Under the pieces are notes generated by a model that saw nothing but the letters and a program-made list of their open reading frames with translations, made no database searches and was not told where the DNA came from. Below are positions 1 to 64,000 of a DNA stretch of 64,000 nt, in pieces. A program made the translations under genes and the position numbers. The stretch's first letter is position 1. Every line of letters begins with the position of its first letter. The DNA is taken from assembly GCF_003253995.1 (NCBI RefSeq), contig NZ_QKZL01000015.1, forward strand, positions 3,915 through 67,914. The letters run 5' to 3'. This DNA is from Palleronia aestuarii (GTDB lineage Bacteria; Pseudomonadota; Alphaproteobacteria; Rhodobacterales; Rhodobacteraceae).

Positions 1-381
1 CTCTGCGCTTCGCCCGGGCGGGTTCCACCAAGCGGCAGCCGTCGACCTCGCCCTCGCGCTGCGCGCTCCGGCGAGGGTGCGGGCCTTCGGCCCGCTGCGG
101 CGTCGGCTGTCTCCTCCGGAGCCATCCGACGCCGCGACCGGATGATCGGTCGGCGGCCCAGGTCTCAGCCCTTCGGGTGACGGTCCCCGGTGCGTTCCGG
201 ACCTGACCACAGGCCGCTCGTCTGCCTTCGCTATGTGATGGCGCGTCCGACTCGCGGCCTATGGACAGCTCCGTTCACACGGCCCTTCGGGCCGGACAGG
301 GAGAGCCGGGAGAGAGTGAAAGACGGCTTCGCTTGGGAGTGATCCGGACAGGATCAGAGAAACCCCCACACGGAGACGACG
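1..381. other. Non-coding leader region with two hairpins
   Basis: No gene is supported here. Two perfect GC-rich inverted repeats are visible: a 7-bp stem with a 3-base loop at 79-95, and a 10-bp stem at 97-106/126-135 with a 19-base loop. They may terminate a gene lying left of the window. The promoter of the following four-gene cluster should lie at the right end of this stretch, but I could not identify -35/-10 boxes. Confidence 0.4.
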
Positions 382-666
382 ATGCCCCTTCATTCCACCG
401 CCATCGAGGACGTGGACCGCTACGAGCTGGCCGCCATCCTCGCCGGTCTGCGCCTCTTGCAACTGACCCCTGCCCTGCCCCCGGAGGTCGAGGAGATCGC
501 GACCGACTGCAACGAGTTCACGCCCCTCGACGCCGAGCAGATCGACGCGCTTTGCGAACGCATCAACGCCGTCTCGGAGTACCCGTGGCGGGACGTGACC
601 GAGGACGATGACGAAACCCGGGCGTTGAACGCTCGCGTGGCCGCTCTCTTCGAGGAGATCGTCTGA
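382..666 (+). CDS. Hypothetical 94-aa acidic protein
   Basis: Not recognised. The start ATG has a GGAG ribosome binding site about 6 bases upstream. The protein is acidic and soluble, predicted largely helical, with no signal peptide, membrane segment or cysteine cluster. Its stop codon shares a base with the ATG of the next gene (TGATG), so it heads a translationally coupled cluster of small genes (382-2168). Such clusters of small orphan genes are usual on Rhodobacteraceae plasmids, but nothing here indicates a function. Confidence 0.65.
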   Translation: MPLHSTAIEDVDRYELAAILAGLRLLQLTPALPPEVEEIATDCNEFTPLDAEQIDALCERINAVSEYPWRDVTEDDDETRALNARVAALFEEIV

Positions 667-1055
667 TGCTCCGCCAGTATAACCCCCAGCGTCATCGCCG
701 CGTCGAGATCGGCGGGCGCATCCGTCAGGTCGGCACCGTGGCGGTCGGCACCATCGCCCTGATCCAAGGCCGCAAGGTGCAGGTCATGGCATGGCTCCCC
801 CGCGATTACACCGCCGTCGAGCGTGGGCGGTTCGTCATCAAGCGGATCGCGGGCGGGCATCTCGCCCAGGTTCGTGACCTGGCCACCGGGCGGATCGGCC
901 ACCTGTCCGATGCGTGGCTCGTCGATGCCGTGACGATCCGCACCGACGAGCCGAATGGCCGCGCGCTCCTGCGGCTTTCCGCGCTGCGTGCCGAGCGCGC
1001 GATCGCCGCCGTGGCCGCGGCCGAGGACACCCGCGAGCTGGAGGACGCCCAATGA
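666..1055 (+). CDS. Hypothetical 129-aa basic protein
   Basis: Not recognised. The ATG overlaps the previous stop, and the stop overlaps the next ATG (ATGA), so the three genes are very probably co-translated. The N-terminal two thirds reads as alternating short beta strands (residues 12-90, with IGGRIRQVG and VQVMAWLPRDY segments) and the last 30 residues as an alanine-rich helix. The first half is Arg/Lys-rich, which would suit a nucleic-acid-binding beta-barrel-like protein, but that is only inference from composition. Confidence 0.6.
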   Translation: MLRQYNPQRHRRVEIGGRIRQVGTVAVGTIALIQGRKVQVMAWLPRDYTAVERGRFVIKRIAGGHLAQVRDLATGRIGHLSDAWLVDAVTIRTDEPNGRALLRLSALRAERAIAAVAAAEDTRELEDAQ

Positions 1056-1495
1056 TCCATTCCATCCATCTTCTGTCTGTCTTTCCGAAGCGGTTCGTCT
1101 GTCATGCCGATACCGGGCGGGCTGCACAGATCACCGCCCGGCTTCTGGCCGAGCGCCATCCCGGCATGACGTTCGGCTATGACGAAGGCCCCGATTGCCG
1201 GCACGACGACTGCCACCCCTCGATCCGGGACAGCGCGTTGTCGTTCGAGGTGCAGCACCTCGTCGCGGCCGAGATGATCCTCGAGGCAGCGGCGAACCCG
1301 ATGGGCCTGCCGAAATGGTGCGCCTTCCAGTACCGCAACGGCGGCGTGGAGGCCCATCCCGACCACGACCTGCGGGCGGTGGAGATGTGCCGGCGGGACT
1401 TCGACGTGGTGGGCGAGCGGGCGATCTTCGCGCGGCAGCCGACCCCGGCCGAGGTGCTGGACCGCTTCCGCGACGCGGCCGGCACGACGGCCTGA
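1052..1495 (+). CDS. Hypothetical 147-aa protein
   Basis: Not recognised. I chose the ATG at 1052 rather than an upstream in-frame start at 914 because it makes the standard 4-base overlap with the preceding gene. The 147-residue product contains a histidine- and cysteine-containing stretch (about residues 47-58, CRHDDCHPS), a possible metal site, and further single Cys/His residues. There is no signal peptide or membrane segment. It is the third gene of the 382-2168 cluster; the next gene starts 100 bases downstream. Confidence 0.6.
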   Translation: MIHSIHLLSVFPKRFVCHADTGRAAQITARLLAERHPGMTFGYDEGPDCRHDDCHPSIRDSALSFEVQHLVAAEMILEAAANPMGLPKWCAFQYRNGGVEAHPDHDLRAVEMCRRDFDVVGERAIFARQPTPAEVLDRFRDAAGTTA

Positions 1496-1595
1496 ATTGG
1501 GGCGAGAAATCGCCTCAACCCCCTTATTTCTTTGGCCTATTGCGGCCCCCATGATAGGATCGGGACACGGACAGACCCGATGGAAAGGTCCCCCA

Positions 1596-2168
1596 ATGAA
1601 CGCTCTTAGCCCCATCACGTCGGCCTGGAAGTCGGCGCAGCTCCTCATCGCCTTTCACCGCAACAAGGACGGGCGGACGCGCAGCGACCCCCGGCTCTGG
1701 AGCCCGAAGAACGGCGTGGCCGGCGTCACCGACGATCCGAAGGCCAAGGAGTCCTTCCTTGTCGTGCGCGGCCACGGAGATGCGGGCGATGTGCAGATCA
1801 AGCTCCACCCCGACAAGATCATCGTGCGCCGCGATCCCGACGCGATCGGATGGTCGGGCATCCAGGTCGATCACTACGGCGTCCGCGTCCTGGTCGGCGA
1901 TGTCTGGATCACGGTCCAGCATGACGGCTCGATCAAGCGGGAGGTCGAAGGCCGGGACAACGATACGAGCTGGCTGGAGGCGGACGGCGAGTTCCTGCGC
2001 CTGACGCCGGACATGGAGATCAATGTTTCGGGCGACGGTGCGAAGATGACCCGGCGTACGAACGAAGGGTTTGCCGCGATCGTCGGTGACGTGCCCCTCA
2101 GCACGGAGCGGGCCGAACCCGAGCGCCCGCTTGCCTACGAGAACAGGCCGCGTCTCGCCAGGGACTGA
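1596..2168 (+). CDS. Hypothetical 190-aa protein
   Basis: Not recognised. The ATG at 1596 is preceded by GGAAAGG about 7 bases upstream, which favours it over the in-frame upstream start at 1497. The sequence is rich in short beta-strand patterns (residues 45-140, for example VQIKLHPDKIIVRR and VRVLVGDVWITVQHDGS), suggesting an all-beta fold. This resembles phage or plasmid proteins of the tail or baseplate-like beta type, but I cannot name a family. It is the last gene before a strong terminator at 2189-2213. Confidence 0.6.
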   Translation: MNALSPITSAWKSAQLLIAFHRNKDGRTRSDPRLWSPKNGVAGVTDDPKAKESFLVVRGHGDAGDVQIKLHPDKIIVRRDPDAIGWSGIQVDHYGVRVLVGDVWITVQHDGSIKREVEGRDNDTSWLEADGEFLRLTPDMEINVSGDGAKMTRRTNEGFAAIVGDVPLSTERAEPERPLAYENRPRLARD

Positions 2169-2188
2169 CCCCCCTGCCCTACCATGTG

Positions 2189-2213
2189 AAGCCCCGCCTC
2201 CGGCGGGGCTTTT
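2189..2213 (+). terminator. Rho-independent terminator after the small-gene cluster
   Basis: A perfect 8-bp GC stem (2191-2198 with 2202-2209), a 3-base loop and flanking AA/TT pairs is followed by TTTT. It lies 20 bases after the stop at 2168 and should end the rightward 382-2168 transcript. Confidence 0.85.
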
Positions 2214-2377
2214 CGCGTTTGGCCACGGGCGCCGCGGCAGGTCCGTCCCGGGTTTTCCACCCCGGGCCGGAACGACCTTGGGAGTGGAGGTTCGGGGCGA
2301 AGCAGGCCCGAGCGAGACCAAAGGTATCGAGCGAGGGCCTGTGGTAAACCCGGGACGGACCGGCGGTCCGGGTGGCG

Positions 2378-3166
2378 TCAGTTCTTCTTGCCGTCGTTCC
2401 TCATGTGCCAGGCCATCGCCATTTCGAGGACGCGGGTGCCGAGGGTGCCGTGCGGGAGAAGACCCATCGGGTCGATCATTTCCCGAACATGGTCGACGAC
2501 ATCGAGAGGAACGTGCCGTGTGGCCTGTACCTTGTCCGGCATCGACGGGTAATCAGGTCGAAGGTTCTTCGTCGGTCCCTTCCCTGCCCGGACAGCCTCG
2601 ACGAACCCCTCGATGGCCTTATCCAGAAAATGCTTCGTAGCGAACTTGAGGCCATAGGCGTCGTGAATGGCGTCGAAGCTCGACGACACGCCAAGAGCAG
2701 GAAATGGCAGATAGCCTCTCAGCCTACTTTTTTCGGGCGATGGCGCGGGTGCGGATTTTGGCTTGCGTGAAGGCGGAGTTTCATCTGCGCGCTTCGGCAA
2801 CCCGGTTGGCGCCTGGTCCATCGGTCCTGCGACCAGATCGGAGGTTTCATCTGGTTTCGACCCCTCGGTTTGCGATCCCCTATCTGCATTGGGGACTTGC
2901 GGAGTTTTGTCGACCGCTACGGGTTTCCGGCCAAGATCGGTCTTGTCCGCCTCTACCGCCGACAATTCATCCGCACGATCCGGTTCGATCGCGTGCTGAT
3001 CCGAGCGAACGGCTTGCAGGGGAACAGGCTTGTTGTCCGGCGCTTCGGATCGCGGCGTGTCGTCCGATCGGGCCGCCTTGCTCGCTCCTTCGTCGTTCGC
3101 GTCGTTGAGCGAGAAGACTTCCTTGTAGCTAAGCCCATCTGGGCGTTTCCTGAGCTTACGTGTCAT
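2378..3166 (-). CDS. virC2: VirC2-like accessory transfer protein
   Basis: This 262-aa protein is encoded directly after the VirC1-type ATPase with a 4-base ATGA overlap, the order of virC1-virC2 in Agrobacterium. The N-terminal half is long, polar and low in complexity (rich in D, K, S and P), probably disordered. The C-terminal 80 residues (about 175-258) contain a basic beta strand followed by two helices (KVQATRHVPLDVVDHVREM, then LGTRVLEMAMAWHM), which fits a ribbon-helix-helix DNA-binding fold as in VirC2. Known VirC2 binds the overdrive sequence next to the T-DNA border and recruits the relaxosome. The assignment rests mainly on gene order and on the C-terminal pattern. A small inverted repeat at 2356-2370 just past the stop may be its terminator. 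Confidence 0.6.
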   Translation of the reverse strand: MTRKLRKRPDGLSYKEVFSLNDANDEGASKAARSDDTPRSEAPDNKPVPLQAVRSDQHAIEPDRADELSAVEADKTDLGRKPVAVDKTPQVPNADRGSQTEGSKPDETSDLVAGPMDQAPTGLPKRADETPPSRKPKSAPAPSPEKSRLRGYLPFPALGVSSSFDAIHDAYGLKFATKHFLDKAIEGFVEAVRAGKGPTKNLRPDYPSMPDKVQATRHVPLDVVDHVREMIDPMGLLPHGTLGTRVLEMAMAWHMRNDGKKN

Positions 3167-3948
3167 GCCTGCGCCTCCTTCGCCTCGGGTTCGAGCAGCG
3201 ACAGCACTTCGTCGGTCAGGGTATCGGCGTCTTTGATGGCCTTCCGGACCTCCGGAGCCATGACGCGCCTGTCGGGGTGTTTGCGGCAATACTCGAAATA
3301 CTTGTGCAGGATACCGCCTTGCGGAAGGTCCGAGAACACTTGGCGCCGCGGCAGGCGCGACGTCATGACCGGCATCTCGGCGTCGACCAGGGCCTTCAAT
3401 CCGACCTTGTTCGTCGCCGCCAGTGCGGAATCCCGGGTCGGTGTCCTGTTGAGGAGGATCTGAACGGACACCTCGTCCTCATACCCCTCGATGGCGTCGA
3501 CGAGGTAGTTGCACGTCCTGAAGAGGGCCTTCATCTCGTTGATGTCGAGAGCTGTCGGCACGATGACAAGCTGCGAGTTCAGGATGATCGTCTGGTTGAG
3601 GTCCGAGCCTCCCCCCTTCGTGTCGATGAAGACGAAATCGGCGCCGGCCTCGTCCGCCTTCCGGAGTGCGACACCAAGATCATCTGCATCCTCGATGGTG
3701 TAGATCAGGATTTCCTCGTCCCACGTCCCTTTCTCCAGCCCATCGGCTCTCCATGCGGTGATCGGCCTCATCTCGTCGGCTTCGAGAATGGCGACCTTCT
3801 TGCCTCGCGCCGACAGCGCCGACACGATCGTCATGAGACTGATCGTCTTCCCGGCCCCGCCCTTGCCGCTCATGAATGTCAGGATCGGAGCCCGCACTTC
3901 GTTGTCGGGGGCCGCCGCCGTTTCCATCACCTTCGCTGCTTCCGCCAT
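3163..3948 (-). CDS. virC1: VirC1-type ParA-family ATPase
   Basis: This is a 261-aa MinD/ParA-class ATPase. A deviant Walker A (SGKGGAGKT) lies near residue 28 and is followed by the ILEADEMRPITAW segment and GTWDEE. These match the LFDADENRPLTRW/TWD pattern I recall from Agrobacterium VirC1 better than typical plasmid ParA. A Walker A' (FVFIDTKGGG) follows. VirC1 binds overdrive DNA and helps load the relaxase-DNA intermediate on VirD4. I chose the ATG at 3948 because GGAG precedes it by about 7 bases; an in-frame start at 4074 would run through the repeat array. It is transcribed away from that array and overlaps virC2. A plain plasmid-partitioning ParA is the main alternative, but no ParB-like gene is adjacent. 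Confidence 0.8.
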   Translation of the reverse strand: MAEAAKVMETAAAPDNEVRAPILTFMSGKGGAGKTISLMTIVSALSARGKKVAILEADEMRPITAWRADGLEKGTWDEEILIYTIEDADDLGVALRKADEAGADFVFIDTKGGGSDLNQTIILNSQLVIVPTALDINEMKALFRTCNYLVDAIEGYEDEVSVQILLNRTPTRDSALAATNKVGLKALVDAEMPVMTSRLPRRQVFSDLPQGGILHKYFEYCRKHPDRRVMAPEVRKAIKDADTLTDEVLSLLEPEAKEAQA

Positions 3949-3982
3949 TCTGATTTCTCCCGGCTCTGCTGCCTGCATGTCC

Positions 3983-4307
3983 TCAAGTGCGACGGTTCCC
4001 AAGGCCCTACGGTCCTGCGGCCGCCAGTTCCCAAGTCCGTCGTTCCATAAGTACGACGGTGCCGAAGGTACCAAGTTCGTGCAATCCCAAGTGCGGATGC
4101 GCCCATGACCTTCTAATCATAGATACCTAGGCGCCACAGTCCGCAGGACCGCGGTTCCCCATGTGCCGATGATCCGATGGGCACAGTTCCCTATATACGA
4201 ATGATCATAAGGACACACATGCTTATCGGCACAAGTTCCCAAGTGTCTAAGTGCACAAGTGCGAATGGTCATATAGCTGCATGTGCCTAAGAACGAATGA
4301 TCCCAGA
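3983..4307. repeat. Array of degenerate ~32-bp direct repeats (overdrive- or centromere-like)
   Basis: An AT-richer non-coding stretch holds many related words. GTTCCC occurs at 3995, 4027, 4154, 4186 and 4235, and GGTGCCGAAGG at 4058 matches GGTTCCCAAGG at 3994. CGAATGATC-like words lie at 4167, 4199, 4262 and 4295. Most spacings are 32-33 or a multiple (3995 to 4027, 3994 to 4058, 4154 to 4186, 4167 to 4199, 4199 to 4262, 4262 to 4295), about three helical turns, so bound proteins would sit on one face. It lies between virC1 and the putative nick site, so a VirC1/VirC2 (overdrive) or ParA-type site is the natural reading. That role is inferred. Confidence 0.65.
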
Positions 4308-4522
4308 TACTCCCGATTTTGCGCTCAGAGGCCGCCAGACGGACACATCACCCTAGTTGGCACCACCCCCCCCTCAGGAGTTCGATTTGGCGCTCTGGCG
4401 GCCCTGCCAGGCTCTCCTCGGCGGCAATCAAGGTTTGGGGCACGACCCTCCGGAGATGCAATCCAGACCCTCAGAAGGCCTTGACCGATGAAGAAAGAAA
4501 ACGGAAGGTTCATTGTGGTGAA

Positions 4523-4555
4523 TGGCAGGATATATTCAAATGTATAACATTTGAA
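4523..4555. other. oriT: Putative oriT: T-DNA-border-like nick site plus inverted repeat
   Basis: TGGCAGGATATATTC at 4523-4537 matches the core of Agrobacterium T-DNA borders (TGGCAGGATATATTG) in 14 of 15 positions. Its complement contains ATCCTG/C, the MOB-P nick consensus. Directly adjoining is a perfect inverted repeat, TTCAAATGT (4535-4543) and ACATTTGAA (4547-4555), around ATA, the usual oriT layout of a hairpin next to nic. It lies 34 bases upstream of virD1 and virD2. The exact nick position is inferred from VirD2/TraI precedents. Confidence 0.8.
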
Positions 4556-4588
4556 ACTAGAAGAGCCAAGACCTCCGAAGTGGGACCG

Positions 4589-5065
4589 ATGACGACCGAC
4601 AACGACCAGACGCCAGGATGGAAGAACCGCCAGATGAAGGGTGGTGATTGGGTTGATCCCAATGCTTCGAAACCTGCCCAGCGGGCGGATCGCACCATCG
4701 CCGTGCGGGTGACGGAAGCCGAGCTGGCGGAGTTCGACACGCAGATCGCTCGGCTTGGGATCAAGCGGAACCGCGCGCTCCGGATCGCCATGCGGCGGAT
4801 TGGGGGGTTCGTGGAGGCCGATCCGATGCAGGTCGAAGCACTTCGCGACGTCGCGCGGCAGCTCGTCGGCGTGGCGCGGAACATCAACCAGATCGCAAAA
4901 TCCGCGAACCGGACCCGCGATCCGGACTACCGGGCCTTCATGGAAGAACGGGCGGCACTCGGAAAAGTCCTCGTTCAAGTGCAAGGGCAGACGCAGACGA
5001 TCCTCGACCTGGCTGCGCGACGCGAGGACGGGCTGGCGCGACTCGACCGTGAGGTCGACGAATGA
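4589..5065 (+). CDS. virD1: VirD1/MobC-like relaxosome accessory protein
   Basis: This 158-aa protein has a ribbon-helix-helix N-terminal part. After a polar leader, the strand RTIAVRVTEAELAEFD (about residues 34-50) precedes LGIKRNRALRIAMRRIGGF, very like the RNxALRxAxRRIxGFLE stretch of Agrobacterium VirD1. The C-terminal half is helical and resembles the MobC family (LRDVARQLVGVARNINQIA). VirD1 opens the oriT or border DNA so that VirD2 can nick it. I chose the ATG at 4589, giving a usual family length; longer in-frame reading would run into oriT. Its 3' end overlaps the relaxase start by 4 bases. Binding to the adjacent inverted repeat and self-repression are likely but not shown. Confidence 0.8.
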   Translation: MTTDNDQTPGWKNRQMKGGDWVDPNASKPAQRADRTIAVRVTEAELAEFDTQIARLGIKRNRALRIAMRRIGGFVEADPMQVEALRDVARQLVGVARNINQIAKSANRTRDPDYRAFMEERAALGKVLVQVQGQTQTILDLAARREDGLARLDREVDE

Positions 5066-6858
5066 GTTACGAGGTCGCCACGTTCCTGAAGCGAGGCAGG
5101 GCAGCCAAGTCCGGCGTCTCCGCACTCGATGCCGTCATGGGAGAAGACTGGGCGATCATCGAGCCGGGCCGGGCACGACGGGCGCGCGAGGCGCGACTTG
5201 GCCTGCAAATGGCTCATCGAGCGAATGTCGAACGGATGCGAGGCGGAGGAGGGGGCGGGGGCGTCAGCCTTCCGGGGCGCAAGCCGCAAGCCGTCATCAA
5301 GATGATCCGCAATGGAGGGGCGTCCGACCTGCGCGGTCTCCGAGCACAGATGACCTACCTGTCGCGAGAGGGCTCTCAGCCCTTACAGCGATCGGAGGCC
5401 ATGATGGGCCTTCCGGTCGATGCCGAGCAGGCGGATGCCATCGAGAAGGATTGGCGGATGCCGCCCGAGGGCTCCGGTCATGCTGACCGGACGTCGCATT
5501 TCATCGCCAGCTTTCCGGAGAACACCGATCCCCAGGCCGCCGAACGGGCAGGGCGGGCCTGGGCGGAGGAGATGTTCGGGTCGGGACAGTACGGCGGGGA
5601 CAGCTACGACTACTACACCGCGTTCCACACCGACCGGGCACATCCACACATGCATGTCGTCGTCTACCGCCGGGGGCTGGAGAACGGCGAATGGCTCAAG
5701 GTCTCGCAGCGCGGCGACATGAACTACGATCGGATGCGCGAGGTCCTGGTGAACGTCGCCGGCCGCGAGGGAATCGAGTTGGAAGCGACACCGCGCCTGG
5801 CGCGAGGACTTCACGACCGACCGGTGCCGGACGCGGAATACCGTAGGGCGGGCGAAGAAGGCCGTGAACCGATTCCGCCTTCGCATACACGGACGACTGC
5901 CATTCTCGCGGCGGCGGCGCTCCTGCATCAATCCCGCCGCTTCGCGACCGAGGCGCAACTGGTCGAAGGCAAGTCGCCCGAGACCGCACGGATTCTCTAT
6001 GCGGCCTCCGCAGCCGCATCCGAGGGGAAGGCTCTTGCGGAGATCACAGCGACTATCAGCAATCGGCAGGAGGCCGACATGAGCGAACGTGTCAATGCGG
6101 TGAAAACCGAGATCCGGGACAGCATCGACAAGATGGACCGGGGCGTGGAGAAAGTTGGCGACAATGCCACCCGAATGAGGCTGGCCCGCGAGATCGCCAG
6201 TCTGAAAGCGGAGACGGCTCCGCTTCTCGCCAATCCGCGCGACCTGGCCCCCTTCACGCAACCGGGCGAAAGTGGGCGTTACCGGGGTCTCGAGCAGAAC
6301 AATCCCAGCGAGCTCGCAGCGAAGAGCGTCGTGGAAGAGCGCGTAAAAGCCGTGGCAACCCGGTACGGCGTCGATCCCGAGGCGACGGTAGAGCGGTATT
6401 CCGGCTCGACGCCATCCAAAGGTCTTGAACGCCAATTCCAAAGCGCCGAGGTCGAAGAGCGCGGCAGGACACGGGTTGCGCGCGGCGAAGGTCCGGAGGA
6501 CGTGCAGGCGCGTGACGTCGCATTGTCTAGGATGCATCAGGAGATCGGATTGATCTACGATGCCGCCCGCGAGCGCAGTCGCGATGCCCGACCGGCGGCG
6601 ATGCCTCGCGGCCTGGGAGGCGACGAGGGCAGGACTGATGCTGCCACACCCGATGCACGCCGTCAGGACCAAGCTCATCAAGCACAAACGGAAGCACAGC
6701 AACGCGACCGGGCCATCGACCCGATCGCACAGCGCATCGTCGACGAGCAGGCGGCGGAAAAGCGCGCCGCTGCGGCTCGCGAGGCGGCTCGGGAGCAGCG
6801 CGACCGGGAACTCGACGAGCGCGCCAAGCGCGATCGCGACAACGGCCGCGGCCTCTGA
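5062..6858 (+). CDS. virD2: VirD2-like MOB-P relaxase
   Basis: This 598-aa relaxase nicks oriT and stays bound to the 5' end of the transferred strand. Motif I with the likely catalytic tyrosine is YLSREGS (Y99). A conserved MFGSGQYGGDSYDYYTAFHTD segment leads into the three-histidine motif (HTDRAHPHMHVVV, H189-H198). All three match VirD2 (YLSRKGK, EMFGSGAGGGRYNYLTAFH, DRDHPHLHVVV). The family is usually about 420-450 residues; here there is a 70-residue basic, glycine-rich N-terminal extension and a long helical, charged C-terminal tail (about 270-598), which would carry the secretion signal. It overlaps virD1 and is followed 17 bases later by virD4. Confidence 0.92.
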   Translation: MSYEVATFLKRGRAAKSGVSALDAVMGEDWAIIEPGRARRAREARLGLQMAHRANVERMRGGGGGGGVSLPGRKPQAVIKMIRNGGASDLRGLRAQMTYLSREGSQPLQRSEAMMGLPVDAEQADAIEKDWRMPPEGSGHADRTSHFIASFPENTDPQAAERAGRAWAEEMFGSGQYGGDSYDYYTAFHTDRAHPHMHVVVYRRGLENGEWLKVSQRGDMNYDRMREVLVNVAGREGIELEATPRLARGLHDRPVPDAEYRRAGEEGREPIPPSHTRTTAILAAAALLHQSRRFATEAQLVEGKSPETARILYAASAAASEGKALAEITATISNRQEADMSERVNAVKTEIRDSIDKMDRGVEKVGDNATRMRLAREIASLKAETAPLLANPRDLAPFTQPGESGRYRGLEQNNPSELAAKSVVEERVKAVATRYGVDPEATVERYSGSTPSKGLERQFQSAEVEERGRTRVARGEGPEDVQARDVALSRMHQEIGLIYDAARERSRDARPAAMPRGLGGDEGRTDAATPDARRQDQAHQAQTEAQQRDRAIDPIAQRIVDEQAAEKRAAAAREAAREQRDRELDERAKRDRDNGRGL

Positions 6859-6875
6859 CAGAAACGAGGAACAGA

Positions 6876-9110
6876 ATGTCCCCTTCGAAATCCATCCTGC
6901 CGCTCGCACTCGGCGGCCTTCTGATTGGGCTCCTGCTCGGCTCGATCGTCGCCGGCGCCTATGCCTCGTGGGTCGTCGGTCGCGATCCCACGAATGTCGG
7001 CTTCACAACAATCTTCGACTTCATGCCCCTGTCGCTACAGGACATCCCGAAGCTGGAACCGATCCGTACGGCCTTGATGATCTGGGCGGCAATCGCGGTT
7101 GTCGCCGCGATCGCGATCCCGGCTATCGGTCGCCCGCGCCAGCTCACCAGCCACGGTTCGGCTCGCTGGGCCACCCAACAGGAATTGAAGAAAGCTGGCC
7201 TGTCGACGCAAATCAGGACCCTGAACGGACCCATCTATGCCAAGTTCGGCCCGCCGAACTCGAATGCGGATTTTTTTTCCTCGCGGGAAATCCCGCATTG
7301 CATGGCGATCGCCCCGACCGGATCGGGCAAGACGCGCGGCATCACGATCCCGACGGTGCTGACCTATCCCGGTTCGATCTTTGCCCTCGATATGAAGGGT
7401 GAGCTGTTCGCGAAGACAAGCCGGCGACGGATGACTTTCGGCGACAAGGTGTTCAAGTTCGCACCTCTCGACGACAACGATCGGACGCATCGCTACAATC
7501 CGCTTCAGGTCGTGCTGGACGCACATCCTCGGCGGCAGTTCACGGAGGCCAAGCGTGTCGCGTCCTCCTTCATTATCGCGCATGGGAACGGGCAAGGTTT
7601 CCTAGAAGGCGCCCGTGAGATTTTCACGGCCGCTGCCATCCACGTCATCGAGAAGGGCACACCGACGATCGGTGCGATCCTCGACGCGCTTTCCCAGCCC
7701 GGTGAAAGCTCGAAACTGATGTGGAACCTCGGCGACGAGACGAAATCCGAGGACGCCAGGAAGATCTTCTACAAGATGTCGGGCATGGAATCCCGCATCC
7801 TCAGCTCGTACCTGTCGGTTCTCGGAGACGGTGGTTTGAGCCTATGGAACAACCCCGCAATCCGTGCGGCCACCTCGAAATCCGATTTCACCTTTGCCAA
7901 CCTGCGGTCCGAACCTGCCACGATCTACTTCGTCGTCTCGGACAACGATCTGAGCGATCTGGCGCCGCTCGTTCGACTGATGTTCCAGCAGGCCATCAAG
8001 ATTCTGAAAAGGGCCGAGCCGGACCCCGAGAAGGGCGAGAAATACACTGTCCTCTTCTGTCTCGACGAGTTCGCGTCCCTTGGAAGAATGGACGCTTTGA
8101 TGGATGGGATTGCCACGCTCCGCAGCTTCGGCGGCCGAGTGATGATCATCCTCCAGACGCTTGGCCAGTTGCGGAAGCATTACGACAAGGATGGCGAAAC
8201 CATCTTCCTGTCGAACTGCCGCATACAGCTCTTCATGTCCGCAGCGGACGAGGAGACTCCCCGCTACGTCAGCGAGGCGGTCGGCGACTTCACCCGCAAG
8301 TCGCGGTCGAAATCTTGGAAGGGCGGTCAACTGACGACCTCTTATCAGGAGCGCGAAGATGGCGCCCGGCTGATCCGGCCCGAGCAGGTGCGAATGCTTG
8401 GCAAGAACACGATCCTCGCGCTGGTCGAGGACTCCTACCCGGTCATCGCCAGCAAGGTAATCTACTACGAGGACAAGATCCTCAAACCAATCTTCGACGA
8501 CCAGACTGGTCCTCTACCGGAGCCTCCGGTGCTGCCGGACGATCCGATCAGTGAGACAGCCCAGCCCTTGGCACCTGCACAATCGAGCAATGGGAGCAAT
8601 GGCGCGGATAATCCGCTTGCTGCGCTACGGCCTGCCACGGTCTCGTCGACTCCCGCGGTCGATCCGGATCGAGCCAAGGATGGTGCAGCGTCAGAGGCCC
8701 CTGTTCCAGACAAGGCTGCCGTAAGCGAACCGACTGTCGCCGGTCCGAACGCGACCGATGTCGGGGATGCAGAACCCGACGATTCCCAGGAAGCAGCGGA
8801 GCTGGCCGCGCTCTATCCCGTAAGAGACAAATGCCGGCGACTGGATGCCGCTCTGACCCTCGCGCAAGAAATGTATGCGGTAGGGATGCGATCCGAGGAA
8901 AAGAATGATGCGGCCCCGGCGCAATCTGCGCCCGAGGACGTCACCAACGAAGGCGATGAAGCAAGTAAGGTCGGCAATGTTGACGAAACGTCTTCGCAGC
9001 GCCCGAAAGGCTTGCGAAGGGCGAACCTGTCGCAAGCGCAAGCAAACATATTCCCCAATAAGGACGAAACAGGTCAGGATCGGCCCGAACCAGATCAGCC
9101 TGGCGCCTGA
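6876..9110 (+). CDS. virD4: VirD4/TraG-type coupling ATPase
   Basis: This 744-aa inner-membrane ATPase connects the relaxosome to the VirB channel. Two N-terminal membrane segments (about 8-33 and 66-86) are followed by the conserved GSARWAT motif. Walker A IAPTGSGKT lies at 145-153 with FALDMKGELF just after, and a Walker B-type LFCLDEFASLGRM lies near residue 395. Residues about 545-744 form an acidic, Pro/Ala/Asp-rich, probably disordered extension not needed in the core family. It is the last gene of the virD1-D2-D4 operon. Its 3' end overlaps the 3' end of the convergent virB11 by 16 bases, so the two transfer operons meet tail to tail. Confidence 0.93.
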   Translation: MSPSKSILPLALGGLLIGLLLGSIVAGAYASWVVGRDPTNVGFTTIFDFMPLSLQDIPKLEPIRTALMIWAAIAVVAAIAIPAIGRPRQLTSHGSARWATQQELKKAGLSTQIRTLNGPIYAKFGPPNSNADFFSSREIPHCMAIAPTGSGKTRGITIPTVLTYPGSIFALDMKGELFAKTSRRRMTFGDKVFKFAPLDDNDRTHRYNPLQVVLDAHPRRQFTEAKRVASSFIIAHGNGQGFLEGAREIFTAAAIHVIEKGTPTIGAILDALSQPGESSKLMWNLGDETKSEDARKIFYKMSGMESRILSSYLSVLGDGGLSLWNNPAIRAATSKSDFTFANLRSEPATIYFVVSDNDLSDLAPLVRLMFQQAIKILKRAEPDPEKGEKYTVLFCLDEFASLGRMDALMDGIATLRSFGGRVMIILQTLGQLRKHYDKDGETIFLSNCRIQLFMSAADEETPRYVSEAVGDFTRKSRSKSWKGGQLTTSYQEREDGARLIRPEQVRMLGKNTILALVEDSYPVIASKVIYYEDKILKPIFDDQTGPLPEPPVLPDDPISETAQPLAPAQSSNGSNGADNPLAALRPATVSSTPAVDPDRAKDGAASEAPVPDKAAVSEPTVAGPNATDVGDAEPDDSQEAAELAALYPVRDKCRRLDAALTLAQEMYAVGMRSEEKNDAAPAQSAPEDVTNEGDEASKVGNVDETSSQRPKGLRRANLSQAQANIFPNKDETGQDRPEPDQPGA

Positions 9111-10120
9111 TCCTCCAACGCCGGCATGAACACCTGCAGGACGCCACGACGCCCCTCGTGGCGTCCTGTCTGTATCACGAGGTCGATGGTGGCGCGGGCG
9201 TAGTCGAGGATGTCGCCCCGGCCGAGGTCGAGGCCTGCGCGCAGCACCATCATCGCCATGCGTTCGAGCGCGAGCTGCGGGCTGTCGGCATGGATGGTGC
9301 TGATCGAGCCGGGGTGCCCGGTGTTGATCGCCTCGAGGAAGTTGAACGCCTCCGCGCCACGGATTTCGCCCAGGATCAGCCGGTCGGGCCGCATCCGGAG
9401 CGCGCTCTCCAGAAGGCGGGCAGGGGAGCGTTCCGAGTCCGTCCGCCGGTCGGCGACGAGCGCCACATTGTTCGGATGCGGCAGGTGCAGCTCGGGCGCG
9501 TCCTCGATCGTCACCATGCGCTCGCCCCGGTCGGCCATCGACATGATCGCGCGGGCGAGGGTGGTCTTGCCCGAGGAGGTACCGCCGGAGACGAGGATGT
9601 TCAGCTTCTCGGTGACGGCCCGGTGCATGAGATTGGCGAGATCGCCGGCCTCGGCCAACGCGCGCAGCTCCTCCAGCCGGTCGAGACGCTGCCGCTCGAC
9701 ATCGACCTCGGCCCCCATGAGGAATCCCACCTCGTGCAGCTCCAGGATGCGCGAGACGTACTTGCGGATCGACACCGACACGCCGGCCTCGATCGCGGGC
9801 GGCACGATGACCTGCACGCGCATCGACTGGCCGAAGACATGGACGCGGCCCGAGACGATGGGGTGGTGGCGGCCGAGCTGCGTCCTGGCCTCGCCGGCGA
9901 GATGCGCGCCGAGCGCGTTCAGGCGTTCGGGCGGGATCGCGCCCTCCCACCGCTCCATGTGGCCGCGCTGCGCGTACTCGACCCAGACGCTGCGGTCGGG
10001 GTTGATGACCACCTCGTTGACGCCTTCGTCGATGAGAAGGTCGCGCAGCGGCAATAGCCCTTGCTCAGCATAGCTGGCAGGGCTGGCGGTCGAGCCAACT
10101 ATGCTATCAACCCGTTGCAC
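9095..10120 (-). CDS. virB11: VirB11 traffic ATPase
   Basis: This 341-aa hexameric secretion ATPase works at the base of the type IV system. The C-terminal domain shows Walker A (SGGTSSGKTTL, about 177-187), an Asp box (VTIEDAPEL), Walker B (RPDRLILGEIRG) and a His box (NTGHPGSISTIHAD). Length is typical of the family. The start is a GTG whose first base is the last base of the virB10 TAG, so it depends on coupled translation. It is the last gene of the virB operon and overlaps the end of virD4. Confidence 0.95.
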   Translation of the reverse strand: MQRVDSIVGSTASPASYAEQGLLPLRDLLIDEGVNEVVINPDRSVWVEYAQRGHMERWEGAIPPERLNALGAHLAGEARTQLGRHHPIVSGRVHVFGQSMRVQVIVPPAIEAGVSVSIRKYVSRILELHEVGFLMGAEVDVERQRLDRLEELRALAEAGDLANLMHRAVTEKLNILVSGGTSSGKTTLARAIMSMADRGERMVTIEDAPELHLPHPNNVALVADRRTDSERSPARLLESALRMRPDRLILGEIRGAEAFNFLEAINTGHPGSISTIHADSPQLALERMAMMVLRAGLDLGRGDILDYARATIDLVIQTGRHEGRRGVLQVFMPALEDQAPG

Positions 10121-11424
10121 TAGAACACTAAATCCCTGTTGACGAACACGGTCATGTAGACGCCCTGGTCGATGTAGATGACCGGGCCGGCGTTCAGGTA
10201 ATCCGCCATTACGCCCTGCGTGGCCGTGGCCATGTCGTCGCCCACGTCCTGCATCGCGTCTGCCGCATCGCCCCTTGTATCGTCCTTGATGACCACATCC
10301 GGACCGGCGCCGATGAGCGAGATCAGCGCGGCCGAGCCGAACCGCTGGCGGAACCGGGTATCCACCTGTCCCGCCTGTCCCGACATCCCGAGCGCGTCGG
10401 CGCCGTAGCCGCCCAGCTCGACGCTGACGCCCTCGGGCGTCACCGCCCGGTTCCAGGCGATCTGCACGCGGTCCTGAATGACCGAGACGTCCGAGTTGTA
10501 CGACCCGATCAGACGCGAGCCGCGCGGGATCAGGACGTTCATGCCATCGTAGCTCATCACGTCGTCGGTCACGACGGCGCGGATCGCGCCGGGCAACTCG
10601 GTCGAGATCGCGGTCTCCAGCACGGCGTTGAGCGTCGTGCCCTGCACGATGGTCCGGCTCGGATTGGCGATCCGGGTGGCGCGCACGGTGTCGTAACTTT
10701 GCGTGCTGGCGTCCTGGATGAACTGCTCGTTCGAGGTCAGGGTGCGCCCCGAGGCATCGCCCGCGCCGGACGCGCCCCCCTGGCTGCCGCCGGTCTTGGC
10801 GCCGGCCGCGTCGAGGACGATGCCGTTCGACATGATCTGCGCCTCGGCGATCGCCGCCCGGCGCTGGCGCTCCTCTTCGAGACGCCGACGCGCCTCGCGT
10901 TCGTCCTCGCTCATGCCGGTATCGCCGCCCCCGGCGTTCTGGGCCATCTGCGCGAGGAGCGCCTGGTAGCGCGCATCCGCGTCTTCCCGTTCCCGTTCGA
11001 GCTTCGTCTGCATGTCGTCGAGGGCCGCTTGCAGGGCCTCGTCGCCGCCCTGCGACTGGCGCAGGGATTCGAGCTGCGCTTCGAGATCGGCGATGCGCTT
11101 GCGGTCCTCCTCACGGCCATCGTCGACTGGCGGCGGTGTCATCGGCGTCATCACGGCGGGGATGGGCGTCGTGTCGGGCTGATCCACGGGTTGACCGGCC
11201 GGCATTCCGGTATCCACCCCCGGCGCCGTTTCTTCTCTCTGCATCTCCTGGGTCTGCGACGTGTCGGGACCGCTTGTATCCACGGCCTCCGGACTCAAAA
11301 TGAAGTAGGCGACGACACCCACGGCCCCGAGGAAAGCAACAGCAGCGATTGTTCGACCGCGGCCGGACCCTTCCGAGCCACCCTCGATCATCTGGTCGCG
11401 CGTGTTCGTACCCTGATCGCTCAT
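10120..11424 (-). CDS. virB10: VirB10 inner-to-outer-membrane scaffold protein
   Basis: This 434-aa protein spans the envelope and forms the core complex with VirB9 and VirB7. A cytoplasmic N-terminus and one membrane helix (about 26-46) are followed by a proline- and glutamine-rich periplasmic linker, then a coiled-coil stretch (about 105-195, heptad-like and rich in E, R, Q and A). The conserved TrbI/VirB10 beta-barrel fills residues 230-430, with IPRGSRLIGSYNS and the terminal IDQGVYMTVFVNRDLVF. The start overlaps the virB9 stop. The coiled coil is longer than in Agrobacterium VirB10 but such variation is common. Confidence 0.95.
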   Translation of the reverse strand: MSDQGTNTRDQMIEGGSEGSGRGRTIAAVAFLGAVGVVAYFILSPEAVDTSGPDTSQTQEMQREETAPGVDTGMPAGQPVDQPDTTPIPAVMTPMTPPPVDDGREEDRKRIADLEAQLESLRQSQGGDEALQAALDDMQTKLEREREDADARYQALLAQMAQNAGGGDTGMSEDEREARRRLEEERQRRAAIAEAQIMSNGIVLDAAGAKTGGSQGGASGAGDASGRTLTSNEQFIQDASTQSYDTVRATRIANPSRTIVQGTTLNAVLETAISTELPGAIRAVVTDDVMSYDGMNVLIPRGSRLIGSYNSDVSVIQDRVQIAWNRAVTPEGVSVELGGYGADALGMSGQAGQVDTRFRQRFGSAALISLIGAGPDVVIKDDTRGDAADAMQDVGDDMATATQGVMADYLNAGPVIYIDQGVYMTVFVNRDLVF

Positions 11425-12218
11425 TTTATTACCACGCTGCCCCGAATTTCGGGATCATAGACGGCGTAACCCTGGCCGAGCTGCGGCGCGCGCCGCCCGC
11501 CCGGCACCGAGCGGATCACGTCGCCATGCGCCACGCAGATCTCCTCGTCGCCGATGCGGATGGTCCAGCGGTCCGACACGCGATCGACGATGCTGGCGTT
11601 CTCGGCATGACGGACATTGACGATGCTCTCGCGCCCGTCCGGCCCGACGAGGAAGATACCCGGCCGCCGGGCGTTCTCGGGAAAGACGAAGATGGTGCGC
11701 TTGCCGTCGTCGTAGACCTGAAGCGGCTTGATCGAGGTCGCATCGCCGGCGGCGTAGTAGTCGAAGTCCTTCGGCCGTTCGGCCCGCTCGATCGCCGCGC
11801 TGCGGGCCTGCGCCTCGACGCCGGGATAGCGGAAGCTGACGCGGTAGTTCAGGTTGGGCGCTCCGACCTGGCCCGCCCGCGCCCGCAGTTCGAACGTGTA
11901 GGGGCGCTGGTTCGTGTAGACCGTCATGTTGGTGTAGGCGCCCTCGATCAGCGGCTTCACCGACAGCACGTCACCGCGGTCGAGACGGACGATCTGCCAG
12001 CTTTCGCTGTCGCCCACCTGAACGGACTCGATGTTCTCGCCCGGCTCGAACTCGATCGAGGTGATGAAGCGCATATAGGTGTCGAGCCGGTAGACCTCGT
12101 GCTCGTCGTAGGTGAACGACCGGATGCGGCTGTCCTGCGGGAAGGGCCGCGGCGTCGTCTCGGCCGTGGCAAGGCCGGTCATGGCAAGGAGCGCGATGAG
12201 GGGGAGAGCGTGCTTCAT
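11421..12218 (-). CDS. virB9: VirB9 outer-membrane core protein
   Basis: This 265-aa secreted protein begins with a signal peptide (MKHALPLIALLAMTGLATA). The N-terminal beta domain contains IRSFTYDEHEVYRLDTYM and the FEPGENI motif. The C-terminal domain, where VirB7 docks, carries PKDFDYYAAGD, a DDGKRTIFVFPE strand and the VNVRHAENASIVDRVSDRWTIRIGDEE segment usual for VirB9/TrbG/CagX. It overlaps virB10 by 4 bases and starts 3 bases after the virB8 stop. The product should form the periplasmic and outer-membrane ring with VirB10 and the small lipoprotein at 15256-15384. Confidence 0.94.
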   Translation of the reverse strand: MKHALPLIALLAMTGLATAETTPRPFPQDSRIRSFTYDEHEVYRLDTYMRFITSIEFEPGENIESVQVGDSESWQIVRLDRGDVLSVKPLIEGAYTNMTVYTNQRPYTFELRARAGQVGAPNLNYRVSFRYPGVEAQARSAAIERAERPKDFDYYAAGDATSIKPLQVYDDGKRTIFVFPENARRPGIFLVGPDGRESIVNVRHAENASIVDRVSDRWTIRIGDEEICVAHGDVIRSVPGGRRAPQLGQGYAVYDPEIRGSVVIK

Positions 12219-12221
12219 GGG

Positions 12222-12896
12222 TCAGCCTCTCGGATCGAGGGTTTCCGCGTCGATGCGGTAGCCGGTGACGGTGAAGCCGAGCGGATTGCGCCAGACCTGA
12301 TCCAGTGTGCGTTCGGTGCGGGGCTCGAAGGCGTAGCCGACCACGGCCACGAAGTCGCGCTCGACGGCGGTTTGGCCCTCCTTCTCCATGCGGCGCACGA
12401 AGCGGACCTGCGCGGTGTCGTCGTCGAGGATCGAGACCGAGCGGACGCGCGTGGTGATGACGGTATCGCCGCCATAGAGCGTCGGTGGATACTGTTCGGA
12501 GCTGCTGTTCCAGATCGCGCGGAGCGACGACTGCGCCTGTCCCTGAGACATGCCGTCGACGAGCGGGATGCGCTGCGGATTGTCGTTCGGATCGTAGGTC
12601 TCGCGGTTGGTGACGTAGCGGACCAACTCGGCCTCGAGGACCGCGCGCTGGTCGTCGAGCGAGGTCGGACGGACCGAGACCACCTGCTCGGACTCGCCCG
12701 TGGCACGGTCCACCATGACGACGTAGGGCCGTGTCTCCTTGAGCGGCACCGTCAGCGCGAGCGTCACCACCGAGGCCAGCCCGATCCCCATGCCAAGGGC
12801 ACCCACGACCCAGCCGATGTTGCGTTGCCGGCGCAGCGAGAAGAACACCTCGTTCTCGAAGGCTTCGGCGGTCTCATCTGGGGTTTTCTTCGCCAT
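12222..12896 (-). CDS. virB8: VirB8 inner-membrane assembly protein
   Basis: This 224-aa bitopic protein has a short cytoplasmic part, one membrane helix (about 29-50, GWVVGALGMGIGLASVVTLALTV) and a periplasmic NTF2-like domain containing RETYDPNDNPQRIPLVDGMS and the conserved VTGYRID end. VirB8 is a nucleation factor binding VirB9 and VirB10. It is separated by 75 bases from virB6 upstream, one of the few gaps in this operon, and runs straight into virB9. Confidence 0.93.
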   Translation of the reverse strand: MAKKTPDETAEAFENEVFFSLRRQRNIGWVVGALGMGIGLASVVTLALTVPLKETRPYVVMVDRATGESEQVVSVRPTSLDDQRAVLEAELVRYVTNRETYDPNDNPQRIPLVDGMSQGQAQSSLRAIWNSSSEQYPPTLYGGDTVITTRVRSVSILDDDTAQVRFVRRMEKEGQTAVERDFVAVVGYAFEPRTERTLDQVWRNPLGFTVTGYRIDAETLDPRG

Positions 12897-12971
12897 CGGG
12901 GCAGATTCCTTCCGGGCCGCGTCGCGAAGGACGCGGAGTGTTCACACATCGCAGGCTGGCAGACCTGCGTG

Positions 12972-14129
12972 TCAGTCTTCCTTGGTCTCGTCGGTGCGTC
13001 TGTTTCTGCGGCTTCGCCGGTTCTCGTACCGCTGTCCCGCATTGGCCGCGCGGTAGCGGTCGACGCTGCTCGCTTGGCCTCCGCGCATGGCGGCGTGCGA
13101 CGCATTGAGGTCGGCGTACTTGTTGCGGATTTCCTTCTGCCGCGCGAACTCGATCTGCTTGCCTTCCCAGTAGTTGCTGCCGGATTTCTCGGCGGCGACC
13201 CCGGCCCGGTGTCCCTCGATTTGAGCGCCGCCGATGCGTGCGATCTCTCGGCCACCGGCTGTCGCAATCTTGCCGGCGACCGCCGAGGCGCCGACCGCAG
13301 CGGTCGCGCCGCCGATCGCCATCGCCACGCCGTTGGCGGTCGCGGTGATCGTGCCAGACAGGCCGTTGACCAGCGTGGGCACCATCGCAGTCATGAAGAT
13401 CGCGCCGACACCGACGATGATGAAGCCGCCGGCATCTTCGAGTGTGATTGCCGCATCCGCTTCAGCAATAAGACTCTGACCAATCCCGACGATCGCTCCG
13501 ACGACGCCGGCCATGACTAGCGGGATCAGTGCGAAGCCGAGGGTGAACCGCACCCAGCTTTCGAACAGGTTCGAGGTCGCTTTGAACATCAGCGCCGGAA
13601 TGAAGATCGGCGCGAGCGCGATGGCCATTCCGAGCCCGATCTTGCCCAGCGAGATGACGATGATTGCGGCTGCCGCCATGAGCGAACCAATGATCCAGAC
13701 GACGATCGCCGCAAAGCTGATGCCGAAAGGAAGGCTCGCGTTCTCCGACAGCGTATCGGAGAAATTGAACATCGTTGAGATAATCTCGTCGAACGCGGTG
13801 TTCAGGTTAGGCGCATCGACAATGCCCATCAGCTTGGCGCCAAGCTCCTGAGGTGTGTTGGTGACGATGTCGTAGATCGGCTCGAACTGCGCCCAGGTCG
13901 TCGCGACGGCGGTGATGATGATGTAGCGGACGCCCCACTTGAAGTATTCGCTCGTGCGGATCGGCACCCATTGCGTCAGCGCATTAAGCGCGATGAAGGC
14001 CAGACCGACGAGACCCATCGCCTGGCATATGGTTGCGATCGGTCCAGCGAACGCGGTGAAGCTGCTCTCAGCGTAGTTGCCGATCGCGTTGTCCACTTGG
14101 TTCAAGGTATTCTCAACGTAGCTCGCCAT
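12972..14129 (-). CDS. virB6: VirB6 polytopic channel protein
   Basis: This 385-aa TrbL/VirB6-family inner-membrane protein lines the DNA path. At least five hydrophobic segments can be seen: about 25-50, 65-82, 150-175, 185-210 and 215-260. A glycine/alanine-rich stretch (VAMAIGGATAAVGASAVAG) follows, then a charged cytoplasmic C-terminal tail of about 90 residues. The tail ends in an unusual Arg/Asn-rich run followed by acidic residues. It follows the small secreted protein at 14145 by 15 bases. Confidence 0.9.
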   Translation of the reverse strand: MASYVENTLNQVDNAIGNYAESSFTAFAGPIATICQAMGLVGLAFIALNALTQWVPIRTSEYFKWGVRYIIITAVATTWAQFEPIYDIVTNTPQELGAKLMGIVDAPNLNTAFDEIISTMFNFSDTLSENASLPFGISFAAIVVWIIGSLMAAAAIIVISLGKIGLGMAIALAPIFIPALMFKATSNLFESWVRFTLGFALIPLVMAGVVGAIVGIGQSLIAEADAAITLEDAGGFIIVGVGAIFMTAMVPTLVNGLSGTITATANGVAMAIGGATAAVGASAVAGKIATAGGREIARIGGAQIEGHRAGVAAEKSGSNYWEGKQIEFARQKEIRNKYADLNASHAAMRGGQASSVDRYRAANAGQRYENRRSRRNRRTDETKED

Positions 14130-14144
14130 CGGTCCGGTCTTCCG

Positions 14145-14561
14145 TTACTCGATCGCGCCGACGTCGCGGCAATAGCTTATCATTGCGAGGTTTTGTTCGC
14201 GATTGCTCTCCATCGCACGGGAATGTGGGTGCAAGGCATCGTTCGACATACCGAAGTATTCCTCGGGCACCATCGCCTTGATCGCGTCCCAGTCACGCCG
14301 GTCGTTCAGGCAGGAAATGTCGTAGGGTCGTCCTTCTGCGTATGCTTCACATTGCGCCATACGATAGGCGGTGTCCCAGCGTTCGCGGTATTTCATCAAT
14401 ATATTGTAGAGGGCATTGTTCGAGCCCGAGATCGCACGGGCCTCATCGCTATCCATGTCCATCTGGTTCTCACAAATCCACGAGCCGCCGGTGGCGTGCG
14501 CCATCGGCGTCGCGAGGATCAGGGCAGCGGCCGCAGCCGCCAGGGTCGAGTTCAGCGTCAT
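14145..14561 (-). CDS. Small secreted protein between virB5 and virB6
   Basis: Family not recognised. The 138-residue product has a signal peptide (MTLNSTLAAAAAALILATPMAHA), then a helical mature part with four cysteines (WICENQ, QCEAY, ISCLN, SYCRD), suggesting two periplasmic disulfides. Its position between virB5 and virB6, with a 4-base overlap of virB5 upstream, shows it belongs to the conjugation operon. An entry-exclusion or pilus-assembly helper is plausible because such proteins are often encoded here, but nothing in the sequence proves it. Confidence 0.75.
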   Translation of the reverse strand: MTLNSTLAAAAAALILATPMAHATGGSWICENQMDMDSDEARAISGSNNALYNILMKYRERWDTAYRMAQCEAYAEGRPYDISCLNDRRDWDAIKAMVPEEYFGMSNDALHPHSRAMESNREQNLAMISYCRDVGAIE

Positions 14562-15259
14562 CCGTCATCTCCCACGCGCATGAAGGTCCGGGACGCCGCC
14601 TGTTCACGCGCTGCCAGAAGGGCGTCCGTGCCGGTGGCGTTGGCCTGCGCCGCCTGGAGCCGCAAGCTCTCGTTCAGAAGCACCGCGATCTCGCCCAGCA
14701 TCCGGGTGTTGTAATCCACCGACGCCTTGAGATCGGCGTTGCCGTCGATCTGCCCGATGAGCTGGTTCACCCGGCCCATTGACGTATTGGCCCGCGCGTA
14801 GGTGTCCTCGGCCGTCGCCACCGCCGCGAGGCCCGCGCCCGCCTGCGTGGCGAGCGCCCGGTCCTGCGGCGTGTCCGATGTCAGGAACCCGTTGAGATCG
14901 GGCAACGCGAACGTGGTCTTCAGTTCGTTCATCCGCGCGGTCAGCGCCGAGGCGTTGCCGGGGATCGCCGCGCCCGTCATCCCGCCCGACATGATCGCGG
15001 ACAGGCTGCCGGCCGATTCCCGCGCCGCGATCTCGGGCGCGGAGTTCAGGATGCCGGCGATCGCCTTGTCGCCGGTCATGCTCTGAAGCTGCTGGAGCTG
15101 GTTGGCGTAGTCCTGCCGCATCTGTTCGAGCTGTGCGATGGCCTGCGCCACCGAGGCCGCGTCGAAGGTCGGCACGCCCTGGGCGTGCGCCGGGGCCGAC
15201 GCAAGTGCGCCGGCGGTGATCGCCGCCAGTGCGGCCGCGTTGCGAAGTCTCCGGATCAT
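14558..15259 (-). CDS. virB5: VirB5-type minor pilin
   Basis: This 233-aa secreted protein has a signal peptide (about residues 1-26, ending in SAPAHA). The mature protein is almost entirely helical (QAIAQLEQMRQDYANQLQQL and later helices), as in VirB5/TraC pilus-tip adhesins. I chose the ATG at 15259 because it overlaps the stop of the 42-aa lipoprotein gene (ATGA) and is followed at once by the signal peptide; a longer open frame reaches 15550 but overlaps virB4. Agrobacterium VirB5 is about 220 residues. Confidence 0.88.
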   Translation of the reverse strand: MIRRLRNAAALAAITAGALASAPAHAQGVPTFDAASVAQAIAQLEQMRQDYANQLQQLQSMTGDKAIAGILNSAPEIAARESAGSLSAIMSGGMTGAAIPGNASALTARMNELKTTFALPDLNGFLTSDTPQDRALATQAGAGLAAVATAEDTYARANTSMGRVNQLIGQIDGNADLKASVDYNTRMLGEIAVLLNESLRLQAAQANATGTDALLAAREQAASRTFMRVGDDG

Positions 15260-15384
15260 ACCGTGGCCTCTCCCGTGGTGTTGATGGATTCCCAGTTGCA
15301 GACGCAGGGCGACGTCTTCTCGGTGTAGGTCACGCAGCCCCCCAGCAGGGCGGCGAGCGCGAGCGCGGCGATGATGCGGACCAT
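15256..15384 (-). CDS. virB7: 42-aa VirB7-like lipoprotein
   Basis: This small gene is easily missed. The start ATG overlaps the virB4 stop (ATGA) and its own stop overlaps the virB5 start (ATGA), so it is locked between two certain genes. The product begins MVRIIAALALAALLGGC, a signal peptide with a perfect lipobox (LGGC, Cys17), followed by 25 residues with two more cysteines (SPCVCNWES). Size, lipobox and extra cysteines fit VirB7, which anchors VirB9 in the outer membrane. The position after virB4 is displaced from the Agrobacterium order. An entry-exclusion lipoprotein of the TrbK/Eex type is the alternative. Confidence 0.8.
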   Translation of the reverse strand: MVRIIAALALAALLGGCVTYTEKTSPCVCNWESINTTGEATV

Positions 15385-17744
15385 CAGACGGCCTCCTTGA
15401 AGGGCAGGGGTTCGTTGTCCTTGTCGTCGTCCCCGGAATCGTCCGCGACACGGCCTGCGCCGAGCGCCCGGAGCATCGGCCCGAGGACCGACAGGTCAAG
15501 GTCCACGATCGTGCTGGCATCGTTCGCCCGCACCAGCGCCGTGCGCGCACCCGCCGCCGAGGTGCAGAGGAACTCCTCTTCCCGGTCGGTCAGGTTCAGC
15601 GGTGCCAGTTCCCGGCTCGTGTTCTTCGAGCTCGGGAACAGGATTTGCGTCACGCAGCTCTCGAAGATCGAGCCGCCGGCGGCGCTCTCGGCGATGTGGC
15701 TGACGCGCTGCGTCAGCATGACCACGACGACGTTCTTCTTCCGCATCGTCAGCATCCAGTCCTTCAGGCGGGCCTGGAAGTACGGATCGTCGAGCATCTT
15801 CCAGGCTTCGTCGAGCACGATGATCGTCGGCCGCCCGTCCTCGACCGTCCGCTCGATGCGCCGGAACACGTAGGAGAGCCACGCGGTCCGCACCGCCGGG
15901 CTGTCGAAGATCTCCGTCAGGTCGAACGCGGTGATCCGGTTCGAGAAGCGCAGCGGATCGCCTTCCTTGCCGGAGAACAGCCAGTGATACTTGCCGTCAT
16001 CCCACTGACCCATTCGCGTATGCAGATCGCCGCCGTCATCCACCGAGACGAGCTGGCTGCGGAAGGCGCTCAGCGTTTGCAGGTAGGGGTCGCTATCGGC
16101 GTTGGCGCGCACGGCGTTCGACAGGGCCTCCTCCTGTGCCGCCGTGAGCGGCGGGGCGTCGGCGGTCAGCAGCGCGCCGAGCCAGTCCGTGAGCCAGCCG
16201 ACCCCGCGCAGGTCCGCCTCGGAGCGGAACGGGTTGAACCCGGTCGGCACGCCCATCTGGACGGCCGAGTAGCTGCCCCCGAGCCCGCGGATCGCGCTCT
16301 CCAGGCCCCGGTCCTTGTCGAAGGCGATGATGCGCGGGCCGAGCCGCTGCGCCTGCGCCAGAAGGAACGCGGTGCCGAGCGTCTTGCCCGAGCCGGTCCG
16401 CCCGATGACGAGCGTATGGCCCACCGTGCGGTCGCCCGGCTCGCCGGGCTGGTGGAAGCTGAAGCGGTAGGGCTCGCCGCCGAGCGTCGGCAGGATGGTG
16501 ATCGGGGCGCCCCAGGGCTCGGTGCCCGGTTCGAGCCCGCGGCCCGTGGTATGCAGCGCGGCGAAGTCCGCGAAGCAGGCCGACGAGATCATCGCGTCGC
16601 GCGCCCGGAAGGTGAAGTTCCCGGGATGTTGCGCGAAGTACGCCGTGCGCGCGCCGATGTCCTCGCGCACCGCGACCGCGAGGGCGCGCTGCGATTGCGT
16701 GCGGATCTCCGAGGCGAGGTCGTTCAATTCCTCGGGCGAGCGGGCCACGGCCATGATCGAGACCTGATGCTGGCCGAAGCTGATCCGCCCGGACGCGAGA
16801 TCGTCGGCGGCATCGACGAGCTGCGCCTGCGCCGAGCGCGCCGCATCGTCGGCCGCGCTCATCTGCCGGATCGTGCGCTGCACGCGCCCGAGTGCGGGCA
16901 CGAGGTCGATCGGCGTGAAGGAGTGCGTGACGATGGTATCGCCGGGCAGGTCGAGCCGGTCGAGGAAGCCCGGTGCGGTCTCGGTCGGGTACTTCTTGAA
17001 GGTGAACATCGCGCCGAAGCGCATGTCGTCCTCGTCGCTGCCCAGCACGACGAAACTGTCGCCCCGGAAGTCCACGCGGCTGTCGACGAGGAGATTGCCG
17101 ATCGGCGTGAAGGCCACGCCGGGGGTCAGGGGCGCGTACTTGCCGGTCACGGCGGTCCGCAGAAGCCCGAGCCAGCGGCCGTCCGCGAGCGTCAGCCGCT
17201 CGGGCCGCGTGGGCGTCACGGCCTGCATCAGATTGGTGGTAACTTCGTTCAACACCGCGATGCGGCGGGTGCGCTCGGCGCGGAGGTCGCGTTTGGAGCC
17301 ACCCGTGATCCGGGCCAGGAGCCCGGCCAGCTTTCGGGCGCGCACGACGACGGAGACCATCGAGACGCGCTCGCGCAGGCCCCCGCCGGAGATCAGGCCT
17401 TGCCATTGCGCGTCGATCCGCGCCGCGAGCCCGTCGCCCTCGACGGGCAGCAGGATCGGGGCGGTCTCGTGGGAGATACGATGGACGTAGAACGCGATGT
17501 CGGGCCGGGCCTGCGCGACGGTCGAGCCGAAGGCCCGTGCCACGTCCGCGACGAACGTCGCGTCGGCGGTGTCGGCCTCGATGCCCGAGACGAGGAACGA
17601 CGCCATGACGTCACCGTCGCGCAGCATGAGGACGTCCTCCCCCACGCCCGTGACGTAGGGGAGGTAGGAGGCGAGCATGTGCTCGCGCTTGAGGCCCGGC
17701 GGATCGACGGCGCGGCGCCCGAGGCCCTGCTTCACATCAAGCAC
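15384..17744 (-). CDS. virB4: VirB4 secretion ATPase
   Basis: This 786-aa AAA+ ATPase powers pilus and channel assembly. The N-terminal CagE/TrbE/VirB domain covers about residues 20-420. The C-terminal ATPase has Walker A (VIGRTGSGKTLG) near residue 450 and Walker B (PTIIVLDEAWKML) near residue 635, with a MLTQRVSHIA segment after it. Length matches the family. It overlaps virB3 by 8 bases at its start and the lipoprotein gene at its end. A polar C-terminal tail (DDSGDDDKDNEPLPF) is slightly longer than usual. Confidence 0.96.
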   Translation of the reverse strand: MLDVKQGLGRRAVDPPGLKREHMLASYLPYVTGVGEDVLMLRDGDVMASFLVSGIEADTADATFVADVARAFGSTVAQARPDIAFYVHRISHETAPILLPVEGDGLAARIDAQWQGLISGGGLRERVSMVSVVVRARKLAGLLARITGGSKRDLRAERTRRIAVLNEVTTNLMQAVTPTRPERLTLADGRWLGLLRTAVTGKYAPLTPGVAFTPIGNLLVDSRVDFRGDSFVVLGSDEDDMRFGAMFTFKKYPTETAPGFLDRLDLPGDTIVTHSFTPIDLVPALGRVQRTIRQMSAADDAARSAQAQLVDAADDLASGRISFGQHQVSIMAVARSPEELNDLASEIRTQSQRALAVAVREDIGARTAYFAQHPGNFTFRARDAMISSACFADFAALHTTGRGLEPGTEPWGAPITILPTLGGEPYRFSFHQPGEPGDRTVGHTLVIGRTGSGKTLGTAFLLAQAQRLGPRIIAFDKDRGLESAIRGLGGSYSAVQMGVPTGFNPFRSEADLRGVGWLTDWLGALLTADAPPLTAAQEEALSNAVRANADSDPYLQTLSAFRSQLVSVDDGGDLHTRMGQWDDGKYHWLFSGKEGDPLRFSNRITAFDLTEIFDSPAVRTAWLSYVFRRIERTVEDGRPTIIVLDEAWKMLDDPYFQARLKDWMLTMRKKNVVVVMLTQRVSHIAESAAGGSIFESCVTQILFPSSKNTSRELAPLNLTDREEEFLCTSAAGARTALVRANDASTIVDLDLSVLGPMLRALGAGRVADDSGDDDKDNEPLPFKEAV

Positions 17745-18012
17745 GGTAGATCATCCCCTTGCCCTTGAACCAGCTCGGCGGCGGAGGCGTCTTCCCGAGG
17801 CTGGTGAAGATCACGTCGAGCAGCCGGGGGTCGTAGTTGGCGAGCGCCCGGAGGGCGGCGTAGCCGAGGCCCGCGCTTCCCAGCAGCCACAGCACCGAGA
17901 GCGTCGCGATGTAGCCGCCGACGACCACGAGAAAGAGGATCACGAGGTAGGTCATCGGCAGGCCGGCCATCGAGACGGGCCGTGTGAGCGCCAGGAAGCA
18001 CGGGTTCCGCAT
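17737..18012 (-). CDS. virB3: VirB3 inner-membrane protein
   Basis: This 91-aa protein carries a hydrophobic hairpin (about 17-48, GLPMTYLVILFLVVVGGYIATLSVLWLLG). The N-terminal LTRPVSMAG motif is typical of VirB3 (often LTRP...GVP). It partners VirB4 and is encoded immediately upstream of and overlapping virB4, as is usual. It starts 3 bases after the virB2 stop. Confidence 0.92.
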   Translation of the reverse strand: MRNPCFLALTRPVSMAGLPMTYLVILFLVVVGGYIATLSVLWLLGSAGLGYAALRALANYDPRLLDVIFTSLGKTPPPPSWFKGKGMIYRA

Positions 18013-18015
18013 AGC

Positions 18016-18315
18016 TCAAGTGCTTGCGCCGAAACCGCTGAGGATTGTCGCCGCGCTGAACAGGATGACGAGCCCGAGGCAGACCGAGCCGGCGAACATC
18101 CAGTTCATCCGGCCCATCAGGAACAAGATGCCGACCGCTGCCAACGCGACGAGGCCGAGGGCCTTGCCGGTCGTGCCGGTCAGCGCCGCGCCGAGCGTCG
18201 AGAAGAACGTGTTGATGGGCGAGAGGTCCTGCGCGAAGACCGGCGACGCCGCGCAGACCGCGAGCGCGAGCGCCACGGTCGCGATGCGACCGGTGGAGGG
18301 GGTCAGTATTGCCAT
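18016..18315 (-). CDS. virB2: VirB2 major pilin
   Basis: This 99-aa TrbC/VirB2 pilin precursor has a long signal sequence cleaved after SPVFA (about residue 28). The mature part has two membrane helices (about 45-72 and 75-97) joined by a short basic loop (MGRMNW). I chose the ATG at 18315, just inside the virB1 3' end, because it is followed by the signal sequence; an open frame extending further upstream is virB1 read in another frame. It overlaps virB1 by 13 bases. Confidence 0.9.
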
Positions 18316-18971
18316 ACCGAAGAGTCCTTCTGACTTTTGGTGGAGTGAACGGTCTGTCCCGTTCGGGGGGGTACGGGCGCGGGATTCACGTTTTGTACTG
18401 AAGCCACCGCGGCCGTGATCTTGGCGACGTAGGCGCGCGTCTCCCGAAAGGGGGGCACGCCGCCATACTGGGTGACGCGGTGCGGCCCGGCATTGTAGGC
18501 CGCGAGCGCAAGATGCACGTCGCCGAATTGGTCGAGCTGCGCCGCGAGGTAGCGTGCCGCGCCGTCGAGGTTCTGTTCCGGGTCCCACGGATCGCGCACG
18601 CCGAGCGCCCGCGCCGTGTCCGGCATGAGTTGGCCAAGGCCCTGCGCCCCCTTGGGCGACAGCGCCCTCGGGTTGAAGCCGCTCTCGGCCCGGACCAGTT
18701 CGACGAAGACCAGTGCGAAGGTCAGGGCGTCGAGGCCGGCGCGACGCGGACCCGCCCCGCCCGCATGGCGCAGGGCCACCTGTTCGGCCATATCGCGATA
18801 GACGGCCCGGGATGCTGCGACCCGCGCCGGGCGAGGCGCTTGCGGCTGAGCTTGTGTGCCGAGCGAGTCCTTCACGACGACGCGGCCGTCCCGCGTGTAT
18901 TCGTAGACGGTGGCGTGGCTCGGAACGGCGAGTACGAAGCTCAGGAGGGACAGGGCGGCTGCACGGATCAC
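18303..18971 (-). CDS. virB1: VirB1 lytic transglycosylase
   Basis: This 222-aa SLT-family enzyme cuts peptidoglycan to make room for the channel. The start is GTG at 18971, overlapping the preceding stop (GTGA), and is followed by a signal peptide ([20 protein letters not shown]). The catalytic motif is [20 protein letters not shown] with the Glu near residue 104, then MPDTA and the AYNAGPHRV motif. The C-terminal 30 residues are Pro/Thr/Ser-rich. Confidence 0.93.
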
Positions 18972-19474
18972 CAGCTCAGCCCCCCCGTCGTCCAGTAGAT
19001 CGCAATAGCCAGGACGGAAATCAGAACCGCCAGGGTTATCCAGACCGGCGGCGCCGTCACGAAGAACGACCCGAACAGTGTGAGGAGAACCGTCAATGCC
19101 TGCGGATAGACCGGCACGGCGATGACGAGCCCCACAACAGTCATGAACGAGAGGACTGGCGCAACAGCCGCGACGAAATACCCGGCGATCGCAAGAATGG
19201 GTCCGACCCCCATCCAGAGCAGCGCCCATCCGATCGTCCACGGAGTTGCAATCAGATCGTCGTAGGTGCCAACCGCCCAGACCGCGACCAGGTAGGGCGG
19301 CATGAGAAGGGCGAAGAATGCATAGCGAAGAGCGCGGGGCGTCCGGCTATGTGAAAGGCGAGGATACTTCTCGTCCAGTTGTGCGCGCCAGATTTCTAGC
19401 TCGAGCAGTGGGGGTAGGTCGTCCAGTTGTATCCGGACCGGCTTCGAACGTGACTTCTTAGTCGTCTTCGACAT
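18968..19474 (-). CDS. Polytopic membrane protein upstream of virB1
   Basis: Family not recognised. The 168-residue product starts with a basic polar stretch ([16 protein letters not shown]). About four to five hydrophobic segments fill residues 55-165 (for example [65 protein letters not shown]). I chose the ATG at 19474; it overlaps the preceding gene by 17 bases and the virB1 start by 4 bases, so it belongs to the virB transcript. A role in pilus or exclusion functions can be guessed only from position. Confidence 0.7.
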
Positions 19475-19787
19475 CCGCAGAGACTGCATTTGCTGGTCTG
19501 AAGTAGGGAACCTCCAGAGTAGGTCCGTCGGGATAGAGGCTCTTGTGATAGTTGAAGAGCGCATCGGCGGTTCGGATGCGCTTCGGCATGTCTGTCGAGA
19601 GAATGTAGACCTGCTTTTCGACCCCATCGTAGCGAAGCAGGAAGACTTCCCACTCGATCCGGCCGGAACCAGCATCGACGGGTTTGTAGATGACCTTCCC
19701 GCCATCTGATTCCACGTATCCGCGAACGTGCGCGCCATAGAGTCTCTTCTCGTCTTCTTGGCCTGCCATCTCGTGCACGTCCCTCAT
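19458..19787 (-). CDS. Hypothetical 109-aa protein, first gene of the virB operon
   Basis: Not recognised. The ATG at 19787 has a GGAGG site 7 bases upstream and is the first start in the leftward virB transcript. The protein is polar and soluble, with mixed strand and helix (KVIYKPVDAG, IEWEVFLLRYDGVEKQVYIL), no signal peptide and an acidic C-terminus. It overlaps the following membrane-protein gene. A regulator or cytoplasmic assembly factor is possible; the sequence does not decide. Confidence 0.65.
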   Translation of the reverse strand: MRDVHEMAGQEDEKRLYGAHVRGYVESDGGKVIYKPVDAGSGRIEWEVFLLRYDGVEKQVYILSTDMPKRIRTADALFNYHKSLYPDGPTLEVPYFRPANAVSADVEDD

Positions 19788-20154
19788 GGTTTTGCCTCCA
19801 TACCAGGGACGATTAGCGCATAGCTGCCTGCTGCCTCAATCGCGATCATACGTTCCATCTATCTGAATACAAGTCAACCTGTAGGATATGTGGGACGTAT
19901 ATTTTTATCACGTCTGTAATTTTTGGATGCGGCTGTGTATGCCTACAAGCCTTGTATTTCCATACAGCAGATAATTTTGAGAACAGCAGTTTTGTTCAGC
20001 AAAATGCTGAAGTCTGGCTTGGTGAGCCTCATCGCGCTGAAACCAACAACCCAACCGCGGCCAGCGAATGGCCGACCCTGCCCATCACAACGGGACAGTC
20101 CCTTGGTGATGGATGCGCCCCGTTTGGCGGGAAGGGCCAGTTCTGTAGCGAACG

Positions 20155-20178
20155 CATACGAAACGAGACGAAACGAAA
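20155..20178 (+). repeat. 24-bp ACGAAA-rich motif, copy 1 (virB side)
   Basis: CATACGAAACGAGACGAAACGAAA. It matches the minus strand at 22931-22954 in 22 of 24 positions. It lies about 370 bases upstream of the first gene of the virB operon, and the two copies bracket the rcg pair in inverted orientation. It contains three ACGAAA half-sites. A shared operator for the virB and rcg operons is the simplest reading. Confidence 0.6.
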
Positions 20179-20235
20179 CGTGCTACTATACTGTTTTAAC
20201 TAAATATTAATATTTTGATGAAGCGGATTTTGTGT

Positions 20236-20302
20236 GGAACCGGACCAGCGGCTTGCGTCGCAGCAGGCAAGTGCCTCCTGCGAACCCGCTCCCGGTTCGG
20301 AC
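20236..20302 (-). terminator. Long imperfect hairpin after the RcgR-like gene
   Basis: The inner stem pairs 20259-20269 with 20272-20282 (10 of 11 positions). An outer stem pairs the GAACCGG-containing left arm with the CCGGTTC-containing right arm. It begins 6 bases after the stop codon at 20308. There is no strong U-tract on the minus strand, so it may be a processed or Rho-assisted end. Confidence 0.5.
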
Positions 20303-20307
20303 CGCTT

Positions 20308-21315
20308 TCAGACTTTACTATGGAGGAGGCGTGAGCCAGCGAGGCCGGCGGGCAGGATATAAGGTGGCAGCGACAAGGAGTAGTGCCCGCAATTCAGGCG
20401 CAGCACTCTCGGCGTCGCACCGACGCGGTTCAGGGTCTCGATCAACTGGTCCGAAACCTGCGGCAGTACCACGGTGTCTCTCTTGGCCAAGACGAGCTGC
20501 AAGGCGAGACCCGGTCGAGCCAGTCGATCGGCATAACTTTCGAGGTTGAGTGGAGACCAAGCTTGGCGAAGCTGGGATAACTCGATTTTTCCTTCGAGGC
20601 TTGCTCGAATATGGCGCGTAGCACGCCCCGTCCACACCATATCGGCAAGGTTTCCCGCCGTCAGGAGCAACACCGCCTTCCCGATCGTAGGCTCGTGGCT
20701 CGCCACCAGACCAGCCACCCAGGAACCCAGGCTCATTCCAAGGACAGAAACCTTCTCGTAGCCCGCATCTTTCAAGACGCCGACCATCTTGCGTCCGTCC
20801 AGTACCGCTTGTCGCATCGACTGGATCGTACGCCCGAGGTTCGGACTAAGCATGTAATCAGCGTGAGAAGAACCAGGGCGACTGCGCTCTAGGTGATACG
20901 GCATAGCGATCTCGACCACCGTAATCCCTTGCCAAGCGAAGAATTGGGCGAGTTGAGGTTTGCGCGACGGGGCATTCCAGTGATGGAAGACCACAAGGGC
21001 GTGGTCCGAAGACCTGCCTTGTGTCACCTTTGCCCGGACAGTGTTGTTCTCGGAGATGTCGGTCTTGAGGGTCGAAGGAAAGGTTATCCACCCATCCTCC
21101 CAAACCGAGTCAGAAGTTTTTCCGTCCCACCCATAGAAGCTCGCTGAGTTGGCTACAGCCCGCTCCGCGTGAGTGCAAAACTCCGCGATGCCGGCCATGC
21201 TCTCCGCAGCGGGAAACGCAAGATCTGCATCGAGGATTGGGTCGGCCACTTTCTTGTCTGCGTCGGCACGACACGCGCGGCGCTCGTCCCGCTCGTCAAG
21301 CCACTTATGAAACAT
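20308..21315 (-). CDS. rcgR: Alpha/beta hydrolase, RcgR-family-like (putative quorum lactone hydrolase)
   Basis: This 335-aa alpha/beta hydrolase has the nucleophile elbow GMSLGS about two thirds in. A VVFHHWN strand-turn sits upstream, the putative acid in a DTVVLPQ loop and the histidine in LNCGHYSLSL. I chose the ATG at 21315 because a GGGCG site precedes it; it overlaps the end of the upstream membrane-protein gene by 11 bases. Paired with an RcgA-type protein beside conjugation genes, it fits what I recall as the RcgR family, annotated as putative quorum lactone hydrolases. The substrate is unproven; a generic esterase is the alternative. Confidence 0.6.
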   Translation of the reverse strand: MFHKWLDERDERRACRADADKKVADPILDADLAFPAAESMAGIAEFCTHAERAVANSASFYGWDGKTSDSVWEDGWITFPSTLKTDISENNTVRAKVTQGRSSDHALVVFHHWNAPSRKPQLAQFFAWQGITVVEIAMPYHLERSRPGSSHADYMLSPNLGRTIQSMRQAVLDGRKMVGVLKDAGYEKVSVLGMSLGSWVAGLVASHEPTIGKAVLLLTAGNLADMVWTGRATRHIRASLEGKIELSQLRQAWSPLNLESYADRLARPGLALQLVLAKRDTVVLPQVSDQLIETLNRVGATPRVLRLNCGHYSLSLPPYILPAGLAGSRLLHSKV

Positions 21316-22996
21316 TCCGTACGCCCTTTGCCGCAACCTGACTGGTTCCGAAACCGGGATCGAACAAGCCGTAGGTGGCAAGCAGTATCCCAAGGACAAG
21401 AAGAACCGAGAAGCCGCTGAAGGCGCCCATCGACAGGTAAGCTAAAACCTCTAGCACCACGACGACCATCATCTTCCTCAAAGCAGCGCGGTAAGGTCCA
21501 CTAAGCCCAATTCGAACGCAGCCGTACAGGAAAACAGTGCATGCCGAGAGCGCGACCACCAAGCTCGTGTAGTTCGTAGGGGTGGCATAATCGCCCCAGC
21601 CAATCGTCCCACTGATACCAGGCACGAGTGAAAGCCCGTCTATCAGCAACCAGCGCGGCACGTTTGACGCCGTGGTCGTAACGTACAACGCCTGTAGCTT
21701 CATGGTGATCGCGATGAGCAAGCCCAGGATTGTGCAGCGGAATATTCCCTGCATGATCCTTAGTTCGATCTTGCTGACCCGAGACGGATCGACATCTACC
21801 TTGCTGCCTCGCCGATGCACGATTTCCGAGAAATCGTGTACCAAGGTGTAGAGCAGAATGAGGCCCGTGAAGAAGAGATAGAAGCAGATGCACATATAGA
21901 AGTAGGCAAGACCGGTGAATACGATCTCCTGAGACACACTGATTGCGTCCGGGTCCACGAGAGCCAGTGAGCCCCAATCTACTGCATGGTCATTCTTACC
22001 AGTCAGAAGGGGAAGCAATCTGACGTCAACCCATTGGAAAATACCAGCAAAACCAATGTTGACCAGAAACGCCGCCCAGAAAGTATAGGAGGACGCATCG
22101 ACCTTCTGCTCCCATCCCTTGAGAACTCCACTTGGACTTACCGGACCAGATATTTCCGCACGTCCCTCCCTTCGCCAGAACACCAACAGATCAACGACGA
22201 AGGCCAGGAACAATGGCAGGAAGATGATGAAAAGGATCGTCCAGTTGGGTGCCCAAAGAAACCCAACCTGCTTGATGATGCCGTCATCGCGCATGTACGT
22301 GACGCTGCTAATGCCGAGAAACAGGGATATGAACTGCAACGAGACTGCCCCAGCGAACACGCTCACCGGGAGATTCAGGGGCGATCCCTGACTGAAAAGC
22401 GCCTCCGACGCGCGAGCGAGGCCAGTACCTTCCGCACCGGTCACGACAGTTTGGTCTTCCGCCATTGTCCGATCTGGCGGTTCGACGCCTTCGGCATCAA
22501 CTAGCTGATTGGTATCTGGCTGCTGGGGAGCGGTCTGCTCGTCACGCCCGCGTCGACGCATATCTCGACGCTTGGCCGTAAGTCTTGCTTGAGCTGCGCT
22601 GAGTTCTGCCTGCCAGGCGCTCGTCGCTTCGGGATCATCGCATCCAAAGACCCGGGCCAACCATCGGATATTATCGGTGCTGATGCCCTTCTCGTTGTCT
22701 TGGAACCATAGCTGGACAGTCCGCAACTCGATGCCGGCGCGATTGGCCTCGATCTGAGAAATCGCTTCCGCAAGGGCATCAGGGGTCCATGACCCTTGCG
22801 GAAAACCCTCGTCGTCTACGGGCCTTCCTGCACCAGCACTTACTGTGCGCTTGAAGAGCGCCTTAAAATCGTACTCGCCATCACCTGGCGGTACAAAATA
22901 TTTTCCATTTTTTATCAATGACCTACGGGATTTCGTTTCGTGCCGTTTCGTATGACTTCGTAATAGGACGTGATCTAGCCAGCGATCACAACGCAT
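21305..22996 (-). CDS. rcgA: RcgA-family-like membrane protein with N-terminal HTH-like domain
   Basis: This protein has up to 563 residues. Residues about 55-140 look like an XRE-type helix-turn-helix (LAEAISQIEANRAGIELRTV and QDNEKGISTDNIRWLARVFG). A polar linker follows, then about seven to nine membrane segments from residue 215 to the C-terminus. This architecture next to a hydrolase and type IV secretion genes fits the RcgA family of putative transporters as I remember it. The start is uncertain: the ATG at 22996 has no clear ribosome site and would place a repeated operator-like motif (22931-22954) inside the gene. A TTG at 22918 just after that motif is an alternative giving about 537 residues. 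Confidence 0.6.
   Translation of the reverse strand: MRCDRWLDHVLLRSHTKRHETKSRRSLIKNGKYFVPPGDGEYDFKALFKRTVSAGAGRPVDDEGFPQGSWTPDALAEAISQIEANRAGIELRTVQLWFQDNEKGISTDNIRWLARVFGCDDPEATSAWQAELSAAQARLTAKRRDMRRRGRDEQTAPQQPDTNQLVDAEGVEPPDRTMAEDQTVVTGAEGTGLARASEALFSQGSPLNLPVSVFAGAVSLQFISLFLGISSVTYMRDDGIIKQVGFLWAPNWTILFIIFLPLFLAFVVDLLVFWRREGRAEISGPVSPSGVLKGWEQKVDASSYTFWAAFLVNIGFAGIFQWVDVRLLPLLTGKNDHAVDWGSLALVDPDAISVSQEIVFTGLAYFYMCICFYLFFTGLILLYTLVHDFSEIVHRRGSKVDVDPSRVSKIELRIMQGIFRCTILGLLIAITMKLQALYVTTTASNVPRWLLIDGLSLVPGISGTIGWGDYATPTNYTSLVVALSACTVFLYGCVRIGLSGPYRAALRKMMVVVVLEVLAYLSMGAFSGFSVLLVLGILLATYGLFDPGFGTSQVAAKGVRNVS
22931..22954 (-). repeat. 24-bp ACGAAA-rich motif, copy 2 (rcgA side)
   Basis: On the minus strand this reads CATACGAAACGGCACGAAACGAAA, 22 of 24 positions identical to copy 1. 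It sits at the 5' end of the rcgA reading frame, between two possible starts (22996 and 22918), as an operator would if translation begins at 22918. Confidence 0.6.
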
Positions 22997-23095
22997 CCAG
23001 CAGCTATAAAGCGCGATGACGCTGGGGCACCTACACCGTCAGGTTGTAGACCTCCTATTTTCTGTAACGCTTTCACGGCGAGGAGGAACACTCAC

Positions 23096-23215
23096 ATGCA
23101 TACAGAGGGCACCTATACAGATACAGGCTATCTTGTTGGACATAGCCTATGTATCTTGCCAGAAGCAAGTTTTAGGGTAACAGTGCAACCAGAAGCATTG
23201 CGCGCGGGTTCGTAG
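23096..23215 (+). CDS. Possible 39-aa peptide with internal hairpin
   Basis: An ATG with an excellent site (GAGGAGGA, 9 bases upstream) opens a 39-codon frame ending in TAG. The product is not recognised. The same stretch contains a 12-bp inverted repeat (23120-23131 paired with 23142-23155, 2-base bulge, 10-base loop). It may therefore be a structured leader or short leader peptide upstream of repC rather than an ordinary gene. Confidence 0.35.
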   Translation: MHTEGTYTDTGYLVGHSLCILPEASFRVTVQPEALRAGS

Positions 23216-23439
23216 CGCGGCCAAGCTTCTACGCCCCATGTGAAGACCCATGAAAGAAGAGGACAGCCGAAAGCACATAGATCCCTGAGCCGCAGACGAG
23301 GGCGGGATGGACGAGCAAAAGAACAGCGTCGTTTAGGCGGAGGAGCGTCGGCGGTTAACGCCAGAATTGCTCCAATATGCTTGACCGGCTATGCCTTGGA
23401 ACGGACAACACAAGAATCAAGAGCAGGAAGAAAGAACAC

Positions 23440-23533
23440 CCAGAAAAGCGAACCCCCCGCAAGGCGGCCACCAAGCGAGGGGGGTTCAAGAACCAGGGAA
23501 TTGGCGTTCCCGACGGTCCACAAATCAAGTGTT
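23440..23533 (-). ncRNA. Putative antisense RNA (ctRNA) upstream of repC
   Basis: The minus strand shows a promoter TTGCCT (23568-23563), a 17-base spacer and TAGAAC (23545-23540). About 90 nt further there is a Rho-independent terminator: a 9-bp stem 23450-23458/23479-23487 followed by GCTTTTCT. Between them is a second stem (23496-23500/23507-23511). A short antisense RNA in the repC leader is exactly how repABC-type plasmids limit RepC synthesis. It ends about 110 bases before the chosen repC start. Confidence 0.7.
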
Positions 23534-23646
23534 GGATTGGTTCTAGACCCCCCCGACAATCGAGGCAAGAAAAAAGCGCATCCGTGCGAACGGGAAAGCC
23601 ATGCCTCGGCCGCCTTGTCCAATCAGTTGTTGACAGGACAAGAGCA

Positions 23647-24840
23647 GTGAAAACCCAATCCAACGAATACCTTGCAAGCCGGCGATGCCCTCCGAGCCCT
23701 GCTTGTCAGCGTGGCATCGGAGCCACGGCAACCTCACGTCAGCGCAAGGACAAGCCTGAAGACACCGACCAGATTGACGTCCGGCCGATCCTCTACAAAG
23801 CCGTCCGGGACGCCGAGTACGTCGAGAAGATTTCGGCAAGGCTGAAAAGCCTTCTGGAAAACCTGATCAGGCATGTCCCGCACGATGCGCCCAGTCCCAT
23901 CAGCCCTGCATCCGTTGAGGCCCTCGTCGATAAGCTCGGCTGCAAGGACCGGGCGCTCCGCTACAAGATCGCCACGCTGGTCGAACTCGGCCTCGTCGAG
24001 AACCGCTGCCTCGGCAACGGCCGCCGGCATGTCCAACGCAACCGGCGCGGCGTAATCGTCCACATCGCCGGGATCGACTTGTCGCCCTTGCTGGAGCAGG
24101 CCGACGACCTCGCCCTCAAAGCTGCGGCGAAGCAGGACAACTACACCCTGCGCGCACAGCTTCGCTACGAAATCTCCTCGAAGCGCGCGCACTTGAAGCG
24201 GATGTTGCACACGGAGACGCTTCCGGATGACCTGATGCGGCGCTGGACCGACTTGCCCCCCGACCTCGCAAAACTCGACCTCGATGAGCTGCGTACGGTT
24301 GGGGATAAGGTCGATCGCCTATTCGACGACATCACGGCTTACCGGCAATTTGGTGCCGGTCGACCGGCAATTTCCGACCCGGCATACATTACAGATCATA
24401 TACCTTCAGAATCCTGTAATCGGACGATACCCGCAGAGAAGAAGGGGAAACCGGAGAACCGGCAGCCCACCGGACCCGCCACCTGTGGCTTGGAGAACGT
24501 AAGCCTCCAACAAGTGCTGCAAGCAGCACCACAGGATTGGCAGGTGGAGATGGCCCTTCACGGGCAGCCGTCGTGGCAGACCTTTGCCGGGGTCGCGTCC
24601 GAGCGGGCCAGATGGCTCGGGATCGACCCGACCGCCTGGTCCATCGCGCAGGCCGCCATCGGTGCGCCCGGCGCCGCCGTCATCGTCATGCTGGGAGATG
24701 CCCAGAGCCTCGAACGGGGTGGAAAGGTCCGATCCGTAGGTGGATGGGTCCGGCGAATGGCGGAACGGGCCGAGAATGGCACCGCGCACCTGAACCGCAC
24801 CCTGTTCGGGTTGCTCAACAAGGAAACCGAGCTGTGCTGA
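23647..24840 (+). CDS. repC: RepC-family plasmid replication initiator
   Basis: This 397-aa replication protein should bind the origin inside its own gene. A winged-helix N-terminal part (about residues 40-150, with SVEALVDKLGCKDRALRYKIATLVELGLVENR) is followed by a helical middle, a variable linker (about 235-290) and the C-terminal RepC domain (SERARWLGIDPTAWSIAQAAIG, VRSVGGWVRRMAE). The GTG at 23647 gives the family's usual length and has AGGA about 8 bases upstream; the open frame extends left to 23377 across the antisense RNA. No repA or repB is adjacent, so this may be a RepC-only module or a rearranged repABC. It overlaps the following nuclease gene. Confidence 0.85.
   Translation: MKTQSNEYLASRRCPPSPACQRGIGATATSRQRKDKPEDTDQIDVRPILYKAVRDAEYVEKISARLKSLLENLIRHVPHDAPSPISPASVEALVDKLGCKDRALRYKIATLVELGLVENRCLGNGRRHVQRNRRGVIVHIAGIDLSPLLEQADDLALKAAAKQDNYTLRAQLRYEISSKRAHLKRMLHTETLPDDLMRRWTDLPPDLAKLDLDELRTVGDKVDRLFDDITAYRQFGAGRPAISDPAYITDHIPSESCNRTIPAEKKGKPENRQPTGPATCGLENVSLQQVLQAAPQDWQVEMALHGQPSWQTFAGVASERARWLGIDPTAWSIAQAAIGAPGAAVIVMLGDAQSLERGGKVRSVGGWVRRMAERAENGTAHLNRTLFGLLNKETELC
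24341..24420. other. oriV: Candidate replication origin inside repC
   Basis: Within repC there is an AT-richer patch. It has a direct repeat ACCGGCAATTT at 24341 and 24363 (22 bases apart) around a perfect 14-bp palindrome (24355-24368). A 7-bp inverted repeat (ATTACAG at 24388-24394, CTGTAAT at 24414-24420) follows. RepABC-type origins lie in such AT-rich patches in the middle of repC. The assignment is inferred. Confidence 0.5.
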
Positions 24841-25370
24841 GGGTTCTTGACCTTATGTCCAGTGGGTTCGGCGCTTTGATCTTGTTTCTCGCGCTAGCCA
24901 CCAGCGTCGGATGGCAGTGGACGTCCGACCGAGCCGACACCGAGCGCCCCCTCACAATCTACGAGGGCGTCCCCACGATCCGCGACGGCGACAACGTGAA
25001 GATCGACGGCGAGAACATCCGCCTGCTCGGCATCGACGCCTGCGAGCTGGGCCAGCCCGCGCGGTTCGCCGGGGCAGAGATCGACTGCGGGATCTGGGCG
25101 CGGGACAGCTTCCGCGAACTGGTCGGGCCGCGCTCCGTGCGCTGCGAAAGCACCGGGCGCGATGTCTACGACCGGCCGCTGGCGATCTGCTATACCGGCG
25201 AGCGCGAGCTCAACCGTGCCCTCGTCGAGAACGGGATTGCGTTCCCCTATGCCCGCGAATCCGATTACCGTGCGGAGGCCAGGGCGGCGCAGGCGGCGGG
25301 ACGCGGCCTCTGGCTCTTCGAGGACGTGGAAGAGCCGTCCGATTATCGGCGACGAAAGAGGAACGAGTGA
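24834..25370 (+). CDS. Secreted or membrane-anchored staphylococcal-nuclease-like protein
   Basis: This 178-aa SNase/thermonuclease-fold protein has an N-terminal hydrophobic segment (GFGALILFLALATSVGW) that would export or anchor it. The nuclease core follows: IRDGDNVKIDGENIRLLGID, then the catalytic-region Glu in DACELGQPARFAG, the STGRDVYDRPLAIC arginine region and a YRAEARAAQAAGRGLW end. The usual Asp-Gly-Asp-Thr is here DGDN, which may affect calcium binding. The GTG at 24834 follows AAGGA and overlaps the repC stop; an ATG at 24855 is the alternative. Such genes are frequent beside conjugation or replication loci, with unknown purpose. Confidence 0.75.
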   Translation: MLRVLDLMSSGFGALILFLALATSVGWQWTSDRADTERPLTIYEGVPTIRDGDNVKIDGENIRLLGIDACELGQPARFAGAEIDCGIWARDSFRELVGPRSVRCESTGRDVYDRPLAICYTGERELNRALVENGIAFPYARESDYRAEARAAQAAGRGLWLFEDVEEPSDYRRRKRNE

Positions 25371-27839
25371 ATGAGCCGGGCCCCGGACGTGGCGGAGAAG
25401 TCCGCTGAGATCTGTTTCGCGGCCATGACCTTTGCAACCGCCGCCGCGGCCGGGATCGCGCCCTTCGTCGTTCCCCTTGCGGTTCTTGCGACCATCGCTC
25501 TGCAGTGGCGCAACGGCAAGCGTGCCGCCTGTGCCAACGCGGCGCGCGACAATGCGCTAGCGGCGTTGTCAGCCAGCCGGGACTTTAGCGACGCGGACCT
25601 GGCCCGGGCCGCGGTTCTGCTGGAGGACCTCAGCCGGACAATCCGCCTCGAGCCGGCCGCCATGATCGCGGCCGCTAGGCCTGGCGGCGCGGCGACGTTC
25701 GAGACGGATCTTGCCCACCACCTCATGCGCGGCCTGAAATTCGACGGGGGGGAGGAGGCTGTCCATCGCGCCATCGAGATCGCCTTCGTCACGGCGATCG
25801 GCACCTGCCGACGGCACCCCGACATCGACCGCGACCTGACGCAGACCTTCCTCATCGAGAGCGCCCGGGACCAGTCCGTCATGTTGGCGCGGCTGGAAGC
25901 GATGAATGCGAAGGTCGACGAGATCCTGCATCGCCTGCGGCAGAGCGGGGCGTTGCAACAGGCCGAAGTAGCCGGGATCACCGGCTTCGCCATCCAGGCG
26001 CTGGCCAAGCGCATCACCCCCGAGGTCGCGGATACCGAGCAGGCCCTTCGTGAACTTGAACACGCGGTCGAGATCGCGGTGCGGGTCCGCGAGGAGGGGC
26101 GGCACGGCTCCAACCTCGGGGATTTCGTCGACGAGGTGCTGCGCCGGTCGGCGGACTTGGCGGGCGAGGGCGATTACGACGCTGCGGATGATGAGATCGA
26201 GAAGGCGCTGCGTCACGAGGCGGAGAAGTCGAAGGCGCGCAAGCTTCGTCTGCTGGAGCGGGGCGTCGACACCGCGCTGCTGCGACGCGATGCGGAAACG
26301 GCGGCGCAGCGTATCGCCCGCCAGGAGGAGCTGGAGCTGCCGGAGGGTGCAGACCTCTGTTCTGCCCTCTTCAGCATTTGCTGCACATGGTACGAACGAG
26401 AACAAAACAAGGGCGTGAACCTCGATCTGGAGGTGGCGATCCAATTGGCGAAGATCGCACGGCAAGCAGCCGTGGGTCCAGACCAGAGTGGTTCTTGCCT
26501 CAACCTCCGTGGAGTCGCGCTTGCGACCCTCGGCAAACGGGAGAGCGTGACGGCACGGCTGGAGGAAGCCGCGTTGACCTTTCAGGCAGCATTGAAGGAG
26601 TTTACCCGCAGTCGCGCACCGCTCGAATGGGCCGGGACACAGAACAACCTCGGCAACGTGCTTCAAATTCTCGGTGAAAGGGAGAGCGGAACGGCGCGTC
26701 TGGAGGAGGCGGTGTTGGCCCACCGGGCGGCGCTGGAGGAACAGACCCGCGATCGGGTGCCGCTCGACTGGGCGATGACACAGATGAACCTTGGCAACGC
26801 GCTTCAGGCCCTCGGTAAACGGGAGAGCGGGACGGCGCGTCTGGAAGAGGCCGTGTTGGCCCACCGGGCGGCGCTGGAGGAGCGGACCCGCGAGCGGGTG
26901 CCGCTCGATTGGGCGATGACGCAGAACAACCTTGGCAGATCGCTCGCGGCCCTCGGCGCTCGGGAAAGCGGTACGGGGCATCTGGAGGAGGCCGTGTCGG
27001 CCTACCGGGCGGCACTGGAGGAACAGACCCGCGAGCGGGTGCCATTAGAATGGGCTATAGCACAGATGAACCTCGGCAACGTACTTACTGCCCTCGGTGC
27101 ACGGGAGAGCGGGACGGCGCGTCTGGAGGAGGCAGTGTCGGCCTGCCAGGCGGCGCTGGAAGAGCGGACCCGCGATCGGATGCCGCTACAATGGGCCGCG
27201 ACGCAGATGAGCCTCGGCAACGCGCTCGCGACCTTAGGCGAACGGGAGAGCGGGACGGCGCGTCTGGAGGAGGCAGTGTCGGCCTACCAGTCGGCGCTGG
27301 AAGAGCGGACCCGCGATCGGGTGCCGCTCGACTGGGCAGATACGCAGACCAACCTAGGCGCTGCCCTCCGGTCCCTCGGCGAGCGGGAAAGCGGGACGAC
27401 GCAGCTGGAGGAATCGGTTGTGGCATACAGAGCGGCATTGGAGGAACAGACCCGCGATCGGGTGCCGCTCGCTTGGGCCACAACACAGAACAACCTTGGC
27501 AACGTGCTTCAGACCCTCGGTGCGCGCGAGAGCGGGACGACGCGTCTGGAGGAGGCGGTATCGGCCTTTCAGGCGGCACTGGAGGAACGGACCCGCGATC
27601 GGGTGCCGCTCGATTGGGCGATGACGCAGATGAACCTTGGCAATGCGCTTGTGATCCTCGGCGCGCGGGAGATCGGGACGACGCGTTTGGAGGAGGCGGT
27701 GTCGGCCTACCAGTCGGCGCTGGAAGAGCTGACGCGCGATCGGGTGCCGCTCCAATGGGAGAAAACCCAGGCCAACCTGAAGATCGCCCTCGATCTGATC
27801 GCAGATCGCAATGCCTGCTCGGAATTGCCCGGATGGTAG
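25371..27839 (+). CDS. Large TPR-repeat protein with N-terminal membrane segment
   Basis: This 822-aa protein starts right after the nuclease stop with an AGAGGA site, so the two are probably co-transcribed. One hydrophobic segment (about 20-45) is followed by a helical region with coiled-coil character (about 150-340). Nine tandem repeats of exactly 46 residues cover about 387-800. Each repeat has the form LGxRESGTxRLEEAVxAxxAALEExTRxRVPLxWAxTQxNLGxxL, a Sel1/TPR-like helix pair. The repeats are highly alike at DNA level (138-bp units), so copy number could vary. It is probably a protein-interaction scaffold; partner unknown. Confidence 0.8.
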   Translation: MSRAPDVAEKSAEICFAAMTFATAAAAGIAPFVVPLAVLATIALQWRNGKRAACANAARDNALAALSASRDFSDADLARAAVLLEDLSRTIRLEPAAMIAAARPGGAATFETDLAHHLMRGLKFDGGEEAVHRAIEIAFVTAIGTCRRHPDIDRDLTQTFLIESARDQSVMLARLEAMNAKVDEILHRLRQSGALQQAEVAGITGFAIQALAKRITPEVADTEQALRELEHAVEIAVRVREEGRHGSNLGDFVDEVLRRSADLAGEGDYDAADDEIEKALRHEAEKSKARKLRLLERGVDTALLRRDAETAAQRIARQEELELPEGADLCSALFSICCTWYEREQNKGVNLDLEVAIQLAKIARQAAVGPDQSGSCLNLRGVALATLGKRESVTARLEEAALTFQAALKEFTRSRAPLEWAGTQNNLGNVLQILGERESGTARLEEAVLAHRAALEEQTRDRVPLDWAMTQMNLGNALQALGKRESGTARLEEAVLAHRAALEERTRERVPLDWAMTQNNLGRSLAALGARESGTGHLEEAVSAYRAALEEQTRERVPLEWAIAQMNLGNVLTALGARESGTARLEEAVSACQAALEERTRDRMPLQWAATQMSLGNALATLGERESGTARLEEAVSAYQSALEERTRDRVPLDWADTQTNLGAALRSLGERESGTTQLEESVVAYRAALEEQTRDRVPLAWATTQNNLGNVLQTLGARESGTTRLEEAVSAFQAALEERTRDRVPLDWAMTQMNLGNALVILGAREIGTTRLEEAVSAYQSALEELTRDRVPLQWEKTQANLKIALDLIADRNACSELPGW

Positions 27840-27890
27840 CAGCCCCTTTTCGGCGACTGCCCGGAATCGACCGATTTAGAACACCCCACG

Positions 27891-27945
27891 TGAACACTGT
27901 TCAAAACCCTCATTTGCGTGGTTACGATCATGTTCAGAAAGAACA
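27891..27945. promoter_or_regulatory. Paired inverted repeats upstream of the resolvase
   Basis: Two related dyads share the half-site TGTTC/GAACA: a perfect palindrome TGAACA-C-TGTTCA at 27891-27903, and TGTTC-N5-GAACA at 27931-27945. They lie in the 120 bases upstream of the serine resolvase and are natural candidates for its res subsites or for an operator. Confidence 0.5.
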
Positions 27946-27960
27946 GGGGATTTTGACGCC

Positions 27961-28566
27961 GTGGCCCGCACCTTCGCCTATCTCCGCGTGTCGACCGCCG
28001 GCCAGACCACCGAGACCCAGAAACGGCAGATCGCGGCGGCCGGGATCGAGGTCGAGGACTACCGTATCATTGCCGAGACCGTCTCGGGCAGCGTCGAGGC
28101 GACGAAGCGTCCGGGCTTCGCGCGGCTCGTCGACCGGCTCGAGCCCGGCGACCTGCTGGTCGTCACGAAGATGGACCGGCTGGGGCGCAACGCGGTGGAC
28201 GTGATGACGACGATCAAGCAGCTGGGAAAGATGTCGGTCCGGGTGAAGAGCCTCGACCTCGGCGACGCGGACCTGACCAGCGCCGCGGGGCGGATGGTCA
28301 CGCAGATCCTGAACGTGGTGGCGCAGTTCGAGCGCGAGCTGATCGTCGAGCGGACGCAGGCCGGCGTCGACCGCGCCCGCGCCCAGGGCAAGCGGCTCGG
28401 CCGGCCGCCGGCCCTCGATCCGGAACGCCGCGCCGAGATCGCGGCCGGGCTGCGGAAAGGCGAGGCGATCTCCGCCCTGGCGCGACGGTTCGGCACCAGC
28501 CGCATGACGGTGCAGCGCATCCGCGACGGGTATGGCAAGGTGAACGCTATAGTCGAGGTAACCTGA
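27961..28566 (+). CDS. Serine recombinase (resolvase/invertase family)
   Basis: This 201-aa small serine recombinase has the catalytic serine in YLRVST (residue 10), the conserved KMDRLGRNA, QFERELIVERTQAG and the long E helix, and a C-terminal helix-turn-helix (AISALARRFGTSRMTVQRIRDG). The start is GTG with GGGGA about 10 bases upstream. No transposase is adjacent, and it differs from the Tn3 TnpR at 45326. A plasmid multimer-resolution system is the likely role. Confidence 0.85.
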   Translation: MARTFAYLRVSTAGQTTETQKRQIAAAGIEVEDYRIIAETVSGSVEATKRPGFARLVDRLEPGDLLVVTKMDRLGRNAVDVMTTIKQLGKMSVRVKSLDLGDADLTSAAGRMVTQILNVVAQFERELIVERTQAGVDRARAQGKRLGRPPALDPERRAEIAAGLRKGEAISALARRFGTSRMTVQRIRDGYGKVNAIVEVT

Positions 28567-28632
28567 GCCAGCTGCATCTTGTTGTCCGGCCGAAGGGGTG
28601 CACTCCAATCTGTGTCGATGAAGAGGAGTTCT

Positions 28633-30222
28633 ATGGAAGCAGACCATAAAGTAGGATCGGTCGATCGGCGGATAGAAGGCGATGGCTCGCACGAAATCCT
28701 CGCGCCCGATCTGATGCACGCGATTCGGCAGATCGAGCGTCTTCGACCCGAGGAGGGCGATCCGGGCGGGATCATGGGGGCGGGGCGTCTGCGGGTCCTG
28801 CAGGATACCGGTCTTCTCAACGACACCGTCGAAGACATCTTCGAGCGTGCGGTGACCTTCGCTCGGCGGATTACCGGATCGAAGGTCTCCCTGTTCTCCC
28901 TCGTGGATGCCGACCGTCAGATCAACAAGGCTCAGGAGGGCCTGAAGGCGCCGCCGGAATTGAAGCGGCAGATGCCGCTCACTCATTCCTTCTGCAAGCA
29001 TGTGGTGACCAGCCGGTCCACCCTGGTCATTCCCGATGCCCGGACCGATCCGCGCGTTCAGGAAAACCCCTCCATTCGGGATCTGGGGATCGTCGGCTAT
29101 CTCGGCGTGCCGATCGCGGCCCCAGGGGGTGAAGTCCTCGGAGCGCTCTGCGCGATCGAGCCTGAGCCCCGGGACTGGACCGATGCCGACGTGCAATCGA
29201 TGCAGGACATCGCCGTCGGCATCGAGAGCGAGATCGCCTTACGGCTCGAATCCTCGATACGCCGCGAACTCTACGCCCGCGTCCTGTCCGAGCAGAGGCG
29301 CTTGAAAACCGTCCTGGAGAGCACCAGCGACAGCGTCTTCCAGATCGATCGCGAGTGGATCGTCACCTACGCCAATTCAAGGACGAAGGATCTGGTGAAG
29401 GACGAACCCCGCTTTGTCGGCGTGGACCTGCGGGACTTCCTGAAAGGCGAAGGAGATGCGTTCCTCGACGCGTACCGCACGGCTTTCAGGACACGGAAAG
29501 CAGGCGCGATCGTTTCGTTCTATGCGCCCTACGATGCTTGGTACGAAGCGCGATATTTTCCGATCGACGACGGCATGATCATCTTTTTCCGGAATTTTTC
29601 CGATCAGAAGGCCGAGGAAACGACACGACTGGTGATGTTCCGCGAACTGCATCACCGCATCCGCAATAATTTCACGCTGTTGAATGGGATGGTATCCCTG
29701 ACCGCGCGATCCAGCACGAGCCTCGCAGAAATGCGTCAGGCGCTCCTGGGACGGATCGCCTCGATGGCGCGGACCCACGAACTGATCTCCCCCGATCTTG
29801 AAACATCCGAAGACAGGCAGATCCCCTTCGAGGCCATCTTGCGCGCTGAAATCGAGCCGTTCGACGGACCTGAACATTCACGGACCAGTCTGACCGGTGC
29901 AGCCTTCTCTGTCGGGCCCGAGACGGCGAAATGCTTTTCCCTGATCCTCCATGAATGGGCGACGAACGCCTCGAAGTACGGGGCGTTCTCCAGTTCCAGT
30001 GGCAAGCTCGAGGTCGACTGGTCCCAGACGGATGAACGACTGGAACTGAGTTGGTCGGAATCGGGCCTCGCAAACATACAGATCCCGACGCGCGAAGGAT
30101 TTGGATCGACATTGACCCGGACGATCGTCGTCTCGAACCTGGACGGTACTTTGGATCGCAATTGGCAAGGTGATGGTCTGAAGATGATTGTCTCGATGCC
30201 GATCGACCCCCTCATTAACTAG
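28633..30222 (+). CDS. GAF-PAS sensor with HWE histidine kinase domain
   Basis: This 529-aa soluble sensor kinase has an N-terminal GAF domain (about 60-205), a PAS domain (about 225-330) and a kinase core. The phospho-acceptor box is MFRELHHRIRNNF (His341). The N box HEWATNASKYGAF and the LELSWSESG motif (W-x-E) are signatures of the HWE family, common in Alphaproteobacteria and often light- or stress-linked. The ATG at 28633 follows a perfect GAGGAG site, better than the ATG 15 bases earlier. No response regulator is adjacent, so it is an orphan; the PAS-LuxR gene at 34429 lacks a receiver domain. No conserved LOV cysteine is evident. Confidence 0.85.
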   Translation: MEADHKVGSVDRRIEGDGSHEILAPDLMHAIRQIERLRPEEGDPGGIMGAGRLRVLQDTGLLNDTVEDIFERAVTFARRITGSKVSLFSLVDADRQINKAQEGLKAPPELKRQMPLTHSFCKHVVTSRSTLVIPDARTDPRVQENPSIRDLGIVGYLGVPIAAPGGEVLGALCAIEPEPRDWTDADVQSMQDIAVGIESEIALRLESSIRRELYARVLSEQRRLKTVLESTSDSVFQIDREWIVTYANSRTKDLVKDEPRFVGVDLRDFLKGEGDAFLDAYRTAFRTRKAGAIVSFYAPYDAWYEARYFPIDDGMIIFFRNFSDQKAEETTRLVMFRELHHRIRNNFTLLNGMVSLTARSSTSLAEMRQALLGRIASMARTHELISPDLETSEDRQIPFEAILRAEIEPFDGPEHSRTSLTGAAFSVGPETAKCFSLILHEWATNASKYGAFSSSSGKLEVDWSQTDERLELSWSESGLANIQIPTREGFGSTLTRTIVVSNLDGTLDRNWQGDGLKMIVSMPIDPLIN

Positions 30223-30438
30223 TGCTTTTGTCAATCGAGCCCGGGGCTTGCAGGATGCGCAGTGGCCATGATCGACCGACGAAATGGCATGAGTTCCGAC
30301 AACCGCGCCGCAACCGACGCTCTCCTGAATTGGGTTCCTCCCGTCCAAGCGGATGCCGCCGCGTGTCTCGCCGCAGTCAGACGATCGCGCAGCGCCGGTC
30401 AATCGTGAGTTCGGCTCGGGCACTTGGAGGCCTGAGCA

Positions 30439-30843
30439 TCAGGCCAGATCGACATCAGCAGCTTCCGCGGCCGATACGAGCGCGCGATCCGCGGTCGCGA
30501 GAGCAACGCCGCGCTCATGAGCCAGGAGAAGATACGCTGCATCGTAGGCCGTGAGACGGTATCGCTCGGCAAGATCAATCAGGCGGGCATCGGCGAAGCC
30601 CCCGACATTCACCGTTTCAATGGGAAGACGACGGAGGCGCAGAAGGCTTGGCACAACCTCCGGAAGCGGTATTCGGCCTCGACGCGCGGCCACCAACAAG
30701 ATGTTCCGCAATTCGTGCCAAAGAAGTTCCGGGGCCAATGCGCCTTCTGACGCCACACGCCGCAGAACTGCGTCGGCCTTGTCCGAGCTTTCATCTGGTA
30801 GAACCCAAGCGGCGGCTACGGACGCATCGACGACAATCGCCAT
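30439..30843 (-). CDS. vapC: VapC-type PIN-domain toxin
   Basis: This 134-aa PIN RNase has the acidic residues MAIVVDASVAAAW (Asp6), WHELRN (Glu near 45), LTAYDAAYL (Asp near 100) and LATADRAL (Asp near 118), all four expected for Mg-dependent RNA cleavage by VapC. It is encoded directly after its antitoxin (7-base gap). Plasmid stabilisation is the usual role. Confidence 0.9.
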   Translation of the reverse strand: MAIVVDASVAAAWVLPDESSDKADAVLRRVASEGALAPELLWHELRNILLVAARRGRIPLPEVVPSLLRLRRLPIETVNVGGFADARLIDLAERYRLTAYDAAYLLLAHERGVALATADRALVSAAEAADVDLA

Positions 30844-30850
30844 CAGAACC

Positions 30851-31090
30851 TTAGCGCCGACCGGCGTCGCGCCAGGAGATCAGCTCCTCGGAACTCGTCG
30901 TCGACAAGGCCGATCTGGCCATCAGAATGTCGGCAACAGCACTATCGGCATCGCTATGGCGCTTCACCGAGATGAGGCGGGCAACGGGAGTGTCACCGCG
31001 GGCGATGGTGACTTCTTCGCCAGCCTCGACGAGCGCGATGAGTTCGGAGAGCCGCGTTTTGGCTTCGCCGGTTTTTATCACGAAGCTCAT
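30851..31090 (-). CDS. vapB: Phd/YefM-type antitoxin
   Basis: This 79-aa antitoxin has an N-terminal DNA-binding and dimerisation part with the family pattern EAKTRLSELIALVEAGEEVTIARGDTPVARL. A helical C-terminal tail (about 45-79) should block the PIN toxin. I chose the ATG at 31090; an ATG at 31099 would add three residues. A perfect palindrome overlapping the promoter (31149-31169) is the likely autorepression site. Confidence 0.85.
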   Translation of the reverse strand: MSFVIKTGEAKTRLSELIALVEAGEEVTIARGDTPVARLISVKRHSDADSAVADILMARSALSTTSSEELISWRDAGRR

Positions 31091-31128
31091 CTCGATCATT
31101 CCGCGTTGGTTTATACCTCTACGCCTAG

Positions 31129-31169
31129 CCAATAAGCCCAATCCTATGCTTGGTCAAGTCTTGACCAAG
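31129..31169 (-). promoter_or_regulatory. Toxin-antitoxin promoter with palindromic operator
   Basis: CTTGGTCAAG-T-CTTGACCAAG at 31149-31169 is a perfect 10-bp-arm palindrome. Its left half contains the minus-strand -35 TTGACC (31157-31152), followed after 17 bases by TATTGG (31134-31129). Transcription would start about 25-30 bases before the antitoxin ATG. Occupying the palindrome would block the promoter, as in autoregulated TA systems. Confidence 0.75.
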
Positions 31170-31226
31170 AACGTCGTATAATTTGGTTTATGTTGTGTTG
31201 GCAATCTGATCCTAGCCTTATTCGTC

Positions 31227-31601
31227 CTATCGAGTTCTTGACGCCTTTTCTGTGCGACGGTCAGTAGCGAAGTCCTGCGCGGCGGCCTGCTGCTGGACCT
31301 GTTGGTACTCCTTTCGGCAGCGTCCGAGTTGGGCCTGCGCGGCGATACTTCCGAGCTTGCTTGAAATTGAACCCGCCCGACCTGGAACGATGGCGCCGAT
31401 CAATCCCACGCCCTGGCTGGTGCCATTGTAATCTGCCTCGCAGCGGCGATCGTGGTCGGCAAGGGTACGTCGCACCTGCTCCTCGCTGGTGGATATTGGA
31501 GCCTTCACAACCTTTGCCGAGCTTGACGGCAAGGCAGTCGCGGATGTTTCGGCGCATCCTCCGATACAGGCCACGGCGATGATGGCAGACAATGGTTTCA
31601 C
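31227..31601 (-). CDS. Small putative lipoprotein
   Basis: This 124-aa protein starts at GTG (31601) after an AGAGG site, followed by a short signal peptide ending in ACIGGC, a lipobox with the lipidated Cys near residue 16. The mature part has a charged helical stretch (STSEEQVRRTLADHDRRCEAD), a glycine-containing hydrophobic segment (GVGLIGAIVPGRAGS) and a Gln-rich helix. Family not recognised. It faces away from the toxin-antitoxin pair. Confidence 0.6.
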   Translation of the reverse strand: MKPLSAIIAVACIGGCAETSATALPSSSAKVVKAPISTSEEQVRRTLADHDRRCEADYNGTSQGVGLIGAIVPGRAGSISSKLGSIAAQAQLGRCRKEYQQVQQQAAAQDFATDRRTEKASRTR

Positions 31602-31892
31602 GGCTGAGCCTCTTTTCCGGAGAATGCTGCAGGGGAGCTCGTTCACAGGTCTGAGCCTCGATGCCGACGCAAGCCGGATCCAAGAGGGCCGGATCCGAGA
31701 CAAGCCATGGAGAGCTCAGTCCGGATGTCGTCCAGTCTTCCAAGTCCAAGTTCGCTTCAATCAGGTGCCGATCCGGGACTTGACGGCGTTGCCGATAAGA
31801 TCAGCCCGGATCGTCTCGGAAGTCGGTCAGTCGTCGTCCGGCAGGTCTTCTCCGGCCGGAAGAAACCGGAGAAGGACCGGGTCAGGGGAGCT
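31602..31892. other. Intergenic stretch without a supported gene
   Basis: Between the lipoprotein start and the end of the stress operon I see no ribosome site plus reading frame. The right part (about 31830-31900) is rich in CCGG/GGTCGG words and may hold the operon's terminator, but no clean stem and T-tract is present. Confidence 0.4.
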
Positions 31893-32768
31893 TTACCGGG
31901 TCGGTTCGGTCCGGTCGGTTCGATCGTCCTCAATCTCGACTTCCGTATGCCGCACCGTATCGCTGACGGTCTCGGTGTGCTCTTCGACATCCTTGTTCAG
32001 CGTGATCTCTTCGACCACGCGGGCCTCCTTCGAGACGACCGCGACCTCGTCCGTCTCCGTGGCCTCGAGGGTTTGCTCGGCGAACGCGGCTTCGCCGTCG
32101 CTCAGGGCGCGGTCGACGGGCCGTCGTTCGACGTGGACGTTCTCCTCGCGAAGCGAAACCTGCTCTTCGACCGGTGTCTCGACGATATAAGAGCGGACAC
32201 GGACGCGCCCGTGATCCATCTGCCGCTTGCCGACGCGCAGCTTCTCCTCGACGACGTCGATCGTTCCGTCGACCATCTCGCCGGAAGCGCCATCCGGCCG
32301 GTACGCAGTTTCACCGGCGATTTCGTCCGACATCAGCGGGGTTTCAGCGCCGCCTGTCGCCATGGCGGGCTGCTCGTAACCGGTCTGGCGACCCTCCCAG
32401 CCCTCGGAGCGCCAGCTCTCCTCGCGGGCATCCATGTCGACCGTGCCCTCGTCGTCGAGGATGTCGAGGATCCGGTCGCGGTTCGCGTCCGTGGTGTTGA
32501 GAGAGACGAGGTAGCCGCCGCGGGACAGGCCCTCGGCATAGGCGTGGCGGTCCTCGTCGGGCATGAAGAAGTCGCCAAGGGCCTCGAAGAAGCCCTTGTC
32601 CTCCTTGTAGGACGTCTCCTTCGCGGTATCGTCTCCGGCGACGACACGGATATCGCTGCGCGAGACCCCTTCGGCGACGATGCGCTCGACGGCCGCGTCG
32701 GCATCGCTCTGGCTGTCGAAGAAGGCGGTGACGTATTGATCATGTTGCGTGGCATTGTAGTCGGACAT
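31893..32768 (-). CDS. GSP17M-like plus DUF2382 (YsnF/AvaK) stress protein
   Basis: This 291-aa protein has an N-terminal segment (about 10-95, VTAFFDSQSDADAAVERI ... GGYLVSLN) matching the general-stress-protein 17M/YflT-like domain. After a linker, a C-terminal DUF2382 region follows (about 165-280), with the repeated charged pattern EEKLRVGKRQ, VRVRSYIVETPVEEQVSLREE and VHVERRPVDR. It is acidic and soluble. The last gene of the leftward operon 34293-31893, it follows a shorter DUF2382 gene by 25 bases. These domains are linked to general stress responses; molecular role unknown. Confidence 0.8.
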   Translation of the reverse strand: MSDYNATQHDQYVTAFFDSQSDADAAVERIVAEGVSRSDIRVVAGDDTAKETSYKEDKGFFEALGDFFMPDEDRHAYAEGLSRGGYLVSLNTTDANRDRILDILDDEGTVDMDAREESWRSEGWEGRQTGYEQPAMATGGAETPLMSDEIAGETAYRPDGASGEMVDGTIDVVEEKLRVGKRQMDHGRVRVRSYIVETPVEEQVSLREENVHVERRPVDRALSDGEAAFAEQTLEATETDEVAVVSKEARVVEEITLNKDVEEHTETVSDTVRHTEVEIEDDRTDRTEPTR

Positions 32769-32793
32769 TCTGTCCTCCGGGGCTGCGAGCGTG

Positions 32794-33198
32794 TCAGTCT
32801 TCCGACGTCGATCGCTCGATGGTTGCGACCTGCCTGCGCAGGGTCACGGGGATTTCGACCTCATCGGTCGTTTCGTACTGCGTGATGTGCAGTTCTTCCT
32901 TCAGCACGATCCGCGTCTCGGTCACGACGACCTCCTCGTAGATCGGGATGATCGTCACGGCGCCTTCGGTGCGGGCGACCGCCGGCGCCTCGCCGGGCTC
33001 CAGCATCCGGTCTATGGGCACCCGCTCCATCTCGACGCGCGTCCCGTGCAATTCCCGGCGCAGAACCTCGTCGCGGAGTTCCGTCTGGGTGGCGACCCGG
33101 ACCCGGCCGGTAATGACCTTGCGAATCTCGAGGCTCGCCGTCTCCTCGACCAGCTCGATGCTCGCGCGTGGATCGGAGGCGATATCATCGGACGTCAT
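32794..33198 (-). CDS. DUF2382 (YsnF/AvaK) protein
   Basis: This 134-aa protein consists of a single DUF2382 domain: ETASLEIRKVITGRVRVATQTELRDE, then VEMERVPIDRML, and a VTIIPIYEEVVVTETRIVLKEELHI strand pair. It is a paralogue of the C-terminal half of the next gene, so the two probably arose by duplication. It is 25 bases after the membrane-protein gene and acts, presumably, in the same stress response. Confidence 0.8.
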   Translation of the reverse strand: MTSDDIASDPRASIELVEETASLEIRKVITGRVRVATQTELRDEVLRRELHGTRVEMERVPIDRMLEPGEAPAVARTEGAVTIIPIYEEVVVTETRIVLKEELHITQYETTDEVEIPVTLRRQVATIERSTSED

Positions 33199-33223
33199 TG
33201 CGAGTCTCCACCGAACCCTGCGG

Positions 33224-34138
33224 TCAAACCACCCGGTGCCGGGTAATCGTCGGATCGACAGCGCCCATGCGGCCGCCGAACCACGCGGCCACGGCGCCGA
33301 GGATCAGGCCCAAGGCGCCCAGAAGCGCGCTGGTCGAGACCGCCGCGGATGCGGTGTCAGCGGTCTGCTTGGCCTGTTCGACGGTCTCCGTGTACTGCGC
33401 CTGGAACTGGTCGAACTGCGCCTGCGCTTCCTGCTGCGGGATTCCCTGGGCTTCGGCGATCGCCCGGACCGCTTGGGCCTCGGCCTGCTCGGCGCCTTCC
33501 GCATCGCCGGTGAGCGCACTGCGGACCGAAGCGATGGCCGCGTCGCGCATTGCCGCGGGATCCGCATCCTCGGGGATCGCCGACTGGAAGGTCTGTTCGA
33601 TTGCCGAGAACGGATTGGGACCGGCCGCCTCGACCGCGGTGCCCGCCGCGCCGGCGACATTGCCGACGGCGCTCGTCAGGGTGCTGTAGGCGCCACCCAC
33701 GATGCCGCCGATGCTGGAACTCACCAGGTAGACGACGACAAGTGTCGCCAAGGCCCAGGAGGTGAGCCCGTGCCAGCTCGCCGTCGACTCCTTGGCCTTA
33801 CCCGAAAGGCGGCCTGCCGTGAAGCCACCGGCCAGGGCACCGAGGATGCCCGAGATTGCGAACCAGATGCCCGCGCCGATGGAGAAGCCCGCGACGCCCG
33901 GATTGTCGCCGGTGCCGGGATCGAGTGTCGCTGCGCCGATGCCGACGCCGATCATGTTGATGATCACCTGCGCCACGAGACCCACCACGACGCCGGCGAA
34001 CACGGCGCCCCAAGAGACATTGTTGATCATGATCGAGCGCGCGTCCTCGGCCGGCGTCACCGGGCTCGTATGGGGCGCATCTCTGTCACCGCGCTGGCGG
34101 GGCGTGTCGCCGGTGGATTCGTAGAAAGTGTCGGTCAT
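33224..34138 (-). CDS. Polytopic membrane protein (PhnA-like/TIGR04086-like)
   Basis: This 304-aa protein has four hydrophobic segments (about 42-65, 88-112, 124-148 and 273-292). The first two repeat a small-residue pattern (GAVFAGVVVGLVAQVIINMIGVG; GFSIGAGIWFAISGILGALAGGF). A Gln/Ala-rich, probably coiled periplasmic or cytoplasmic loop covers 165-270. Similar proteins sit beside DUF2382 genes in other Alphaproteobacteria and are often annotated PhnA-like, without functional proof. The start overlaps the stop of the 52-aa gene upstream. Confidence 0.7.
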   Translation of the reverse strand: MTDTFYESTGDTPRQRGDRDAPHTSPVTPAEDARSIMINNVSWGAVFAGVVVGLVAQVIINMIGVGIGAATLDPGTGDNPGVAGFSIGAGIWFAISGILGALAGGFTAGRLSGKAKESTASWHGLTSWALATLVVVYLVSSSIGGIVGGAYSTLTSAVGNVAGAAGTAVEAAGPNPFSAIEQTFQSAIPEDADPAAMRDAAIASVRSALTGDAEGAEQAEAQAVRAIAEAQGIPQQEAQAQFDQFQAQYTETVEQAKQTADTASAAVSTSALLGALGLILGAVAAWFGGRMGAVDPTITRHRVV

Positions 34139-34293
34139 GTCATTTTCTTTCCCGGCCTCTGCCGTTTCGTGCCGACGGGCTTGTGAGCTTCGACCTCGGA
34201 GGTCTGTGCCGGGTCTTTGGCGAATTTTGCGATGGCGCTACGGATGGCGTCCGTGGCCGTCTCCAGGGCGGTGTCCTTGCTAGCCTTCGGCAC
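34135..34293 (-). CDS. 52-aa basic protein heading the stress operon
   Basis: A GTG at 34293 with a near-perfect GAGGAGG site 6 bases upstream opens a 53-codon frame whose TGA overlaps the ATG of the following membrane-protein gene. The product (MPKASKDTALETATDAIRSA...) has an amphipathic N-terminal helix and a basic tail (GTKRQRPGKKM). Not recognised. The strong ribosome site and coupling make it a real gene although it is short. Confidence 0.65.
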   Translation of the reverse strand: MPKASKDTALETATDAIRSAIAKFAKDPAQTSEVEAHKPVGTKRQRPGKKMT

Positions 34294-34428
34294 GATGGCC
34301 TCCTCTGCGCGCCGGGTTCTCCGGCGGCGATTGCGCGGCTGCGGCGAATGGACGCCCGACCTGTTAATGAATTTGCGATCTTCGCGGAGCGTTCCAAGGC
34401 AGGAACCAGCTAGCGGAACTGGCAGGTT

Positions 34429-35940
34429 CTAACCTTTTTTGCCGCCGGATGCTTTGGGTGTCCGCTTCCCATGAACGATCCCGCAGTCGCGGGCCCAAGC
34501 GATCGCGGCCGCACGTCGTTTGACGCCGATCTTGCGGTAGAGGGAGGTCAGGTGATTGCGGATGGTGTGTGGCGACAGGCAAAGCGTCGCCGCCATCTCC
34601 GCGTCCGATTGGCCCTCGCAAACGAGGTCGAGAACGTCCCGTTCGCGGTTCGTGAGCGATGCTGTCTCGGCGCTGGGGATGTTACGTCTCGATGTCTGCC
34701 TCAGCGTCCCGAGTTTCTCGACGATCCCGCGGCTGAACCAGGACGTGTCCGCCATCACCGCTTCGATCGCGGCGACGAGCTCGGCCTCGGTGCGCTTCTG
34801 CTCGCCGATGTCCTGGATCACCAGCAATACGCAAGACTGGTCGTTCAGGGTGATCGTGTCCGCCGCGATCAGGCAATCGACCGGCGCGCCGTCCGCCGTC
34901 GAAAGACCGACGTCGAGCCCAACGATATTTCCGTCGGCCTTCAGGGCGTCGAGCATGGTCTTCTGGGTGTCGGCCTCGGCCCACAGCTTCAGATCACGCG
35001 GGTTGCGGGCGATGACCTGTTCCTCGGCATAGCCCGTCAAGCGCGCGAAGGCGGCATTCACGTTGAGGAAGTCGAGCCGGTCGAAATTGCAGATTGCCAG
35101 AGCCACGGGGGACAGATCGAACGCCTTCGAGAAACGTTCCTCGCTGTGCCGACTGGCACGTTCCGCCCGGTTTCTCGGGTCGAGATCGACGAAGGTGAAG
35201 AGCATGCAGGGCTCGTCCGAGACCTCGATGGGCTGCCCGGCGACGATCACCGATTTGCGGCGCCCATCCGGCAGCGTCAGCGTGGCTTCTCTCTGGGGAA
35301 TGGTGCGCCCCTCCCTCAGGCAGTTCAAGGCCGTCTCCCGGTCGCCGCGATCCGCCAGGATGTCGAAGGCATAGATCGACTGGCCGACGAGGTCCTCGTT
35401 CCGGCATCCGGTCAATTCCAGAAAGCCGCGATTGACCCGCACGAAGCAAAGATCGGCCAGACGGCAGATGATGGCTGGGGCCGGATTGGCGTTGAATGCA
35501 CTCTCGAAACGACCTTCCGCCTCGAAGCGCGCCGTTTCGTCCCGCAGGACCAGGACGAGGTAGTCCGGTACATTCTCTTTGTCGGTGATGACGAAGCAGC
35601 GGATCGTCTGCGTCCACTCGGTCTCGGGCGCATCAGCCGGCGAAACCTCGACCGTGATCTCTCCGGATGCCTCGCCGGCGATCACCTTCTCGACCGGGAA
35701 CGTCCCTTCCTTGATCGGGTGGTTGTTGCGATAAGTCAGTCGGAAACGCTCGCGGTACTCGGACATGTCCTTTCCCAGGTCCGTCAAGGCCTCGACGCCG
35801 TGCATGGCGAGTGCGGCCTCGTTGGCCCAAAGAATTGTCTCGTCGAGATCGACGAGGACGATCCCTTCCCCCAACCCGGAGATCAGCTGCTGCAGCTGTC
35901 CGTGATCCCTCGCGGCGCGCGGCGCTTTGGTCTTTGCCAT
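34429..35940 (-). CDS. Triple-PAS LuxR-type transcription regulator
   Basis: This 503-aa regulator has three PAS domains (about 15-140, 145-270 and 275-400) followed by a LuxR/GerE helix-turn-helix (about 430-490, LTNRERDVLDLVCEGQSDAE ... LSPHTIRNHLTSLYRKIGV). There is no receiver or autoinducer-binding domain, so it senses through PAS ligands or partners. I chose the ATG at 35940; a longer frame to 36063 lacks a ribosome site. It lies 135 bases upstream of and in line with the stress operon (34293-31893) and is its likely regulator. Confidence 0.8.
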   Translation of the reverse strand: MAKTKAPRAARDHGQLQQLISGLGEGIVLVDLDETILWANEAALAMHGVEALTDLGKDMSEYRERFRLTYRNNHPIKEGTFPVEKVIAGEASGEITVEVSPADAPETEWTQTIRCFVITDKENVPDYLVLVLRDETARFEAEGRFESAFNANPAPAIICRLADLCFVRVNRGFLELTGCRNEDLVGQSIYAFDILADRGDRETALNCLREGRTIPQREATLTLPDGRRKSVIVAGQPIEVSDEPCMLFTFVDLDPRNRAERASRHSEERFSKAFDLSPVALAICNFDRLDFLNVNAAFARLTGYAEEQVIARNPRDLKLWAEADTQKTMLDALKADGNIVGLDVGLSTADGAPVDCLIAADTITLNDQSCVLLVIQDIGEQKRTEAELVAAIEAVMADTSWFSRGIVEKLGTLRQTSRRNIPSAETASLTNRERDVLDLVCEGQSDAEMAATLCLSPHTIRNHLTSLYRKIGVKRRAAAIAWARDCGIVHGKRTPKASGGKKG

Positions 35941-36195
35941 GGTGCGTAGCCTGCCTTGGATGCTTGGGGCGCGACGACATCGCCGCGCCAGGGACCGATC
36001 CTGGCATCGAGATAGCGCGAACCAGGCCGCAGGCGCGCAATCGAGATGGACATTGCCGACCATAACGGTACGGAGCGGAAGTGGCAGGATACTCAGCAGC
36101 TATTCTGGGCAGACGCGGTTCGGCCGTTCCCGCCCGGATGGATGTCATCGCGACATCCGCATGTAAATAGTCCCTCTTCTCGACAGGATCCCGCC

Positions 36196-36371
36196 TTGAG
36201 AGCCAACGCCCAGGAGGCGGCCCCGGAGACCCTCGACCAGGCCGTCGATGTCGATCCGTCCTTCATGCTGTCGAAGCTCGAGGGCTTGATCGTCGGCTTC
36301 CAGAACTATTGCCCAACATCGCCGTCGCCCTGATCGTCATCGCGCTCTTCTACGCGATCGGCTGGCGTTGA
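36196..36371 (+). pseudogene. MscS-type channel remnant
   Basis: From a TTG at 36196 the frame reads ...MLSKLEGLIVGFQNY and then shifts. One base is missing near 36310, after which the other frame continues PNIAVALIVIALFYAIGW before TGA at 36371. Together these match the start of small mechanosensitive channels (LPNIxVALxVLxLFY). The rest of the gene is gone. The remnant ends 85 bases before the left end of the Tn3-type element. Confidence 0.5.
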
Positions 36372-36456
36372 TCTGAGCCACCGGACCGCCAATCCCGTAC
36401 GGGCAACATCGAACAGTTTCCGAGCAGCGAGTGAGGCGCCCGGCAAAAGGGTGTCT

Positions 36457-36494
36457 GGGGTCGTTTGCAGGAGAGTGCGAAATCCTACGCTAAG
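36457..36494 (+). repeat. Left inverted repeat of the Tn3-type element
   Basis: A 38-bp end beginning GGGGTCGTTTGCAGG and finishing CCTACGCTAAG. It pairs with 46239-46276 with two mismatches (positions 1 and 20), and similarity continues inward for about 9 more bases (CCGAGGCGG). Confidence 0.85.
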
Positions 36495-36694
36495 CCGAGG
36501 CGGTCGTTCGGGTAGAGCGCGCGAGCGGCCGGAGAGAGCCCACTTCTTTGGTTGCTGCGGTCGACGTGAATGACCGAAGCGACTTTAGCAGCCTCTGCGT
36601 TCCGGTTGCAGGCGATAGCTAAGGCAACCACACAACGCTATGAATGAGCATGGATAGACGCGGATACTCAAACCATGTGGCCTGACTTGCCGGG

Positions 36695-37192
36695 ATGAGC
36701 CGACGGCGGCATATCGAGCGGCTTCTGCCGGAGCTGAAGGCCTATGCCTACGCGATCAGTGATCGGCGCGAGGACGGGGACGACCTCGTGCAGGACGCCG
36801 TGGCAAGGGCTCTGCGCGCGGAGGCGCCGCCCCGGCGTCTCGGCGAGTTCAAGCCCTGGATGTTCAGGACGATTCGCAATCTGAACACCGACGAATTGCG
36901 CAAGCGCCGCGTCCGCAGGGAATATCTTGCGCGCGAGACACGTCTGTCCGGTGAGACATCCGATGATCCGAAACACGAGCGGGACATGCACGTCCGCGCG
37001 GCTTTTGCGACCTTATCGAGCGAGATGCAGGAAATATTGACCCTGATCGACATTCTAGGCCTCAAGTACGACGAGGCGGCGTGCGTCATCGACGTGCCGC
37101 GTGGAACGGTGATGAGCCGGATCAGTCGCGCACGACGCGCGCTTCGCGACCGGATCATCGGCGGCGATAGCGATAAACGGAGCACTTCGTGA
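36695..37192 (+). CDS. ECF sigma factor
   Basis: This 165-aa RpoE-type sigma factor has region 2 at about residues 10-75 (DGDDLVQDAVARALR, FKPWMFRTIRNLNTDELRKRR) and region 4 at about 100-155 (LSSEMQEILTLIDILGLKYDEAA, VPRGTVMSRISRARRALRDR). Its stop overlaps the start of the anti-sigma gene, the usual pairing. It probably drives the neighbouring sulfite genes, but I could not define its promoter motif by eye. Confidence 0.9.
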   Translation: MSRRRHIERLLPELKAYAYAISDRREDGDDLVQDAVARALRAEAPPRRLGEFKPWMFRTIRNLNTDELRKRRVRREYLARETRLSGETSDDPKHERDMHVRAAFATLSSEMQEILTLIDILGLKYDEAACVIDVPRGTVMSRISRARRALRDRIIGGDSDKRSTS

Positions 37193-37881
37193 CTGATCCC
37201 TGCGACGTGGACTGGGAGACCCTGAACGCTTATCTCGACGGCGAGCTTCGGGGGGCCGAACGCCGCGCCTTTGCCAGGCGGCTGGCCCGTGAACCGGACC
37301 TGGCCGCCGCCGCGGCAGAGCTGCAAGCCCAATCCGAAAGCCTGGCGCGGATGCGTCCCTTCGCCGATGCGGGATCGACCGTCCGGGTGCGTCCCGTCGC
37401 CTGGGGCGGAGCGATCGCGGCCACCCTGGCCATAGTCGCATTTCTCGCGATGCCCGGGGCGGACCGAACGGACTTGACCTCGATCCACGAGACCTTCCTC
37501 AAGCAAAGCTTTCCGACCTCGGATGACGCCCTCGCCGAAGCAGGCCTCAGCGGGGGCGGTCCACTTCCCGACTTGTCCCCGGCCGGATTGGCACTCGTGG
37601 CCGTGCGCGAGGTCGAGGGTGGCATCGCCGGCCACTACGCCGGACGCAACGCCTGCCGTCTGACGCTTCTGAGGCTGGAGGACGGGACTGCGGATGGCCC
37701 CGATGCGCCGGATCTTTGGGCCGTCGGCGGACAGCGCTACGCGATCCTGGCCGAGGGGATGAAACCCGACCGCCTCGCGGCGATCGAGACTTTTCTCAAG
37801 GCCGTAACCGATCCAAGTGATGGAAACGTTGACCGATTGGCCTTCTCGCGTCAGGTCTCGGAGACCGAGACCTGCGCCTGA
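37189..37881 (+). CDS. Membrane anti-sigma factor
   Basis: This 230-aa protein starts at GTG, overlapping the sigma stop (GTGA). The N-terminal cytoplasmic part (about 1-60) has the LNAYLDGELRGAERRAFARR pattern of RskA/ChrR-type sigma-binding domains, without a zinc HxxxCxxC motif. One membrane helix (about 68-86, WGGAIAATLAIVAFLAMPGA) leads to a periplasmic domain (about 90-230). It ends the rightward operon. Confidence 0.85.
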   Translation: MTDPCDVDWETLNAYLDGELRGAERRAFARRLAREPDLAAAAAELQAQSESLARMRPFADAGSTVRVRPVAWGGAIAATLAIVAFLAMPGADRTDLTSIHETFLKQSFPTSDDALAEAGLSGGGPLPDLSPAGLALVAVREVEGGIAGHYAGRNACRLTLLRLEDGTADGPDAPDLWAVGGQRYAILAEGMKPDRLAAIETFLKAVTDPSDGNVDRLAFSRQVSETETCA

Positions 37882-37893
37882 CGGGCGGTGGGT

Positions 37894-38256
37894 TCAGCCC
37901 CCGCTGCCCGCGACTTCTGCGACGTAGGTCGAGACCGTCTCGATTTCTTCCTCGCTCAAGGTGCCCTCGAAGGCGGGCATGACCCCCACTCCGCTCGTGA
38001 CGGCCGCACGAACTTGGTCCACGCTGGGCTGTAGCTCGTCCAGGTTCGGCCCCACCTTCCCCTCGGCGTCCGCGTCGGCGAGGACATGGCAAAGCGCGCA
38101 TTGGGGCTGCGCGGCTTTGGTGAAGATCGTCCGGCCGGCCTCGGGATCGGCCTCCTGCGCGGCGAGCGGTACCGCAAGAAAGGCAAGGAGAACGGCCGAA
38201 AGACCTGTCGGACTTCCGTGGGAGGTCAATCGGAGTCCCGTAGGGGTGATTTTCAT
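37894..38256 (-). CDS. sorB: Class I cytochrome c (SorB-like)
   Basis: This 120-aa periplasmic monohaem cytochrome has a signal peptide (about 10-33), haem site CALCH (53-57) and Met93 in GVMPAFEG as probable sixth ligand. It lies 10 bases after the sulfite dehydrogenase stop, so it is the likely electron acceptor, as SorB is for SorA. The longer N-terminus (12 residues before the hydrophobic core) may indicate a later start. Confidence 0.85.
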   Translation of the reverse strand: MKITPTGLRLTSHGSPTGLSAVLLAFLAVPLAAQEADPEAGRTIFTKAAQPQCALCHVLADADAEGKVGPNLDELQPSVDQVRAAVTSGVGVMPAFEGTLSEEEIETVSTYVAEVAGSGG

Positions 38257-38266
38257 CGTCTCTTCC

Positions 38267-39448
38267 TTATCCGACCGTCACGTCGACAGCATGGCCGCGC
38301 CAACCGTTATGCCCGTAGCCGCGTTCGTTGGGCTCGAACGTCTCGGGTTGCGTATCGCCGTTGCCGTTGGTGGCGCGGCTCGCGAGCGTGTGGGTCCCAG
38401 CGTCCAGATCCGCGACGAGGACGAAGGGCCGCCAGGCATAGGGACCCATGTCGGGGCCGAGGAACTGGGCCTCCTGCCAGCTCTCGCCACCGTCGGTGGA
38501 GACCTCCACCCCCGTCACAGCGCTGGTGCCACCCATGGCGAGACCTTCGATCCTGACCTCGCCCGTTTCGGCATCCTCAAGCGGGCCGGTGATCCAGGAC
38601 TTGACGCTCATCTCGTACATCGAGGGCTGGGACGGGTCGCCCGAGACGCCCACGGGACGGACGCGGTAGCCGGTCTGCTGGATCGCGGCGGGGCTCTCCT
38701 CGGCGGTGAAGGCGAGCCGTTTGAGATATTTGACGTTGTTGACGCCGTAATAGCCCGGAACGATCAACCGCAGGGGGCCGCCATGGGCCAGCGGTACCGG
38801 CTCGCCGTTCATGTCCCAGGCCAGGATCGCCTGCTCCATCGCCTCCACGGGCACGGAGCGTTCGACCTGGATGCTCTCGGGTGGCAGGCCCTCGGGGATC
38901 TCCTCACCCCCGGTGCCGGTCAGGAAAACCATGTCGGCCGCAACGCCGCCCAGGGCTTCAGCCACGGCGCGGACCGGAACCCCCGTCCAGATCACGTTGC
39001 CGGCCGCGCCGGTCGCCCATTGCGACCCGCTCGCCTCGTGATCGAAGAACGCCCGCCCGTTGCCCGAGCATTGCAGAACCGCGACCACGGTTTCCGACCC
39101 GAGCAACTTCAACTCGCCGAGCGTCATCGAGCCGGGCTCGGCGACGCCTTCGATCGACACTTCCCAGGCGTCGCGGTCGGCGACGATTTCCTCGGAGGGT
39201 GCCGGCAGGTTGTTGCGGATGTAGAGGTCGCTCGACGGCGTCACGAGCGCGTCGCCTTGCGCGGCGCGCATGGTCTCCAGCGTCTCGTCGGTGTGGACGA
39301 TCATGTCGCCCGCGTCCTTCCAGGCGACATAGGCGGGCAGTTTACCGCCTTCCTGCGCGATTGCCGGCAAGCCTGTCACGGCTGCGCCGGCAAGGCCGGC
39401 CGAGCCGATCAGGAACTGGCGGCGTTTCACCGGATATACAGTGGTCAT
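38267..39448 (-). CDS. sorA: Periplasmic molybdopterin sulfite dehydrogenase (SorA/SoxC-like)
   Basis: This 393-aa Moco enzyme has a Tat signal (KRRQFLIGSAGLAGAAVTG). The molybdenum-ligating cysteine lies in VVAVLQCSGNGR (Cys127), with the HGGPLRLIVPGYYGVNNVKYLKRL motif and a C-terminal Mo-co dimerisation domain (about 270-393, with SVKSWITGPLE and GTSAVTGVEVSTDGGESW). The family oxidises sulfite to sulfate in the periplasm. The partner cytochrome is small and monohaem, favouring SorAB over the SoxCD pair. I chose the ATG at 39448, ten residues inside a longer frame, because the Tat signal starts there and GGAGG precedes it. Confidence 0.88.
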   Translation of the reverse strand: MTTVYPVKRRQFLIGSAGLAGAAVTGLPAIAQEGGKLPAYVAWKDAGDMIVHTDETLETMRAAQGDALVTPSSDLYIRNNLPAPSEEIVADRDAWEVSIEGVAEPGSMTLGELKLLGSETVVAVLQCSGNGRAFFDHEASGSQWATGAAGNVIWTGVPVRAVAEALGGVAADMVFLTGTGGEEIPEGLPPESIQVERSVPVEAMEQAILAWDMNGEPVPLAHGGPLRLIVPGYYGVNNVKYLKRLAFTAEESPAAIQQTGYRVRPVGVSGDPSQPSMYEMSVKSWITGPLEDAETGEVRIEGLAMGGTSAVTGVEVSTDGGESWQEAQFLGPDMGPYAWRPFVLVADLDAGTHTLASRATNGNGDTQPETFEPNERGYGHNGWRGHAVDVTVG

Positions 39449-39518
39449 GATGTCCTCCCTTCGTGTTCTGAGCCACACTGTGCTCGACGGAAAGACGGCC
39501 GGCCCGCATGAATTATTC

Positions 39519-39547
39519 CCTCGCGACGAAAAGTCTCCGTCGCGAGG
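39519..39547 (-). terminator. Terminator-like hairpin after the AcfC-like gene
   Basis: A perfect 10-bp stem (39519-39528 with 39538-39547) with a 9-base loop lies 20 bases after the AcfC-like stop. Only a weak AATAATT stretch follows on the minus strand. It separates the AcfC-like transcript from the sorAB-like operon. Confidence 0.55.
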
Positions 39548-39567
39548 TCCCGGCCGGGGGGGAGCGC

Positions 39568-40389
39568 CTACCTCTGCCAGCCTTCGGTGGCCATGAGTTC
39601 CTGCGCCTCATCGGTCACGAGAAAGTCCAGAAAGTCCTGCGCCGCCGGGTCCGCGTTTGGGGAGATCACGACGTTCACGTCGCGCCAGATTTTCCGGGCG
39701 TCGTCGAGTTCCACCATTTCAAGCACGTCCTGATGGGTCAGCGGCCAGTTCGGCCAGGTTATCCACGCATCGGCATCCTGGTCCTGGAACTCTTGGAAGC
39801 TCGCTCCGGAGCCGAGAGCGTAGGCGACGATGTTCTTTCGAAACGCCGCGATGTCGTCGAGCCGCCCGAGACGGCCCGCCACGTCCTCCCAGGTTCCCGT
39901 GCCGGAAGTGTTGTAGACTCCCGCTCCTTCGGTCACGACGATGCTGATATCTTCATCGAGGAGATCGTCGAAGCCCTCGATACCCTTTGGGTTACCCGCC
40001 TTCACGGCGATGACGACGGGACGGATGTAGATCGGCTCGACCTCGGCATGATCAAAGGCCGGATAGGTCAGCAGGAACGCAGTCATCGATTGCTCCGACG
40101 TGCCCCAAAGGATGTCGGCATCGGCCTGGGCGTCAGCACTCCAGTCCGCTTCAGGCCCGGCAACGATCTCGACTTCCGTACCGGTCTCTTCCTGCCAGAC
40201 ATCGGCGACCTTCTGGAACGCGGTATGCGGGCCGCCTGCGCCATAGAGCTTGACGATGCCGTCCTCAGGCGCGTGGGTGATGGCGGGATCCGCGAGATCC
40301 GTCTCGCCGACACGGTCGGAGAAGACATCGGCGGCCACCGGCAGAGCCGCGACTGTCGTGGTGGCGATGAGCATGGTTAGACGATTCAT
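39568..40389 (-). CDS. AcfC-like periplasmic substrate-binding protein
   Basis: This 273-aa type-2 periplasmic-binding-fold protein has a signal peptide (about 1-20). The GIVKLYGAGGPHTAFQKVAD motif is followed by EADWSADAQADADILWGTSEQSM, diagnostic of the AcfC family, relatives of sulfate- and molybdate-binding proteins. No ABC permease or ATPase is encoded nearby, so it would act as a stand-alone anion scavenger or sensor. Its place between sulfite dehydrogenase and a YeiH exporter suggests sulfate or sulfite as ligand. Confidence 0.82.
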   Translation of the reverse strand: MNRLTMLIATTTVAALPVAADVFSDRVGETDLADPAITHAPEDGIVKLYGAGGPHTAFQKVADVWQEETGTEVEIVAGPEADWSADAQADADILWGTSEQSMTAFLLTYPAFDHAEVEPIYIRPVVIAVKAGNPKGIEGFDDLLDEDISIVVTEGAGVYNTSGTGTWEDVAGRLGRLDDIAAFRKNIVAYALGSGASFQEFQDQDADAWITWPNWPLTHQDVLEMVELDDARKIWRDVNVVISPNADPAAQDFLDFLVTDEAQELMATEGWQR

Positions 40390-40615
40390 GGAACTTCCCT
40401 TGGCGTGTATTGCGACGGTGAATTGGATCCGTCATTCGAACTGACGTTCCAAGGGCGCGGCCCATTCCCGGACAGACACTCACAGTCGCGTCATCAGAGG
40501 GCGCGAAAAGAGATACAGAAAGCTGCGGGAATACTTGGCCCGGGTCGCACGTCTGTCGGGTACGTGTCCCCGAGGGGGACGTGTGGATATTCCGACAATC
40601 GGACGAAAGCCTTCA

Positions 40616-41632
40616 ATGACAGACACCACCGCCGATGCGGGTCAGAGCAGCTCGATCTGGCCCGGCCTCGCCCTCACCGCCCTGATCGCCGCCGCCGCCT
40701 TCGGGCTGCGCCGCGTCCCCGGGGTAAACGCGTTCTCGCCGCTGATCCTGTCGATCCTGCTCGGCATGGCACTGCACAACACCATCGGCACGCCGGGCGC
40801 GGCGAAGCCCGGCGTCACCGTCTCGCTGAAGGTCATTCTGAAGGCCGGGATCGTGCTACTGGGCCTGCAGCTCACCGTTGGCCAGGTCATCGAGGTCGGC
40901 CTACGTGGCGTGGGTATTATCGCGGCCGCGCTCATCGCGACGTTCCTCTTTACCAAGTGGCTCGGGCGGCAACTCGGGGTAGGCGCCAAGCTCACCGAGC
41001 TGATCGCCGCCGGCACCTCGATCTGCGGCGCCTCCGCCGTGATCGCCACCAACACCGTCACACGGGCCTCCGACGAGGACGTGGCCTATGCGGTGGCCTG
41101 CGTGACTGTATTCGGTTCGCTGTCGATGGTGTTGATCCCGGTGGTCGAGGCGACGGTGCTTCATCTCGGCCCCGATGCCTACGGGCTTTGGACCGGTGCA
41201 GTCATCCACGAGGTGGCCCAGGTGGTCGCCGCCGCCTTCCAGCAGGGCGACGCGGCCGGGCATACGGGGACGATCGCCAAGCTCACCCGGGTGATGATGC
41301 TGGCGCCTCTGGTCCTGACGCTCGGCCTTCTGGCCAGGCGGCGAAACGAGGGAGCCTCGGGTGCCGGCGCCCCGATTCCGTGGTTCGTTCTTGGCTTCGT
41401 CGCCATGGTGGGGATCGCCTCGTTGGGGATCGTGCCAACGGCTGCGGAGCCCTGGCACAAGGGCCTGACCCAGTTCCTCCTGGCCATGGCGCTCGCGGCG
41501 ATGGGGCTCGAGACGGACATTCGCAAGCTCGCGGCCGAGGGCGCGCGGCCCGCGCTCCTCGGGGCGACGTCGTGGCTCTTCATCGTCGCGCTCGGGCTTG
41601 GTCTCGTTCTTCTTCTCGGGCCGAACGGGTGA
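40616..41632 (+). CDS. yeiH: YeiH-family putative sulfate exporter
   Basis: This 338-aa inner-membrane protein has about ten hydrophobic segments. The family patterns [43 protein letters not shown] and [12 protein letters not shown] are present. YeiH proteins (UPF0324) are regarded as sulfate or sulfite exporters. I chose the ATG at 40616, although its ribosome site (GAAAG) is weak. A hairpin at 40563-40583 lies in the leader. It is divergent from the AcfC-like gene and overlaps the next gene by 4 bases (GTGA). Confidence 0.88.
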
Positions 41633-42231
41633 CGGAGGAGCTTGCAAACGCCGCCTCCCGGTCCCGGCGCCTTGCAGCATTGGATGCGCCGCACATGGCC
41701 GCGCTCAACGGCTATGCGGAGGGCCTGCGCACGGACGGCCGCGGCGTGCCGTGGTTCGATCCGCACGATGGCGGCGCGGCGGCACAGTGCCTGATCCTTC
41801 TGGAACGGCCCGCGCGGCTTGGGGAGACGCCCCGGTTCGTCTCGTGTGACAACCCTGTACCGGCGCAGCGCAACCTACGCCGGTTCCTGGCGGAGGCGGG
41901 GCTGACCCGTCGGCGGATCGTGATCTGGAACGCCGTGCCCTGGCTGCCGCCTGCGGACGCAGTGCGCAACGCAGCACCCCGCGCTGCCGAAATTCGTGAG
42001 GGGCTGACCCGTCTCCCGGCGCTACTGAAGCTGCTGCCCGCGCTGCAGGTGGTCGTGCTGGCCGGACGGGTCCCGGGACGCGCCGCGTCCCTGTGCACGG
42101 TCCCTGTCGTACAGGTTCCGCACCCGTCGCCGGTCAACGTGAACGCCAACCCATCAGCGCGAGGTCGAATCGTGGCTGGGCTTTCTCAAGCCGCATCGAA
42201 AACAGAATGTCCGACGACTGGCCGTCACTAG
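41629..42231 (+). CDS. Uracil-DNA-glycosylase-family protein
   Basis: This 200-aa protein has the GTG start overlapping the exporter stop. The UDG-fold core shows [39 protein letters not shown] (motif with Asn and Pro-Trp) and the C-terminal [12 protein letters not shown] (His loop). This matches a family usually labelled uracil-DNA glycosylase family protein. The last 15 residues ([13 protein letters not shown]) lack similarity and may come from fusion to transposon DNA. Why a repair enzyme is coupled to a sulfate exporter is unclear; mutagenic sulfite deaminates cytosine to uracil, which offers a rationale (inference). Confidence 0.8.
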
Positions 42232-42319
42232 AGCACGGCACTGGTAGACTATGTGGCTCCGCCAATCAGTTCCTTGGGACGGACGTACATACACGGCGCA
42301 GCGAATGTCGGCTCCCGCT

Positions 42320-45205
42320 TTATCCCTTGGGCCATTTGTACTCCCCGGTCAGCAAGATGTGCCCCCAGCCGAGGGGCGAGGTATGCGCCAGGAGGTCGGG
42401 CGGGACTGGCAGTCCTGCGCGCCGGCGCCGAATGACGGCCTCTCCCAGCCGGGCCGTGTTCCAGTAGATCACGATGGCGGTCAGCAGGTTGAGCGCAGCC
42501 ATCCGGTAATGCTGTCCTTCGGCCGTGCGGTCGCGGATCTCGCCCTGGCGGCCGATCCTGAGCGCGTTCTTCAACGCATGATGCGCCTCGCCCTTGTTGA
42601 GGCCGATCTGGGCGCGGCGTTGCATGTCGGTGTCCAGCACCCATTCGATCATGAAGAGCGTCCGCTCGACGCGACCCACCTCGCGGAGCGCCGTAGCCAG
42701 GTCGTTCTGCCGGGGATAGGAGGCGAGCTTTCGCAGGATCTGGCTGGGCGCGATGGTTCCGGCCGTCATGGTCGCGGCCACCCTCAGGATATCCGGCCAG
42801 TTGGCGGCAATCAGGTTCTCGCGGATCATGCCACCGGACAGACCCCTTAAGTTCGATGGCATGGCTTTCGGATCGAAGACGTGGAGACGCCTGGATGGCA
42901 GGTCGCGGATGCGCGGAATGAACCGGTGACCGAGGATCGCGGTGACGGCGAAGACGTGATCAGTGAAGCCGCCGGTATCGGCATATTGCTCCCGGATCCG
43001 CTTGCCGGTTTCGGTGTTCAGCAGTCCATCCAGAATATACGGCGCCTCGCTGACCGTGGCCGGAATGGTCTGGGACGCGAAGGGCGCGAACTGGTCGGAC
43101 ACATGGGTATAGACCTTCAGGCCCGGCTCGGGCCCGTATCTCGCGTTGACGAGGTTCATCGCCTCGCCCTGCCGGGTGGTGGGGAAGAACTGGCCATCAC
43201 TGGAGGCGGTTGTGCCCAGGCCCCAGACGTGGGCCATCGGCAGATTGGCCTGCGCCTCGACCACGCCGGCCAGCGCGCGGGCGTAGGCGTCGCTTTCCAG
43301 GTGCCAGCGGGAGAGCCGCAGCAATTCCCAGAAGCCGTGGGAATTGCTCGCCTCGGCCATCTTGCTCAGACCAAGGTTCAGCCCCTCGGCCAGGAGCAAG
43401 TTCAGCAAGCCGATCCGGTCCTTTGGCGGGGCGCCGGTCCGCAGATGCGGGAAGTGTTCGGTGAACCTGGTCTCCCGGTCCACGTCCAGCAGGATGTCGG
43501 TGATCCGCGTCTCCGGGATCCGGCGGTAGAGATCGACCAGGAGGTCGTCGGCCCCGGGCGGTACCGATGTCGGCAATCGGCTGAGCTGCAGAACACCATT
43601 CTCGATCGATCCGCTTGGGATCGCGCCCGACCGTGCGGCACGGCCCAGTCGTTCGAGGCCGAGGTCCATCCGAGCCCGGCGATCGCTCAACCAGTCGTCG
43701 GGATCGAGGGGAACGGCGAGACACGGGCTTTCCTTCGCTGCTTGGGCTGGCACCAATACCTGTTTCATGTCGCCGTAGCGCCGGGAGTCCGCCAGCCAGA
43801 TGTCGCCCGAGCGGAACGCATCGCGCAGGTGGAACATGACCGCGACCTCCCAGAGCCGATCGTCCCCGGCCACCTGGTCTTTCAGGTGCCGGTGCCACTT
43901 CGACGTGCGCCGCAGGAACTGCGTCGGCTGGCTGTGAGCCTTGCTGGACCGGATCACGTCCGCGACTGCGAGGAGAGGTCTGGCCACCTCCGCCCCGTCG
44001 ATCTCGAGGAGACGCAGCATGCGGGGGGCGTAACGGCGGAACCTCCGGTGCCCTTGCCCGACATGGGAGATCGGGTCCGACGACAGCGTGTCCGTCAATC
44101 GGGCCGCAACGGCCACGAGCGATTGCAGGTCCGTCCATCCCGGGCTGAACGAGATCGCCCCGTCGAGGGACGCGCCGTCGGTCTTCGCCTCGAGAAGCGC
44201 CGTGCCCATGTCACGGAACGCGCGCAGGGTCTTTCGGACCGCCGGTTGCGCCCCGTCCAGCTCCGCATCGCTTAACCGGGCCGCGTCCCGCCACGTCCTG
44301 CCGACGATCCGGTCGTGGGTCTCGACCACGGCATCCGCGATCGCGCGCCGCCACTCCGCCACGCAGACGACGAGGATTGCGTGGCGCCGATCGTCCGGGA
44401 GATCGCGAAGTCCATCCGCATAGTAGCGCTCGCCCTGGCGGCGAAGCCGGGTGATGCGATGCTCGGGAACGCCTCGCAAGGCCTCAGCCGGGAGTTCGAA
44501 GCGTTGCAGGACATCCAGCCGATCCAGCAGCCGACGCGCCCCGGCCGAGTTGCTCCCAACCTCGAACTGGCGCAACCAGACGAACCGGGTTAGCCGATCC
44601 TCCATCATGTCCCTCAGCAAGGCGTCGAGAGCCCTGCGGAGATCGTCGCTCAGGCGATTGGCGATCCGCGCCTCGATCCGGCGCTCGGCCACGACGAGGG
44701 CGTCGGCACAAAGCCGTTCGATGGTGGAGATGGCCGGCAGGATCGTCCGGGTCCGGCGACATTCCTCGATGAAACGGTGGGCGATATCCTCGTTCGAAAT
44801 GGCGAGTTCGGCCTGATCCTCGAGCCAGGTCTGCATGTGCCGGACTCCCAGGCCCGAGAGGGACCGGTAGCCGTAGATCTTCCGCAGCGCCGCCATGTGC
44901 TCATGTCGCGTTTCCTCCCGCGCGGCGTAGTCGTCGAGATCGGCGTCCCTCAGACCGAGCTGGGCGGCGAGGAAGCGGGTGATCTCGGCCGGGATGAGTT
45001 CTTCCGGCAAGAGAGCGCGTCCGGGGTAGCGCAGCGCACAGAGCTGCAGGGCGAAGCCCAACCGGTTCCGCGGCCGGCGGCGCTGGTTGGTATTTGCGAG
45101 GTCCTCGTCCGAGAGCGTGTAGTGCTTCAGTAGCCGCGCGTTGTCCGTGGGGAGACCGAACAACACGTCCCTTTGCTTCGATGTCAGGATGGTCCTGCGG
45201 GCCAT
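42320..45205 (-). CDS. tnpA: Tn3-family transposase
   Basis: This full-length 961-aa DDE transposase has an N-terminal DUF4158 domain (about 1-165) and a C-terminal catalytic domain with Asp in TTASSDGQFFP, Asp in THVSDQFAPF and Glu in LNKGEAHHALKNALRIGRQGE. No frameshift is seen. It is divergent from tnpR, sharing the 120-base res region. Confidence 0.95.
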   Translation of the reverse strand: MARRTILTSKQRDVLFGLPTDNARLLKHYTLSDEDLANTNQRRRPRNRLGFALQLCALRYPGRALLPEELIPAEITRFLAAQLGLRDADLDDYAAREETRHEHMAALRKIYGYRSLSGLGVRHMQTWLEDQAELAISNEDIAHRFIEECRRTRTILPAISTIERLCADALVVAERRIEARIANRLSDDLRRALDALLRDMMEDRLTRFVWLRQFEVGSNSAGARRLLDRLDVLQRFELPAEALRGVPEHRITRLRRQGERYYADGLRDLPDDRRHAILVVCVAEWRRAIADAVVETHDRIVGRTWRDAARLSDAELDGAQPAVRKTLRAFRDMGTALLEAKTDGASLDGAISFSPGWTDLQSLVAVAARLTDTLSSDPISHVGQGHRRFRRYAPRMLRLLEIDGAEVARPLLAVADVIRSSKAHSQPTQFLRRTSKWHRHLKDQVAGDDRLWEVAVMFHLRDAFRSGDIWLADSRRYGDMKQVLVPAQAAKESPCLAVPLDPDDWLSDRRARMDLGLERLGRAARSGAIPSGSIENGVLQLSRLPTSVPPGADDLLVDLYRRIPETRITDILLDVDRETRFTEHFPHLRTGAPPKDRIGLLNLLLAEGLNLGLSKMAEASNSHGFWELLRLSRWHLESDAYARALAGVVEAQANLPMAHVWGLGTTASSDGQFFPTTRQGEAMNLVNARYGPEPGLKVYTHVSDQFAPFASQTIPATVSEAPYILDGLLNTETGKRIREQYADTGGFTDHVFAVTAILGHRFIPRIRDLPSRRLHVFDPKAMPSNLRGLSGGMIRENLIAANWPDILRVAATMTAGTIAPSQILRKLASYPRQNDLATALREVGRVERTLFMIEWVLDTDMQRRAQIGLNKGEAHHALKNALRIGRQGEIRDRTAEGQHYRMAALNLLTAIVIYWNTARLGEAVIRRRRAGLPVPPDLLAHTSPLGWGHILLTGEYKWPKG

Positions 45206-45325
45206 GTTCCTTTTGCTCCCTTAGAAGCCTTTGCGTATCGTTGATTACGATACGGTTTGAGGAACGCCAGACATGCCAGGACATGCGGGTCTCCAAGATC
45301 TGTCCCAAACGATCGTTTGCGACGC
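45206..45325. promoter_or_regulatory. tnpA-tnpR intergenic res-like region
   Basis: This region holds an inverted repeat CGTATCGT-N5-ACGATACG (45234-45254) and a perfect 12-bp palindrome AAACGATCGTTT (45307-45318), plus repeated GACATGC words. In Tn3 elements this gap contains the resolution site and both promoters. Confidence 0.65.
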
Positions 45326-45937
45326 ATGCTGATCGGCTACGCGCGGGTCTCGAAGGCCGACGGAAGCCAGTCCCTCGACCTGCAGCGGGACGCCCTGATC
45401 GCCGCGGGCGTCGGCGAGGACCAGATCTACTCGGACAGGGCCTCTGGGAAGATAGACGCCCGGCCCGGCCTCGAAGCTTGTCTGAAGGCCCTCCGAAACG
45501 GCGACGTGCTGGTGATCTGGAAGCTTGACCGGATGGGGCGCAGCCTGCATCACCTGGTGAAGACGGTCGCCGGTCTCTCCGAGCGCGGTGTCGGACTGAA
45601 GGTACTGACCGGCCAGGGCGCGCAGATCGACACGACCACGGCGCACGGGCGGCTTTCCTTCGGCATCTTCGCCTCCCTCGCCGAGTTCGAAAGCGAGCTG
45701 ATCCGGGAACGGACCATGGCCGGGCTTGCCGCCGCACGGGCCCGAGGGCGGAAGGGAGGTCGCAAGTTCGCGCTGACCAAGGCCCAGCTACGCATGGCGC
45801 AGGCGGCGATGGCCAACCGCGATACCTCCGTGTCCGAACTCTGCAGGGAGCTGAAGATCAGGCCGGTGACGCTCTACCGATATGTGGATCCAGAGGGAAA
45901 CCTGCGCGAGAACGGAAAGCGGCTTCTGGGGGTATGA
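45326..45937 (+). CDS. tnpR: Tn3 resolvase
   Basis: This 203-aa serine recombinase resolves cointegrates. The catalytic serine lies in MLIGYARVSKADGSQ (Ser9), with KLDRMGRSLHHLV, EFESELIRERTMAGL and a C-terminal helix-turn-helix (SVSELCRELKIRPVTLYRYV). I chose the ATG at 45326, a typical TnpR start. It is clearly different from the resolvase at 27961. Confidence 0.93.
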   Translation: MLIGYARVSKADGSQSLDLQRDALIAAGVGEDQIYSDRASGKIDARPGLEACLKALRNGDVLVIWKLDRMGRSLHHLVKTVAGLSERGVGLKVLTGQGAQIDTTTAHGRLSFGIFASLAEFESELIRERTMAGLAAARARGRKGGRKFALTKAQLRMAQAAMANRDTSVSELCRELKIRPVTLYRYVDPEGNLRENGKRLLGV

Positions 45938-45969
45938 CGTCTGAAGGACTTCAGAGAGGAACGTCCGCC

Positions 45970-46212
45970 ATGGATCTCGACGACGACAAGATCGATGCGG
46001 CCGTGCTGGCCCTCCTGCGCCTGACCCTCCACGACGGCCGGCGCACCTGGAAGGGGTTCGACTGGGACAGCATGGACCGGTTGCACCGGAAGGGCTGGAT
46101 CACCGATCCGGTGGGAAAGGCGAAATCGGTCGCCTTCACCGACGAAGGCTTGGAGCGATCCGAGCGCCTCCTGCAGCAGTTGTTTGGCAAGGGGGCCGAA
46201 CCGGAGGCGTGA
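45970..46212 (+). CDS. DUF6429 family protein
   Basis: This 80-aa protein has the ATG at 45970 with an AGAGGA site. The product MDLDDDKIDAAVLALLRLTL, then RTWKGFDWDSMDRLHRKGWI and a winged-helix-like end (VAFTDEGLERSERLLQQLF), matches DUF6429, a small family often found beside Tn3 transposition genes. Function unknown; the fold suggests a DNA-binding accessory protein. Confidence 0.8.
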   Translation: MDLDDDKIDAAVLALLRLTLHDGRRTWKGFDWDSMDRLHRKGWITDPVGKAKSVAFTDEGLERSERLLQQLFGKGAEPEA

Positions 46213-46238
46213 GCGAACTCAAGGCGAGCCGCCTCGGC

Positions 46239-46276
46239 CTTAGCGTAGGATTTCGCGCTCTCCTGCAAACGACCCG
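46239..46276 (-). repeat. Right inverted repeat of the Tn3-type element
   Basis: The complement reads CGGGTCGTTTGCAGGAG and ends ACGCTAAG, 36 of 38 identical to the left end. It lies 27 bases after the DUF6429 stop. Confidence 0.85.
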
Positions 46277-46489
46277 TCACAGCAAGGCGTCTGTCGGAAG
46301 TGTCAAGGTCCGTTTCGAGCCCATAATTACCACGGCGTGCAGCTCCTGTTCACATGTGCAGCGAGGCGCGCCTCGTCGCGCCGGCCCTTCGCCGCCGTTC
46401 CGGTAACATCCTTGGTTTCCCCAAAGTTGCCGTTCGTGCTTACTGCCGCGACAACCCGGCCTGCACGGGAGTTTTCTTCTGCGCTGTTT

Positions 46490-48805
46490 TCACCAAGGCG
46501 AGTTTCCATCTGAACTCGAACCTTCGTGCGCGACAAGCGGTGCGAAAAGATTCTTTAGGTCCCGATCATCAAAACGGTCGGCGGCATGACGATCCTCGCC
46601 TGTCACCGACAATTCTTCGTCACTTACGGCCTGCTCAATGACTTTCTCGATTCGAAGCTGGATCGCCTGTTTCGCGGCATCGACGGCGCTTGGATTGTAT
46701 CCGACCCGTTGGGCCAGCCTTTCGACCGCGTGAACATAATCGTTCAGTGTGGAATCGGACTCGACATGGTCCAGATTCTCGCCAACATTCTCGATTAGTC
46801 GCGGAATGGCGGTTGCAATGTCCGCACGGAACAATGCGCCAAGAACGCTGTCATGCGCATCGATGGCGTTCAACAAGCGATCCAGATCGTCAGGATCAAG
46901 ATCCTGTTCGAACATGCCATGGATTGCCTCTTCTATTGAAGTGGCGAGCGCTTCGGTCTGATCGCGCTCATCGTCCGGAGCGGAAAGGAGGCTCTCAAGG
47001 AGGTCGGGTAATGCATTTGCATCTTGCCATGGCGAGAACCCACCAAGCGGACTGCGCGCGATCGCCGTCGCAGCTTCGATAAAGATAGGTAGGGCACAGA
47101 CACGCCACCATCCGAGCAGCAATCCGATGCGCCGTCCATTTCCCATGTCCGACAAAGAAAAAGTCCCGGGACGTTCGGGATTTGGTCGCCAGAATGGAAT
47201 GCTTTTCAGTCGCGCACTAAGGTCAGCGAAATTCTCCAGGAGGACCCGCAAGTCGGTGGCGCTCACCTGCGGAATGCTCTGAAATTGCTCGAATATCCGT
47301 TTCGCACCGTTGGCACTCACTGCACCGCTCGCCATAATCATCAACGGCCCTTTGTCGCAGAGATAACGGTTCAAGTAGTCCCGCACTGAAGGGTTGATGA
47401 AGCATACTGTCCTGTTGACGATGACGATAAAGCTGCCCTCAAGCGTCTTCAAGCTTTCCTCAAAATCCTTGATGTCATGGGCAAGTTGAAAGGCGGCGCA
47501 AAGCCGTGGATGAATGCCATCGAAGACCTCGTGCAGTTCGTCGATATCCGCGCCATACTCGGATGCGAAATAAAGAGCGAAAAGAAGGTGCTGACAGCGC
47601 CGTGGAATGTGGTTGCGAAACGGCTTCTCCCATATTCGCTCGGGATTATCGAGCGCCTTAAGAAAGCCGTCGGCGTAGCGCCCTGCCGGGACGCGCTCGA
47701 TGTGGCCTGCGTCAGTCATCCATTCGACGATGCGCGGGTTGAAATGTTTATGGTCGACGATATCCCTAATCGCCCCGCTCTCGACGAGCGCACGGATATG
47801 CCCAACGGGAACACCGGCGACGACGAGATGGTTGTAGATGATACGCGCCCGGATGCGTCTTGTATATACCCCGACATCAAGCACGTAGCGCGCGACCTGT
47901 AGCCGCTGGTCGGACAAAGATTCCGAGGCAAGGCGCGCCTGCTCATAAATGTAGGCGCGGGTAGTCAGGACGAAGCGGGCAGTAGGCGTGCGAGCAACGC
48001 GTGCGAGGAAGCGCGCAAAATCGGAGTCCTTGTTCGATAGAGCACGCTCGTCGAGCGCAATTCGACCGAGGAAGTCATCGAAAAAGAATATCTGCCTACG
48101 GCTGTCATTGATTCTGGCGAAACCATCTTCCAGAGACCGTATTGCGACCAGTTCCCATTCTTCGCCGATGTAGGCGTAACACAGCATCTCCGCGAGCGTT
48201 GTCTTACCGACGCCAGGCGGCCCCGAGACGATAAGGATGCGCTCGGATTCCAGGGTGCGTCGTCCCTCGGCGAAGCTCGGATTTTGGGCATAGACCTTGA
48301 GTTTCGCTGTGATGTCTGCGCGGGTGATCGTAGTAAAATTATGCGAGGCCGCGTGAAGCACGCGCTCAAGCACGGCGGTATCCGATAGCCAAAGTTTGAC
48401 GTGAGCCTTGGCGACGTCGTCGTGCTCGCGCAGCAGGCCATTCAGGTCCTCAAACCCACGCAAATCGTCGAGGCTATTGAGGCTAGGACCGATTATCTCA
48501 GCGAGCGCCCGCTTGTTGGCCGGGGTGAGCGAAACAGATGTCGCTAGGATATAGCGGTTGAGCGCGAGCTGATCGATAGTGGCGCGTTCGTGGCGCATCT
48601 GCCGACTCAGGCCCGTAAACCCGGAGCCCCGATAGTGCTTGGCTTGGAGGATGATCGTATCGTCAGAACCTGCATGCCGTCCGTCGATACCGCCATCTGG
48701 CCCAGGCCCGAACGCTTCAAACCGGCAGGACAGCGCGCGGCCTATGAGGTCGCGGACGAGGTCCTCAAAGTCGGCGGGCGAAAGGGATGAAAAACTATAG
48801 GCCAC
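46490..48805 (-). CDS. Mrr-like nuclease fused to nSTAND-type NTPase
   Basis: This 771-aa protein has an N-terminal restriction-endonuclease-like domain (about 8-110): DFEDLVRDLIGRAL, then GGIDGR (Asp41) and ILQAKHY (Gln54-x-Lys56), the PD-(D/E)xK pattern of Mrr_cat. The NTPase has Walker A GPPGVGKT (195-202) and Walker B IFFFDDFLG (about 239-247), with RFVLTTRAYIY as sensor-like segment; this order resembles the nSTAND3 class. The C-terminal 400 residues are helical, possibly the ligand sensor. It is 69 bases downstream of the OLD nuclease on the same strand, so they likely form one defence operon. It is smaller than known Avs proteins. Confidence 0.78.
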   Translation of the reverse strand: MAYSFSSLSPADFEDLVRDLIGRALSCRFEAFGPGPDGGIDGRHAGSDDTIILQAKHYRGSGFTGLSRQMRHERATIDQLALNRYILATSVSLTPANKRALAEIIGPSLNSLDDLRGFEDLNGLLREHDDVAKAHVKLWLSDTAVLERVLHAASHNFTTITRADITAKLKVYAQNPSFAEGRRTLESERILIVSGPPGVGKTTLAEMLCYAYIGEEWELVAIRSLEDGFARINDSRRQIFFFDDFLGRIALDERALSNKDSDFARFLARVARTPTARFVLTTRAYIYEQARLASESLSDQRLQVARYVLDVGVYTRRIRARIIYNHLVVAGVPVGHIRALVESGAIRDIVDHKHFNPRIVEWMTDAGHIERVPAGRYADGFLKALDNPERIWEKPFRNHIPRRCQHLLFALYFASEYGADIDELHEVFDGIHPRLCAAFQLAHDIKDFEESLKTLEGSFIVIVNRTVCFINPSVRDYLNRYLCDKGPLMIMASGAVSANGAKRIFEQFQSIPQVSATDLRVLLENFADLSARLKSIPFWRPNPERPGTFSLSDMGNGRRIGLLLGWWRVCALPIFIEAATAIARSPLGGFSPWQDANALPDLLESLLSAPDDERDQTEALATSIEEAIHGMFEQDLDPDDLDRLLNAIDAHDSVLGALFRADIATAIPRLIENVGENLDHVESDSTLNDYVHAVERLAQRVGYNPSAVDAAKQAIQLRIEKVIEQAVSDEELSVTGEDRHAADRFDDRDLKNLFAPLVAHEGSSSDGNSPW

Positions 48806-48874
48806 AGTCCGCTCTGAATGTCGTCTGCGATTCTTCGAGCTGCCTTATAAGGGTTTGACTGCATCGATAGCGGA

Positions 48875-50647
48875 TCAGGCGCGCAGCCATGCCATCGCAT
48901 CCCTTACCGACTGATAGTCAGGGATCGCGGCCCTATAGTCGTCATCTGCAAGACCATCCATAAACGCTCTTTGTGCCGCACCCGTCTTCGCTATGCCGAG
49001 GTGAGCCTCAATCGCACCCTTTGTCCACATCCAAACACCAAGCGCCTTCAGTTCCTCATGCAACCGCACTATGCAGGGCATTGCTGCATGATGCATTGCA
49101 AGCAGTTCGAACGCGGCGGCAGCGGGGGCACCATTGTGCTTCATCGGAAGCCCTTCAGCATCAAGTCCGATATGTCCGTCGTCTCTTAGTTCGGCGAGAA
49201 CCACCTTACATGAGGCAAGGTCCGCATGTTCTCGATCAAGAAGAGCTTTGATCGGAGCAATTCTGAACGCGAAGTCGAGATCGACGATCGCCTTGCAAGG
49301 CACACCCATCGCATTGAGAACTTTCATCGTATCCGGGATGTTGGGTGTGCCTCCGATATCTACCAACCCAATTTTATCCTCGTCAGGCGTGAGCCCGAAC
49401 TCTTCTTGAAAGATCGCAGGCAAAATGGTGCGCTCGGTCTTGCCCTCTGTGATCCCAACACGCTCCGAGAACAGGATTTTGCTCGAGTTAGAAAGGGCGA
49501 AAAGCGCGTCCGACTGATGATCAGCATCATGGATCGCATTCTTCACCGCATCCTTGATCCGAGCGTTACACTTCGTTCCGTCTGCAGCCGTCCTGCGGAT
49601 TAGGAGTGCGCTTGGTGCATCTGAGCGCGAAATCATATTCGCCGAGTGCGTCGTGATGACAACCTGATAGCCGTCTCCCGCAAGGCGGCTCAGGGCAGCG
49701 CGCACGACTTCTACGGCTTGGGGGTGCAGGTAAAGCTCGGGTTCATCGATTAAGAGGAGCGTTGTTCTACCAGCGTTTCCGCCGCCCGCCCTTCGAACCT
49801 CGGCGAGGCACTTGACAAGCGCAATCTGAATAGAGCGCTGAGCGCCGTGCCCGAATGACGAAGCATCCCGACCGTCCGGATTCTCGTATCCTTCCTCGAA
49901 TATCCGGATCGTAGCTAACTTCATAAAATCAGCAAACTCTGGCACCGGTATGTGGGTCTTTGCCGAGACGCCCGGGAAGAGCTTTGACAACTCACCCTGG
50001 ATGCGTCCGTCGAGATCGACTAGGGTTTCATCTTTTTCGGCGGCATTCGCGGATAACCTTTGCTCGATATCCTGGAGTGCCGCAGCAACAGCTGGCGAGT
50101 GTCTGTCTATGACCGGCGTCATGATCTCTTTTAAGAGTTTGCCGATTGTAGTGCCGCTACCGAACTTCGCCACGTCCTCTGTCGCGTTCTCCATCGCCCC
50201 GATGAAAATGGGATCCGGAAACAAGGCGCCTATTGCGGGGTCGATGCCCGCTGGGTTCACCGCCCATTCGTTTTGGCCGTTTTCGCGCCTGAGCACTTCG
50301 AAGCGTATCGCCGCGGCCGTCTGCCCCGGTGTCGTTTGGATGCGCCTAATACGTATGCGATCGTCGACCACTAGCGGCTCAATGCGTCCCCGATGCGCGT
50401 CCCCGATGGCATTAAGGACCTCGCCGGTGATCCCGGATATCTCCGCCTCGACGACGACGGGCTGATCTGCCCGGTGAAAATCTTCGGCAGAAAGACTGGA
50501 TCGTTTGATGATCCAGCCGACAGCCCGAATGATGTTCGTCTTGCCAACATTATTGTAACCAACCAAGGGCGTATAATGTGAAAGCGGGAAAAATCCGTCA
50601 GATATGGACTTAAAATTCTGAATTCGAACCTCTGAAATGTGATGCAC
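48875..50647 (-). CDS. OLD-family ATP-dependent endonuclease (ATPase plus Toprim)
   Basis: This 590-aa protein has an ABC-type ATPase with ISEVRIQNFKSI, Walker A GYNNVGKTN (30-38), a signature region SFGHGAQRSIQIALVKCL, Walker B TTLLLIDEPELYLHP and a TTHSANMI His switch. A Toprim domain follows with the Glu in VGITEGKTERTILP and Asp residues in AIVDLDFAF. This is the architecture of OLD nucleases including GajA, but no GajB-type helicase is adjacent. I chose the GTG at 50647 because GGGGAGGG lies just upstream; a GTG at 50671 would add 8 residues. An IS element sits 92 bases upstream, so part of the promoter region may have been altered. Confidence 0.85.
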   Translation of the reverse strand: MHHISEVRIQNFKSISDGFFPLSHYTPLVGYNNVGKTNIIRAVGWIIKRSSLSAEDFHRADQPVVVEAEISGITGEVLNAIGDAHRGRIEPLVVDDRIRIRRIQTTPGQTAAAIRFEVLRRENGQNEWAVNPAGIDPAIGALFPDPIFIGAMENATEDVAKFGSGTTIGKLLKEIMTPVIDRHSPAVAAALQDIEQRLSANAAEKDETLVDLDGRIQGELSKLFPGVSAKTHIPVPEFADFMKLATIRIFEEGYENPDGRDASSFGHGAQRSIQIALVKCLAEVRRAGGGNAGRTTLLLIDEPELYLHPQAVEVVRAALSRLAGDGYQVVITTHSANMISRSDAPSALLIRRTAADGTKCNARIKDAVKNAIHDADHQSDALFALSNSSKILFSERVGITEGKTERTILPAIFQEEFGLTPDEDKIGLVDIGGTPNIPDTMKVLNAMGVPCKAIVDLDFAFRIAPIKALLDREHADLASCKVVLAELRDDGHIGLDAEGLPMKHNGAPAAAAFELLAMHHAAMPCIVRLHEELKALGVWMWTKGAIEAHLGIAKTGAAQRAFMDGLADDDYRAAIPDYQSVRDAMAWLRA

Positions 50648-50739
50648 GCAACCCTCCCCCGCCGGTTGCACAGATCATCACAGTTGCGCTCAAAATAATC
50701 CACCCATTTTCCGCTTTTTCGCGTTAGCACGTGCCACTA

Positions 50740-52105
50740 ACAGCCTGCTGGAAAAGGCCGGTCTCGACGCAGTTTCGAGAAGATGATTCACCTTCGTCAC
50801 GGCAGTGGCGGAGAGGGCGACGATGCGCGGGACGGACGAAGCGAGCGGATCGCTGTTCAGCTATGTGGACCTTGAGGAACGGGTTCCGTCGGGTCATCCG
50901 CTTCGCAAGATCCGGCAGATCGTGAACGACGCGCTGGCAAGTCTCGATGCCGAGTTCGGTGCGCTCTACACCGACTTCGGCCGCCCCTCCATCGCGCCGG
51001 AGCGGCTGATCCGGGCGAGCGTTCTCCAAATCCTGTTCTCGATCCGGTCCGAGCGGCAATTGATGGAGCAGATGGATTACAACCTGCTGTTCCGGTGGTT
51101 CGTCGGACTCGGCATCGACGACCCGGTCTGGGTCCCCACGGTGTTCAGCAAGAACCGCGATCGGCTGCTGACCACGGAGATGTCGCGCAAGGTGATGGCG
51201 GCGATCCTGGCACATCCGGAGGTCCGACCGCTGCTCTCGGATGAACACTTCTCGGTGGACGGCACGCTGGTCAAGGCGTGGGCGTCTATGAAGAGCTTTC
51301 AGCCGAAGGACAGCGCACCGCCGGATCGCGACGACGATCCAGGCGATCCGCTGCCACCGGCCGAGGAGAGCTCCTCAGACACCAGCCAGCCCCAGCAGAC
51401 CGAGACGCCGCCGATGTTCGACACACCCCGCCAGACCCGCAACGCCGAAGTGAACTTCCGGGGCGAGAAGCGCTCGAACGCAACCCATGCGTCTGTGACG
51501 GACCCGGATGCCCGCCTCTACAAGAAGGCGCCGGGTGCCGCGGCGATGCTGTGCTTCATGGGGCATACGCTGATGGAGAACCGAAACGGGCTGGTTGTGC
51601 AGGCGGAGCTGAGCCACGCCGATGGCCATGGCGAGCGCAAGGCAGCGCTCGAGATGATCAATCGCCACTCCCCCGGCTCGACCCGGCGCCTGACGCTGGG
51701 AGCAGACAAAGGATACGACAATGCCAACTTCATTGCCGCGCTCAGGCGCCGGGTCGTGACACCGCATGTCGCGCAGAAGGCCCGGCATTCAGCCATCGAC
51801 GGCCGGACTACCCGGCATCTCGGCTACGCCGTGTCCCAACGGCGCCGGAAGAAGATCGAGGAACCCTTCGGCTGGGCCAAGACAGTGGGCGGCATGGCGC
51901 AGACGCTCCACCGCGGCCTCGACAGGGTCCGCGCCAAATTTACGATGACCATGGCCGCCTGCAACCTGGCGAGGCTGCCGAAACTCCTTGCCGCCTGACG
52001 AGCGGAGCACCCCGGAAACCCGGCCTTCGCAGCCGCCAAGCCCCCGCCTTCAGATCGCGCCAGCAGGAACAGCTTCCCTCCAGCCCGACTTCTTCAGCAG
52101 CCTGT
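50740..52105 (+). mobile_element. Intact IS5-family-like insertion sequence
   Basis: The imperfect terminal inverted repeats begin ACAGCCTGCTGGAAAAG on the left and ACAGGCTGCTGAAGAAG on the right (17 of 22). They are flanked by TA on both sides, consistent with a 2-bp target duplication. It contains one complete transposase gene. Confidence 0.75.
50823..51998 (+). CDS. IS5/IS1182-like DDE transposase
   Basis: This 391-aa DDE transposase has N-terminal DUF772-like sequence (LRKIRQIVNDALASLDAEF ... APERLIRASVLQILFSIRSERQLMEQ). The catalytic region includes HFSVDGTLVKAWASMKSF (Asp), LTLGADKGYDNANFI (Asp) and RRRKKIEEPFGWAKTVGG (Glu). A Pro/Ser-rich insert lies at about 165-205. The ATG at 50823 follows GAGAGGG. 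No frameshift is visible. Confidence 0.9.
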   Translation: MRGTDEASGSLFSYVDLEERVPSGHPLRKIRQIVNDALASLDAEFGALYTDFGRPSIAPERLIRASVLQILFSIRSERQLMEQMDYNLLFRWFVGLGIDDPVWVPTVFSKNRDRLLTTEMSRKVMAAILAHPEVRPLLSDEHFSVDGTLVKAWASMKSFQPKDSAPPDRDDDPGDPLPPAEESSSDTSQPQQTETPPMFDTPRQTRNAEVNFRGEKRSNATHASVTDPDARLYKKAPGAAAMLCFMGHTLMENRNGLVVQAELSHADGHGERKAALEMINRHSPGSTRRLTLGADKGYDNANFIAALRRRVVTPHVAQKARHSAIDGRTTRHLGYAVSQRRRKKIEEPFGWAKTVGGMAQTLHRGLDRVRAKFTMTMAACNLARLPKLLAA

Positions 52106-52107
52106 TA

Positions 52108-52526
52108 AACGGTCCACTATCCTGTCCTTCATGACAGCATCTCGTAGGCGGGTAATTGGACGGGATGAACCACCGTTCCCACCGGATGTTTCGTGGGCCA
52201 TGCCGAACCTGCGGCAGTCACCTTTCCGCCGTCCTTCCAGACAGCCTTGGCCGGTGCGGCAGAAATCGAGCAAGTGCAGCGTAAGTCCGGAAGGTCCGCA
52301 CACCGGACATCCGCCAGGGCGGTTCGGTTCCTTCGTTTTCGATCCGCGCGAGGTTCGCTCTTGTCTACGAGGTCGGCGCTGCGGCCGCCTCAGGATGGTG
52401 GTCCGAAGATCGGGAGCTGCCATCTATTCGCGGGCTCGCAATGGCACGCAGGTTACACCGCAGTCATCCCGACCTGGCCCTCGCGGGACCTCCGTCGACC
52501 TAAGGCATGATCCGTCGTGTCACGCG
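52108..52526. other. Intergenic stretch between two insertion sequences
   Basis: There is no ribosome site plus recognisable product on either strand. Open frames here have the composition of shadow frames in GC-rich DNA. It may include the left end of the IS110 element, whose termini lack clear repeats. Confidence 0.4.
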
Positions 52527-53560
52527 TCAGGTCGCCGTAGCCGATTGTCCCCACTCGTAGGTGTTTCCGTCCTTCCAGATCCGGTGCATCAGGATCGCCA
52601 GTTTCCGCCCGACGGCGACGATGGCGCGTCGCATCCCACGCCGCTTGGCGACCGCCATGCCCCAAGCCCGCAACTTGCTCCACCGCTGCGAGCGCGTCAG
52701 CAGCGCGAGCCCAGCTTGATACAGGACCGCCCGCATCCCGGCATCTCCGACCTTGGAGATCGGTCCGTTTCGATCGGTCTCGCCGGACGCGTACTTCCTC
52801 GGCGTCATTCCGAGATGAGCGCCAACGTCGCGGGATCGCCGGAACCGCGCGGGATCGTCGATGGTGGTGCGGAACGTCACGGCGGCGAGAGGTCCGACGC
52901 CAGGAATAGTCATGAGCCTCCGGCAGACCTCGTCCCGGCGCACGATGCGGTGGAGCTGGCGGTGCAGGATGGCGTATTGTTCTCGCATCGCCGCCCTTGC
53001 GCGGAGAAGGGGTTCTATAAGTTCGCCCTGCTCAGGGGCATCCGTGACCGCCTCCCGCACGCGCGCTTCGAAAGTGGCATGACTGATATGGCCGGAAATT
53101 TTATGCCGAACACCCGCAGCGTGCCGCGGATCGCGTTGTCGATGTCGATCTGCTTGTCCAAAAGCGTCTTGCGGTTGGTCAGCAGCATTCGCAGAAGCTG
53201 CGAGGCCTTGGACTTGATATGGACCTCGGAGTACCAGCCGACTCGCATCGCCGCCGCGATGGAGCGGGCGTCGTTCCGGTCCGTCTTCACCGGCATGATC
53301 TTCGTCAGGGCCCGGAGCCGCCGTGGGTCGATGCAGATCGCGTTCAACCCGCCCGCGCGCAGTCCCTCATGGAGCCAACGGGAAATACCGCCGATCTCGA
53401 GGCCCGCCCGTTCGATCGGACACTTCCTTCGGTCGAGCCAAGTCAGGATGCTATCGGGATCGGATGGCACCGCGCCCTCAGCGACGATCCTCCCCGTGGC
53501 ATCTACTACACAGATCGCCGTCTCGTTCAGCGACACGTCCAATCCGGCATAATACGTCAT
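52527..53560 (-). pseudogene. IS110-family transposase, frameshifted
   Basis: From the ATG at 53560 the N-terminal DEDD domain reads MTYYAGLDVSLNETAICVVD and continues to about 53105 (VFGIK). There one base appears to be missing in ATAAAATTT. The other frame then continues KISGHISHATFEARVREAVT and the C-terminal transposase_20 domain (LMTIPGVGPLAAVTFRT, AHLGMTPRKYASGE) to 52527. A single 1-base deletion explains the break. A programmed frameshift is unlikely for IS110. Confidence 0.8.
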
Positions 53561-53614
53561 GGCATTCTCCCTGATCCGCCCTGTCAGCCGATCCTCCGTT
53601 TGTATGGGGGCGAC

Positions 53615-54280
53615 TGCAATCACCCCATCTATTCGCTGACCAAGGGCCAGGCGGCGATCCGCGAGATCGCCGGGGCCATGACCGATCATACCGGCAACCT
53701 GCCCTCGCTGCCGGCCATCTTCCCCGACCAGTCTGCCCCGGTCGTGCGCCAGGGCGAAGACGGCCGTGAGCTCGTCATGATGCGGTGGGGAATGCCCTCG
53801 CCCAAGTTCGCTCTGAAGAACCGCAAGACAGATCCCGGCGTCACCAACGTCCGCAATCTCGGCTCGTCGCACTGGCGGCGCTGGCTCGGGGTCGAGCATC
53901 GCTGCCTGGTCCCCTTCACCAGCTTCTCCGAGTACCGCGTCGAGACGGACAAGAGCCGCACGCCGGTCTGGTTCGCCCAGAACGAAGATCGCCCAATCAC
54001 CTTCTTCGCCGGCATCTGGACCGAGTGGACCTCCGTACGGAAGGTGAAGGAGGGCGAGGTGACGGCCGAGCTCTACGGGTTCCTCACCACCAAGGCGAAC
54101 GAGACCGTGGGCGCCATACACCCGAAGGCCATGCCGGTGATCCTCACCGAGCCCGAGGAGTGGGAGACGTGGCTGACGGCGCCGTTCGACGAGGCGAAGG
54201 CGCTGCAGCGGCCGTTACCGGACGACGTGCTGCTGATCGTGGCGGAGGGGGAGAGACGGGACGGTGACAGCGGTAGATAG
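53615..54280 (+). pseudogene. SRAP/YedK (HMCES-like) protein lacking its start codon
   Basis: The frame from TGC at 53615 encodes CNHPIYSLTKGQAAIREIAG, then RWGMPSPKF, NVRNLGSSHWRRWL, HRCLVPFTSFSEY, FAGIWTEW and HPKAMPVIL, the whole SOS-response-associated peptidase fold. These proteins must begin Met-Cys, and Cys2 cross-links abasic DNA. Here the ATG is replaced by GAC, exactly where IS110 DNA ends. In-frame upstream codons belong to the IS, so the gene is 5'-truncated and probably inactive. About 221 residues remain. Confidence 0.75.
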
Positions 54281-54383
54281 GCACCGTTGCTCGGTATTGC
54301 GGCGAACGACACGAAGGGCGGAAAACAGTCATTCGCGGCGGCGGGTATGGAAGTCCGGTGTGCGGACGAAGCCGACTTTGTTT

Positions 54384-54803
54384 TTAGGCGAAGAGTTTCT
54401 TTAGGAAGTAGCGGCTTTGACCACGCGGATTGTCAGGAAGTTCTCCGAATACCTGGTAACCAAGCTTCTGGTAGAAGTCCGGTGCTTGAAACCCAAAGCT
54501 ATCGAGCCAAACGCCGGTGCATTTACGGTTCCGCGCCAGCTCTTCGGTTTTCTCGACAAGGGTTCGACCGACTCCTGTGCCGCGCAGGTCTTGTGGCACA
54601 AAAAGCAGTTCTATGACGGCCCAATCATAGGCTGTTCGGCCCCAGAGTCCGCCAGAAGTTCGCCCTTCCGACGACTTTAGAACGAAAGCGAATTTTCTGA
54701 GGTCGGGATCAGGCCCTCGCTCGAGATTGTCTGCGACAAGGGGCTGTAGGATCGCCCGCCTCTCTTCATCGCATGGATCTTCAAGGTATGTGATAAGTGC
54801 CAC
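54384..54803 (-). CDS. GNAT-family N-acetyltransferase
   Basis: This 139-aa protein has the acetyl-CoA-binding core IELLFVPQDLRGTGVGRTLV (the R/Q-x-x-G-x-G/A loop) followed by GVWLDSFGFQAPDFYQKLGYQVFGEL, typical for GNAT. I chose the GTG at 54803 with a GGAGG site 6 bases upstream; a longer frame reaches 54866. Substrate unknown. It is a lone gene facing the SRAP remnant. Confidence 0.8.
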   Translation of the reverse strand: MALITYLEDPCDEERRAILQPLVADNLERGPDPDLRKFAFVLKSSEGRTSGGLWGRTAYDWAVIELLFVPQDLRGTGVGRTLVEKTEELARNRKCTGVWLDSFGFQAPDFYQKLGYQVFGELPDNPRGQSRYFLKKLFA

Positions 54804-55016
54804 CCAGCGCCTCCGAATTGAGCAAACGGAGCGACTGATTGGCAGTTTTGTCTTGTTGGTCAACAAGCAAAGTGGGCTCGAACCTGACCTTCGCTGCGAT
54901 TTGCGCGAACGGCAGCTAAGGGCCGAAGCTGTTGCGAACTTTCAGAATTCACGGTTCGTTTCCTTGTGGTAGAATCCGGTCAGTTCCCCTCCGCCGCATC
55001 ACACCCCGGAGACGAC

Positions 55017-55604
55017 ATGACCAGAATGGACCGGACCCGCTCCTCCGCCATCGCCCTGGCCGGCACGGCCGCCCTCGCCAGCTTCACCCCGTCCTCGGCG
55101 TCGGCCGCGGATTACGACATGGACTGCAAGCTGATCCTCTGCATGCCCGCGGGCTTCCCGTCCGGGTGCAGCGATGCCTTCGACCACATGATCGACCGCC
55201 TGCGCGACGGCAAATCGCCGATCGGGACCTGCGCCATGTCGAACGGGGCGGCGTACGATCGCTACGAGATCGCCTACGACATCAAGCCCGCCACGGACCC
55301 CGCGAGCTGGGACTGCCCGGCCGGCAAGACGCTCTACCACAGGGTTCGGAGCGACGACGATGCCGGGCATCGGCAGACCGTCAACACGTTCTGCTACGAC
55401 ACGGCCTACCGGCATGACGGCTGGACGCCGAGCGACGGCGACACGACCGTTACGACCTACACGAACATGAGCCTCCCCGAGCGCAAGGACTTCTGGGTGA
55501 ACCTGACCGTCGAGCCGGACACCGAGGCGGCCTATTCGCCCGGCTGGCAAAAGTTCGACGCCGGCCTCCACCGCGGAACGACGACCATCCGTTACCGCGA
55601 TTGA
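55017..55604 (+). CDS. TrbM/KikA-like secreted conjugation protein
   Basis: This 195-aa secreted protein has a signal peptide (about 1-32, ending SSASA). The mature part has the cysteine pattern DCKLILCMPAGFPSGCSDAF, followed by PIGTCAM, matching the N-terminal cysteine-rich TrbM/MpfK family found with conjugation genes. Further cysteines (WDCPAG, TFCYD) would form disulfides. The C-terminal half (about 100-195) is strand-rich and not part of the usual TrbM core. It is coupled to the next small gene. Confidence 0.65.
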   Translation: MTRMDRTRSSAIALAGTAALASFTPSSASAADYDMDCKLILCMPAGFPSGCSDAFDHMIDRLRDGKSPIGTCAMSNGAAYDRYEIAYDIKPATDPASWDCPAGKTLYHRVRSDDDAGHRQTVNTFCYDTAYRHDGWTPSDGDTTVTTYTNMSLPERKDFWVNLTVEPDTEAAYSPGWQKFDAGLHRGTTTIRYRD

Positions 55605-55897
55605 TCCGGACGGGCGCGACGCTTCTCTGCCTCGCGATGGCGCCGGCCCCGGCCACGGCCCAGGTCGGCTGCCTGCCGCCGGAGGAACCCTTCGCCTACG
55701 AGCCGCCCGACGACGACCCCGAACTGCGGGCGCTGATCGACGAGCAGTACCAAGCCTACATCAACGGTACCGAGAGCTACCTGAACTGCCTGAACGACGA
55801 GGCGGTGCGGGCGCGGGCCGAGTTCCAGACGATCCTGAACCGCTACCTCCGGTATTTCGGGGACGAGGCCGGGGTGGAGTTCGACGTGCCGGGCTGA
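55601..55897 (+). CDS. Small secreted protein coupled to the TrbM-like gene
   Basis: This 98-aa protein has a TTG start overlapping the previous stop (TTGA). A signal peptide (MIRTGATLLCLAMAPAPATA) is followed by an acidic Pro-rich segment (PPDDDPELRALIDEQ) and a helix with NGTESYLNCLNDEAVRARAEF. Two cysteines could pair. Family not recognised; it resembles small periplasmic proteins often found next to TrbM homologues. Confidence 0.6.
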   Translation: MIRTGATLLCLAMAPAPATAQVGCLPPEEPFAYEPPDDDPELRALIDEQYQAYINGTESYLNCLNDEAVRARAEFQTILNRYLRYFGDEAGVEFDVPG

Positions 55898-56307
55898 GCG
55901 TGTAGCATGAGGTCGTCAGACAATGCTGCCATTCGTCGACGCCGCAGCGATCGGCGGCTTGGAGTCCACTTTACCTGATGCTGCGCGAACCACGAATGGC
56001 GGCTTCTGTGGACCTTGCCACGATTGCAGCATGTTGTTCTGTATAGCCCTAGACCTTCCTCTGCGTGCGTTCCGAAAGCCGAAGGGGATGCTATAGCAAC
56101 GGCTGGTCTGTTCCATTCGCACGTTGCAGATAGCTGCACACCGCGCCGGCAAAGCAAGGTCGGGTGGCCTCCCATTCGTGGGATCACACACGCTCGGCTG
56201 GTGAGCGCTGCTGGCCGCCGGTCCGCATCGCGCAGCGGCCGGGTGAGGCCCGTGCGCTCGATGGGTCGCACGCTCCGACAGGCCGGCGACTGGAAGCAGC
56301 TTTTGGA
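55898..56307. other. Gene-free stretch with remnants
   Basis: I see no supported gene. The composition is less biased than in the neighbours and stop codons are frequent in all frames. It is flanked on the right by two gene fragments, so it is likely decayed insertion DNA. Confidence 0.4.
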
Positions 56308-56511
56308 TCAGGGCTCGAGGCCGTCGGACAAACCTGGCGATCCTCCTCCGAAGAAGCGGATGGCGACGAAGCCCCGGCCGGTGCCGTCGGGCATGGACTG
56401 AGCTTTCGGCGCGCCGATGGCGAGCTCTTCGAGGCCGTCCCCATCCACGTCCAAAGACACGATCGCATTGCCGAAGCCGTGCATACCGCGCTCGTCCAGA
56501 TCGATCTGGCA
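56308..56511 (-). pseudogene. FG-GAP repeat fragment
   Basis: The minus strand encodes GMHGFGNAIVSLDVDGDGLEELAIGAP followed by GRGFVAIRFFGG, one clear FG-GAP/integrin-alpha-type repeat with the calcium-binding DVDGDG loop. Both ends are lost: the left by a stop shortly after the repeat, the right by the IS256 fragment at 56513. Confidence 0.6.
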
Positions 56512-56512
56512 G

Positions 56513-56826
56513 GCTGAGACCCGCGTCGATGCCGAGGCCGCCATGACGACCTTTGCTACGACGTACGGCGCCAAGTACGCCCACGCCGTCACCTGCCTGA
56601 CGAAGGACCGGGAGGCGCTGCTCGCCTTCTTCGACTTCCCCGCCCAGCATTGGGACCATCTCCGCACCGCCAACCCGATCGAGAGCGTGTTCGCCACCGT
56701 CCGGCATCGGACCGTGCGCACGAAGGGCGCGCTGTCGCAGGGTTGAGGAGACCGTGGCCGCAGTCCGGCCGCGCAAGCCCCGAAACGGCGAAGCTCATGG
56801 TCTTCACCCTGATCCGTGCCGCCTAG
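56513..56826 (+). pseudogene. IS256-family transposase 3' fragment
   Basis: The plus strand reads AETRVDAEAAMTTFATTYGA, TCLTKDREALLAFFDFPAQH, HLRTANPIESVFATVRHRT and then stops. A second frame (56785-56826) ends TAKLMVFTLIRAA. This is the C-terminal third of an IS256/Mutator transposase, broken by a frameshift. Confidence 0.8.
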
Positions 56827-57046
56827 AAGTCTTGGCGCCGTCTGTCGGGCGCAAATCAGTTGCCTCCGGTCGGATCCGATCGATCCCGGCAAACGCTCTC
56901 AAGATGTCCGGGCGACAAGCGGCGGACACATGCATTCCAATTGTTGTTGCCTCCCTTGGCGCAACGTCGCAATCTTGAATTGTAGGCAAAGGGGACGCGC
57001 ATTTGGCGTGATACAGCCGCGTTCCGTCAGCGCGGGGGGCTCGATC

Positions 57047-60000
57047 GTGGCAGGTCTCGACATTCGAAATGCGGACAATCGGGCACTGAGACGCCTGCCG
57101 GGGATCGGAAAGGTCGGGGCTCGCAAGATTGAAGATGCCGTCAAGAGCGGTGCCGTCATCGAATCCGTTGGCGAGCTGGCCGCCATCGCCGGGGTGCGGC
57201 GGAGCTTCCTGCCCGCACTTGCAGCCGCGGTAGAGCTTAGACCGGACCGGACCCGCCCCGAGATCGACACGCGGCTTCCAGTGGTCCGATTGCCCGAACT
57301 TAACGTGGTCGGCCCGGCGCCTACTTGGAACATTTTCCCTCACGAATGGAGTTTGCGCGCTGCGGCTCAGGGCCCCGGCACCGCAGACTTCGCCGGTTGG
57401 ACGGTGGCTTGGGAATACGATTCACTTCGGGGCCGACGGCGGCTGACCGCAGATCTGGACGCCGATGGCGAAGTAGGGTTGACGGTGCGGGGCCAGGATC
57501 GCCCCGCATCCTTCGTCCCGGCCATGTCGGTTTTCGTCGCCGATGAAATTGGGCGCATCGTCGCGGAACGGCACACGACGCTGCCGAATGACGCTTTGCT
57601 GCGGATCCGCCTTCCGGAGACGCGTCAGGACGATCGCCTGCGCATCGCCGTCAGGAAAACGGCGGCCGACACGGATTCCGGTCTTACGCTGGATTGGGCC
57701 GTCACGCGTCGCCTCCATCCCAGAGGCACGGCACCGAGCGAAAGCGGGTCGGTCGACCTGTCCCGTGACAGCGAACTTCTGGTCGAGGCGCACTTTCCCG
57801 CGCAATTCGACACGATCCGGGCAACCGTCCGGACCGAATATGGCTTGATCCTGTTCGACGGAGATCTTGCGTTCGAAGCCCTCGCGGGCGATGACGATGT
57901 CGACGCGGGAGAGTCAATCGATGCCCGTCGTCTGACAATCGAAATCGCGCCGCCGAACGAGGACGCTTTCACCGTTCGTCTGGACGAGGATCTGCGGGTC
58001 GTCGCGAATCCCTACCTGTCGCATAAGATAAAGGCCTCCTTCGCGCTGCTCGACGCGTCCAGTTTCGATATGGTTTGGCGGGGCGAGGAGCGATTTGCCA
58101 TCGATGTCGATGGCACCGCCCGCGTGGTGCTCCGGCACCACGGCGTCATCGACGATCTGGCCGTGGAAGTGGAAGCGCCGACGGGCGAGATTCTGGGGCG
58201 GCTCGATGTGGACGCCGAGGCATTGCGCAGCGGAACCGAGCTGGTGGTCGCGGTTCCGCCCAAGGAACTGGTAGGTTCCGTCGGTGGTTTCGAGCAGCTG
58301 CCCGTCCGTCCCGACAAGGCGCTCTGCCGCCTCCTCGATCCGTCAGGCGAGAAGACCTATGCCGATCGGCAGGTCATCTTCTATCTGTCCCAAACCCCCA
58401 ATCCAGGAGAGAGCGATTACAGCCCTTATCTCGCTGCACGCTCCGAGAGCGGGGGCTATTTCACGATCGACCTTCCGACGGGTCCGTTCACCGGCGCTTT
58501 CGCGCGCGTGGGCGTGGCACTCGACGGGGCACGTTTCGTCGATGTCGAGATCAGGCTGGAGCGCGACACCATTACCTTCGAGGAAGGCGGTGCGCTTCGG
58601 ACTCGTGAGGCGCTGTTCTTGCCGGGCCGAATCCTGCTGGTCGTCGCGAATGACGAGGACGGTGGGCCGGGCGAGGATTGCGAGTGTTCGGGCCGGTTCG
58701 ACAAGGCGCATGCCGTCGTCGACGAATTCAACTACTCGACCGTCGTGCGAACCACGGAGCCGGCCATTCGCGGCTACGAGCTGCGCGACGAGGGCATGGT
58801 GACTGTCGCTGAGATCGCCGATCTGGTGCCCGAGGATACCGCAGGTTTTCTCGCGCGCATTCCCGATCGCCTGCACGGGAGTCTGATCGTCAAGGATATC
58901 CTGTTGGGGGCGGTGAACCGCAGCGGGGGCCTCGATGCCACCGTGATCGAATCGGCCATTGCGAAGTCGAACGCACGGGCCCTGAAATCCGGTTTGGCCC
59001 TGCAAGACCGGGTTCGTGCACGCGGCCGCGCAATCCTGAACGCCGACAGGGAGATCGACTGGGACGACGAGCCGACGGTCTATCAGGCGACCAGCCTCGC
59101 ACATGGCCACCTGCTGCAGTTCAAGCAGGAATGGATCGCGGACGGCTATTCGCTGGGCGACGTCGTCCATTCCCTTCCCCTTGCCCCGGGTCAGCAGAAG
59201 CAGATTGCCGTGATCGACTGGGAAAGCCGCGTCTCTGCGCGGCTGGACGAGAATCGCATCTCGACCGAAGCCGTCGATAGCACCCTCGATCGGATGCGCG
59301 ATGTGAACGAGGTCGCCGCGGGCGTGCTGAAGCAGAACAGCCGGGGCGGGTCGTCATCCCGGGTCTGGGGGGTCGGAGGCGGAATTGGCATCGGAGCCAT
59401 CATCCCGCCCGTCGGCGGACTTCTGGGCGTGGCGGGAGGCTACTCGTCCTCCAGTGCATCGTCTTGGCAGAACCATACGCGCCGTAACACCATGTCTTCC
59501 GCCCAGAACCTGCGCGACCGGACGGTGCAGTCCGCGGCCGCAACCCGTGGTCAACGAGCGACCGTGGTGCAGACCGTGCGCCAGGGCGAAACCTTCACGG
59601 CGACGACGGAGACGGTGTCGAACTGGAACCACTGCCATTCCCTGACCATCCAGTATTTCGAGGTCCTGCGGCACTACCGGATCGAAACGCGTCTGGCCTC
59701 CGTACAGGAATGCCTTTTCGTGCCGCTGCTCATGAAGCCGTTCGATCGGTCCAAGGCGCTGCGCTGGCGCGAGATACTGGAGGCGTCGATCCTGCGCCGT
59801 GACCTGCATGATGCTTTCGCGGCGATGGCGCGGATGGCGGTCGATCATGCCGGCAGCGATCTGCCGGAAGGCACCTACGCGGATGCGCCGCTCCACGGTC
59901 TCAACGGCGAAGTGACGATACATTTCCGCCTGCCCACGCCAACGGAGATCCTCGGCACGGACAGTGCGAAGTGGATGAAGACCCATCTCACGGCATGGAG

Positions 60001-62893
60001 CGCCTATAATCCGGGCCTCATGGCTATGGTGGACGATTTTCAGGAAGCCGATGATCGCGGGCGCCATGCGCTGTTCGAGCGCCACGTAGCCCCGGTCATT
60101 GCCGGTCAGATTGTCGATGCACTGAGCTTTCGGGCGGTGATCGCGGATCCCGAGGGGACGAATGAGCGTCGGGTCGACCTGCCGCTCGATGCGACACTGG
60201 TGGGCGAGTTTCGCAACGACAAGCCGCTAACCGTGTCGATCCGCCAGACCGGAGCGCTGCCGCCTGATCTCGTTCGTGCGCGCATCCGGGCGATAGAGAT
60301 CGAAAAGTCCGATCTCCTCGGGGCGGTCCTGAGCCGACCGGACAAAGACGACCTTTTCTACCTTGACCTGATGCCCGTCGGATCCAGCGCGTTGGTCGTA
60401 CGAGGTACGCTTCGATATCGGACCGATTTCGCGTCCGGGACGCTGTTCGGACCGACGCGCATTCGCGACGACCTCCTGGACCGACAGGCGGGCGCCCGCG
60501 GTATGATCCCGCCACCGATCTACATACCGACGCCGATGTCGCGCAGCGAGATGGTCGATCCGCGGAAGGAGGACGCTCGTCGGGACGCCGAACTGCTGGA
60601 CCATCTGAACGACAATCTGGAATTCTACCATCAGCTCATCTGGCGCGGCATGGATGATGCCCGTCGCTTCATGTTCCTCGACGGCATTCAAGTGGTTGAC
60701 TGGTCGGAGACAACCGCGGATCGCTACCCTGATGGCGTGGTGCGATCCGTCGCCTCCGTGGTCGAGAACGAGGTCATCGGCGTTGTCGGTAACAGTCTCG
60801 TCCTGCCGGTGGCGCCAGGATTCCGGTTGGACCCCGGCGTGCGCGGCAAGGCGATCGATCTCTTCAGCCTTTACCGTCCTGATACGCCGTTCGAGCCGAT
60901 CCGCGTCAGCATGCCCACCAGCGGCGTGTTCGCAGAGGCTGTGATGGGGCATTGCAACAGCTGTGAGCGGATCGAGAACGATCGATTCTGGAAATGGCAC
61001 GAAGTTCCGATTCCCAATGCCCCCACAGCCATTTCCGAGGTTTCGACCGCATCGCGTGCCGCACCGCCACCAAATCTCGATCCCACCGAATACCCGTCTC
61101 CGCTGGTCTCGATCCAGAACGCGCCCAATGTTCCCGAGCCCTCCTTGGGGCGGGCCACGGCCGAGCTCTTGGGCAAGTCGGGCGTGTTCCCTGACGCAGC
61201 CGGTCTCGACCGCACGCAGCAGAATGCGATGTCGGCCTATTCCAAGCAACTCGACACGGCGAAGGGTTTCGGCGACCAGGCCGCGGGTCTCACCGCGCTC
61301 GGCGCCAAGCTCGATGCCATCATGCAGGCGCGCAAGAACAACCTGATGACCGCCGATGAAGCCGCGTCGGCGACGAAGGACGCCTTTTCCCAAGCTCAAA
61401 AGGCGTCCGACGTGGCGATCGACACCGCGCGCGCCGCAGCGGCGGGCGCAGCAACGGGGGGCAAGGGGGGCAGCACGCCGCGAGCTTTGCCCGGTCTCAC
61501 ACCGGAGGCTACGCGCGATCTGCTGGCGCAGACGGGGAGAGCAAAGACCGCCGAGCTGAGCGTGCGGGACGACGACGGGCAGTTCGACCTCAAGCTGGCA
61601 TCAGCGATCGATGATCCCTTTCGTGGAATGGAGTCCGACCTGAGTGACGATCCCCTTTTGTCGCGCTTCAATCCTCTCGCCTGGTCGAATCCCACCGAGG
61701 AAGATCGCGTCGCCGCGGCGCTGGACATCTTCTCCCGAATTTACGGTGCGACCTACGCCGACCTCGACCGTCGGTTAGCCCTCTCGGTGGCCTATGCCGT
61801 TGAGCGAGACCGCGAATGGACTACACGGCCCGATGACGCGGCATTCGCTCAGGCCTATGCCGACAACCGTCATCCTGTGTCCCGTGCCCGGGGCCGATCA
61901 GAGTCGGAAGCGCCAGCCGCAAGATTGTTCGAGACGATCCGCGAACATGCCGGTGTCGGAATGCCGGCCGGCATGTACACGTCGGTTCCCACCGAGGACG
62001 AGCTCGATGACATGGCACCGAGCGAACGGGTGGCCGCCGTCCAGGCCATCATGGCCGAGTACGGCGTGGATGAACCGCAAGCGAAGCGTCAACCTTGGAG
62101 TGCCGTGTTTCTGACGGCCTGTCTGAGACGCCTGGCGGCGCCTGAAGCGGATCGGATCGATGCGAGCGACGGCTTTGCGCCCAGCGGCGCGCACCGAACC
62201 TATTTCATCCGCGGGTTCAGAAACGCTCGCCGTGGTCTACTGGACCGACCTTTCTGGACGAGCGAGCGCAGCGAGGTCCCGATTTCGGCCGGCGATCTGA
62301 TTCTCAAGACGCGTTCAGGGGACTTGGCGACCTTTACTCGCCACGGCGGGTATTCGGGACATTGGGATGAAGTCTCGGCGCAGTGGGCTGCTCGCTTGGA
62401 CGCAGAGGCCGCCGGACAGACCCTGCCGCGCCTGTCCGCATGGGCACGTTCGCTGCATTCCGATCTAGTCGTGTATGTCGGACCGCTGGCTGCAGATACC
62501 ATGTCCCCGCCTTCGGGCCGCTTCGCCGTCACTTTGGGCGGTAACACCCGCGATGTCCGGACCCGGCGAGCGAACACCGTCGGGATGAAAATCTACCGCC
62601 TGGATGCAGACGATGTGATCGAGAACGAGGTCGAACGGAACCTGACTGATGTGGTGACGATCGACACATCGTTCGCAGTGCTGCACCGCCCCACGCCCGC
62701 GCAGAGAGCGGCTCAGATCACGGCGCTCCACCCCGATCTCGTGGAACGTGGCGCCCGATCGCACGCGATTGATCGGGTGATCGATGAAGGTCGCGACCTG
62801 CGGTACCTGGACGACGGCGAAACACCAACCGACGAACCTGAGAACGAAGGAGATTTCCCGGAGGATGGAGGTGGCGGGACGATACTCGTCTGA
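57047..62893 (+). CDS. Giant protein with N-terminal HhH and C-terminal DUF2272-like domain
   Basis: This 1,948-aa protein of unknown function starts at GTG (57047), behind a GGGGGG run; a longer frame to 56816 crosses decayed DNA. Residues 11-62 form a helix-hairpin-helix region (LPGIGKVGARKIEDAV). Residues about 85-550 look like several beta domains (ADLDADGEVGLTVRGQDRP; FSLYRPD-type repeats later). About 690-770 contains ATSLAHGHLLQFKQEWIADG and LPLAPGQQKQIAVIDWESR, then a glycine-rich hydrophobic hairpin (GVGGGIGIGAIIPPVGGLLG, about 773-793). An Ala-rich coiled region covers about 1400-1490. The C-terminus (about 1683-1860) has PWSAVFLTACL, GDLILKTRSGD, HSDLVVYVG and LGGNTRDVR, a DUF2272/NlpC-P60-like pattern. 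There is no signal peptide. Confidence 0.7.
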   Translation: MAGLDIRNADNRALRRLPGIGKVGARKIEDAVKSGAVIESVGELAAIAGVRRSFLPALAAAVELRPDRTRPEIDTRLPVVRLPELNVVGPAPTWNIFPHEWSLRAAAQGPGTADFAGWTVAWEYDSLRGRRRLTADLDADGEVGLTVRGQDRPASFVPAMSVFVADEIGRIVAERHTTLPNDALLRIRLPETRQDDRLRIAVRKTAADTDSGLTLDWAVTRRLHPRGTAPSESGSVDLSRDSELLVEAHFPAQFDTIRATVRTEYGLILFDGDLAFEALAGDDDVDAGESIDARRLTIEIAPPNEDAFTVRLDEDLRVVANPYLSHKIKASFALLDASSFDMVWRGEERFAIDVDGTARVVLRHHGVIDDLAVEVEAPTGEILGRLDVDAEALRSGTELVVAVPPKELVGSVGGFEQLPVRPDKALCRLLDPSGEKTYADRQVIFYLSQTPNPGESDYSPYLAARSESGGYFTIDLPTGPFTGAFARVGVALDGARFVDVEIRLERDTITFEEGGALRTREALFLPGRILLVVANDEDGGPGEDCECSGRFDKAHAVVDEFNYSTVVRTTEPAIRGYELRDEGMVTVAEIADLVPEDTAGFLARIPDRLHGSLIVKDILLGAVNRSGGLDATVIESAIAKSNARALKSGLALQDRVRARGRAILNADREIDWDDEPTVYQATSLAHGHLLQFKQEWIADGYSLGDVVHSLPLAPGQQKQIAVIDWESRVSARLDENRISTEAVDSTLDRMRDVNEVAAGVLKQNSRGGSSSRVWGVGGGIGIGAIIPPVGGLLGVAGGYSSSSASSWQNHTRRNTMSSAQNLRDRTVQSAAATRGQRATVVQTVRQGETFTATTETVSNWNHCHSLTIQYFEVLRHYRIETRLASVQECLFVPLLMKPFDRSKALRWREILEASILRRDLHDAFAAMARMAVDHAGSDLPEGTYADAPLHGLNGEVTIHFRLPTPTEILGTDSAKWMKTHLTAWSAYNPGLMAMVDDFQEADDRGRHALFERHVAPVIAGQIVDALSFRAVIADPEGTNERRVDLPLDATLVGEFRNDKPLTVSIRQTGALPPDLVRARIRAIEIEKSDLLGAVLSRPDKDDLFYLDLMPVGSSALVVRGTLRYRTDFASGTLFGPTRIRDDLLDRQAGARGMIPPPIYIPTPMSRSEMVDPRKEDARRDAELLDHLNDNLEFYHQLIWRGMDDARRFMFLDGIQVVDWSETTADRYPDGVVRSVASVVENEVIGVVGNSLVLPVAPGFRLDPGVRGKAIDLFSLYRPDTPFEPIRVSMPTSGVFAEAVMGHCNSCERIENDRFWKWHEVPIPNAPTAISEVSTASRAAPPPNLDPTEYPSPLVSIQNAPNVPEPSLGRATAELLGKSGVFPDAAGLDRTQQNAMSAYSKQLDTAKGFGDQAAGLTALGAKLDAIMQARKNNLMTADEAASATKDAFSQAQKASDVAIDTARAAAAGAATGGKGGSTPRALPGLTPEATRDLLAQTGRAKTAELSVRDDDGQFDLKLASAIDDPFRGMESDLSDDPLLSRFNPLAWSNPTEEDRVAAALDIFSRIYGATYADLDRRLALSVAYAVERDREWTTRPDDAAFAQAYADNRHPVSRARGRSESEAPAARLFETIREHAGVGMPAGMYTSVPTEDELDDMAPSERVAAVQAIMAEYGVDEPQAKRQPWSAVFLTACLRRLAAPEADRIDASDGFAPSGAHRTYFIRGFRNARRGLLDRPFWTSERSEVPISAGDLILKTRSGDLATFTRHGGYSGHWDEVSAQWAARLDAEAAGQTLPRLSAWARSLHSDLVVYVGPLAADTMSPPSGRFAVTLGGNTRDVRTRRANTVGMKIYRLDADDVIENEVERNLTDVVTIDTSFAVLHRPTPAQRAAQITALHPDLVERGARSHAIDRVIDEGRDLRYLDDGETPTDEPENEGDFPEDGGGGTILV

Positions 62894-63154
62894 CCTGACT
62901 GATTGGCGCGCTGCTCAGCGATTGAACGAAGGTTCGGCCCTCACGAGGCTCTGGAGCTTGATCGTCGAGACGCCAGGCCACTGGTGGTCTATTCCCGGTC
63001 GAAGACCTATGCAGCGATCCGGGAGCTGGCGGTGTATGGCAGAATGAACGGGCGATCTGGCTCCCCCGCCGAATATTTTTCTCGACATGTCCGTCTCGAT
63101 CGTCGCTGGGGTCCACCGCTACTTCGTTTTGATGATCCACCGGGGCAAGCCGTC

Positions 63155-63391
63155 ATGGTCAAAAAGACCGACAATCCGAATTCGCTCAATTCGATCAAGG
63201 CGAAGAAAGTCGAAACGGTGCCCTCCGCACAAAATTGGGTGGCCGCGACAATCGACGCGCATGGCCTCGACCCGACTTCCGACCCGCTCACGGAGGGCGT
63301 CATCAGACTGGCAAGCTTCATCGTGGGTTTCAACACACCTTTCCCGAAACAGCGCCGTGTCGATCTGGAACGATGGGCTATAGCCGATTGA
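63155..63391 (+). CDS. Hypothetical 78-aa protein after the giant gene
   Basis: Not recognised. The ATG at 63155 has a GGGGCAA site about 10 bases upstream. The product MVKKTDNPNSLNSIKAKKVE is polar and basic at its start, followed by two helices (QNWVAATIDAHGL and TEGVIRLASFIVGF). The frame extends left to 62903 without a stop, so a longer form (up to 162 residues) is possible. It is 260 bases downstream of the giant gene and may be its partner. Confidence 0.45.
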   Translation: MVKKTDNPNSLNSIKAKKVETVPSAQNWVAATIDAHGLDPTSDPLTEGVIRLASFIVGFNTPFPKQRRVDLERWAIAD

Positions 63392-63790
63392 AACCGGCCC
63401 TCCGAGCGGTCCGCAGCGAATGCCGGGTTCGTCCGCATAGTGTGATTTTACGCTAGGCCCGTCGAGCGTCCGGACTGACGGACATCGCCACCCTGGCCTG
63501 ATCCTCCGGCGCCGATCCCCACACCCGCCACTCTCCAAGCGCGGTTCCTCTGCGGACACGTCCCGCGGGCGGTGACGTCCCGCGGGAGAGAGAAGAGCGG
63601 GCTTCTTTCAGGATGAATGTCCGGGAGGAAGAGACGGGAGCGGTGCGCCACGGCGAAACCGGACCGCAACCCCTTCCCTGACATCCGGGACCGGCCAGGC
63701 GGCGTCCCACCGTCCGGCCGAGGCCGAGCCTGTCGAGCAGGCTCAAGGGCGCAGCAAGACGCCCCCAAGGGACATCCACCACGAGCCTGA
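63392..63790. other. Gene-free stretch
   Basis: No supported gene. Short CG-rich inverted repeats occur (for example GTCCCGCGGG words near 63560-63585), but no terminator with T-tract is clear. Confidence 0.4.
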
Positions 63791-63805
63791 AAGGAGGTGA
63801 GAACA

Positions 63806-63916
63806 CTGGAAACCTACTGGCACGCGCGCCGGGCTGAAGCTTGGGCGCTGTTGAGGAAGGGCGGCCTCTCTCGCCGGATCGCCCGCGCCTTCCTCCTCCA
63901 GCACGGCACCGTCTGA
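63806..63916 (+). CDS. Possible 36-aa peptide
   Basis: A full consensus ribosome site AAGGAGGTGA (63791-63800) stands 5 bases before CTG at 63806, opening a 37-codon frame to TGA at 63916. The product is a short basic amphipathic peptide with Trp residues (ETYWHARRAEAWALLRKGGL). Initiation at CTG is unusual; a GTG overlaps the ribosome site itself. Kept because the site is perfect and a strong hairpin follows 12 bases later. Confidence 0.4.
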   Translation: METYWHARRAEAWALLRKGGLSRRIARAFLLQHGTV

Positions 63917-63928
63917 CGACGAGCCACG

Positions 63929-63952
63929 CCGCAGCCCCTCGCGGGGCTGCGG
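63929..63952. terminator. Perfect GC hairpin at the window's right end
   Basis: A 10-bp perfect stem (63929-63938 with 63943-63952) has a 4-base loop TCGC and no T-tract. It lies 12 bases after the 36-aa frame. Confidence 0.5.
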
Positions 63953-64000
63953 CACCCATACCGCATCCGGCGCTGCGGCGCCACGAGAGACATGGAGGCC

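What the first reader, a model, noticed from the sequence alone, without database searches (positions are those of the whole stretch)
4523..4555. T-DNA-border-like oriT in a bacterial conjugative plasmid
The 15 bases TGGCAGGATATATTC differ from the classical Ti/Ri border core only at the last base. They abut a perfect 9-bp inverted repeat and lie just upstream of VirD1- and VirD2-type genes. TTGTGGTG, which follows the core in one T-DNA border, occurs just before it here. It suggests that border-type nick sites are ordinary oriT sites outside Agrobacterium.
Basis: partly seen in the sequence, partly recalled or inferred. Interest (0 to 1): 0.85.

Follow-up and report, generated by a model that had tools for sequence, protein, structure and literature searches.

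The report
Bacterial plasmid oriT resembling T-DNA border
A bacterial plasmid appears to start its cell-to-cell transfer at a DNA site that shares its core with the borders Agrobacterium uses to send DNA into plants, plus a matching half that borders lack, suggesting that plant-directed DNA transfer grew out of ordinary plasmid conjugation.

Summary
TGGCAGGATATATT (4523-4536) is unique in the 4.54-Mb genome, abuts a perfect 9-bp dyad and lies 66 bp before virD1-virD2-virD4. Of 38 loci examined, 32 have GGCAGGATATAT (at most one mismatch) upstream of the relaxase gene; 31 of these 32 keep a dyad of five or more pairs at one geometry, with arms that change together. It is very probably the oriT nick region of a MOBP (VirD2-type) conjugation system. 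The shared nick octamer of MOBP oriTs and T-DNA borders is already published, so the principle is old. Not found in my searches: (i) 24 of 24 exact rhizobial border copies keep GT at 20-21, as do 32 of 32 oriTs, but only 1 of 24 keeps the partner AC at 25-26 (oriTs 32 of 32), so borders look like oriTs without the distal dyad arm; (ii) the virC1-oriT gap holds an 8- or 9-bp-phased array (17 in one) in 33 of 33 window-group loci measured, not detected in nine rhizobial-type loci; (iii) virC2, virC1, array, oriT, virD1, virD2, virD4 and six virB genes stand together. Nicking and protein binding are untested; the direction of evolution is favoured, not proven. The TTGTGGTG detail is not conserved.

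The parts
4523..4535 (+). border-type nick region TGGCAGGATATAT; predicted nick on the - strand between 4526 and 4525 (5'-ATATATCCTG^CCA-3')
   Evidence: nick position by analogy with the published MOBP nick octamer YATCCTGY (PMC3772185, passages), not measured
4535..4555 (.). 9-bp dyad TTCAAATGT-ATA-ACATTTGAA, putative VirD1 binding site / relaxase recognition arm
   Evidence: same geometry in relatives, arms covary, GT at 20-21 and AC at 25-26 in 32 of 32
3973..4305 (.). degenerate 8-bp-phased direct-repeat (iteron-like) array between virC1 and oriT
   Evidence: window z 24.1, 0 of 300 shuffles
2378..3166 (-). virC2 homologue (262 aa)
   Evidence: profile of 20 homologues hits PDB 2rh3 (Protein virC2) at 7e-20; phmmer to an annotated VirC2 at 1.7e-7 (L040); no Pfam hit for the window's own sequence
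3163..3948 (-). virC1 homologue (ParA-like ATPase); start ATG at 3948 inferred
   Evidence: (PF07015 4.8e-49)
4589..5065 (+). virD1 homologue (relaxosome accessory protein)
   Evidence: PF07328 9.4e-15; NF010432 4.2e-35, below its cut-off
5062..6858 (+). virD2-type MOBP relaxase
   Evidence: PF03432 3.2e-13; NF010437 VirD2 2.5e-45, below its cut-off
6876..9110 (+). virD4 coupling protein
   Evidence: NF010424 3.4e-200, 666.6 bits against a cut-off of 681
9095..12896 (-). virB11, virB10, virB9, virB8 homologues of the mating channel
12972..17744 (-). stretch with virB6 (12972-14129) and virB4 (15384-17744) homologues; the genes between were not assigned

Best explanation
The site is the origin of transfer of a VirC/VirD/VirB-type conjugation module on a presumed plasmid of a Rhodobacterales bacterium. 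VirD1 would bind the dyad at 4535-4555 and open the neighbouring strand. VirD2 would then cut the - strand at ATATATCCTG^CCA (between 4526 and 4525) and stay on the new 5' end. The strand would leave towards lower coordinates, so the array and virC genes enter the recipient first and virD/virB last. VirC1 (ParA-like) and VirC2 (homologue of a solved VirC2) would bind the 8-bp-phased array next to oriT and bring the relaxosome to the channel, as VirC1 with overdrive does for T-DNA. Shown: gene identities, conserved core, conserved covarying dyad, conserved array. Inferred: the nick, strand, direction, and which protein binds which element.
For: GGCAGGATATAT (at most 1 mismatch) upstream of the relaxase gene in 32 of 38 loci examined. 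Dyad arms pair in 178 of 208 cells against a permutation mean of 139 and a maximum of 164 in 20,000; a run of at least 5 pairs at the fixed geometry in 31 of 32. Divergent virC2-virC1 / virD1-virD2-virD4 order. Motif-only search of 385 class genomes found 2 matches, both directly upstream of virD1; one is the window, the other is the locus already held as L025. Search of 390 order genomes with a stricter pattern found only the window. Phased array in 33 of 33 window-group loci measured. A T-DNA right border is described as acting as an origin of transfer into E. coli (PMC5985610, passages).
Against: No experiment on this element. Positions 3-13 were found by a search that allowed one mismatch, so their invariance is partly by construction. 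The window's VirC1, VirD1, VirD2 and VirD4 all score below NCBI's equivalog cut-offs. Loci are not independent (26 distinct 35-mers of 32; some loci are near-identical). L027 has only 3 dyad pairs, L034 has no site. The array is weak in L021 (score 0.029 against 0.020 in its control stretch). No replication gene was identified in the ORFs scanned, so the plasmid nature of the 90-kb contig is presumed. The dyad could also be a virD1 operator.
Confidence: 0.9

Rival explanations
1. The conserved block is only an operator or promoter element of virD1-virD2-virD4: the dyad is an autoregulation site and the core is its flank.
For: It lies 66 bp before virD1 and the dyad suits a dimeric repressor; oriT-binding accessory proteins often autoregulate (recalled).
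Against: The 12-base core equals that of published T-DNA border strings and contains the MOBP nick octamer; an operator would not need it. No sigma-70-type promoter match in 4300-4650, although that scan does not cover other promoter types. Dual use is possible.
Confidence: 0.06
2. It is a T-DNA border or remnant, part of a system that sends DNA into eukaryotic cells.
For: Core identical to borders, with VirC, VirD and VirB homologues.
Against: One copy only in the genome, directly beside virD1, with a dyad partner that borders mostly lack (AC at 25-26 in 1 of 24 exact rhizobial border copies). Six rhizobial plasmids carry 2-8 copies away from virD1. Plast or opine genes were not sought systematically in the window.
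Confidence: 0.03
3. Chance resemblance in an AT-rich spot of a GC-rich window.
For: Single copy; the octamer alone is short.
Against: Same site at the same place in 32 of 38 loci with a covarying dyad; reversed-pattern controls 0.
Confidence: 0.01

Closest known systems
T-DNA borders of Ti/Ri plasmids (VirD1/VirD2 substrate) and overdrive (VirC1 site)
   Same: Core GGCAGGATATAT and GT at 20-21; homologous VirC1, VirC2, VirD1, VirD2, VirD4. The window matches three published 25-mers at 19, 21 and 17 of 25; relative L010 matches one at 22.
   Different: Single copy beside virD1 with a complete dyad; border copies in six rhizobial plasmids come in groups elsewhere and mostly lack the distal arm. 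Overdrive lies beside the right border (PMC4285021, passages); here a long phased array sits between virC1 and oriT.
H. pylori tfs4 VirD2 oriT and RP4-type MOBP oriT (PMC3772185)
   Same: YATCCTGY nick octamer with an inverted repeat immediately 5' of the nick region, upstream of virD2; in tfs4 the arms are 9-10 bp in a 25-bp repeat, close to the 9-bp arms here, and tfs4 also has a VirC1 homologue (passages).
   Different: RP4's repeat is 16 bp. In tfs4 virC1 is convergent with virD2, here divergent. No VirC2 of tfs4, no phased array and no 12-base border core is mentioned in the passages seen.
R388 stbABC / stbDR module (PMC3098194)
   Same: ParA-like gene in an operon divergent from the mobility genes, with a direct-repeat array beside oriT; those genes enter the recipient first (passages).
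   Different: R388: two sets of five 9-bp repeats with 2-bp spacers, bound by StbA. Here 8- or 9-bp phasing without spacers over about 330 bp in the window, and the candidate partner protein is VirC2-like.

Membership tests
MOBP oriT (VirD2/RP4 type) | YATCCTGY nick octamer | tested here: met
   TATCCTGC on the - strand over 4525-4532
MOBP oriT (VirD2/RP4 type) | inverted repeat on the 5' side of the nick on the cut strand | tested here: met
MOBP oriT (VirD2/RP4 type) | cognate MOBP relaxase and accessory protein encoded next to it | tested here: met
MOBP oriT (VirD2/RP4 type) | strand-specific nick and relaxase on the 5' end | not testable with these tools
   needs biochemistry
T-DNA border | core GGCAGGATATAT and GT at 20-21 | tested here: met
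T-DNA border | two or more same-strand copies bounding a segment | tested here: not met
   one copy in the genome
T-DNA border | no dyad partner AC at 25-26 | tested here: not met
   AC present here and in 32 of 32 oriTs, in 1 of 24 exact rhizobial border copies; one of the other copies (pAt1D132b) has a 6-pair dyad at another spacing
VirC1/VirC2 transfer-enhancer system | VirC1 and VirC2 homologues | tested here: met
   (2rh3 at 7e-20)
VirC1/VirC2 transfer-enhancer system | VirC proteins bind the cis site (overdrive or, here, the array) | not testable with these tools
   binding not measured; array found next to oriT
R388 stbDR-type array | 9-bp repeats with 2-bp spacers | tested here: not met
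   window period is 8; periods 8, 9 or 17 in relatives
R388 stbDR-type array | StbA homologue that binds the repeats | not tested
   no StbA search was made; works-like claim only

The most novel reading that the evidence does not exclude
T-DNA borders are half-oriTs. The T-DNA system arose from a VirC/VirD conjugation module like this one: the oriT nick half (core plus proximal dyad arm) was copied and dispersed, the distal dyad arm was lost, and the VirC-bound array beside oriT was reduced to overdrive-type sites beside right borders. Plasmids such as the window's keep the undivided form: virC2-virC1, phased array, full oriT, virD1-virD2.
Probability: 0.45. Interest if true: 0.8.

Novelty: new variant of a known kind. 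Interest (0 to 1): 0.6.

Why it matters
Borders and MOBP oriTs are known to share a short nick motif, but which came from which, and what was gained or lost, needs intermediates. This module has VirC1, VirC2, VirD1, VirD2 and the border core arranged as one conjugation origin, with two extra conserved cis elements, the distal dyad arm and the phased array. That makes the origin of T-DNA transfer testable by simple dissection in non-pathogenic bacteria, and gives a practical oriT signature for a group of Rhodobacterales and Hyphomicrobiales plasmids, three of which (L036, L037, L039) MOB-suite typing lists as non-mobilizable.

Tried and rejected
Chance: rejected by conservation. TTGTGGTG before the core as a signal: rejected, 1 of 32. 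A larger outer inverted repeat around core and dyad: 11 of 29 distinct loci are reached by 5 or fewer of 500 shuffles, but the window is not among them (492 of 500), so it is not claimed for the window. Right-half similarity of the three published border 25-mers to oriTs beyond the core: weak for two (159 and 237 of 2000 shuffles reach it), better for the third (4 of 2000); the firm shared part is GT at 20-21. Loss of the dyad in borders is not total: one p42a copy keeps 5 pairs at the oriT geometry and one pAt1D132b copy has 6 pairs with a 2-nt spacer. Rooting the relaxase tree: three trees. In one search the rhizobial VirD2s and the distant roseobacter VirD2s each form a clade at an unresolved base; one row (L025) was badly cut there and distorted the midpoint root. 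In one search the rhizobial clade branches among window-group rows with the PromA outgroup beside it (89/89, open), and the distant roseobacter clade branches next to L027/L038/L039; the rhizobial clade is next to the window/L010/L011 clade (83/77, not starred) and the roseobacter clade lies outside (96/100). Long branches are in play, and holding the 22 window-group rows together is not rejected (p-AU 0.215), so ancestry is not settled. Rows dropped: duplicates L017 and L028 and short L032-L034, L025 left out; one search used 31 chosen rows with 4 rhizobial ones (L041, L043, L044, L045). Distant roseobacter plasmids: 3 of 7 have a GCAGGAT- or ACAGGAT-type site 47-51 bp before virD1 (L046, L049, L052), 2 have GGCAGGAAA at -27 (L051, L053), 2 have nothing within one mismatch (L047, L050). 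Structure prediction of the VirC2-like protein did not run and became unnecessary. A motif hit first taken as a new genome (L085; so called in my note) proved identical to L025.

Full report
What is there. TGGCAGGATATATTC stands at 4523-4537, with a perfect 9-bp dyad at 4535-4543 / 4547-4555. TGGCAGGATATATT is unique in the 4.54-Mb genome. Downstream, on +, are virD1 (4589-5065), virD2 (5062-6858) and virD4 (6876-9110); upstream, on -, are virC1 (3163-3948) and virC2 (2378-3166); homologues of virB11, 10, 9, 8, 6 and 4 follow on -. Other virB genes were not assigned. The VirC2 assignment rests on a profile of 20 homologues that finds the solved VirC2 (2rh3) at 7e-20; the window's sequence alone has no Pfam hit. 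The window lies in a contig of 89,965 bases; no replication gene turned up in the ORFs scanned, so 'plasmid' is presumed from the transfer genes.

Conservation. The search for related loci gave 33 relatives of the relaxase in genome contigs. With the window and four plasmid records (L036-L039) that makes 38 loci, here called the window group apart from L030 and L031. Within 700 nt upstream of the relaxase, 32 of 38 have GGCAGGATATAT with at most one mismatch. The six misses: L026 and L032 hold about 40 nt upstream; L030 and L031 are rhizobial-type; L024 has the site with two mismatches and the same GT...AC geometry; L034 has none. The 32 give 26 distinct 35-mers. Positions 3-13 never vary (partly by construction); positions 20-21 are always GT and 25-26 always AC. 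The arms of the dyad change together: 178 of 208 pair cells, against a mean of 139 and a maximum of 164 in 20,000 permutations; of the geometries tried the best is the 3-nt spacer. A run of at least five pairs is present in 31 of 32; L027 has three. Going from motif to gene, 385 class genomes gave two exact matches to GGCAGGATATATN6GTN3AC, both immediately upstream of virD1; one is the window and the other is L025 again. In 390 order genomes a stricter pattern matched only the window; that pattern excludes known variants such as L009, so it shows rarity of the exact form, not of the family.

The array. Between virC1 and the core lies a degenerate tandem array. In the window the repeats are phased at 8 bp over about 3973-4305; the period score is 0.114, z 24.1, and none of 300 shuffles reaches it; a control stretch of equal length starting at 4302 scores 0.013. 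All 28 window-group loci (window and L024 included) and all five (L033, L036-L039) show it, 33 of 33 measured, none reached by a shuffle (300 or 200 each); L026, L032 and L034 were not measured, and L016/L017, L018/L028 and L015/L020 are near-identical pairs. Best periods are 8 bp in 24, 9 bp in 8 (L005, L006, L007, L009, L010, L011, L016, L017) and 17 bp in one (L037). In the seven loci whose units I printed, the unit sequence differs. The weakest are L021 (z 5.0; 0.029 against 0.020 in its control) and L022 (z 6.1). No such signal in nine rhizobial-type loci (L030, L031; L040-L045, L048; L041 and L044 come nearest, reached by 20 and 19 of 200 shuffles; for L045 and L048 no virC1 adjoins and I took the stretch before virD1). 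Of seven distant roseobacter plasmids, the four without signal (L046, L049, L051, L053) gave no VirC1 match; L047 (period 8) and L052 (period 15) have a VirC1 match and a signal; L050 (period 12) has a signal without a VirC1 match. The simplest reading is a binding array for VirC2 and/or VirC1; that is inference. The closest described arrangement is R388 stbDR with the ParA-like StbB (PMC3098194, passages).

Relation to borders. Rhizobial plasmids with virD1 and virD2 homologues have no core just before virD1 (L041-L045, L048) but carry exact GGCAGGATATAT elsewhere, on one strand per plasmid: pRL7 5, pRRI128_4 8, a Bradyrhizobium plasmid 3, a Mesorhizobium plasmid 3, p42a 3, pAt1D132b 2. The A. 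vitis F2/5 plasmid (L040), whose relaxase gave no match to the window's, has none. In all, 9 of 19 records searched match; the reversed-pattern control is 0 throughout. L038 and L039 do not match that pattern because their second base is A. p42a borders were already reported (five sequences within one mismatch; PMC8554961, passages), against an earlier report that none were detected (PMC4958254, passages). In the 24 exact copies, GT at 20-21 is present in 24 and AC at 25-26 in 1; in the 32 oriTs, both in 32. A dyad run of at least five pairs at the oriT geometry is seen in 1 of 26 border rows (24 exact, 2 with one mismatch), and one more row has six pairs with a 2-nt spacer. Many of these copies are variants of two border types, so they are not 24 independent cases. 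The three published border 25-mers also have GT at 20-21 (strings, by eye; their left/right and opine labels are recalled, except that PMC5985610 uses TGACAGG... in a right-border primer). So a border looks like the core and proximal arm of this oriT without the distal arm.

Direction. An oriT beside the relaxase operon with an adjacent inverted repeat is also the form in H. pylori tfs4 (PMC3772185). The PromA-type plasmid L087 has a YATCCTGY site about 78 nt before mobC, with a repeat beside it that I read by eye (the name PromA is recalled). That favours oriT as the older state. The relaxase trees do not settle it (p-AU 0.215).

What is known. That VirD2 and RP4 TraI share the nick consensus YATCCTGY is established (PMC3772185, passages, citing Waters 1991, seen only in its reference list). 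tfs4 has 9-10-bp arms and a VirC1 homologue, so the plan 'VirC1 + inverted repeat + nick + VirD2' is itself not new. A T-DNA right border serves as an origin of transfer into E. coli (PMC5985610, passages). VirC1 binds overdrive (PMC4285021, passages). Conjugation of a Dinoroseobacter T4SS plasmid is reported, but the terms oriT and origin of transfer do not occur in that text (PMC4886583). My topic searches listed no paper whose title or abstract start describes an oriT of this family or the array (one search listed 20 of 27); the library holds open-licence papers only.

Verdict. New variant of a known kind: a VirD2-type MOBP oriT with a border core, a full dyad and a virC-linked phased array.

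Noticed in passing
L082, L083, L079 (NC_008382.1 44.8-54.6 kb, NZ_CP088117.1 23.5-62.3 kb, NZ_CP088152.1 16.9-20.6 kb): Plasmids of symbiotic rhizobia (R. johnstonii pRL7, S. meliloti pRRI128_4, M. mediterraneum R31) carry same-strand groups of border-type sites, mostly of two kinds (right halves like CCTGATGTAAAT, and like CTTTGTAGCC followed by an overdrive-like TTTCTTTGTTTGTGC; overdrive likeness recalled). In each a RolB-family gene lies between a first-kind and a second-kind copy (in pRL7 the second-kind copy has one core mismatch). They look like small T-DNAs.
   Followed up: partly
L080 / NC_007762.1 (R. etli p42a) 82785, 85355, 94408: Three exact border cores on one strand; the one at 94408 still has a 5-bp dyad, GATGTAAAACATC. 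Borders in p42a are already published (PMC8554961, passages).
   Followed up: partly
window 3973-4305 and the virC1-oriT gap of relatives: Array period switches between 8 and 9 bp (17 in L037) among relatives while its position is kept; how every unit gains or loses a base is unexplained.
   Followed up: partly
L010, L012, L015, L016, L018, L019, L021, L022, L025, L037, L039 around the core: A larger, often G-rich outer inverted repeat flanks core and dyad in 11 of 29 distinct loci (5 or fewer of 500 shuffles); absent from the window.
   Followed up: partly
window 46490-50671: Defence-type genes: an nSTAND/Mrr-like protein (PADLOC PDC-S73, 9.8e-129) next to an OLD-family nuclease (4.8e-222).
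   Followed up: no
window 56816-62893: A 2025-aa ORF without any Pfam or PADLOC match at E 0.001.
   Followed up: no
L072 / G390:C1:2572924: The Jiella pelagia genome has a second exact GGCAGGATATAT on contig 1, apart from the copy at its oriT on contig 3; context not examined.
   Followed up: no
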